Origin: Candidatus Omnitrophota bacterium
GTDB taxonomy: Bacteria > Omnitrophota > Gorgyraeia > Gygaellales > Profunditerraquicolaceae
Reading direction: 5' to 3'
Assembly: GCA_028712375.1 (NCBI GenBank)
Contig: JAQTQG010000015.1
Location: 1 to 33,719 of the forward strand
Length of the DNA: 33,719 bases
Part shown: piece by piece, positions 1 to 33,719 of the stretch
Layout: every line of letters starts with the position of its first letter
How positions within the stretch are numbered: the stretch's first letter is position 1
Position numbers and translations under genes: made by a program
The notes under the pieces: generated by a model
Databases searched by the model: none
What the model saw: the letters and a program-made list of their open reading frames with translations, nothing else
What the model was told of the DNA's origin: nothing

Positions 1-3000
1 ATATTCCAGGTGGTAGAATTGGTATTGGCAATACCGGATTTAATATTAATCCAGTCGCTGCCGTTATTGCGGGAATAATCAACACTGACATTCTGCACCA
101 CGCCGGTAGTCGTCCAGGCAATCGTCTCGCCGGTTGTCCCCACCACCCACTCATCGGTGCTGATCGGGTCGGTAATCACCATATTCGCCCGCACTTCAAA
201 GAGGCTGGAGGTTAATGTCGCCACCGCGTTATTCGGGTCAAAAACTTTAACTAAACAGCTGGAAGCCGGATCCGGCAGGCCCGAAGTCGGGGCAGTCCAG
301 GAATAACTTCCGGTGTTAGAGATAAGATAAGGTTCCACAGGATTAAGATCCGCCCAGGTTTCCCCGTTATTGGAAGAGAACTGTATGCGGACATTGGCGA
401 TTCCGCTACCAGTAGTCGACCATCTGACATTATAAGCGCTACCGGACTGTAAAACATTCACCGGATTATTCCCCTGGTCTTCTACTCTTAAATTGGTAAA
501 GCCGCCTCTAATCTTAAAGACCGCGGATTCGCCGAACTCTACCGTCGGATTGCTGGAAGAAGCGATCTTAACCTGTACGCTACCGGATACGCTGTCGGGA
601 ATACTCGGCCAGTTCCAGGAACCTGCCCCACCGGTACCGATGGATACGCCTGAGGCAATTGAAGTATAGCTGCCTGCGCCGTATTTATACAGGATATCGG
701 CGGTACCCATGCTACCTTTATATAGCCAGGTAATATTTTTATCAGTTGAACCCACTAACCAGTTCTGGTTGACATCCGGCTGTTGTATGGTGAATGAACC
801 GATGATGTTAAAACTTTCGCTGGTCCCGTAGACATTCGGATTGCCGTTATCTACAACCCTGACCTTGACATCACCGCTAATGGCATCCGGGATATTATTC
901 CAGGTATAAGGCACAGTGGCATCAACCGTGCCGGAATCGTCAATGACATTGGTGAATTCACCGCCGTCTTTGGAATAATAGAGTTTTACATACTGCACCT
1001 TGGTCGAACCATTCAGGCTCCAGGAAATGGTGTTAGAACTAGAGCCAACAGCTAAACTTTGGTCCAAAACCGGGACAGATACCGATATCTTAGGCCGGAT
1101 AGAAAACGGCGCCGCCGATACGCCAAAAACATCCGGATACCTTAAAGGATCGGCGTCCGAAACACGAATATAGCAGGTCTCCGAGTTTTCGTCGGCAACC
1201 GAAGTCCAGGTATAGCTATTAGCCCCCGGCAGGTGCCCGCCATGATCAGCAACCACCGTATTTAAAGCTCCGGTAAGAGTAGTTTTATATTCAATCTTTA
1301 CATTACTAATTGTCCCGTATTCATACCAGCTGATCTCTTTAGAATCCCCCTTATACCAAATTTGGCCGCCATTAGGGACAATATCAGTAATTGCGCCCAA
1401 TATCTTTATGGCATTGGTACAAACCGCCACTACATTCGGATCATCTGAATGGCTTATCCTTATCTTTACATTGTTGCCGACTGCATCGGGAATTTCCCAA
1501 TCAAACACTTTTTGCACATTATTAGCGGAATTAGCCACTTCCTGAATCAGATGCGTTTGTAACTCATCCGTAAAACCATTAGTAGAGTATTCCACCTTAA
1601 CCGGAGAATAAGTTCCCTGCGGAGTCCATTTTATCTGATGCGTTGAACCGACCGCCCATTTTAATCCGGATTCGATCGGCTCATCCATCACAATTTTACC
1701 CTCAATCTCAAAAGCATCGCTCTCTGCGAATACCTCTGTATTATTCACCTGCTCTATGCGCACCTTAGCCGCTTTAACATTATTCGTAATCGAATCCAGA
1801 GGCAAACTAAAACCGGCGTAAGGGCTGGAATTATAGGCAACAGTAGCTACCACAGACCCCCAAGGGGGATTACCGGTTTTGGAAAAATAGATGTTTACAT
1901 TTCCCATCGGAGCGGTACCCAAAGTAGTCCAGGCAATCGAGAAAGGATCGCTGATATGGCCTATGGTTGCAGTAGTTGGAGCGGAAATACTAATACCGCT
2001 TTTAACCATAAAACTCGAACTGAGGCCGTAAACCACACCGAAACCTGCATCTGATACTTTAATTTTGGCTTGCGCGGCAGATAATACATCCTGATTGGTA
2101 GGTATTGACCAAGCATACGGACTAAGCGCAGAACCCCGGGAAGCAACAATGTTATAAGCATAAAGGTCGGTTCCGTTATCCTTGGAATAATCAATGCGTA
2201 CATTATCCACGATACCGGTAACTCCCCAGGCGATATTATTACCGGTTGTGCCGATCGTCCACTTATCTCCGGTGGCAGGCGAAGAAACAGTAATCGCCGC
2301 GCGTATTTCAAAGACCGCAGATGTGGCCCGGGTAGCTTCTTCATTATTCGGATCAGATATTCTTAATTTACAAGTCTTAGAATTAGTCGTAACCGGCACG
2401 CTCCAGGAATATGTTCCGGTGTTATCGAATAATCCAGTACCTCCTCCAATATTAGTAAAAGTAATGCCGTCGGTAGAAAATTCTAACTTAACCTGGGGAA
2501 TATTTGTACCGGTCTTACTCCATTTCACCGGATAGGTCGAACCAGCAGGCAAAACTTCGCCATCTACCGGACCGGGATCATCAAAGGTAAATGAACCTTT
2601 AATCTTAAAAGCAACACTCTCATTAAATTCTTTACTCGGATTACCGACAGAAGAGATTTTTACTTTTACGTTATTGGATACTGAATCCGGAATAGACGGC
2701 GCCCAAGTCCAGCTCCCGGAGCCGCCCGTCCCCCTGGATACACCTGTAGCTATCGGATCACCGTAACCGGTGCCATAATCATAATAAATATTTATATTTG
2801 ATATACTTCCCGTATACAACCAGGTGATATTTTTATCAGTAGCTCCTACTGCCCAATTAGACGTATCATTAGGCTGTTGTATAGTTAATGAACCAATGAT
2901 ATTAAAAACAGGAGACAAGCCAAAGACATTGCTATTGCCGGTTCCTCCGGTTTTATCCACGACCTTAATTACCGCAGTACTGCTCAAATTATCCGGAACG

Positions 3001-3510
3001 CTGCTCCAGTTACATGTACCTAATGTCGCGTCAACACCGGTAAGAATTGTCTTATCAAACGGTCCGCTAATACCGTTTGTGCTAAAAAGCACATCCACAT
3101 TGGAGACTTTCGTAGAACCATTTAAACTCCATGCAATGGCATTATTATAAGTAGTGCCCACAACAAAATCCGCACCCAATAACGGTTTACTAACACTGAT
3201 TACCGGACGAACGGAAAAAGCGGCAGCGGATTCAATCGGTACAGCTAAATTATTATGATCACTAATTTTAATATAGCATTCTTCGCTATTGATATCCGGC
3301 ACAAGCGGCCAAATATACTGGTTACTACCGACAGTGTGGCCTGGATCATCAGTTACAATAACCCCGTCGTAGCTGCCGCTGGCGGAAGTTTTATATTTAA
3401 TATCCACATTGGTAATCGTACCGCTAGCCGTCCAGGAAATAATTTTACTGGTTTCATCCTTATACCAAATCTGGCCTCCATTGGGGCTCATCGCCGTGAA
3501 AGCGCCCTTG
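1..3510 (-). repeat. Higher-order duplication: five-domain block repeated about 2.1 kb apart
   Basis: Five successive domains starting near 3510 match, in order, the five starting near 1400. Shared signatures include GGQIWYK, W-S-L-N-G-S-T-K-V, SLTIQQP versus SFTIQQP with DKNITWLY, and IGTTGNNIAW versus VGTTGETIAW. The offset is close to 2.1 kb, about seven domain lengths. The copies have diverged, but conserved order argues for a multi-domain block duplication. Confidence 0.7.
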
Positions 3511-6500
3511 ATGGTAAAAGGATTATCGCTGGAGTCACTCACCGGCAAACCGCCGACACTAGTCAGGCGCAGATAAACGGTATTACGGATAAAATCCGGA
3601 ACTTCCCAGGGGAATGGCACTGTCGCCGACGGCCAACCCGGATGCGCAGTATGCAGGTCCGTAGCAAACGTCGGATCCGTAGAATATTCAATTGCTAAAT
3701 TACCAATGGTGCCGGTTTTGTCCCAGGTTACATTAAAACTTTCGCCGACCGCCAAAGTATTATAACCATTGGGGTTAGTAAGTAAAATCGACCCTTTAAT
3801 ATAGTTATCCGCGGTAGTTTCTCCAAATACTTGCGCGTTGGTTTTATCTGAAACTTTAACTTTAGCGGCCGAAGTAATCGTATCCGGAACGGTCCAAGCG
3901 TAAGTAGTGGTTCCGGCGGGGAGAGCGCTTCCCTGGTCAATAATAGAATGCCACAAAGTTCCGTCGAAATAATCAATCACAAAGCCCGGGATATTACCGT
4001 TAAAAGTCCACTCCACAGTAAAGGGTTTACCCACCACCATCGTTTCGGCATTCATCGGGTGAACCATAAAAATACTCCCGATAATCCCATTTTCACCGCT
4101 AGAGACAGCAATTACATCATTAGCATTAGCTTTTTCATAAATACGCACCTTGGTTGTTGGGCTCGGGTCATTTGGAATCGTCCAATCAAATTCAGTAGTT
4201 ACCCCGGATGCCCCGGCATTAACGTCTTCTGCGCCCAAAACATTCTTCCATTCCGCATGCTCGGAATCAGTAGAATATTCTATTTTACATTTACCGAAGG
4301 TGCCGGTGGGAATCCACTTAATTAAATAATGGTTAAAGATCGGCATATTTACGTTGGCAATCGGCTGAACCAGCTGCAAAGAACCCATGATCGAAAACTG
4401 CTGCGAATCGCTTTTTACGGAACTATCGCCTACCTTGGATATCCTTACCACTGTATCGCCGTTAGCGCTATCCGGTATAGTCCAGCCGTATCTTAAAGCG
4501 GTAGGATCCAAATTATCAGCAATCGGCGGGGTCTCCCAAGTAGATCCTGCATCCAGCGAATATTCAATCTTTATCTTATCCACCTTGCCTTTAGGAGCCA
4601 GCCATTCGATATCTGAACTTGACTCAATGCGGAATTTAGAAGTTGCATCCGGCTTGGTGATTGTCAAAACCGGCTTAATTTTAAAATCATTGGTACTTGT
4701 TCCATATACGGTAGGCTCGGTGGAATCACTCACCCGGATGCGGCAGGCATCAGAAGTAACTAAAACATACTGGCCGGAAGGGATTGTCCAAGTATAAGGA
4801 TGCGCGTTAGCATTACGTCCGGTAATAATTTCAATAGGATATCCTCCGGTTCCGCTTAAGGTATCCAAATAAATATCAACATTGGCAATCGTGCCGGTAA
4901 AACTCCAATCAATATTATTTGATATGCCGTCTACTGTCCAGGTTTCCGGGGAACCCGGATTTTTACCCGGAGTAACCAGAGTGACTGTGCCGTGAACCGA
5001 GAAATCTGCGATCGAAGCATCATGGACATAAGTCGCATCGGAAGCCTGCACAATCTTTACCCTGTATTTATTACTCGTAGTGTTGGGAACCGGCCAGGAA
5101 TAATGACAAACATGATTGCCATCTTCATTATTATTATAAGGCCTGGTAATAATGAAATTAGGATAGTTATCATTACCGCTATTAGTATCATAATATAAAC
5201 TGATATTGCCCAAAGTACCGGTATATTTCCATTGGATATCAATCGGATCCCCGCCGACATGATAGGGGGCGCTATTATTAGGAGATCCATCCGGGTCAGG
5301 CGCTACGTCCAGCGACCCCTTAATCTGAAAAACTTCGGATTCATCATTAACATCACTGTCACCTTCCGCGACTACCTTAATTTTATTATCCACGTTCAAG
5401 TCTACAGCATCCGGGACTGTCCAAGCATAGTTCGGAAGCGCAGAATCAACTCCGGTAGCAAAAGCCGCTCCGTAAGTTACCCCGTCAGGGGCAAAAGAAA
5501 AAGCTAATGTACCAATTGCGCCTAATCTGGTCCAGGTGATCAGGTGGCTGGAACCGACAATTAAAGCCGTAGCATTTTGATTAGAATTATTCGGGCTGGT
5601 AATAGTAACCGCCCCCTTAACTTCAAAAGTATTTTCGGAGGTAAGATTGATATCATTAGGAAAAGCGTTGCTTTCCACTCGGATACGCAATTGATCACTG
5701 ATCGGACAGTTTACCGGATCCCACAAATAACCCTCAAAATTTGAAGTATTGGTTACGATTGTCCCGCTGGATCCGCCGTCAATGCTATATTTCACATTAA
5801 CCGTCGGCACTTCACCCTGGGTAATCCAGGTAATATTACGCTGCTCTCCCAGGCGCCAGACCTGCCCGCCATTAGGGACCAAAGTAATAAGGCGGGATAC
5901 CATGGTTAGAGGTTGCGCGGAAATAGAATAAATCTCTGAATCCGAGCTGCTTACCACTTTAATTTTTATTTGGGTATTCTTGCCGTTATCTCCGGTTTTA
6001 AAAGGAGCGCTATTAATAGGTAAGGTCCAAACGTAGGAACCATTGCCGGTGCCTGCCGAAATAGTACTGGAATTATCAATGATATTAATAAACAGGTCAT
6101 TGCCATTATCTTTGGAATAAAATAAATTCACTGTCCCCAATTGCCCGGTGACATTCCAACTGATCTGTTCTTGAGTACCGCAAGACCAGGATAACCCTGT
6201 GTCACCGGAATTAGTCGATGGGCGGGTAAGAGTAATTGTCCCGCGAACGATAAAATCGTTTTCGCTGACCGAGAAAACTTCATTTTCTTTTCCGGTTTGA
6301 TAAACTTTAACGCGCGTTTTTAATCCCACAATCCCGGCCACATCCGGTATCGGCCAGTCATATCCGCCTAAGCTGGCATTAATACCGTTAGCGATAAACC
6401 CCTGATAACCATCGGCACCGCTATTGCCATCCCAACGCAGCCCTACCGTTCCAAAAGTGTTGGGATTAGCCGTCCAGGTGATATTTAAAGTCTCACCGAC

Positions 6501-8230
6501 AAATTTACTAATACCGGTAGCAGAAGGATAATTTATTTTAAGGTAAGGAATTACTTTAAAAACTGCGGAAGCGCCGGCAGTCCCGGTTACCATATCTTCA
6601 TCACCATCCAAAGCGACCTTGATTTTCGCTGTATCGCTTCTGTGCTCCGGCAAGATCGTCCATTCGTAAGTCCTGGGGGTAGCGATATTAACTACTCCTT
6701 CGGTTAAAAGTACCGGCCAAGTACTTCCGCCGTCTAAAGAAAGCCGGATATCGGCGGTACCGGCGAAGGTCCCGAAATTAGTCCAGGTAATGACTTTAGT
6801 ATTTTGCTCCACAGCATCAGTAACCTTTAAGATTTCGTTAAGATGCGGCTCATTAACGGTAATTGTCCCTTTAATGCTAATCGGGCTGTTAGATTCCGCA
6901 TAAATATTTTCATTATCTTTATTGCAGACGCGGATTAAAACGTTATTCATGCCTAAATCATTAGGCACCGTCCAGTTAAATACCTGCATAACCTCCGGAG
7001 TGCCGGCGGCAAGGTTGTTTTCCGGCCGGGCGTTTTCGCAATAGTTCCAGGAACCGGCACCGACTTTATATTTAATTACCACATAATTCATTGTCCCGTG
7101 CACGGTCCACTTAATAGGCTTGACTTCATTATAACGCCAGATCTCTCCTCCGATAGGTTCATTCACGGTAAGAGAAGCCATCATATGAAAATCCGCGCTT
7201 ACCCCGTAAACCGTCGGATCGCTGGAGTTAACTACTTTAATTTTGGAAGTCGGGTTTGAGCCATTAACCGAAAGAGGAATATCCCAGTTCCAGGAACCGC
7301 CGGAGGCATCCGTCCCCGCGGAAATATCATTAGCAATAGGAAGCTCTCCGTAAGTAAAACCGGCGTTGCTTGAATAATATATGTCCACCGTGCCGTCGCT
7401 TGCGCCTCCCCCCAATAATCCTTTCTTTGACCAAGAAATCGTCTTAGTGTCTCCGGACAACCAAGTCTCGTCACTGGTGGGAGAAACATTATAAATATTG
7501 CCTTTTAAAGTAAAATTACTGGTTGCGCTTTCTACTAATCCGGCGTCCCCGTAATTAAGAATAATTTTCAATTTATTTTGCGTGCCGATTAAATTTTCGC
7601 CGCTTAGGCTCGACGGAATACCTGCCCAACTCCAGCTGTTTCCGCTTGAACCGTCATTACCGGGGACAGCCGTAGCCGTTAAGGTATGCGCAAAATTAGT
7701 TCCGTCAGTAGATAATTTGATTGTGGCGTTTGCCGGAGTAAGCCCGTTTAGGTTTCCATTCGTGGCCCAGGTGATATCGTGTGTTTCTCCGATTAACCAG
7801 GTATTGGGAGGCTGAACAATAGTAAATTTTCCCCTGATCGAAAAATTTCCGTCTGATGTATCATAAAACCGGGTCGGAGCCCCCGCATCTTTATCAGAAT
7901 CAATAACCCGCACCTTCAGCTGATTACCCACTAAATTGCTGGAAGAGCCGTAGCTAGCAGGCACAGTCCATTCCCAGCGCCCTTCATTATTCACGCTGGA
8001 ATTATTATTAACATCCAAACCGGTGACTAACGGCAGAACCAACCAACTTGATCCGCCGTCTACGGAAAGCTCAATCCTTACTCTATGCACTCCATCAGTC
8101 CCCGTACCAAGCATACTCATGGAATCAGCATACTTCCAAACAATATCATGCTTATCACTTACCGCCCAGCTTTCGCCGCCGTTTGGAGATATAACGGAAA
8201 TTGGGGACAGCTCGGTCAACGCCCAATTAA
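1..8230 (-). repeat. Array of about 27 Kre9/KNH-like domain repeats
   Basis: Within the giant gene a roughly 270-315 bp unit recurs about 27 times, the last one cut by the window edge. Each unit encodes an opening V-x-x-P strand, a W-x-V-G turn, an I-x-W strand, a G-T-I/V-x-N-V-x-I-x-Y-S strand pair, a Y-x-W-x-V/I-P motif and a closing S-x-x-F-x-I-x-G. The units are diverged in protein sequence and vary in length, so this is an old protein-domain expansion and not a DNA satellite or CRISPR. The count comes from reading the translation by eye and could be off by one or two. Confidence 0.85.
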
Positions 8231-10385
8231 GCGTTACATTGCCGGTAGTAGTGGTGTTAAGGCGGGATATGCTAAAAGTACTCACAACATCCGTATCGCG
8301 GCAGGTATCCTCAAGTTCCCATTTTCCCGCGGTAGCATTATATCCATATTTTAAGACCGTCCCCAAATAGGCGCTGGCTACCCATACTTTATCCAGGTCA
8401 TTATCATACGCGATACCATATGGAGCCGCATCAGTAACCAATGAATCAATAACTTCTCCGGTTTCCGGGTCAATAACGTCAACGACATTGGAGCCTTCGC
8501 AAACAACAAACATCTTGTTGCGGGTAGTATCCCAGGCCATCTGCCTGGGCATACGGTCGGTAGGCAATAGATCGGTAGTGGCATTGGTAGTAACTGAAGA
8601 ACGCGCATTATTCATATATGCCCTGCGCACATAGTTGCCGGTAGAAGAGTTAGTAATAGCAGATACCGCCCAAAGAGTATCTTGTGTCATGCCGCCCACG
8701 CCTACAGTCGGCGCATAATTTATCATGGCATAATATTGATTTGTAGAGCCAAAATCCGGGTTTAATGAACGATTGCCGTCCGAACAGCGGAATCTATAAA
8801 TATTATCATCCAATTCAGTAATCACCCACATATAGTCTGTAGCGTCACTTGGCGTAGGGTCATAACATATTCCGGTACCCCTACCTTGCGACCCATTATA
8901 GTTGGTTACAGTATACGGACTAGCGCTCATTAACTTTGAGGTAACCGGATAAGGAGTAGCTCCAGTGTAGTAATTTGCTGTCCAGGCGCAATTAGTACTG
9001 GGATCCCAGGCAATATCCCTGGGCTGTTGTCCCACATTATAGGTACGCACAAATGCCCCGGTTGAAGCATTTAAACAAGTAACAGTGTTAGCAGAATAAT
9101 TGGCAACCCAGATATAACCGCCTCCTGAACATACGGCAATCGGGCCGGTACCGGTATTATAAGAGCCAATCTTGGCCCCGGTAGCCGAATTATATTTAGT
9201 AATAGTATTAGCGGCATAGTTGGTTACCCATACCGATTTAGGAGTAGTAGATGCATCATAACAAACTCCCTTTACGCTTAAGCTGGCAAAATTCGGAGCA
9301 AAGCGTATCTCATCATCATATGTAGAAAGAGTCGTATCTGTCGGGCCGGATGCCCCGATAAGCGGGAACATACGCAAAGGGTCAACTGCCGGGTTCAATG
9401 TCGGATCTGCCGGGCCGGCCGAACCGGTAGCGATGGCAATATCATTTGTTGAACGCACGCTGGTGCCCTGATCGGTCATTTCCACCACAAACCATTCTAT
9501 AACAATATCAGAGTTGGCAACAGCTGCTGCGCGGTCGAATTTTACTTGAGAAGCATTAAGAATCTTCCCCCGCACAGCATCATAGGCCTCTCTACCGGCA
9601 ACACCTACCTTTGACCTATAGCTAAAAATCAAAAATGCATGGTCTAAATTAGTAATATCGGGATCAGCATGGCCAGGATTTATATTTTCTGTTTTCGTAG
9701 TATCGGTCGCCGCAAAAACCGTTTCTCCGGCGGTCACCACCGCTCCATCCGTAAATTCCACTACCTGCCACACTACATTTACTGTCCTGGCGTAAACCGT
9801 GGTGCCATACTGCGTAGAATCACGCTGAAGATGCAGCGTACTTTTATTCGGAATGTCAGCGCTGATTTGGGCAATCTGGTCGCAATCATTCCTGGCAAAA
9901 TTCGCCCGGGCCTGAACAATCGCAAACGCCTGATAATCATCTGCCATATCCGAAGTAAGTGTAATGGTTTTTTGGGTATACGCCGGATTGGTAACCGCGC
10001 CCGGGGAAAAAGCACTTATCCCGCGCTGGACATTTACTCCTGAAGCAAACTCCACAACCACGTAAGTTACATTACTGGCAACATTGGCATAATCACGGGA
10101 AATGATTAACTTGCTATCGGATTCAAAAACTGCAGTGAACAACACATTGCCAACATAATTACTGGTGTTCGCCGCCGGGCTCGGATAAAGCAATACCATT
10201 GTTTTAGATTGATTAACCGATTGGATATCGACTACCTGCGAAATATCGTCTGTGTCGAAATAAACTGAACCGATTTGCGACCTTTTAACTTGAGCCGCCT
10301 GCGCTTGGCTAACTAAAAAAAGAATAGACACCAAGGCTAAAACTAAATGAATTTTTCTAAAATTTTTAATAAAATTAAACCACAT
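1..10385 (-). CDS. Giant secreted repeat protein (Kre9/KNH-like domain array), 3' end outside window
   Basis: One uninterrupted reading frame runs from an ATG at 10385 to the left edge, giving at least 3461 residues with no stop seen. Residues 1-30 are a signal peptide ending in AQA. Residues about 31-345 hold three related ~90-residue units, each with a VVEF/VVEM motif. Residues about 350-690 look like a YVTN/NHL-type beta-propeller with recurring VWVTNY and IWVANY motifs. From residue about 715 on, about 27 beta-sandwich repeats of 85-105 residues follow the pattern PNGGE-W-G-I-W...YS-DGG-W...W-VP...VRV. This resembles the Kre9/KNH domain often found in extracellular bacterial proteins. The ATG directly follows the stop of the upstream gene, with AGAGG about 10 bases before it, so translation is probably coupled. 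A surface or released adhesin or matrix protein is likely; no catalytic domain is visible. The C-terminal anchor or sorting signal lies outside the window. Confidence 0.9.
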   Translation of the reverse strand, partial: MWFNFIKNFRKIHLVLALVSILFLVSQAQAAQVKRSQIGSVYFDTDDISQVVDIQSVNQSKTMVLLYPSPAANTSNYVGNVLFTAVFESDSKLIISRDYANVASNVTYVVVEFASGVNVQRGISAFSPGAVTNPAYTQKTITLTSDMADDYQAFAIVQARANFARNDCDQIAQISADIPNKSTLHLQRDSTQYGTTVYARTVNVVWQVVEFTDGAVVTAGETVFAATDTTKTENINPGHADPDITNLDHAFLIFSYRSKVGVAGREAYDAVRGKILNASQVKFDRAAAVANSDIVIEWFVVEMTDQGTSVRSTNDIAIATGSAGPADPTLNPAVDPLRMFPLIGASGPTDTTLSTYDDEIRFAPNFASLSVKGVCYDASTTPKSVWVTNYAANTITKYNSATGAKIGSYNTGTGPIAVCSGGGYIWVANYSANTVTCLNASTGAFVRTYNVGQQPRDIAWDPSTNCAWTANYYTGATPYPVTSKLMSASPYTVTNYNGSQGRGTGICYDPTPSDATDYMWVITELDDNIYRFRCSDGNRSLNPDFGSTNQYYAMINYAPTVGVGGMTQDTLWAVSAITNSSTGNYVRRAYMNNARSSVTTNATTDLLPTDRMPRQMAWDTTRNKMFVVCEGSNVVDVIDPETGEVIDSLVTDAAPYGIAYDNDLDKVWVASAYLGTVLKYGYNATAGKWELEDTCRDTDVVSTFSISRLNTTTTGNVTLNWALTELSPISVISPNGGESWAVSDKHDIVWKYADSMSMLGTGTDGVHRVRIELSVDGGSSWLVLPLVTGLDVNNNSSVNNEGRWEWTVPASYGSSSNLVGNQLKVRVIDSDKDAGAPTRFYDTSDGNFSIRGKFTIVQPPNTWLIGETHDITWATNGNLNGLTPANATIKLSTDGTNFAHTLTATAVPGNDGSSGNSWSWAGIPSSLSGENLIGTQNKLKIILNYGDAGLVESATSNFTLKGNIYNVSPTSDETWLSGDTKTISWSKKGLLGGGASDGTVDIYYSSNAGFTYGELPIANDISAGTDASGGSWNWDIPLSVNGSNPTSKIKVVNSSDPTVYGVSADFHMMASLTVNEPIGGEIWRYNEVKPIKWTVHGTMNYVVIKYKVGAGSWNYCENARPENNLAAGTPEVMQVFNWTVPNDLGMNNVLIRVCNKDNENIYAESNSPISIKGTITVNEPHLNEILKVTDAVEQNTKVITWTNFGTFAGTADIRLSLDGGSTWPVLLTEGVVNIATPRTYEWTILPEHRSDTAKIKVALDGDEDMVTGTAGASAVFKVIPYLKINYPSATGISKFVGETLNITWTANPNTFGTVGLRWDGNSGADGYQGFIANGINASLGGYDWPIPDVAGIVGLKTRVKVYQTGKENEVFSVSENDFIVRGTITLTRPSTNSGDTGLSWSCGTQEQISWNVTGQLGTVNLFYSKDNGNDLFINIIDNSSTISAGTGNGSYVWTLPINSAPFKTGDNGKNTQIKIKVVSSSDSEIYSISAQPLTMVSRLITLVPNGGQVWRLGEQRNITWITQGEVPTVNVKYSIDGGSSGTIVTNTSNFEGYLWDPVNCPISDQLRIRVESNAFPNDINLTSENTFEVKGAVTITSPNNSNQNATALIVGSSHLITWTRLGAIGTLAFSFAPDGVTYGAAFATGVDSALPNYAWTVPDAVDLNVDNKIKVVAEGDSDVNDESEVFQIKGSLDVAPDPDGSPNNSAPYHVGGDPIDIQWKYTGTLGNISLYYDTNSGNDNYPNFIITRPYNNNEDGNHVCHYSWPVPNTTSNKYRVKIVQASDATYVHDASIADFSVHGTVTLVTPGKNPGSPETWTVDGISNNIDWSFTGTIANVDIYLDTLSGTGGYPIEIITGRNANAHPYTWTIPSGQYVLVTSDACRIRVSDSTEPTVYGTSTNDFKIKPVLTITKPDATSKFRIESSSDIEWLAPKGKVDKIKIEYSLDAGSTWETPPIADNLDPTALRYGWTIPDSANGDTVVRISKVGDSSVKSDSQQFSIMGSLQLVQPIANVNMPIFNHYLIKWIPTGTFGKCKIEYSTDSEHAEWKNVLGAEDVNAGASGVTTEFDWTIPNDPSPTTKVRIYEKANANDVIAVSSGENGIIGSIFMVHPMNAETMVVGKPFTVEWTFNGNIPGFVIDYFDGTLWHSIIDQGSALPAGTTTYAWTVPDTITSAAKVKVSDKTNAQVFGETTADNYIKGSILLTNPNGYNTLAVGESFNVTWDKTGTIGNLAIEYSTDPTFATDLHTAHPGWPSATVPFPWEVPDFIRNTVYLRLTSVGGLPVSDSSDNPFTIKGAFTAMSPNGGQIWYKDETSKIISWTASGTITNVDIKYKTSASGSYDGVIVTDDPGHTVGSNQYIWPLVPDINSEECYIKISDHNNLAVPIESAAAFSVRPVISVSKPLLGADFVVGTTYNNAIAWSLNGSTKVSNVDVLFSTNGISGPFDKTILTGVDATLGTCNWSSVPDNLSSTAVIKVVDKTGGTGNSNVFGLSPVFNIIGSLTIQQPNDTSNWAVGATDKNITWLYTGSISNINIYYDYGTGYGDPIATGVSRGTGGSGSWTWAPSIPDSVSNNVKVKISSVGNPSKEFNESVAFKIKGSFTFDDPGPVDGEVLPAGSTYPVKWSKTGTNIPQVKLEFSTDGITFTNIGGGTGLFDNTGTYSWSVPVTTNSKTCKLRISDPNNEEATRATSAVFEIRAAITVSSPATGDKWTIGTTGNNIAWGVTGIVDNVRIDYSKDNGTDLYAYNIVASRGSALSPYAWSIPTNQDVLSAAQAKIKVSDAGFGVVYGLSSSFMVKSGISISAPTTATIGHISDPFSIAWTTLGTAPMGNVNIYFSKTGNPPWGSVVATVAYNSSPYAGFSLPLDSITNNVKAAKVRIEQVNNTEVFAESDAFEIEGKIVMDEPIESGLKWAVGSTHQIKWTPQGTYSPVKVEYSTNGFTDELQTHLIQEVANSANNVQKVFDWEIPDAVGNNVKIRISHSDDPNVVAVCTNAIKILGAITDIVPNGGQIWYKGDSKEISWYEYGTISNVKIEYKTTLTGALNTVVADHGGHLPGANSYTWTSVADENSETCYIRVSDADPLRYPDVFGVSAAPFSIRPKISVSVPVLDQSLAVGSSSNTISWSLNGSTKVQYVKLYYSKDGGEFTNVIDDSGTVDATVPYTWNNIPDAISGDVKVRVVDNGNPNVYGTSESFNIIGSFTIQQPDVNQNWLVGSTDKNITWLYKGSMGTADILYKYGAGSYTSIASGVSIGTGGAGSWNWPSIPDSVSGSVQVKIASSSNPTVEFGESAVFKIRGGFTNLRVEDQGNNPVNVLQSGSAYNVRWSTTGSGIANVRIQFSSNNGETWADLNPVEPYLISNTGSYSWTAPTSGLPDPASSCLVKVFDPNNAVATLTSSLFEVRANMVITDPISTDEWVVGTTGETIAWTTTGVVQNVSVDYSRNNGSDWINIKSGIANTNSTTWN

Positions 10386-10868
10386 TTATTTTTTAACCTC
10401 TTTTTCTATCAGCTTAACTGCTGCAGCCTCAACCGTCGCCATCTCGTCAAAAAATTGCTGCTCTTTCGGCGCAGGGTTCATGAACCTGACCACTTTGGCC
10501 ACTCTAGCCAAAACCCTGGCCTTATTTTTCTTCTCAGCTCCCACCGTATCCTGAAAAACTTCGGTTATTTCTGCATATTTTACCCAAACTCCCTCTTGAG
10601 GAAGAATTTCCTTCAAGCTTTTTTTACGCTCTACTTTGGTATCTTTATCAATCGCCAAAGCCATTTCATAAGAAGTTTTTTTATCCAAACCGTAATTAAT
10701 AGCAATAAAATTGGGGCTGATCGCTACTACATTACCTTCTACAATTTTCTCCTGGGTTACTTTTTTAGGCTTATTAAGCTCGGGAACTTCTACCGCTATC
10801 CCGGCGCCTTTTACACCTAAAACTAAAAACAGAACCAACCCAAGTTTCATTATTCTTAAGCCCGCCAT
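10386..10868 (-). CDS. Small secreted protein of unknown function (possible DUF5666-like OB fold), middle gene of the riboswitch operon
   Basis: This predicted 160-residue protein starts at the ATG at 10868, which has GGAGGG seven bases upstream; a TTG 15 bases further up has no such site. The ATG shares one base with the stop of the transposase-fusion gene (TAATG). The stop at 10386-10388 directly abuts the ATG of the giant gene. Residues about 5-25 form a hydrophobic export signal. The mature part begins K-I-V-E-G-N-V-V-A-I and contains D-T-K-V and V-W-V-K-Y, a pattern like small OB-fold/DUF5666-type domains, followed by a charged helical tail. I do not recognise a specific family. A periplasmic helper, chaperone or anchor for the giant protein is possible from gene order alone. 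Confidence 0.8.
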   Translation of the reverse strand: MAGLRIMKLGLVLFLVLGVKGAGIAVEVPELNKPKKVTQEKIVEGNVVAISPNFIAINYGLDKKTSYEMALAIDKDTKVERKKSLKEILPQEGVWVKYAEITEVFQDTVGAEKKNKARVLARVAKVVRFMNPAPKEQQFFDEMATVEAAAVKLIEKEVKK

Positions 10869-12136
10869 TATTGTTCCCTCCAATACTGGCCGTTAAATGT
10901 AAAATCCTGCACCGCCAAGCCTTCTTTGCGCAAACTTAAAACCCCCTTCATCCTGCCATCCTGGCTGATATCTGCCCGCCATAACGCGATTCCTTCGGCA
11001 GAAGCCTGCATGGTTTCCCAGATAATTTTTCCGTGCTCTGCGTTTCTTAAAGAATAATTGGAGGAGGTAAATTTTTTAGTACTTAATTTTGCGGAGGTGA
11101 ATTTTTTCTGTGAAAAAGTTAAGGTGTCGGTTTCCTGCGCGCCTCCGGAAGCCGGCGTAAGGTTAATCTGCCAGGTAGTGCCTTCTAAAACATCCTGTAT
11201 TTTTGGCGCAGAACGAGTGGCCGGCAAAACAGTTGCTTCTGTTTTTTTAGCAACCGCAACTACATCCTGATTAAAAAAAGCCGGCTTATTTTCTCTCACT
11301 ACGACCTTTGGCCTTTCTTTCAGAACAACTGCCTTATTTGCTCTAAGGGCAACTTTGGCCACTAGGGTTAACCCCAACCCAACCAGTGCTACCACCAAAA
11401 CCGTATTACCAACTTTTAAACCCGGCCTCTTTACCGGCCCCTCGTTTTCTTCTTCTGCCTTTTCTTCCTTACGCCCTTCTTTATTGGCAAATTCAGCCTT
11501 AATGCGGTTTCGGAATTCCACCCCGCCCAATACTCCTTTTTTCTGCAAATCATTATGTAAACCCAAATCCCCTTCCTTAATTAGCTCCTGCATAAACTGT
11601 TCATAGGATTTTTGCCCCAACAATCCTAAAACAATATTTTTCTCTTCCCGCAGAAATTGCTGTAAAGGCATTTCTTTGTTTATGTAGAGCCTATAACTGC
11701 TATAAGGATAGTCTTTAGCGGAAAGAACCAGATTAGTTTTTTGCGGGTTCAAATGAATGTAAGCGGTAAGTTTTAAAAGATAAGGGTCCTTTTCAATTAA
11801 AGCGGTTTTAAACCTATCCCGGAAAAGGTGGCCTTTCCTACCGTATTTCCCATTAAAATATTTAGTATAAGAAGAATTAAGCCCATGCATAATCTCTGAA
11901 ATACCACCTTTAGAACCTTCTTCACTTTGACCCGGCAGTTCCAGCAATAAATGAAAATGGCTGGGAAGAAGCACATAAGCATATAATTTGAATTTATATT
12001 GTTCTTTGTATTTTTTTAGTAATTCAAAATACGCGTTGTAATCTGATTCTTCTTTAAATATATCCTGATTATAAATACAGCGGCTGGTTATGTAATATAG
12101 GGCATCTTCTAATAGAATTCTCGGCGGCCTTGGCAT
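10868..12136 (-). CDS. Y1/RAYT-type transposase domain fused to a transmembrane segment and an extracytoplasmic domain
   Basis: This 422-residue protein is a fusion. Residues 1 to about 150 are a typical IS200/REP-associated tyrosine transposase (Y1_Tnp): an N-terminal P-R strand, the HUH motif at H60-F61-H62 in LPSHFHLLL, and the A-Y-I-H-L-N-P motif with candidate nucleophile Tyr126. Stand-alone proteins of this family usually end near 200-250 residues. Here a charged linker (about 205-240) leads into one membrane helix (about 244-262), a second linker, and a C-terminal domain (about 317-422). That domain is clearly related to the secreted protein at 14535-15146 (shared WETMQ, W-R-D-I, G-V-L-S-R, DF-F). 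The catalytic motifs are intact, so nicking activity cannot be excluded. The topology suggests a cytoplasmic DNA-binding domain tethered to an envelope domain. It is the first gene after a cyclic-di-GMP riboswitch. Confidence 0.88.
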   Translation of the reverse strand: MPRPPRILLEDALYYITSRCIYNQDIFKEESDYNAYFELLKKYKEQYKFKLYAYVLLPSHFHLLLELPGQSEEGSKGGISEIMHGLNSSYTKYFNGKYGRKGHLFRDRFKTALIEKDPYLLKLTAYIHLNPQKTNLVLSAKDYPYSSYRLYINKEMPLQQFLREEKNIVLGLLGQKSYEQFMQELIKEGDLGLHNDLQKKGVLGGVEFRNRIKAEFANKEGRKEEKAEEENEGPVKRPGLKVGNTVLVVALVGLGLTLVAKVALRANKAVVLKERPKVVVRENKPAFFNQDVVAVAKKTEATVLPATRSAPKIQDVLEGTTWQINLTPASGGAQETDTLTFSQKKFTSAKLSTKKFTSSNYSLRNAEHGKIIWETMQASAEGIALWRADISQDGRMKGVLSLRKEGLAVQDFTFNGQYWREQ

Positions 12137-12150
12137 TTATTTTACCTTTT

Positions 12151-12180
12151 TACCTGGCACTTTTAATTTGTGCCTGACAC
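12151..12180 (-). repeat. GGCAC/GTGCC inverted repeat in the leader of the RAYT fusion
   Basis: Perfect 5-bp arms, GGCAC at 12156-12160 and GTGCC at 12170-12174, flank a 9-bp AT-rich loop. The outer flanks read GTGTCAGGCAC on the minus strand. The element sits between the riboswitch terminator and the transposase start codon. Short palindromes like this are the usual DNA partners of RAYT proteins, so it may be the protein's own recognition site. That link is an inference. Confidence 0.5.
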
Positions 12181-12195
12181 TTTTTCCAATTTCAC

Positions 12196-12225
12196 AAAAA
12201 AAACCAGCCATATTCCTTGGCTGGT
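12196..12225 (-). terminator. Intrinsic terminator of the cyclic-di-GMP riboswitch
   Basis: On the minus strand ACCAGCCA (12225-12218) pairs perfectly with TGGCTGGT (12210-12203) around a 7-base loop and runs into eight T residues. It lies about 30 bases after the aptamer and about 60 bases before the first start codon of the operon, the layout of a transcription-attenuating riboswitch. Confidence 0.85.
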
Positions 12226-12255
12226 ATTAGTTAGCTGCTTGAACTCATTATTTCT

Positions 12256-12322
12256 AGCAACCTGCCAATCCTTAATCCCAGGATGCACGGCTTTGCGTCC
12301 CCCGATTGCTCGAGGTTTGCCC
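12256..12322 (-). ncRNA. Cyclic-di-GMP-I (GEMM-I) riboswitch aptamer
   Basis: Read on the minus strand, the element contains the hallmark GGGCAAACC, a stem CCUCGA/UCGGGG closed by a GCAA (GNRA) tetraloop, and the invariant GGGACGCAAAGCC. A short second hairpin (AUCCU/AGGAU) follows, then GGCAGGUUGC, which closes the outer stem with the 5' GGCAA. The middle G of AGGGCAAAC, which in the Vc2 aptamer helps set cyclic-di-GMP over cGAMP preference, is kept. The aptamer is followed by an intrinsic terminator and then the RAYT-fusion, small secreted protein and giant protein genes. Whether ligand turns the operon on or off cannot be read with confidence from the sequence. Confidence 0.88.
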
Positions 12323-12350
12323 TTCGAATTCTTTTCTTTATCTGATAGAA

Positions 12351-12379
12351 ATATAACATATTTTAAAGTATTTTACCAA
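12351..12379 (-). promoter_or_regulatory. Promoter of the cyclic-di-GMP riboswitch operon
   Basis: On the minus strand TTGGTA (12379-12374) and TTATAT (12356-12351) are separated by exactly 17 bases, a good sigma-70-type match. The expected start is about 20 bases before the aptamer. It lies about 70 bases after the stop of the upstream cyclophilin gene. Confidence 0.6.
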
Positions 12380-12449
12380 CTTTATTAATCTTAAAACTAA
12401 AAATTACCCTTTATCTTTCTATCCAAATAAAAAGCCGGTTCAAATTATA

Positions 12450-13931
12450 CTAAATTTTAATATTAGCCTTAATTATTTTCTGTTCTTTCACAGGCTTATC
12501 TTCCTTGCTGGTAGCCACGGAATTGATTTTATTCACCACCTCCATGCCGGAGATAACCTCTCCGAAAATAGTATGCCTGCCATCAAGCCCGGGAGCCGGT
12601 TTAACCGTGATAAAAAACTGGCTGCCATTGCTATCCGGCCCGGAATTAGCCATAGCCAGGACCCCGGGTTTATCAAATTTAACTTTTTCGCTTATCTCAT
12701 CACCAAAAGGTTTTTTCCAGATTGACTCACCGCTGGCTCCGGTGGCTGTAGGATCTCCACCCTGAATCATAAAATCCTTAATCACCCGGTGAAAAGTAAC
12801 TCCGTTATAATAACCTTTTTCCACTAATCCGATAAAATTTTCACAAGCCAATGGCGCTATCTCAGGAAACAGCTTAACCTTAATCTGCCCCTGATTAGTC
12901 ACAATAACAACCTCGGATTTTTTCTTCATTTCCGCTAACTTTTCCGCGTCTTCTTTATCTTTAACGAAATCTTTTAAGTTCGCCCGCTTAAAAAGATCAT
13001 CTAAAAACTCCTGGGCAATTTTACGCTTGCGGCCGACAGTCAACATCTTGCGATAGTATTCCTGCTTAGCCGCGTCATATTCTTTTAAATTCGCTTTCCG
13101 CGCATAAAGCAGGCGGAAAACGACATCCCCATAATAATTCTTGGCCGCGATAAAATCCCCGGGCTTGGAATTCAAAATACGGTAAGCATCCTCCCGGGGG
13201 ATCATCCACAGGTCAATTAAAGCCTCCAGCGACATAATATTAATCCAGGAAGCGCCTTTCTGGCCTTGCGGTTTCTTTTGATTATAAGTATCAAACCACA
13301 ACTTCGGATTCTTTTTTACCTGCCGCGCGAAATCCTGCGCTTCTTTCTGCTTGTCTTTGCCAAATAGAATATATTCACTTTCAAAAGAATTATAGCCATT
13401 AAGAAACTTATCTTTCATTTCTTTTTCTGTAACCTTAACTTCCGGGTCAAGTTTAATCTTAAGCAGCTTATTGACCATTAATAATTCTTCAATGCGCTTT
13501 TCAAAAGTCTCCGGGTCTTCGTTAAAGTTTGTGCGCACCCAAACCTGGTACTTCTCTGTGCCATATTCAACACTTTTTTCCGCCAGCAGGCGTTTAACTT
13601 CTGACAAAACATCTTCCCTAGGTATAAGTATGCCGCTATCCCTGGCTTCTTTAATAAAAACTAAATTCTGCCAGGCTTCCTGGCGCGCATCTTCATCTGT
13701 ACGTTCAACTTGCGACCCTGAACGCGTAAAAAGCATCGCCGTTTTATAATAATTAAGGAAAGTTGCGCGGCTGACCGGCTTGCCAAATGCCTCCCCCACC
13801 GTTTCAAACTTAATAATATCCTCAAATTTATAGGCTTGGGCAGCAGAAACCATCAGGGAAATTATAAAAATAACGGATAAAATTATTAAACGCAAATTTA
13901 AATATTTACAGGTTTTTTTAATAGTATTCAT
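12450..13931 (-). CDS. Periplasmic SurA-N/parvulin-like chaperone fused to a cyclophilin peptidyl-prolyl isomerase
   Basis: This 493-residue protein has a signal peptide (ending near residue 33 at A-Q-A), a helical SurA-N/PpiC-like region (about 35-335) and a complete cyclophilin domain (about 345-493). The cyclophilin part keeps FHRVI with the catalytic Arg, F-M-I-Q-G-G-D-P and SQFFIT. The position of the cyclosporin-contacting Trp is not Trp (G-L-D-G-R-H-T-I-F-G), as in many bacterial cyclophilins. The middle region has the size and position of a parvulin domain but no clear catalytic motif. The product probably folds or escorts exported proteins in the periplasm. Its ATG is two bases from the previous stop, in an operon with a secretin, so secreted or outer-membrane clients are likely. 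Carrying both SurA-type and cyclophilin parts on one chain is uncommon. Confidence 0.88.
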   Translation of the reverse strand: MNTIKKTCKYLNLRLIILSVIFIISLMVSAAQAYKFEDIIKFETVGEAFGKPVSRATFLNYYKTAMLFTRSGSQVERTDEDARQEAWQNLVFIKEARDSGILIPREDVLSEVKRLLAEKSVEYGTEKYQVWVRTNFNEDPETFEKRIEELLMVNKLLKIKLDPEVKVTEKEMKDKFLNGYNSFESEYILFGKDKQKEAQDFARQVKKNPKLWFDTYNQKKPQGQKGASWINIMSLEALIDLWMIPREDAYRILNSKPGDFIAAKNYYGDVVFRLLYARKANLKEYDAAKQEYYRKMLTVGRKRKIAQEFLDDLFKRANLKDFVKDKEDAEKLAEMKKKSEVVIVTNQGQIKVKLFPEIAPLACENFIGLVEKGYYNGVTFHRVIKDFMIQGGDPTATGASGESIWKKPFGDEISEKVKFDKPGVLAMANSGPDSNGSQFFITVKPAPGLDGRHTIFGEVISGMEVVNKINSVATSKEDKPVKEQKIIKANIKI

Positions 13932-13932
13932 C

Positions 13933-14475
13933 TTATTTTTTATTATTCACAATGGTAAATTTAACCGGCTCAGATATTAATTGTTCGGCAAAAACATCCA
14001 AACCTATCTCTGCGCCAAAAACATTCCGATAAACCGCTGCCACCGTATAAGTTCCCGGTTCAGTTAAATCAAAATACCCATTCAGATTCCTGGGATAATC
14101 AGATTTTACTTCTTCCCCGGGTGCCAACAATTTAAAATAATCTGTCTTCGGATAACCGGTTTCATAAAAATGCTGGCAGGATAACTTTACGCCGGAAGGA
14201 GAAATCAGATCAAAATAAACTTCTTTTTGATCCTTAGAAGCATTTTGGGAGCTGACGTAAAATCTCTGGTTCACGATCACCGGACCTGCCCCTGTATTTT
14301 TTAAACTAAAGACAATATTGATCGGCTCACGGAGAGAATACTCCGACTTATCTAATATCAGGCTGAATTTAAGCTGGGCATCAGAACATAAAGCAGAACG
14401 GCCTAAAACCAATGCTAAAACAACAGCAAAAAAGGCGGATGCCAACCTGATGAAAAATATATTTTTTTTGTTCAT
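13933..14475 (-). CDS. Secreted BsuPI-like beta-sandwich protein
   Basis: This 180-residue protein has an N-terminal signal peptide (about 1-30, ending near A-L-C-S). The mature part begins L-K-F-S-L-I-L-D-K-S-E-Y and continues I-N-I-V-F-S-L-K-N-T-G, then Y-F-D-L-T-E-P-G-T-Y-T-V. This pattern resembles the intracellular proteinase inhibitor BsuPI and other Ig-like domains found in envelope proteins. No catalytic residues are visible. Its stop is two bases before the start of the SurA-cyclophilin gene, so the two are probably co-translated. The function is unknown; binding another secreted protein is possible. Confidence 0.75.
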   Translation of the reverse strand: MNKKNIFFIRLASAFFAVVLALVLGRSALCSDAQLKFSLILDKSEYSLREPINIVFSLKNTGAGPVIVNQRFYVSSQNASKDQKEVYFDLISPSGVKLSCQHFYETGYPKTDYFKLLAPGEEVKSDYPRNLNGYFDLTEPGTYTVAAVYRNVFGAEIGLDVFAEQLISEPVKFTIVNNKK

Positions 14476-14534
14476 TTCAAGGTTCCCTAAAAAATTAATA
14501 AAATTATTTACAGGCTACCTTACTCTTAATAATT

Positions 14535-15146
14535 TTACTGGCTAACCGGAATAGAAGACGGCTCTTCCGCTACTGCCGCAGCAGACTCTACTGAAGCCGG
14601 AGCAGATTCTACTACTGGAGCCGGAGCAGGCGCTACCGCAACCTTATTTGATTCCAAACTATAAAAATTAAAATCTGAAACTTTATTTTTCTTATCCCGT
14701 ATGCTTAAAACTCCCCGCATTATTCCATCGCCGCCTATATCGCCGCGCCAGAAAGCCGCGCCATCTTTCTCCGAAACCTGCATCGTTTCCCAGGTATACG
14801 TTTCGCCATCTTCTAATAAGCGCATGGAAAAATTAGTGGCCTCAAACCCCCTGGCCCCCATATTCTTAGAACTCACTTTGCCATCCATAAAGGCTATCGT
14901 ATCTTTTTCCATCTTGCCTTTACCGGACATTGCTTTAACCTCAATGTTCCACTGCGTACCATTAAGTTCTATTTTTTTCTTAGCGATCATATCCTGCGTT
15001 TTACCGGTTTGTTTTTTCGTAACAACAGTAGTAACCGGAGCGGCTGTTTTCCCCGCTTCTTCTTTAGCAAACCATTCCGCAAAAACAGAACTTGAATTCA
15101 TCGCTAAAAACCCTAAAGCCAATAGCACCAAAAACAGTTTCTTCAT
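14535..15146 (-). CDS. Secreted protein carrying the same domain as the RAYT-fusion C-terminus
   Basis: The start is the ATG at 15146, which has GGAGGG just upstream; an ATG 12 bases earlier overlaps that site and is unlikely. The 203-residue product has a signal peptide (1-23, ending V-F-A), a basic linker, one domain (about 60-163) and a Pro/Ala-rich tail. The domain aligns along its length with residues 317-422 of the transposase fusion at 10868-12136: G-T-x-W-x-I, D-T-x-x-F, N-F/Y-S-x-R, WETMQ, A-x-W-R-x-D-I, D-G-x-M-x-G-V-L-S-x-R, V-x-D-F-x-F. I do not recognise a named family. It lies in the secretin operon, so a periplasmic or surface location is likely. Confidence 0.8.
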   Translation of the reverse strand: MKKLFLVLLALGFLAMNSSSVFAEWFAKEEAGKTAAPVTTVVTKKQTGKTQDMIAKKKIELNGTQWNIEVKAMSGKGKMEKDTIAFMDGKVSSKNMGARGFEATNFSMRLLEDGETYTWETMQVSEKDGAAFWRGDIGGDGIMRGVLSIRDKKNKVSDFNFYSLESNKVAVAPAPAPVVESAPASVESAAAVAEEPSSIPVSQ

Positions 15147-15226
15147 TTTACCCTCCATTTGTTATCGACCAGATTTACCGTGCTGCCTGTATTATTATTT
15201 ACAACCCCGCCACTCCACCTTTGTAT

Positions 15227-16261
15227 TTATTGCACCCTCTGCTTACCATCATAGGCTTCCCAGGTAAGTAAATATTTCTTTACCCAGTCTATATCCTTAT
15301 CGTCGCCTTTGGCCAAACTTAAATAGTACCTAAAATGCTTGCTGGCCTTCTGGCGGTTAACCAGGTATTCCGCATAAATATACCCTAAATTAAAATGCGC
15401 ATAAGCGTGGTTAGGATCAATCTCCACTACTTTTTCAAATTCTATCGCTGCGCGGTCATACTGCTTATTTTTAGAATAAAAAATCCCCAGGTTATAATGC
15501 ATCTGCGCAGTTTCCGATATTAATAACTTATTCTGACGGGCAAGTTCCGCAATTTTCTTAGGCACATTTTGCACCTCTTCCCACATCATTTTATTTTTCT
15601 TTACTGCTTCAGCTAAACTTTGTTTAAGATCCTTTATTTGTAATTTCAATGCGGCATTCTCCAGCTCTAATTTGGTTTTCTGCTGCTTGGCCTGGTCGAA
15701 TTCGCTTTCCTTGCGCTTGGCGCTATTCTGTATAGCATTTTTTTCTTTTTGTAAATCTCCAAACCTTTTATTTAAATCCTTAATCTTAACGGTAGTTTCT
15801 GCCTTATCGCAGGATACTTTAAGCGTATTCCATTTTGCAATCAAATCTTTTTGAGCCAACAGCAGCCGGCTAATCTCATTTTTTTGGTTAAGGGTATTAT
15901 CCTGCAATTCCTTTTTTTCTTTAGTTAATAAAGCTAATTCACTGCTGGCCCTCTCTAAAGCCGACCCCAACTCAGCAACTTTAGTCCTCTCCGGCAGAAG
16001 AGTTTTGATTTGTACCATAAGATTCTCCCGGTCAGCCTTAACCGCTTCATTGTCCTTAAGCAGCTGGGCATTTTCATTTTTTAAAGCAACAGCTTCCTGG
16101 CTCAATTTTTGATAACCCGGATTAATATCCTCCAGCTGTTTAGATAAATTTTGTAATTTCCTATTTAAATTCTTCGATTTATTAACAAGAAATAGAAAGC
16201 CGACACAGACAGTGAAAATCACTACACCCACAATGATTGTCTTTAATTTTAGTTTACTCAT
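15227..16261 (-). CDS. Membrane-anchored coiled-coil protein with C-terminal TPR repeats
   Basis: The ATG at 16261 follows AAAGGAG by nine bases and overlaps the secretin stop by eight bases, so it is preferred over an upstream in-frame start inside the secretin gene. The 344-residue product has an N-terminal membrane helix (about 7-25), then about 200 residues of K/E/L/Q-rich coiled coil. About two TPR units follow (A-Q-M-H-Y-N-L-G-I-F-Y; A-Y-A-H-F-N-L-G-Y-I-Y-A-E-Y) and a tail containing W-V-K-K-Y. This layout suits a periplasm-spanning scaffold. Direct overlap with the secretin gene suggests it assembles with the secretin, as pilotins and secretin-associated TPR proteins do. No specific family name can be given. 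Confidence 0.82.
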   Translation of the reverse strand: MSKLKLKTIIVGVVIFTVCVGFLFLVNKSKNLNRKLQNLSKQLEDINPGYQKLSQEAVALKNENAQLLKDNEAVKADRENLMVQIKTLLPERTKVAELGSALERASSELALLTKEKKELQDNTLNQKNEISRLLLAQKDLIAKWNTLKVSCDKAETTVKIKDLNKRFGDLQKEKNAIQNSAKRKESEFDQAKQQKTKLELENAALKLQIKDLKQSLAEAVKKNKMMWEEVQNVPKKIAELARQNKLLISETAQMHYNLGIFYSKNKQYDRAAIEFEKVVEIDPNHAYAHFNLGYIYAEYLVNRQKASKHFRYYLSLAKGDDKDIDWVKKYLLTWEAYDGKQRVQ

Positions 16262-18236
16262 TACTTGCGTCTCCTTTAAGCGTAGGCTTATATTCTTCTT
16301 CTTGTTTAAAGACGGGATATTCACGATAAGATTTAATTTCCTCTTCCGGGGCGCCTTTAGGCTCTACCTTTTTCTCCCGGGCAGGCGCATCTTTAAAATC
16401 CGGCTTTTCCGTAAAAGGCGCGTAAACTCCATACTCTTTATTGGGCTCATCCATAAACCTCGGCTCGCGCCTGTCTCCGGTAGTCAATACATCCCCGGCT
16501 GTAATATGCGGCGTGATCATTACTAAAAGCTCTGTTTTTTCAACCTTATTTGTCTTGTTTTTAAAGAAAAAACTTAATATAGGAATTTTGCTGAGGAGCG
16601 GAAATTCTTCGGAAGCTGAAGTTTTATCTTCCCGGCGCAGCCCTCCGATGATAATGGTCGAGCCATCTTTAACCATTACGGTAGTTTCTGACATAGAAGT
16701 ATCAATAATGGGAATTTTGTTTCCGCTGGGAGTATCCAGAAAAGAAACTACGCTGGAAATCTCGGGCTTTATTTTCATTGTCACATACCCGTCGTCATTT
16801 ATCGTTGGAGTCACAGACAACTGGATACCCACGTCCACAAAGGTTACCTCTTCTGAAACCGTGGAAGTACTTTGTCCGGTAGTCGTAGTCGAAGTAACGT
16901 AAGCCTGGCGTTCACCCACATGGATTTTAGCTTCCTGATTATTCACGATAGAGATCTTCGGATTAGAAAGAATCTGCGTATTGCCTAAAGTCTGAACATA
17001 CTTGAGCACAACATTAACATCCTTATCGTCGGATATTATACCCAGATTCAATATTCCCGGGCCGGTTTTGGAGGTAGAGGATGCGGAGCTGGCAGTATTG
17101 CTGGTAGAAGCGTATGAACCAATCTGGTTATTCATCGTATTTACTAAATAATCATACCTGGACTGATATGTGTTGGTAGTATCCATATCTGTAGGCCTTA
17201 TCACACTAAAAGGGTTAGCTCCCAAATAAGTCATTCCGTATTTGCTGGCTGCTCCCAGCAAACCTTCCCATTCCGCCCCGGTCTCCAATTGGTCGGATAA
17301 CTTAACTTTAATGATCGTACTGTCAATTAATACCTGTTTTGTTTTCTGGTCAAGGCTGGCAATCATTTTTTCGATATTTACCATTCTTTCAGGCAAGGTC
17401 TGGATAATTACCTGATTAGAACGCTCATCTGCTTTAATCGTACCGACTTTCTTTAAATCCAACTGGGATTTCAGGTGCTCTTCCACATCCTTGGCTTTCG
17501 CGTATTTTAACTGAAAAACTCTCACCAGGTTTCTTTGTTCAAGGGTGGATAATGCTTTCTCGATCTCTGCGATTTTATCCGGGGTATCCATAATTAAAGC
17601 GGTGCCGGAATCAGGTTCCACCAAAACCCTGCCAATTTCACTCTTTAAAGCATCCAGCAGCGTAAACACCTGTTCAGGAATAGCATATTTAATCCTAAAA
17701 ACTTTAACTTCACGGATATCCGCGAATCTCTTGCCAAAAAGAGTTTTATATTCATCCCCGGTCATCACATTGTAAATCTCGCCTTCTTTTGTATACGCCA
17801 GGCCGTTTGAACGCAGCATAATATCAAACACATCTTTAGCCGGGACATCCAACACCATTAAAGTAACCCTGCCGGAAACATCTTTTGTGGAAATCATATT
17901 AATTCCTGTTTTTAGCGATAAGAATTTTAAGGCATCCGTAACTTCAATGTTACGCAAATCCAAAGAAATCCTTCCGGACATCCCAACAGCTACAGGTTCA
18001 ACTACCTCCTTAACCTGCGGTTTCGCAGGCGCCTGTTGAGGCGTTGCTGCCGGCATTGTTGCGGCGGCAGCTGCTTGAGCCGGCACCAAAGGTGCCGAGA
18101 CTGCCTGTTGCGAAACAACAGGCGAAGAAACAGACCCTTGGGCTAAAGCCACCGGGCGGTCTTCTGCTTGGGCTTTATAAAGAAAGAAAGTGCCGCCCAG
18201 GATAATTAAAATAAATATTCTTTGCATAATTTTCAC
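16254..18236 (-). CDS. Secretin (GspD/PilQ family outer-membrane channel)
   Basis: This 660-residue protein has a signal peptide (about 1-24) and an Ala/Pro/Gln-rich linker. An N0/STN domain follows (about 83-165, S-L-D-L-R-N-I-E-V-T-D-A-L), then N1 and N2 domains with R-I-K-Y-A and Q-L-K-Y-A motifs. The secretin core (about 300-590) contains V-G-E-R-Q-A-Y-V, V-D-V-G-I-Q-L-S-V-T-P, I-I-I-G-G-L and L-S-K-I-P-I-L-S-F-F-F. Such proteins form the ring through which type II secretion or type IV pilus substrates cross the outer membrane. The start is probably the GTG at 18236, which overlaps the upstream stop as GTGA; an ATG at 18227 is the alternative. The acidic/Pro-rich C-terminal extension (about 600-660) may bind a partner. 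Assignment to type II versus type IV pilus machinery cannot be settled here. Confidence 0.95.
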   Translation of the reverse strand: MKIMQRIFILIILGGTFFLYKAQAEDRPVALAQGSVSSPVVSQQAVSAPLVPAQAAAAATMPAATPQQAPAKPQVKEVVEPVAVGMSGRISLDLRNIEVTDALKFLSLKTGINMISTKDVSGRVTLMVLDVPAKDVFDIMLRSNGLAYTKEGEIYNVMTGDEYKTLFGKRFADIREVKVFRIKYAIPEQVFTLLDALKSEIGRVLVEPDSGTALIMDTPDKIAEIEKALSTLEQRNLVRVFQLKYAKAKDVEEHLKSQLDLKKVGTIKADERSNQVIIQTLPERMVNIEKMIASLDQKTKQVLIDSTIIKVKLSDQLETGAEWEGLLGAASKYGMTYLGANPFSVIRPTDMDTTNTYQSRYDYLVNTMNNQIGSYASTSNTASSASSTSKTGPGILNLGIISDDKDVNVVLKYVQTLGNTQILSNPKISIVNNQEAKIHVGERQAYVTSTTTTGQSTSTVSEEVTFVDVGIQLSVTPTINDDGYVTMKIKPEISSVVSFLDTPSGNKIPIIDTSMSETTVMVKDGSTIIIGGLRREDKTSASEEFPLLSKIPILSFFFKNKTNKVEKTELLVMITPHITAGDVLTTGDRREPRFMDEPNKEYGVYAPFTEKPDFKDAPAREKKVEPKGAPEEEIKSYREYPVFKQEEEYKPTLKGDASNE

Positions 18237-18907
18237 TTGAGCTCAAACTCCTCGTTATCTAAGCTTAATATGATCTTATCCTTAAAGATTGCCTGCACCC
18301 TCGCATCCCCGACCATATCTCCTCTTTTTACAAAAAATGTTTTAAGCGCCTTGGTGTCTTCCACCATTGCATCCGGGTCATTAGACCAGGAAATACCGAC
18401 TAATTTCAGGCTTGCCGCCAACTCCAGATTCTTTGAAGAAGGAGCGGTGCTTGCGGCGGCGGCTTTCTTCGCCCCCATGGTAAAAATATCCCTCTCTCTG
18501 ACCTTTTCTAAATAATAAGAAGCGGCCTTCTTTAATCCTACGGGCTCAGGAAAACTTGTTTCCATTTTAGCCGCCAGAGTATTATTTGATTCTAAACTTG
18601 GCGTTTTATTTATATTAAACAAGGAGACAATAAAGTTGGCCGAAAAATACGTTAACAGCAGTGCTACCAATAATCCTAAAATACGATTCACAGCTTTTAC
18701 ATCCAGCTGTTCCAGGCTGAAACCCTGAGACCATTTTTCAAGCCTTACCCGGAAAAATGAAATCCTTCCCAGCCAGGCCCCGAAACTCAACCAGCTCATT
18801 CCGTGGCGCCGGGATGATTGAGTATGCACTCCCGTTGAATTCATTTTGGAGGTCTCAATAATCTTTAAAAGCTGTTTTTCTGGAGTGAGAGATCTTTCCT
18901 GTGCCAT
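18233..18907 (-). CDS. GspC-like inner-membrane secretion protein
   Basis: This 224-residue protein has a cytoplasmic N-terminus, a single membrane helix (about 74-95), a periplasmic linker and a C-terminal beta domain (about 165-224). That domain reads L-K-L-V-G-I-S-W...K-R-G-D-M-V-G-D-A-R-V-Q-A-I, like the homology region of GspC/PulC, which touches the secretin N-domains. No PDZ domain is present, so it is shorter than classical GspC. It overlaps the upstream ATPase gene by 43 bases and the secretin gene by four (GTGA). The role is inferred from the C-terminal motif and gene order. Confidence 0.78.
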   Translation of the reverse strand: MAQERSLTPEKQLLKIIETSKMNSTGVHTQSSRRHGMSWLSFGAWLGRISFFRVRLEKWSQGFSLEQLDVKAVNRILGLLVALLLTYFSANFIVSLFNINKTPSLESNNTLAAKMETSFPEPVGLKKAASYYLEKVRERDIFTMGAKKAAAASTAPSSKNLELAASLKLVGISWSNDPDAMVEDTKALKTFFVKRGDMVGDARVQAIFKDKIILSLDNEEFELK

Positions 18908-19734
18908 CCGGATTCTATATCCTCATTAATTATTTCCTGGATTAAAAATGCGTCAATAACAAATTTATTTTTTAATACTAAATTTTTTAAAGCGCGATGG
19001 CAAAGCATCGTTATCCTTCTGGGGTAGCCTCTGGTATATTGATGTATTTCTTTAATCGCATCATCCAGAAATAAATGCATGCCGGCAGAGTAACCCGCCT
19101 GCTTCACCCGGAATTCAATCATCTCCCTGGTTTCTTCGATGTCCAGGGGGTTTAAGGTGTACTTAAAACTGATCCGGTCAAAAAAATTAGAGATATCCGT
19201 TATTTTAGCATGCAGCTCCAACTGCCCCAAAAGCACCAGTTGAATAAGCTTGAATTCATTAGTCTCATAATTTAACAGTACGCGTAAAACCTCTAAAGAT
19301 GATTCATTTAATTTCTGCGCTTCATCAATAATCAAGGTAACTGTTTTATTTTCGGTAACCCCTTTTTGAAACAAAAATCTTTCCAGGCCTTCCCGCAATG
19401 CGACAATCCCCACAGGAGTATCATTGCCGATTGTAATCTCAAAGTTCTTGGCTAAAGAAACAAGAAACGATTCTTCGCTTTCGAAAGAAGGATCCAGGAT
19501 TATATGAAAAACAAAATCCGGCCGGTCTTTTAATTCTTGAATTAATTTTCTGGAAAGAGTGGTCTTTCCTGTACCCACATCCCCCAGGATAACCGAAAGC
19601 CCTCTTTTAAGCCTGAGCTCAATTAGAATATTAGCCAAAGCCGATTCATGCTCTTTGGATAAATAAAAAAAGTCCGGATCAGGGCTGGTAGAGAAAGGCT
19701 CCTTTTCAAATCCTAAGACCTTGAAATAGCTCAT
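18865..19734 (-). CDS. GspA/ExeA-like AAA ATPase
   Basis: This 289-residue protein starts M-S-Y-F-K-V-L-G-F-E-K-E-P-F-S, the standard opening of GspA/ExeA-type ATPases. It has Walker A GDVGTGKTTL (51-60), Walker B LIIDEAQ (134-140), a sensor region with V-L-L-G-Q-L-E-L, and a G-Y-P-R-R-I motif near the end. Family members help assemble or place the secretin in the envelope, usually through a peptidoglycan-binding part. Here that part and the membrane helix are missing, so it is a short cytoplasmic version that may act through the neighbouring GspC-like membrane protein. AGGA lies upstream of the ATG. It is the first gene of the secretion operon. Confidence 0.9.
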   Translation of the reverse strand: MSYFKVLGFEKEPFSTSPDPDFFYLSKEHESALANILIELRLKRGLSVILGDVGTGKTTLSRKLIQELKDRPDFVFHIILDPSFESEESFLVSLAKNFEITIGNDTPVGIVALREGLERFLFQKGVTENKTVTLIIDEAQKLNESSLEVLRVLLNYETNEFKLIQLVLLGQLELHAKITDISNFFDRISFKYTLNPLDIEETREMIEFRVKQAGYSAGMHLFLDDAIKEIHQYTRGYPRRITMLCHRALKNLVLKNKFVIDAFLIQEIINEDIESGWHRKDLSLQKNSF

Positions 19735-19764
19735 GTTTTAATCCTAATTTAGCCTGCTTAATCT

Positions 19765-19802
19765 ATATAAAAATTAAACCTGATCTCATTTAAGAAATCA
19801 GG
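19765..19802 (-). terminator. Intrinsic terminator after the MerR-like gene
   Basis: On the minus strand CCTGATTTC (19802-19794) pairs with GAGATCAGG (19787-19779) around a 6-base loop, followed by a T-rich run. It ends the MerR-like unit about 45 bases before the ATPase gene, so the secretion operon must have its own start nearby or depend on read-through. Confidence 0.75.
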
Positions 19803-19803
19803 C

Positions 19804-20115
19804 TCATTTTGTAATTTGCGGGTTCCGCTTTGCAATGTTTTCAGAGGAATTCGTAAAATTTTCGACATCAATTTCCTCCACCAGTTTTTTACGGATCAAA
19901 CTCAACGAATACCCTTGCTGCATTAACTCTCTTATTTTCTTTAACCGGCCTTTAACCGTATCCCGGTCATAATATCTTATATTGGCCTTTTTAATTACTA
20001 CGGGCAATAACCCAAAATTAGTATAATGATTTACAATCTGGTAAGAGACCTCAAACTCTCTCATAATTTCTTTAGCGGTAATCATATTGTTGTCTGCAGC
20101 TTGATTATAAAGCAT
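19804..20115 (-). CDS. MerR-family-like DNA-binding regulator
   Basis: This 103-residue protein has a winged-helix region (about 11-75) of MerR type: I-T-A-K-E-I-M-R-E-F-E-V-S-Y-Q-I-V-N-H-Y-T-N-F-G-L-L, then I-R-Y-Y-D-R-D-T-V-K, then I-R-E-L-M-Q-Q-G-Y-S-L-S-L-I. Only a short helical tail follows, with no ligand-binding domain and no cysteine metal site. It is preceded by a strong promoter with a dyad in its spacer, so autoregulation is likely, and it sits just before the secretion operon, a possible target. An alternative start is the Met at residue 11, but that would leave the codon without a ribosome binding site. Confidence 0.8.
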   Translation of the reverse strand: MLYNQAADNNMITAKEIMREFEVSYQIVNHYTNFGLLPVVIKKANIRYYDRDTVKGRLKKIRELMQQGYSLSLIRKKLVEEIDVENFTNSSENIAKRNPQITK

Positions 20116-20160
20116 TGAGTGCCCTTATTATGAGATACCATAACTATGATATATACTATA

Positions 20161-20189
20161 TATCTACCAAGAAATTCTTCTTTAGTCAA
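20161..20189 (-). promoter_or_regulatory. MerR-gene promoter with dyad operator in the spacer
   Basis: TTGACT (20189-20184) and TAGATA (20166-20161) are 17 bases apart on the minus strand. The spacer holds a perfect 11-bp dyad, AAGAA-T-TTCTT (20169-20179), centred almost exactly between the two boxes, the position MerR-type regulators bind. A second symmetrical stretch, ATATATA-G-TATATAT, lies just downstream. Confidence 0.7.
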
Positions 20190-20369
20190 GATAAATTAGT
20201 AAATCGAACTTACCCGCTAAACTGTTCCTAACTTAAAAAGTCCGAAGAACTTAGCTTATTACGAACATACCCTCTCATATCTTCTTTTGCTGACAAAAAA
20301 AGGAATAAAACAAGCTTTTATTGGAAGAGACCTGACCCGTGCAGATTTATTTATAAATTCGAAAAATAT

Positions 20370-20759
20370 TTATTTTTTAAGATTTCTATGAGTCCTTAAT
20401 ACCGCTTCCAATAAAGGCAGGCTGGCATCAAAATCTGCCCCTTTATAAAACACTCCCGACATACCATGAGACCGGGCTTCCTGTATCTTTGGGTCGGCGA
20501 TATATGAACTAATAATGATTATCGGAGTATTGGCATCAAAAGTCCTGATGTTTTTCAACGCGTCAACTCCGTCCATAATCGGCATTCTTAAGTCCATAAA
20601 AACAATATCCGCTTGTTTTTGCCTGACCAACTCAATAGCCGCTTTGCCATCTGAAGCAGTAATTACTTTATAGCCTTTGGACTCAAGCCAAAATGTCATA
20701 AGATTTCTAAAGTCTGCTTCATCATCAACTACCAACACTCTAATACTTGTACCATTCAT
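20370..20759 (-). CDS. Single-domain response regulator (CheY-like)
   Basis: This 129-residue protein is only a receiver domain. The acidic pocket is D12-D13, the phospho-acceptor is D56 in F-M-D-L-R-M-P, the switch Ser is in I-I-I-I-S-S and the conserved Lys is in F-Y-K-G. The usual Pro after that Lys is replaced by Gly. With no output domain it must act by protein contact or in a phosphorelay. AAGGAGG lies seven bases before the ATG. It follows the histidine kinase gene after 28 bases and is very likely its partner. About 250 bases without a gene follow it, up to the MerR-like promoter. Confidence 0.93.
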   Translation of the reverse strand: MNGTSIRVLVVDDEADFRNLMTFWLESKGYKVITASDGKAAIELVRQKQADIVFMDLRMPIMDGVDALKNIRTFDANTPIIIISSYIADPKIQEARSHGMSGVFYKGADFDASLPLLEAVLRTHRNLKK

Positions 20760-20787
20760 GGATCAACCTCCTTATTAATTATTCTAA

Positions 20788-22203
20788 CTAATTCAGGGGA
20801 ATAGTAAAACTAAATTTTGCCCCTTGGCCATTCTGGCTTTCTACCCAAATTTTCCCCCCATGCAATTGCACAATTTCACGGGCAATAGATAAGCCGATGC
20901 CTGTACCGCTAACATCTGTGGCTACTCTTTCACCTGTCTGATAAAATTTATCAAAAACTTTTAGCAGCTCATCCTGCGAAATTCCGATTCCGGTATCTTC
21001 AACAGTAACCATAATCTCCCGGTCATTGAACAATTTAGTTCCAACCGTAATTGTGCCATTCTGCGGAGTAAACTTAATCGCATTACCAATCAGGTTATTT
21101 AAAACCTGAATTATTTTATCCGGGTCTATTTTGACTTGCGGTAAACCTGCCGCGGCTTTGTTTACAATCGTAACGGATTTAGCGTTTGCCCAGGCATTCA
21201 ATCCTTCAACCGATTCGCCGATCACTTTATCGATCTCGGCAGCAGTAAGATTAATACTCATCTTGCCTGCTTCAAGCTTGGAAAGATCCAACAGGTCATT
21301 GATCAAAAGGCTCAACCGCTTGCAATTCCTGGAGGCAATCGAAAGAAACTGCTGCTGGTTATCTGATAACGGCCCTGCGGCATTACTCAATAAGAAAGTT
21401 ATCGCCTTATCAACAGAAACCAAAGGTGTTCGCAGTTCATGAGTTACGTTCGCCACGAAGCTTGATTTTAACCGGTCAATCTCTTTCTGTTTAGTAATAT
21501 CACTTAGCACCGAAACCATGCCCACAGTCTGGCCATTTTCATTCTCTATGACTGCGCTGCTGGCCCGGATGGTCTTGCTTGTTTCATGGTTCTGGCTGAA
21601 TAATTCAATCTCCTTACCAGCTTTGTCTTTTGAATCCTTAACCAAAGAAATCAACTGCTCATCTTTAAGGCTGTCATCTATGGTTTTACCGATCTTATCT
21701 TTTCTGGCTACCCCCAGGAGCCTTTCAGCCGCGGGGTTCATCATCACCACTTTCCCCTGGGCGTCAACTACTAAAAGCCCCTCTGCGACACTACGGATAA
21801 CCGCGTCTGTCTGCTTCTTTTCGGAGAGAGTCCGGTTATATTTATCCCAAACTATTTCTTCATTCTTGGTGCTTTTTTCAATAATGCTCTCATACTTCTT
21901 GCTGATTTCTTTGGTATTTTGCTCTATCCTTTTATTCAGTTCCTGCCCGAAGATATCGGAAACAATCCTGGCAACTTCCTGGGAATTCTGCTTGGGGTCC
22001 AAAACCGAACTCAACTCTTTTAAAACAACGCGTTTGATTGTTTCATCCCCGGCAAATCCGGCAGCCGTTCCAAGCCCTCTCCTGCGGGCGTCTTCTTCTC
22101 TTATCCTGGCTTCTTCAGATAATCTTGCCCAATGAATCAATAACAATGCAATCAAAATGCTGGCAATCGGCGTTACAATATAAATTATCGTAAGAAGGGA
22201 CAT
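20788..22203 (-). CDS. Membrane-anchored PAS sensor histidine kinase
   Basis: This 471-residue protein has one N-terminal membrane helix (about 4-24) with almost no periplasmic part, then a charged coiled coil (about 28-130). A PAS domain follows (about 133-240, A-E-G-L-L-V-V-D-A-Q-G), then HisKA with phospho-acceptor H255 in V-T-H-E-L-R-T-P. The HATPase domain has an N box (N-N-L-I-G-N-A-I-K-F), DTGIGIS and GTGIGLS. It is a complete, probably active kinase that senses a cytoplasmic signal. No Shine-Dalgarno is visible before its ATG. Two direct repeats upstream may bind a regulator. The adjacent receiver gene is its likely target. Confidence 0.94.
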   Translation of the reverse strand: MSLLTIIYIVTPIASILIALLLIHWARLSEEARIREEDARRRGLGTAAGFAGDETIKRVVLKELSSVLDPKQNSQEVARIVSDIFGQELNKRIEQNTKEISKKYESIIEKSTKNEEIVWDKYNRTLSEKKQTDAVIRSVAEGLLVVDAQGKVVMMNPAAERLLGVARKDKIGKTIDDSLKDEQLISLVKDSKDKAGKEIELFSQNHETSKTIRASSAVIENENGQTVGMVSVLSDITKQKEIDRLKSSFVANVTHELRTPLVSVDKAITFLLSNAAGPLSDNQQQFLSIASRNCKRLSLLINDLLDLSKLEAGKMSINLTAAEIDKVIGESVEGLNAWANAKSVTIVNKAAAGLPQVKIDPDKIIQVLNNLIGNAIKFTPQNGTITVGTKLFNDREIMVTVEDTGIGISQDELLKVFDKFYQTGERVATDVSGTGIGLSIAREIVQLHGGKIWVESQNGQGAKFSFTIPLN

Positions 22204-22262
22204 AAAAAAATATTTATATTAATAGATATCTTTATCATAATCATATACTAACAACTATTCTT

Positions 22263-22306
22263 ATTCTACCAATAACCCGGTATTTGTCTATTGATTTTAC
22301 CAATAA
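22263..22306. repeat. Two direct repeats ATTNTACCAATAA, 31 bp apart
   Basis: ATTCTACCAATAA (22263-22275) and ATTTTACCAATAA (22294-22306) match in 12 of 13 bases and are spaced three helical turns apart, about 60-100 bases upstream of the histidine kinase start. Same-face direct repeats in a promoter region are typical of activator or response-regulator sites. No regulator can be named. Confidence 0.5.
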
Positions 22307-22337
22307 TTTGCCCTCTCCTGAAAAATAAAACACTCAT

Positions 22338-22655
22338 TTATCTTTTTCTTAAATGATTAATCCCTTTTACTGCGATAAAAATACAAAACGCCACGATTAA
22401 AAAATCAATTGTCGTATTAATAAACTGCCCATAATTTAAAGTGACTGCCGGCGCATCAATAGCCGCAGGCTTAAGGACTATTTTTAAGTTTTTAAAATCC
22501 ACGCCTCCTAAAAGCACACCGATCGGCGGCATCATTAGGTCATTAACCAGCGAAGTAATAATCTTGCTAAATGCCGCGCCAAAAACAATGCCGACGGCCA
22601 TATCTATGGCATTGCCTTTTACCACAAACTCTTCAAATTCTTTTATAATCGACAC
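22338..22655 (-). CDS. mscL: Large-conductance mechanosensitive channel MscL, short C-terminus
   Basis: The start is the GTG at 22655, with AAGGAGGG just upstream; it gives the conserved N-terminus M-S-I-I-K-E-F. An in-frame TTG 21 bases earlier lies before the ribosome binding site and is unlikely. The 105-residue protein has the amphipathic N-terminal helix, TM1 with G-N-A-I-D-M-A-V-G-I-V-F-G-A-A-F, the L-M-M-P-P-I-G turn, and TM2 with F-L-I-V-A-F-C-I-F. It ends at H-L-R-K-R and lacks the roughly 30-residue cytoplasmic helical bundle of E. coli MscL. That part is dispensable for gating in E. coli, so the channel should still release solutes under osmotic downshock. Confidence 0.95.
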   Translation of the reverse strand: MSIIKEFEEFVVKGNAIDMAVGIVFGAAFSKIITSLVNDLMMPPIGVLLGGVDFKNLKIVLKPAAIDAPAVTLNYGQFINTTIDFLIVAFCIFIAVKGINHLRKR

Positions 22656-22722
22656 GCAACCCTCCTTTTTAGCCAAATGGCATAGGCACTAAATTCGCTA
22701 TTTTATAATAAAATTAAAATTT

Positions 22723-23106
22723 CTATTTATCCCCTTTTAACCAATCGACGGCATCAGAACAATTTTCAAATACCTGCACTCTATTTTTTGTTTTGATTTT
22801 CTCTCCCTGGCTCCAAAGTTTATGCCATTCTCCAGATGAGCCGGCCTTAACCACAATAGCGGACTTACCGCTCCCGATTCTTTCTTCATTATCCAGATGA
22901 AATGCCCTTATTTTCTGTAAATCTTCTAACGGCACATTGTGAAATTCTAAAGCAGTGTGATCAAAAATCACGCTCACATCCGGCAGGCAGCGAGGATGGC
23001 GCAAGAGGTTTTCGGCCATCGCGATAAAATCACCGGCATTCATTTCCCCCTCTGTGATTACCATTAATAAACCTATAAAATCCGTATAGGATATCGTGTA
23101 ACGCAT
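22723..23106 (-). CDS. Small cytoplasmic protein, SpoIIAA/STAS-like fold suspected
   Basis: This 127-residue protein has alternating strands and helices without membrane segments: M-R-Y-T-I-S-Y-T-D-F-I-G-L-L-M-V at the start, V-S-V-I-F-D-H-T-A-L-E-F-H central, S-A-I-V-V-K then V-Q-V-F-E-N near the end with a final A-V-D-W-L helix. This resembles the STAS/SpoIIAA-like proteins common in bacteria. The usual phosphorylated Ser of anti-sigma antagonists is not evident. No Shine-Dalgarno is seen, and the terminator of the upstream gene ends only about 20 bases before the ATG, so its promoter must overlap the terminator. The function is unknown. Confidence 0.65.
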   Translation of the reverse strand: MRYTISYTDFIGLLMVITEGEMNAGDFIAMAENLLRHPRCLPDVSVIFDHTALEFHNVPLEDLQKIRAFHLDNEERIGSGKSAIVVKAGSSGEWHKLWSQGEKIKTKNRVQVFENCSDAVDWLKGDK

Positions 23107-23121
23107 AATGTATTTTACTGC

Positions 23122-23160
23122 AAATAAAAACCCCTCGCAAGCAGTTTATCTTACGAAGGG
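23122..23160 (-). terminator. Intrinsic terminator after the AlkD-like gene
   Basis: On the minus strand an 11-bp stem, CCCTTCGTAAG with CTTGCGAGGGG (fully paired if G-T pairs count), has an 8-base loop and is followed by TTTTTATTT. Confidence 0.88.
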
Positions 23161-23203
23161 CGGCTTAAAATTAAAAACTTTTTTTACCGGAATTTAGGAA
23201 TTG

Positions 23204-23911
23204 CTAACAGCTTTTCCCCTGTAAATACTTCTGCCGTTTAGGCTGCGTAAAACGCTCAATCGCATAGCGTAACATTGTCCTGGGCATAACAGAACAATAT
23301 TTATTTAAAAACTTCTCCTCAGAAATTATGTCTTTTTTGCCCACTTCGCGCAACATCCACCCCACTGCTTTATGGATTAAATCATGAGGGTCGCAGATTA
23401 ATATTTCCGCTATTTTTAAAGTATCCTTAAAATCATTATTTCCGATAAAATAAGCTGTTGCAACAATGGCGATCCTTCTTTCCCACAGCAAATCCGAACC
23501 GGCTAATTCATAAATAACTTTTCTGTCTTTATCCGCCAGAAAATTGCCCACGATATGTTTTGCCGTAACGTCCACCAAATCCCAATTATTAATGTAGCGG
23601 GAATACTTCAAATAAGCGTTAAATATTTTTTCTTTCTGGGGCAAACCTGCATTACGATACTTCAAGATAAGAATAAGCAGGGCCAACAATCTTTCTTCAT
23701 GAACGGGAGATCTCAACAACTTCAGGGTTTCATTAAAAGCCAGGTTTTGATGGCACTTTGCCAGTTTCCTCAAAACCGGTACACGTACCCCGATAAAAAT
23801 ATCCCCCTGGGCATATTCTCCACGTCCGGTTTTAAAAAACCTTTGCAGAATCTTAGCTTGTTGTTTACTGCTAAATTGCCGCAGTTTACGTTTTATCTTT
23901 GATAAACTCAT
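23204..23911 (-). CDS. AlkD-like DNA alkylation repair glycosylase
   Basis: This 235-residue protein is built of HEAT-like helices as in AlkD. Recognisable family blocks are G-V-R-V-P-V-L-R-K-L-A-K near residue 42, N-N-W-D-L-V-D-V-T-A with the conserved Trp and Asp, W-E-R-R-I-A-I-V-A-T-A, and H-K-A-V-G-W-M-L-R-E-V-G-K. The last two are the strongest marks of the family. AlkD removes positively charged alkylated bases such as 3- and 7-methylpurines without flipping them. Length and motifs are complete, so it is probably active. It forms its own short unit, closed by a strong terminator. Confidence 0.9.
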   Translation of the reverse strand: MSLSKIKRKLRQFSSKQQAKILQRFFKTGRGEYAQGDIFIGVRVPVLRKLAKCHQNLAFNETLKLLRSPVHEERLLALLILILKYRNAGLPQKEKIFNAYLKYSRYINNWDLVDVTAKHIVGNFLADKDRKVIYELAGSDLLWERRIAIVATAYFIGNNDFKDTLKIAEILICDPHDLIHKAVGWMLREVGKKDIISEEKFLNKYCSVMPRTMLRYAIERFTQPKRQKYLQGKSC

Positions 23912-23975
23912 GCCCCGCCTTTAATCGCGCAACTTTACTAAAAAATTCCAACAGTTCGCTTTTATAGAAAACCGC

Positions 23976-24908
23976 CTATAGCAATTCTTCGGAATAAAGA
24001 TAGGTTTGCAATGCAGCCCTGGCAATAAATTTTTTAGAGGCAGCAGCAGTTGAATTTGCATGCTGGGTTAACACGCAAATCAGAAAATCCCCTTTACAAC
24101 TAAACATAATCCCCGCATCATGGCAAACAGTGCGCTCTAAACCCGTCTTATGGGCGACGCTAACATCTACCGGCAGATATTTCGGAAGACGATCATTTAC
24201 ACGCTGTAATTTTAAGATTTTCAGGCATTTTTCCGAAAGCTTTCTATTCACCAGGCTCCTGCGGTAAATATGCTCCAACAATAAAGCCATATCCTGCGCA
24301 GTAGTATAATTCTCGATCCCCCGGTCTCTTGAATAAAAATCGGCGATCCTTCTGGAAAGATTAGTATTTCTTAATCCCAGAGAATTAAAAACATTATTTA
24401 AATAATCCACCCCCAACATACTGGTAAGCATGTTGGCTGCAGTATTATCGCTGTCATAAATCATTAAACCGGTTAATTCTTCTATCGTAAAAGCTACTCC
24501 CGGCCGCATCTCTTTTAAAGTGCCTGAACCGGAAAATTTATCGCTATTTTTTAAAATAATCTCCTGATTAAGATTAATCCTGCCTTCCTCAGAAGCAATA
24601 AAACAAGCTGCCATAATCGGCATCTTTACCAGGCTTGCGGAAGGAAATAACCTGTCTTTATTATAAGCAATCTCCCAACCGGTCCGCAAATCCTTAACAA
24701 CAATGCCTACTTCACCTTTAAATTTCCTTATTTGTCCGGATAATCTCTGCTGGAGCCTCTGCCAAGCAGCTTTTTTAGCCGCCAGGGCAACCTGTTGCCT
24801 CTTAGCAGCCTGAAAATAAAAATGATACCGCAAAACGCAATAGAGACCGCCGGACAGTAAAGCAGCAATAAGAATAATGCTAAGTTTTTTCTTAACGGTG
24901 AATACCAT
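23976..24908 (-). CDS. Class A beta-lactamase-family serine hydrolase (membrane-anchored)
   Basis: This 310-residue protein has an N-terminal membrane anchor (about 8-27) and a helical linker. The serine-penicilloyl fold carries S92-L-V-K95, S153-D154-N155 and K254-T255-G256, all in order and at normal spacing. The omega-loop region reads G-I-E-N-Y (E199), not the usual E-P-E-L-N, so classic deacylation may be impaired. The protein could be a true beta-lactamase, a D,D-peptidase-like enzyme or a cell-wall sensor. It stands alone, 65 bases before the AlkD-like gene, with no AmpR-type regulator nearby. Catalytic function as a serine acyl-enzyme is well supported; antibiotic hydrolysis is not. 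Confidence 0.87.
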   Translation of the reverse strand: MVFTVKKKLSIILIAALLSGGLYCVLRYHFYFQAAKRQQVALAAKKAAWQRLQQRLSGQIRKFKGEVGIVVKDLRTGWEIAYNKDRLFPSASLVKMPIMAACFIASEEGRINLNQEIILKNSDKFSGSGTLKEMRPGVAFTIEELTGLMIYDSDNTAANMLTSMLGVDYLNNVFNSLGLRNTNLSRRIADFYSRDRGIENYTTAQDMALLLEHIYRRSLVNRKLSEKCLKILKLQRVNDRLPKYLPVDVSVAHKTGLERTVCHDAGIMFSCKGDFLICVLTQHANSTAAASKKFIARAALQTYLYSEELL

Positions 24909-24957
24909 ATTTTCCAGATTAATTACCGTGTATTTTTCTTAAGAAAAATACACTCTA

Positions 24958-24997
24958 CAAAAATAACCCGCTGAAACAATAACCGTTACAGCGGGTT
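24958..24997 (-). terminator. Intrinsic terminator after the RDD gene
   Basis: On the minus strand AACCCGCTG (24997-24989) pairs perfectly with CAGCGGGTT (24973-24965), followed by ATTTTTGT. It lies about 40 bases after the RDD stop codon. Confidence 0.88.
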
Positions 24998-25034
24998 ACG
25001 GGGAACAAGCTCCGGGGGCCCCTATAAAAAGTTA

Positions 25035-25529
25035 CTACCGCTTGAGCAATCCAGAGCGCTCGGCGGCAGAAATAGCCATAAAACCAATAGCTATCTTTAA
25101 AACTATTACCGCAACTAAAAGCGCGATGGATATCCATAAAAAAGTGCTGTCTTTTGCCTGCGGCTTTAAATCATTTACTTTCGTTTTAGCTATTCTATCG
25201 CCGAATCTTTTTGCCTCTACCTTATCCTTGAGCATTACAATGTATTCAATAAGCGGCAAAACCGGAATGACCATTAAAATATTCCTAATAATCGTTTTAG
25301 CTGATTTCGCCGGGAGGCCGTCTTCACCAATAACCTGAATTCCCACTAAATATTTGCCCGCACTTTGCCCGTTAAAACAATCTTTAAAAAGAATCACAAT
25401 AATCCAAATAGCCCAAGTAAAGTTCTTCCCCAGTAAAACAGAAATAAATATAGCAATAAACTGGGCGATTATGGAATCAATAAAGAACGCACACACTCTT
25501 TTATTCGGACCGGGCTTACTAAAATCCAT
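25035..25529 (-). CDS. RDD-family integral membrane protein
   Basis: The start is the ATG at 25529, six bases after AAGGAGG. The 164-residue protein opens with P-N-K-R-V-C-A-F-F-I-D-S-I-I, the RDD motif in which Arg and Asp lie in the first helix. It continues with a second helix, G-Q-S-A-G-K-Y-L-V-G-I-Q-V, and R-F-G-D-R-I-A-K-T-K-V near the end of the domain. An extra C-terminal membrane helix (about 134-155) follows. RDD proteins are small membrane proteins, some linked to ion or solute transport; no substrate can be named here. It follows a receiver gene by 78 bases. Confidence 0.9.
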   Translation of the reverse strand: MDFSKPGPNKRVCAFFIDSIIAQFIAIFISVLLGKNFTWAIWIIVILFKDCFNGQSAGKYLVGIQVIGEDGLPAKSAKTIIRNILMVIPVLPLIEYIVMLKDKVEAKRFGDRIAKTKVNDLKPQAKDSTFLWISIALLVAVIVLKIAIGFMAISAAERSGLLKR

Positions 25530-25607
25530 CACAGACCTCCTTCTTAATCAGCCTCTGAATAATACAATTGAACTGGTACAAAATTTATGCAACTGCCCAT
25601 GCTTAAA

Positions 25608-25985
25608 CTATGCCTTACTTGTTTTTTCAATACAATCAATCAAAGCCCTTAAACTTACCGGCTTAGCAATAAAAGGATGCCCTCCGATGGTACCCATGCC
25701 TTCCTCAATCTCGGACTGCTTGGCAACTCCGGTTAAAAACACTATCGGGATACCTTTAGTCTTAGCATCATTTTCTAATTGATAACAAAGATCGCCACCA
25801 TCAACATCCGGCATCATAATATCCAAAAAAATCAGGTTCGGGTTAAACTCTCTAGCGGCAACCAGCCCATGTGACCCGCTATTTTCCGTTCTAACAGTAT
25901 ATTTGCCGGTACCTTCCAGGTTTAATTTTATTAATCTTGTAAGGTCGGCTTCATCATCAATCACTAATATCTTTTTTTTATCCAT
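25608..25985 (-). CDS. Single-domain response regulator
   Basis: This 125-residue protein is a receiver domain only: D10-D11-E12 pocket, phospho-acceptor D55 in F-L-D-I-M-M-P, switch Thr in F-L-T-G and conserved K-P in F-I-A-K-P-V. No kinase is adjacent; the histidine kinase at 20788 is the only one in the window and may serve both receivers. A good promoter precedes it. Confidence 0.93.
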   Translation of the reverse strand: MDKKKILVIDDEADLTRLIKLNLEGTGKYTVRTENSGSHGLVAAREFNPNLIFLDIMMPDVDGGDLCYQLENDAKTKGIPIVFLTGVAKQSEIEEGMGTIGGHPFIAKPVSLRALIDCIEKTSKA

Positions 25986-26080
25986 TACACCCCCCTGTTC
26001 ATTCTCATCAAAAGATATGCCTGCCCTGCCTGTAAACGTACTCCAGATTTTAAATACCCTCTATGCAAGACTTTTATTTA

Positions 26081-26108
26081 ATTATAACTCCTGCACTACA
26101 CTATACAA
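26081..26108 (-). promoter_or_regulatory. Promoter of the receiver gene at 25608
   Basis: TTGTAT (26108-26103) and a perfect TATAAT (26086-26081) are 16 bases apart on the minus strand, about 95 bases before the start codon. Confidence 0.65.
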
Positions 26109-26134
26109 GAGTTTTCTGAATAAGCGCAAAACAA

Positions 26135-26154
26135 CATATTCTTTTATGAATATG
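26135..26154 (-). terminator. Possible weak terminator after the TPR gene
   Basis: On the minus strand CATATTC and GAATATG form a 7-bp stem with a 6-base loop directly after the TPR stop, followed by TTGTTTTG. It is AT-rich and the T-run is broken, so the call is weak. Confidence 0.4.
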
Positions 26155-26155
26155 G

Positions 26156-27052
26156 CTACTTCTCTTTTTCCAGCGCCTGCTTAATCTCTACAAGAAAACC
26201 CGGCTCCAAAACTAATCCCAATTTTTCCGCTTTGTTCACATCCGCTAAAGCCTTACTATATTCATTCAAAACATAATAAATAACCGCCCGGTTTTTATAA
26301 GCCTGCGCATATTGGGGGTCTATTTCAATAGCATTAGTGTAATCAAAAAGAGCTTTAGCAAAATTACCCTGACGGGAATAAATAAAACCGCGATTATTAT
26401 GTGCCTGGGCATACTGTGTGTCAATTTCGATCGCCATGGAATAATCGCATATTGCTTCGCTAAAAGCGCCTAATTTTTCATAAACCAACCCGCGGTTGTA
26501 GTAGCTCTGCGCAAGATGAGGGTTATTCTTAGAGTTAGGATTGATTGCTATAGATTTGCTAAAATCATGGATCGCTTGATTAAAATTTCTCTCCTGGGCA
26601 TAAACCAGCCCGCGCATGTAATAAGCCTCTGCCAGGTCAGTGGGGCTTAGATCTTTTAATTCAAGATCAGAGCTCAAAGCAATGAACTTGCTAAAATTAT
26701 AAATAGCCTGAGAAGAATTTTCCAGCCGCAGATAAGCCAGAGCGCGCTTGTAATAAGCCTCTGCCAGGCGAGGGTCTATTTTAACCGCCTCGGTAAAATC
26801 GGAAACCGCCTGAATAAAATTATTTAACTGAAAATAAGCTAAGGCGCGCTTGTAATAAGCCTCCGAAAGGCCGGGATTTTTTTTAATCGCTTCATTAAAA
26901 TCGGAAACCGCCTGAGTCAAATCGCCTCTTTTAAAACAAGCATTGGCATTATCCAAATATTCTTGCGCGGTTTCGGCAAAAGAAAAATGAACATTTAAAA
27001 ATGACAGCGTGATCAAAAAAACTATTCCAACCTGAAAGTTTTGAAATCTCAC
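26156..27052 (-). CDS. Secreted or periplasmic TPR-repeat protein
   Basis: This 298-residue protein starts at a GTG (27052) with AAGGGG eight bases upstream. A signal peptide (about 1-26, ending S-F-A) is followed by about seven TPR units of 34 residues with the pattern A-E-A-Y-Y-K-R-A-L-A-Y...A-V-S-D-F-T-E-A-V-K-I-D-P. The units are very alike (for example YYKRALAYFQL and YYKRALAYLRL), so they arose by recent internal duplication. TPR superhelices bind peptides of partner proteins. No partner is evident from context. Confidence 0.92.
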   Translation of the reverse strand: MRFQNFQVGIVFLITLSFLNVHFSFAETAQEYLDNANACFKRGDLTQAVSDFNEAIKKNPGLSEAYYKRALAYFQLNNFIQAVSDFTEAVKIDPRLAEAYYKRALAYLRLENSSQAIYNFSKFIALSSDLELKDLSPTDLAEAYYMRGLVYAQERNFNQAIHDFSKSIAINPNSKNNPHLAQSYYNRGLVYEKLGAFSEAICDYSMAIEIDTQYAQAHNNRGFIYSRQGNFAKALFDYTNAIEIDPQYAQAYKNRAVIYYVLNEYSKALADVNKAEKLGLVLEPGFLVEIKQALEKEK

Positions 27053-27386
27053 CTTTTTTACCCCTTTTTGCTTATTCTAAACTAAGTTGTATCTTATCAC
27101 AGAAGGCCGATAAATCAAACGCCTCTATTCCCAAAATATACCGTTTACCTCAGGTTATAAACCCTTCAAAAAGAATGCTCTGCAGCCTGCTTGACAATAC
27201 ATAAAATTCAACTCTCCCGGCCCGGAATTAAATTAACAATATTACCGATAAGAATAACGATGCCATTATAGGAATAAATGAACGGAAAGGAAAATTTGAA
27301 TAGAGAATGTTCCGGGTAAAAACTACATTTTACTCTTTTAGAGCCTATCAATTAATTTTAATTAATTGGAACAATGCGGTTTTTGC
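27053..27386. other. Intergenic stretch with a 20-bp perfect palindrome
   Basis: These 334 bases hold no credible gene. Close to the methyltransferase stop is a perfect AT-rich palindrome, CAATTAATT-TT-AATTAATTG (27349-27368). It lacks a T-run of its own and could be a protein-binding site or an AT-rich hairpin. The remainder should include the promoter of the TPR gene, but I see no box pair good enough to name. Confidence 0.5.
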
Positions 27387-28073
27387 CTAAATTTTATTCC
27401 GCCAGACCGAACACTGAAGATTGGTTATATTTTTCTCCAAAACAAGCCAATCTTCATTATCCAACAGGTAACGATGCGCCGGAGCATAATAAGCTAAGCG
27501 GATCTGACGCGGATTATCTAATAAAGATCTTTTAATATTACCTAATACTTTTTCCAGTGTTTTACTGCCAAAAGGGTTAAACATAAAAAAAATTGTTTCA
27601 TCTTTAATCTTAAAATTAACCGCTTCCTCATTAATGAATTCGATGGCAGTTTTACCGGACTTAAAATTGGCCAGATTATTATTGGCAATATTAACCAGCG
27701 ATTTGTCCATTTCTACCCCGATAACTTTCTTTAGTTCCCGCAGGGCCGTAAAGAAGACCACTCTGCCCTTGCCTGACCCGAAATCCACAAATATATCTTC
27801 CGGCCCGGGTTTCAGATAACCAATAATCTTTGCTAATACATGGTAGGGGGTAGGCTGATACATCACTCCATCTTTATATAAACTAAAGGTATCTTCAACA
27901 AAAGTTGCCCCATCGGTTTTTATGTTATGCTGCTTTTCGAAAGAATGCACTTTCACAATTTCCAGAGCCCCAATAATAAAATGCAGCAGGCGGCGAAATT
28001 CGTTCGCTAAAGAAGCGGTAACATATTTGCTAAGTTTGCACCCTAATGATTCGTTCATCTTTTGCGCAAGCAA
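27387..28073 (-). CDS. Class I SAM-dependent methyltransferase
   Basis: This protein of up to 228 residues contains motif I V-D-F-G-S-G-K-G-R (about 96-104), an acidic residue in V-I-G-V-E-M-D ending motif II, and M-F-N-P-F-G (about 164-169) as the post-motif. The combination resembles class I methyltransferases with an N-P-F type active-site loop. Substrate unknown; a Dot1-like nucleosome role is excluded in bacteria. The start is uncertain: TTG at 28073 has GGTGG nine bases upstream, while the ATG at 28058 lacks a clear site. The gene stands alone. Confidence 0.85.
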   Translation of the reverse strand: MLAQKMNESLGCKLSKYVTASLANEFRRLLHFIIGALEIVKVHSFEKQHNIKTDGATFVEDTFSLYKDGVMYQPTPYHVLAKIIGYLKPGPEDIFVDFGSGKGRVVFFTALRELKKVIGVEMDKSLVNIANNNLANFKSGKTAIEFINEEAVNFKIKDETIFFMFNPFGSKTLEKVLGNIKRSLLDNPRQIRLAYYAPAHRYLLDNEDWLVLEKNITNLQCSVWRNKI

Positions 28074-28169
28074 TTACTTTTTCCACCCTCACCTTGTTAC
28101 AAAATAAAATTTTTAATATGCTAGGATATTCTACCACAGAAGGTTAGAAATTTACACATCCTATAAGAA

Positions 28170-28208
28170 ACGTAAAAAAATAAAAAGCCCGGTAAAATCC
28201 GCCGGGCT
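28170..28208 (-). terminator. Intrinsic terminator after the thiazole synthase gene
   Basis: On the minus strand AGCCCGG (28208-28202) pairs with CCGGGCT (28192-28186), followed by TTTTATTTTTTT. Confidence 0.88.
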
Positions 28209-28283
28209 CTCTATAATCTCTGTTTAAAAGTAAAGATAAACAAAATTTAACTTCTATTTAAATTATTTATTAAATTCCCCCCC

Positions 28284-29057
28284 CTATACTTTTTTAAGCA
28301 GCTCCTTGGCAACCTTTTTGCCAGATAACAGCATGCCGCCGAAAATCGGCCCCATGCGCGGCCCGCCGATAACCGCATTAGCGCACATCCCGCAGACGTA
28401 AAACCCCGGGCACACCTCTTTAGAATTTCTGACAATTGTCTCTTCGCCTACCTGCGCCCACATTGATTGTTCGCCCATAAGTTTGCCTGTCTTTGTATTC
28501 AAACGAATCCCGGATTTTTTCTCAATGATCCTGGCTACCTCGGCAGGATGGCCGGTAGCATCCACCACAAACTTTGCCCGCATCGTAATAGGATCAACAT
28601 GTAAATTGGCCATTTCAACCGCAGTCCAGTTCAACACCAGCCCGCAAACCCTTTTACGCCGGATCATTACATCTTCAGCGCTCAATAAATTAAAAATCTT
28701 AAGCCCCGCCTTAACTGCCTTGGAACAAATTGTCGACACTGTTTCAATAGAATCGGATAAATAATAACCCTTCTCATATTGCCTGGCTGTAATTTCAAAC
28801 TCATCCAGTATTTTTTTAGCCGGCTCCTGAAAGACAATCTCATTAAACATTACCCCGCCGCCCCACATACCGCCTCCGATGGAAAGCTTCCTTTCAAACA
28901 ACACAACCTTTCTGCCGGCTCCTGCCAGATAATAACCGCACACCAGGCCAGCAGGCCCGCCTCCCACAATTGCCACATCTACATCTAATGCGCTTATCAG
29001 CTTCTTACTGTATGATTCGATAATCGCCTGTGAAATTTTTATTTCATCTAATTGCAT
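28284..29057 (-). CDS. thi4: THI4-type thiamine thiazole synthase, sulfide-dependent (His) type
   Basis: The start is the ATG at 29057, with AAGGAGG five bases upstream, giving 257 residues. A Rossmann motif V-G-G-G-P-A-G (31-37) and G-G-G-M-W-G-G-G (61-68) mark the THI4 family, which makes the thiamin thiazole phosphate from NAD and glycine. The sulfur-donor position reads N-L-H-V-D-P with His153 in place of the Cys of yeast and plant THI4. This is the arrangement of archaeal and anaerobe enzymes that use free sulfide catalytically and are not suicide proteins. A TPP riboswitch with its own terminator precedes it. The host is therefore probably able to make thiamin and lives with sulfide and little oxygen (inference). 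Confidence 0.93.
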
Positions 29058-29084
29058 AGCATCCTCCTTAAAATGAGTTGTAAA

Positions 29085-29115
29085 TAAAAAACCCTTACGC
29101 CGGGCGCATAAGGGT
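29085..29115 (-). terminator. TPP-riboswitch expression-platform terminator
   Basis: On the minus strand ACCCTTATGC pairs with GCGTAAGGGT around the loop GCCCG, and TTTTTATTT follows. It lies between the TPP aptamer and the ribosome binding site, so ligand-bound leader should stop here. Confidence 0.9.
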
Positions 29116-29130
29116 ATCATTTCTCACTAT

Positions 29131-29217
29131 TTTCCCTCCGCTGGCATTATCCAGATCAGGTTATTAGGGTAATCCGCTGCTTAAGCGAAACTCTCAGGCC
29201 GCCTGACGGCCTCCCCT
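29131..29217 (-). ncRNA. TPP (THI-box) riboswitch
   Basis: On the minus strand the element starts at GGGGAG and contains the conserved CUGAGAG, ACCCUAAUAACCUGAUCUGG and AUAAUGCCAGCGGAGGGAA blocks of the TPP aptamer in the right order and spacing. The following terminator hairpin makes it an OFF switch by transcription attenuation: high thiamin pyrophosphate represses the thiazole synthase gene. Confidence 0.96.
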
Positions 29218-29246
29218 ATATTTTTACTAAACCAAATTTCCCATTT

Positions 29247-29274
29247 ATTTTATCACGGTTACCTAAAAAGTCAA
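29247..29274 (-). promoter_or_regulatory. Promoter of the TPP-riboswitch leader
   Basis: TTGACT (29274-29269) and TAAAAT (29252-29247) are separated by 16 bases on the minus strand, placing the start about 20 bases before the aptamer. Confidence 0.75.
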
Positions 29275-29328
29275 ACTTCCTCTTCGAAAAGATTTTGATA
29301 ATTTTTTATCCGGTATAAAATAATCGGC

Positions 29329-30276
29329 TTAATTCAGTTTCGCAGAAATCTCATAAAGAATCCCGCCTGCTATTTCCGGTTTAGGGAGCAGGTATTTCCG
29401 CGCGGAAACAACAACTTGGGTTCTGTTAACTGTTTTCTTTATAATCTTTACATTTACTTGAGCGGATTTTATGCCTGCGTTAATAATACCCCGCGCTTTA
29501 TCTTCATTAGCAATCTTGCCCTGCCGCCTTAAAACCTTTAAAGCTTCTTCGTATACATTGTCAAAAGTTACGGTAAACTCCTGCTGAACACTATCTCTTC
29601 CCATAAAGGTTAAAGCCACCGCAACCGGTAAAACTGCCACGCCCGTCAGCATCGCGACTCCATAAATCGCCGCTCCTTGTATTCCAGCCGCTTTCATTGG
29701 TTCTGCCAGTATAAGCGCCGCTAGCTGCTGAACACTAGTTATGTTTTTATAACTTTTATGTATATTTATGTCATATACTTTGACAACGGGCTCTGCGCCG
29801 GCACTATAATCCTTGGAAACAATTCTTCCCATACCAAGGGAAAGCATATCAAGCTGCATAGGCATTTGTTCAGCGGGCTTGCTACCTTGTTTTCCTCCCT
29901 GCTTTACTACCTTGAGCTCATCAACGTTCAATTTGCCTTCCTTATTTCTCTCCAGGCCGATTTCCTTTATTTCAATTGCAACATTCACTAAATGCAATTT
30001 CTTCTTCAGTAAAGCGCCCAGGTCATACTTAACATTTATTTTCGGCAAATCCACAAGAATACCCCGGGAGAATCCTTTAGGATTGTATATTTTAAAACCG
30101 GATATCCGCACAGATTGGCTGGAAACACTTAAAGAAAATCCATCGATATGCACCGGCGCGCCGGTAACTTGCGTAGCTACAGTGGTTATCACAAACTTAA
30201 TTATCTGGTCTTTAAGAATGCTCCCGGTAAAAATGACAATTAGAAGTATCCCCAAGATAACAATAAACTTCTTCAT
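29329..30276 (-). CDS. AsmA-like envelope protein with a DUF3568-like C-terminal domain
   Basis: The start is the ATG at 30276, six bases after AAAGGAGG; an ATG two codons earlier touches that site and is unlikely. The 315-residue protein has an N-terminal membrane helix (about 5-25). An AsmA/DUF748-like strand-rich domain follows (V-H-I-D-G-F-S-L-S-V, I-S-G-F-K-I-Y-N-P, I-N-V-K-Y-D-L), as in proteins bridging inner and outer membranes or moving lipids. The C-terminal third (about 195-315) has a G/A/V-rich stretch, Y-E-E-A-L-K-V-L-R-R-Q-G and V-V-V-S-A-R-K-Y. This recalls the DUF3568-like lipoprotein encoded next upstream, so it may be a fusion of the two families. Function unproven. Confidence 0.75.
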   Translation of the reverse strand: MKKFIVILGILLIVIFTGSILKDQIIKFVITTVATQVTGAPVHIDGFSLSVSSQSVRISGFKIYNPKGFSRGILVDLPKINVKYDLGALLKKKLHLVNVAIEIKEIGLERNKEGKLNVDELKVVKQGGKQGSKPAEQMPMQLDMLSLGMGRIVSKDYSAGAEPVVKVYDINIHKSYKNITSVQQLAALILAEPMKAAGIQGAAIYGVAMLTGVAVLPVAVALTFMGRDSVQQEFTVTFDNVYEEALKVLRRQGKIANEDKARGIINAGIKSAQVNVKIIKKTVNRTQVVVSARKYLLPKPEIAGGILYEISAKLN

Positions 30277-30353
30277 AATCATCCTCCTTTTCGGAAAATT
30301 TTGCGCTAAGCAAAATCACCGCGGGCTCCCCCGGGTAAAAAACTAAAGATCAA

Positions 30354-30370
30354 GCCTGCTGCTTGCAGGC
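30354..30370 (-). terminator. Possible terminator after the DUF3568-like lipoprotein
   Basis: GCCTGC and GCAGGC form a perfect 6-bp stem with a 5-base loop. A run of six T residues follows on the minus strand but only after about 11 bases, so termination may be weak. Confidence 0.35.
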
Positions 30371-30393
30371 AATTATATAGCTACTAGAAAAAT

Positions 30394-30783
30394 CTAAAGG
30401 TAACCCTGTATTGCTTTTAATATCTTATCCGCAGCTACCCTATCCGAGTTAACCACCCCCACGCGGATTTCCACTTTTGTGGAATTATTGGCGATTCTGC
30501 GGATATCAATCCAAATCTCTTTACCATCGCTATATTGGCTTTTTAGCTGTGTGATATTGACTTCCTTTACTTTTCTGGTCATTTCCAAATTAAGTGAATT
30601 TAAGGCTCTCTCCGCAGCGCTTATGGTTTGTTCATAAGAAGCATTGAATTGCTGCGTCAACTTTCCGGATAGCCAAACCGCAGTCCCCGTACCGGCGGCT
30701 GCCCCTGCCAATAAAGCAACGCAACCGTAAATATTTAACAATAATGCCAGCGAAAAAACAAAAACAGCTATCTTTTTAAACAT
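30394..30783 (-). CDS. DUF3568-like small lipoprotein
   Basis: The start is the ATG at 30783, six bases after AAAGGAG. The 129-residue protein has a signal sequence ending N-I-Y-G-C21, a plausible though imperfect lipobox, then V-A-L-L-A-G-A-A-A-G-T-G-T-A-V, typical of DUF3568 proteins. A domain with Y-E-Q-T-I-S-A-A-E-R-A-L and I-R-V-G-V-V follows. It is a predicted periplasmic or outer-membrane-facing lipoprotein. The downstream gene carries a similar domain. Confidence 0.82.
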   Translation of the reverse strand: MFKKIAVFVFSLALLLNIYGCVALLAGAAAGTGTAVWLSGKLTQQFNASYEQTISAAERALNSLNLEMTRKVKEVNITQLKSQYSDGKEIWIDIRRIANNSTKVEIRVGVVNSDRVAADKILKAIQGYL

Positions 30784-30942
30784 GCTTGTCTCCTTTTTTA
30801 TTATTTTAATCCAAAATAAAACCCTCTGCAAGATATCTTATCATAAAAAAAATCAGTCCGGCAAATTCTACTCTGCGGCTTTAACTCTGCGTACCGGATG
30901 AATTTCATATTGGCCAAACAGAAAAAAGATAATAATTGTATC

Positions 30943-30983
30943 TTGCAATCTTACCTTGAGCGTGATAATATTCATCATATTAT
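30943..30983 (+). promoter_or_regulatory. Candidate corA promoter region
   Basis: Two overlapping box pairs are possible: TTGCAA (30943-30948) with GATAAT (30964-30969), spacing 15, or TTGAGC (30956-30961) with TATTAT (30978-30983), spacing 16. The second would start transcription inside the ribosome binding site, so the first is more likely. Confidence 0.35.
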
Positions 30984-30998
30984 TCATAAGGAGGCTTG

Positions 30999-31967
30999 AT
31001 GTACGAAACTTTGTTTTACAGCGCTCAATCCGGGATTAAATTTGATCGGTTAAGCTCCGCTCAAATACAAGAAGCCATAAAAGACCCCTGTGGTGTCTTG
31101 TGGATAGATATCCAGGAAATAGACGATAATGATATCGACCTGCTTACCGAGGTATTCAATATACACCCGCTCACCATTGAAGACTGTATCATGGCCAATA
31201 CCCGGCCAAAGGTTGAAAACTTCAAAGACTACCTGTACCTGATTATGTTCTCCCTGGAATGCGACGAAAAAAGTAAAATTAAAATGGGCGAGATGGATTT
31301 CTGCCTGGGAAAAAACTTCCTGATTACTTCGCATAACGACCCGATTTCAACCTTAACAACGAATAAAGAAAGAATACGCAAAGATTCCCCGATAATTAAA
31401 AACGGCGCGGATTTTTTATTATATGCCATTATTGACAGCCTGGTGGACAGCTATTTCCCGGTTATCCACAAATTCGATGATTCGGTTGACCAAATGAGCG
31501 ATGAACTTTTTAAAGACCCCACTAATGATACCCTTAAAAAAATATATAACTTAAAGAATGAAATTATCCACCTGCGGCGCACCATCGGCCCTCAGGCAGA
31601 CGTAGTCAGCCTGCTGGCACGGGGGGATTACCCGCAAGTTACAGCGGCAAATTCAATCTACTTCCGGAATATATACGACAGTTTAATACGGATCAATGAT
31701 ATCGTGGGAACTTCGCGCGACATTATTACCGGAGCTATGGAGGCTTATGTTTCAGTAGTTTCCAATAGGCTAAACGAAATCATGAAAACCCTAACCGTGA
31801 TTGCTACTATCATGATGCCCCTTACCCTGGTTGCCAGTATTTATGGCATGAATTTTAAACATATGCCGGAGCTGGAACATCGGCTCGGTTACCCTTTCGT
31901 CCTTTTAATCATGGCCTGCATTACCATAGGCATGCTTATCTTTTTTAAGCGGCGTAAGTGGCTTTAA
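30999..31967 (+). CDS. corA: CorA-family magnesium/cobalt transporter
   Basis: The start is the ATG at 30999, with AAGGAGG just upstream. The 322-residue protein has a large cytoplasmic alpha/beta domain (H-P-L-T-I-E-D-C near residue 53) and a long stalk helix with D-Q-M-S-D and L-R-R-T-I-G-P. Two C-terminal membrane helices carry the signature Y-G-M-N (GMN at 283-285) between them and a basic F-F-K-R-R-K-W end. CorA pentamers import Mg2+, and GMN is the selectivity loop. It is the first plus-strand gene and is divergent from the lipoprotein gene. Confidence 0.96.
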   Translation: MYETLFYSAQSGIKFDRLSSAQIQEAIKDPCGVLWIDIQEIDDNDIDLLTEVFNIHPLTIEDCIMANTRPKVENFKDYLYLIMFSLECDEKSKIKMGEMDFCLGKNFLITSHNDPISTLTTNKERIRKDSPIIKNGADFLLYAIIDSLVDSYFPVIHKFDDSVDQMSDELFKDPTNDTLKKIYNLKNEIIHLRRTIGPQADVVSLLARGDYPQVTAANSIYFRNIYDSLIRINDIVGTSRDIITGAMEAYVSVVSNRLNEIMKTLTVIATIMMPLTLVASIYGMNFKHMPELEHRLGYPFVLLIMACITIGMLIFFKRRKWL

Positions 31968-32028
31968 ACTTACCCCACCCCCGCCGCCAAATTATAATAA
32001 ATAACTTTCTCTTTAAGCATTAAAATAG

Positions 32029-32034
32029 TATAAT
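32029..32034 (+). promoter_or_regulatory. -10 box of the small coiled-coil gene
   Basis: A perfect TATAAT lies about 30 bases before the start codon; the -35 region is T-rich (TTTCTC) but weak. Confidence 0.5.
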
Positions 32035-32062
32035 TTGTTCAAAAAGTTAAAAGGAGAGGCGT

Positions 32063-32446
32063 ATGGCAAAATTTATTTTCGCAGCCGCAGCATTACTGGC
32101 TTGTTCTTTTATATCTTTTAATATAATCTCTGCCGATGAGGATGGGAACGCGGCCTCTATCCAAACCGATAAAGACCTGCCTGAAGGCATGGAACTGCGC
32201 AATGTAACCAACACCCCCGGCTACAAGGTCGTCCTGCCAAAAGGAACCAACATCAGCAGGCAAGGTGATTTAAGAGTAATCGAGGGAGCAGGTGAATACG
32301 CCGCGCGCAGGCTCGCAGAATTCGAAGAACAACTCACGAAGATGAATTCCGATATCGAATCGCTGCGCAAAGAGATTGACCAAATCAAAGAGGCGCTGGC
32401 GCAGATTCAAAAACCACAAACAGCCGGAAACGTTCTCACAAATTAA
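32063..32446 (+). CDS. Small secreted protein with a C-terminal coiled coil
   Basis: This 127-residue protein starts at an ATG after AGGAGAGG. Residues 1-24 are a signal peptide ending I-S-A. The middle (about 40-75) has M-E-L-R-N-V-T-N-T-P-G-Y-K-V-V-L-P-K-G and R-V-I-E-G-A-G-E-Y. Residues about 80-115 form a clear heptad coiled coil. No family is recognised. It probably forms oligomers in the periplasm or on the surface. It is convergent with the Yip1-pilin gene. Confidence 0.85.
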   Translation: MAKFIFAAAALLACSFISFNIISADEDGNAASIQTDKDLPEGMELRNVTNTPGYKVVLPKGTNISRQGDLRVIEGAGEYAARRLAEFEEQLTKMNSDIESLRKEIDQIKEALAQIQKPQTAGNVLTN

Positions 32447-32463
32447 ATCTTGGAATAGAATGC

Positions 32464-32475
32464 GGGGACGTCCCC
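32464..32475. repeat. GGGGACGTCCCC palindrome (left copy)
   Basis: A perfect 12-bp palindrome lies just after the stop of the small coiled-coil gene and just before the 3' end of the Yip1-pilin gene. A near-copy lies on the other side of that gene at 33396. Confidence 0.6.
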
Positions 32476-32480
32476 CATAT

Positions 32481-33371
32481 CTACTTACAATCCGTTTCCG
32501 TAAGATCGCCGCGCGATGATACCACAAACACCTTTGTCCCTGTAGTCCCGCATGTTTGCGGGTTAGCGGTTATTTCGTAACCATCACTATCCAACCTTAT
32601 AGCATAAGAATAACCGTGTTTTGTGTTTTTATCATAATACTCAGAAATATAACCGCCTTTCTTAAGGTCATATTCACTAATCGGGTATCCTCCGTTATTT
32701 GCTACAGAATATGTTTCCACTGCCGTAGATATCATTCTAACTGTTGCTTTTGCGGAAGCGTCATTAGCTACTCTCCTGGCCCTTATAAGGTTTGGGATTG
32801 CTATTGCCGCCATAAGAGCAATAATGGCAATGATAAAAAAGATGCCAAAATATGCGATTACCGCTCTTAAAGTGTTTAGATTATGCACTTTTTTAAATCC
32901 TTTAACACCGATAACTATCCCCCAGATGCCCGCTATGACCTGGCCGATAAAAGGTATAACAGAAAAAATAGCGCTCGAGGCATTATAGGCCAATACGTTA
33001 AATGTCCCCTTAAACCCTCCCTTACCCCCTACTAACATAACACTAAGATGAATAACAGCCGAAGTAATAAAAATTCCAAGCAATGAACCTATTAAAATAA
33101 GAATCACGAGCATAAAAGGCGTAAGGTTTTCATTCTGTTTAAATAAAATCTGGATGGCACCGCCAATTATCCCGGTAGCTAGCGAAACTATCAGATAAAA
33201 AATATACGGTTCCGCCAGAGAATCCTTAACTGTCAAATTACTAAAGAAATCGTTAGGTTTAAATAAAACATATTTAATCGTATCTATAATGGCCTTGCCT
33301 GTGCCTAAATTTTTCCTGTCTTGCCATGGAATCTGCGAACCCTGACTGATGTTAGTGCCGGTATTCTCCAT
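32481..33371 (-). CDS. Yip1-like membrane protein fused to a type IV pseudopilin-like domain
   Basis: The start is the ATG at 33371, six bases after AAAGGAGG; earlier in-frame starts lie on or before that site. The 296-residue protein has a Yip1-like polytopic region (about 30-170, with F-K-P-N-D-F-F-S-N-L and L-I-V-S-L-A-T-G helices). Then comes a helix A-I-I-A-L-M-A-A-I-A-I-P-N-L-I-R-A-R-R identical in style to type II/IV pseudopilins, followed by K-A-T-V-R-M-I-S-T-A-V-E-T-Y and a Cys-containing beta end (T-C-G-T-T-G-T-K-V-F). The G-F-T-L-I-E prepilin cleavage site is absent, so it cannot be processed or polymerised in the normal way. It may be a membrane-fixed relative of a minor pilin. 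Function unknown. Confidence 0.85.
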   Translation of the reverse strand: MENTGTNISQGSQIPWQDRKNLGTGKAIIDTIKYVLFKPNDFFSNLTVKDSLAEPYIFYLIVSLATGIIGGAIQILFKQNENLTPFMLVILILIGSLLGIFITSAVIHLSVMLVGGKGGFKGTFNVLAYNASSAIFSVIPFIGQVIAGIWGIVIGVKGFKKVHNLNTLRAVIAYFGIFFIIAIIALMAAIAIPNLIRARRVANDASAKATVRMISTAVETYSVANNGGYPISEYDLKKGGYISEYYDKNTKHGYSYAIRLDSDGYEITANPQTCGTTGTKVFVVSSRGDLTETDCK

Positions 33372-33395
33372 ATTCATCCTCCTTTGTCCTTTGAC

Positions 33396-33408
33396 GGGGA
33401 CGTTCCCC
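33396..33408. repeat. GGGGACGTTCCCC palindrome (right copy)
   Basis: A near-perfect inverted repeat, followed by AAAAGGGACACC, lies about 25 bases upstream of the Yip1-pilin start. With the copy at 32464 it brackets exactly that gene. Such short GC palindromes behave as REP-like elements in many genomes. Confidence 0.55.
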
Positions 33409-33552
33409 AAAAGGGACACCCTTTAGAATCAAATTATAGCACCGGCAAGAAGCTAGACAAGCATAATTTCCTCTAAAATTCGGTTTGATAACCTAGTACT
33501 CAAAACCTACATCGCGACAATATTCCAAAGTTACCCTTACCGGGATAGCCAG

Positions 33553-33585
33553 AAACAAAAACGCCCAAGCGAATGCTTGGGCGTT
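33553..33585 (-). terminator. Strong intrinsic terminator of a unit entering from the right edge
   Basis: AACGCCCAAGC and GCTTGGGCGTT form a perfect 11-bp stem with a GAAT/ATTC tetraloop; on the minus strand TTTTTGTTTC follows. Confidence 0.88.
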
Positions 33586-33589
33586 AAAT

Positions 33590-33719
33590 TTGGCTCCGCC
33601 TTTGCGACGAGATTAGAAGCTTCTTTAAGGATCAGGTGTTGGTTTAGTCCACCGCGCCTGTCGGCGCTCCCACATCTCCCGAGCCCCGTTCGCCCTCGCT
33701 GGGGCTCGGGCTCACTTGG
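33590..33719 (-). other. GC-rich structured 3' end of an outside gene or RNA
   Basis: This segment is richer in GC than its neighbours and holds a perfect 10-bp inverted repeat, CCCGAGCCCC/GGGGCTCGGG (33678-33687 and 33701-33710), and a 5-bp one, GCGCC/GGCGC (33654-33667). On the minus strand one frame is open for 24 codons to a TAA at 33646-33644, with the terminator about 60 bases later. It could be the last codons of a protein or a structured RNA. No tRNA, tmRNA, SRP or RNase P signature is seen. Confidence 0.35.

Follow-up and report, generated by a model that had tools for sequence, protein, structure and literature searches.

A RAYT-type transposase encoded in the analysed DNA, here termed RAYT-TM, is read by us, with a probability of roughly 0.55, as a domesticated, often non-catalytic transmembrane cis-regulator of its own giant-protein operon. 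The window, by which we mean the whole stretch analysed, comprises 33,719 nucleotides from a Candidatus Omnitrophota bacterium. The initial annotation had suggested a domesticated transposase acting as a regulator or DNA tether, and this suggestion gained support from a single origin, catalytic loss, purifying selection, operon position and a site in the gene's own leader, with DNA binding as the presumed activity. Beyond that first reading, the locus includes a c-di-GMP-class riboswitch, a giant-protein operon and a tail that copies a secretin-operon protein. Few domesticated transposases of bacteria have a plausible role in the cell, and the host function of RAYTs is an open question. The active site has been lost several times independently while everything else persisted, so that a role in site binding without catalysis can be tested directly. 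The locus also suggests a possible circuit by which the giant proteins of Omnitrophota, which are thought to mediate attachment to other cells, could be controlled.

Architecture of the membrane-tethered RAYT protein

The RAYT-TM gene and its parts were located as follows:
10868..12136, minus strand: RAYT-TM gene, 422 aa; RAYT domain, helical extension, membrane helix, linker and beta-barrel
11681..12136, minus strand: RAYT (Y1/HUH) domain, residues 1-152 (Pfam Y1_Tnp; Foldseek 4er8)
11951-11959 and 11759-11761, minus strand: HUH residues 60-62 and Tyr126, respectively
11444..11680, minus strand: helical extension, residues 153-231 (AlphaFold)
11336..11413, minus strand: membrane helix, residues 242-267 (Kyte-Doolittle and AlphaFold helix)
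10877..11203, minus strand: C-terminal calycin/lipocalin-like beta-barrel, residues 312-420 (AlphaFold), predicted to lie outside the membrane

The frame is genuine, running uninterrupted for 422 aa with no stop inside, and HUH (H60, H62) and Tyr126 are both intact in the window protein, as had been claimed. The Pfam Y1_Tnp match covered residues 14-128 with 41.5 bits (cut-off 23). Against the NCBIfam model REP_Tyr_transpos (NF047646) the window protein scored 74.8 bits, slightly below the cut-off of 80, and the same model was matched by 45 of 45 homologues. The best Foldseek match of the RAYT part was 4er8, the E. coli TnpAREP with a REP hairpin (TM 0.74 by target). A single strong membrane helix was detected by Kyte-Doolittle analysis (2.53 at residue 246) and as an AlphaFold helix at 242-267, in agreement with the helix first placed at 244-262, and it was found in all 45 aligned homologues. 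That such a tether is unusual for the family, as had been noted, was evident from the C-terminal Kyte-Doolittle helix scores, which were below 1.2 in ordinary RAYTs, these having no C-terminal helix, and above 1.6 in tethered RAYTs. Structure modelling, which had been proposed as a check, thus gave a TnpAREP-like N-terminal part in Foldseek, and in AlphaFold the membrane helix and a C-terminal eight-strand barrel (pLDDT 93.2). Within the helical extension, G204 and F208 were invariant across the 45 homologues, and the invariant residues of the RAYT-TM family lie mostly in the stretch 80-108, away from HUH and Tyr.

The proposal of an exported-type C-terminal domain is borne out by the confident barrel and by its match to the exported protein at 14535-15158 (40% identity across 131 aa). 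Of the topology first proposed, the membrane helix stood; as to sidedness, the charge bias fitted the positive-inside rule in 26/45 homologues and gave no clear signal. The tail is predicted to be extracytoplasmic from its exported paralogues. One chain would then combine a candidate DNA-binding domain, a single membrane helix and a predicted extracytoplasmic domain.

The stand-alone copy of the barrel lies beside a set of secretion genes:
14535..15158, minus strand: exported stand-alone copy of the barrel domain found in the RAYT-TM tail
15227..19734, minus strand: secretin module, adjoining the stand-alone barrel gene
15227-16324, minus strand: TPR/coiled-coil protein of the secretin module
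16254-18236, minus strand: secretin
18233-18907, minus strand: GspC-like protein of the secretin module
18865-19734, minus strand: ExeA-like ATPase of the secretin module

In the window, as in several relatives, the barrel paralogue adjoins the secretin module. Two forms of tail were recognised: the calycin-like barrel, present in most RAYT-TM proteins, and a coiled coil that bears a motif of the EKYRADMVSY type and has a stand-alone paralogue within the secretin gene cluster of a clade whose RAYT domains are catalytically dead. Across the family the type of tail varies more than the membrane helix does. The barrel domain could be assigned to no convincing Pfam or PDB family, and Foldseek returned weak barrel matches, none below 0.001. 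From the gene neighbourhoods, the tail may dock onto, or report on, secretin-associated machinery. The region 15227-20115 on the minus strand holds the secretin module genes together with a MerR-type regulator, and the module recurs in relatives.

Family history and loss of catalytic residues

Homologues with the same architecture, for which a search in relatives had been proposed, are widespread across Omnitrophota, and a phylum-wide search placed the RAYT-TM family in several classes. Named relatives are Candidatus Omnitrophota metagenome-assembled genomes (MAGs), from which nearly all RAYT-TM data derive; one record labelled Planctomycetales groups among them. Two samples of tethered proteins were used (n = 46 and n = 18). 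In a tree with 46 ordinary RAYTs, the 46 tethered proteins of the first sample formed one clade with support 100/98.

HUH and/or the catalytic Tyr was replaced in 22/46 tethered proteins, and both were intact in the other 24, the window protein included. Parsimony required at least four changes of HUH and at least six of Tyr among the 46, and the well-supported branches by themselves force three changes of the dead/intact label. In the second sample HUH was lost in 9/18 proteins. The dN/dS was 0.107 between the window and one relative (G026) and 0.067-0.122 within one dead clade, in unsaturated or nearly unsaturated comparisons; synonymous sites near saturation make these values rough. Judged from these sequence comparisons, catalysis is dispensable in many RAYT-TM lineages. 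Several features speak for domestication: the tether arose once, catalysis was lost repeatedly, purifying selection is strong, the place in the operon is fixed, and the site is restricted to the gene's own leader. On the best reading of the comparison, a single capture in Omnitrophota was followed by domestication of the RAYT, which is now often non-catalytic.

The operon and its leader

The genes and leader elements around RAYT-TM were as follows:
12253..12331, minus strand: c-di-GMP-I riboswitch aptamer (RF01051; Rfam covariance model)
12203..12225, minus strand: stem-loop and subsequent T run of an intrinsic terminator, between the riboswitch and the RAYT-TM gene
12171..12183, minus strand: leader site 1, AAAGTGTCAGGCA, an exact copy of AAAGTGYCAGGYA
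12151..12163, minus strand: leader site 2, AAAGTGCCAGGTA, an exact copy of AAAGTGYCAGGYA, 20 bp from site 1
10386..10868, minus strand: small exported protein, second gene, whose ATG shares one base with the stop codon of RAYT-TM
1..10385, minus strand: giant exported surface protein with Ig-like domains, 3461 aa or more, as the contig ends within the gene

The order on the minus strand is therefore riboswitch, terminator, two leader sites, RAYT-TM, small exported protein and giant protein, and by this arrangement RAYT-TM is the first gene of a predicted operon ending in a giant exported protein. A giant ORF lay downstream of RAYT-TM in 33/34 loci, counting those with at least 3.4 kb of sequence. 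The aptamer scored 56.6 bits against a gathering score of 35 and is one of two c-di-GMP-I riboswitches in the genome. A riboswitch was found upstream of RAYT-TM in 35/46 loci of the first sample and 16/18 of the second, and beside none of eight ordinary RAYTs; none was detectable at 11/46 RAYT-TM loci. At one locus (L080) it lies one gene further upstream, and there an exported barrel gene stands between riboswitch and RAYT-TM (L080:1656-3830). Within the genus, two genomes (G020 and G021) keep the giant operon and are missing both RAYT-TM and the riboswitch. Because the GGC variant is the best-scoring model for some homologous aptamers, both c-di-GMP and related molecules are candidate ligands. 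Another locus carries tandem RAYT-TM genes (L072:5995-6918 and L072:8278-9207), each with its own c-di-GMP-I riboswitch.

The GGCAC/GTGCC leader repeat reported at first is real: the 13-bp site AAAGTGYCAGGYA occurs twice between the terminator and the RAYT-TM start codon, and these are the only two exact copies in this genome. Across 128 genomes of the order there were 42 exact sites, compared with two matches for a reversed control pattern. RAYT-TM leaders accounted for 30 of the 42, including two in a genome (G090) where the RAYT-TM gene is cut by a contig end; the remaining 12 were single and scattered, almost all inside unrelated genes. A leader site lay within 200 nt of 36/46 tethered genes and was also present at 16/18 loci of the second sample; some RAYT-TM genes have no detectable site. 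It preceded 0/47 ordinary RAYTs, the two matches counted there belonging to tethered or tether-like genes cut by contig ends. Most dead RAYT-TM proteins are still preceded by a leader site, and a dead clade of four carries a conserved palindromic variant, AAAGTACCACGTACTTT, in the leader. The site was found in sense orientation, and many 3' copies stand 23-32 nt before the start codon.

Dispersal in the manner of REPs was rejected, there being no dispersed copies in this genome or in the 128 genomes. Targets in trans were likewise considered and rejected: of the 14 sites lying outside known leaders, two belonged to the RAYT-TM gene cut by a contig end and 12 were single sites in or between unrelated genes. 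The leader site is thus unlike dispersed REPs, and its distribution points to a cis-acting role. The 27 site pairs of the first sample were mostly spaced 20-23 or 30-32 bp, with further values of 43, 53, 64 and 110, and showed helical phasing (R 0.82 at 10.5; p about 0.004 for distinct spacings). Spacings in the second sample were mixed (21, 43, 71 and 71). Spacing near whole helical turns would fit recognition as duplex DNA, and with this partial replication is only suggestive. RAYT genes of other lineages also bear leader motifs, so part of the link between site and gene is ancestral. In ordinary RAYT genes of Clostridia and Atribacterota (L087, L101 and L119), a different leader element, around GGGGACGGTTCT, occupies a similar place.

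Proposed mechanism and alternative readings

In the mechanism we propose, the RAYT domain inside the cell would bind the leader sites, in the form of either duplex DNA or leader mRNA, and this binding would set the expression of all three genes of the operon (RAYT-TM, small exported protein, giant protein). As a copy of a small secretin-operon protein, the tail would sense the state of the envelope machinery, and the giant protein would be produced only if c-di-GMP and the envelope machinery both permit. We advance more tentatively, as somewhat short of an even chance, the full form of this proposal, an assembly checkpoint in which an HUH transposase has become a membrane receptor coupling giant-protein production to c-di-GMP and to the assembly state of the secretin machine, with catalysis abandoned repeatedly.

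RAYT-TM resembles the REP-associated tyrosine transposases (RAYT/TnpAREP, with 4er8 from E. coli as the example) in its N-terminal fold, in HUH and Tyr when intact and in having a palindromic site beside the gene, but differs in its membrane helix, envelope tail, cis-only sites and frequent loss of catalytic residues. The extra domains described for known RAYTs are soluble, and their REPs are dispersed (PMC6006769, PMC8266576), and the word "membrane" is absent from the texts of both papers. By analogy, the predicted layout is that of ToxR/CadC-type one-component transmembrane regulators (PMC6320335), with a DNA-binding part inside, one membrane helix and a sensing part outside. RAYT-TM has no sequence relation to them, however, and carries a RAYT domain in place of their winged-helix DNA-binding domain, which is absent here (Pfam and Foldseek returned RAYT only). 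Adhesins controlled by c-di-GMP riboswitches (PMC4933901, PMC6200980) likewise have a c-di-GMP-I-type riboswitch ahead of a surface protein gene, whereas here it is a domesticated transposase that the riboswitch transcript encodes first. Giant surface proteins are known from the same phylum as giant ORFs (PMC10066038); the main text of that paper mentions neither c-di-GMP nor secretin nor transposase, so no control by these is reported there. A role of RAYT as an E. coli transcription factor was also looked for and set aside, the sole paper found naming rayT merely as a gene near a bound fragment.

A membrane tether without a regulatory effect is the alternative that fares best, though we consider it unlikely. 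The protein would hold its own locus or the long mRNA at the envelope, the giant protein would be made beside the secretion machinery, and the level of expression would need no change. The cis-only, sense-oriented site within the transcribed leader, with its many 3' copies close to the start codon, agrees with such a tether, as does a membrane helix more constant than the tail. With mRNA as the target, however, it sits poorly with the first-sample spacing near whole duplex turns; in other respects it overlaps with the regulator model, and sequence separates the two poorly.

It is less probable still that RAYT-TM is an active ssDNA-processing enzyme at its own locus, for instance rearranging or copying the leader repeats, and merely anchored in the membrane. 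TnpAREP is the nearest fold, and the full HUH/Tyr set kept by about half of the RAYT-TM proteins, the window's included, makes residual cleavage possible. Yet catalysis has been lost repeatedly while operon, tether, site and purifying selection were kept, and the genomes hold no dispersed site copies. An ordinary RAYT fused by chance insertion to a neighbouring exported gene, with no cellular role, would explain the paralogy between the tail and a gene close by, but is very improbable given the phylum-wide conservation, single clade, low dN/dS and fixed operon position. An assembly or annotation artefact fusing two genes, in favour of which no evidence emerged, can practically be dismissed, full-length homologues of identical architecture being present in tens of independent MAGs.

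The window also contains a TPP riboswitch (RF00059, 68.7 bits) at 29116-29227 on the minus strand, immediately before the ORF at 28284-29120, which we take from its appearance to be a Thi4-type thiazole synthase.
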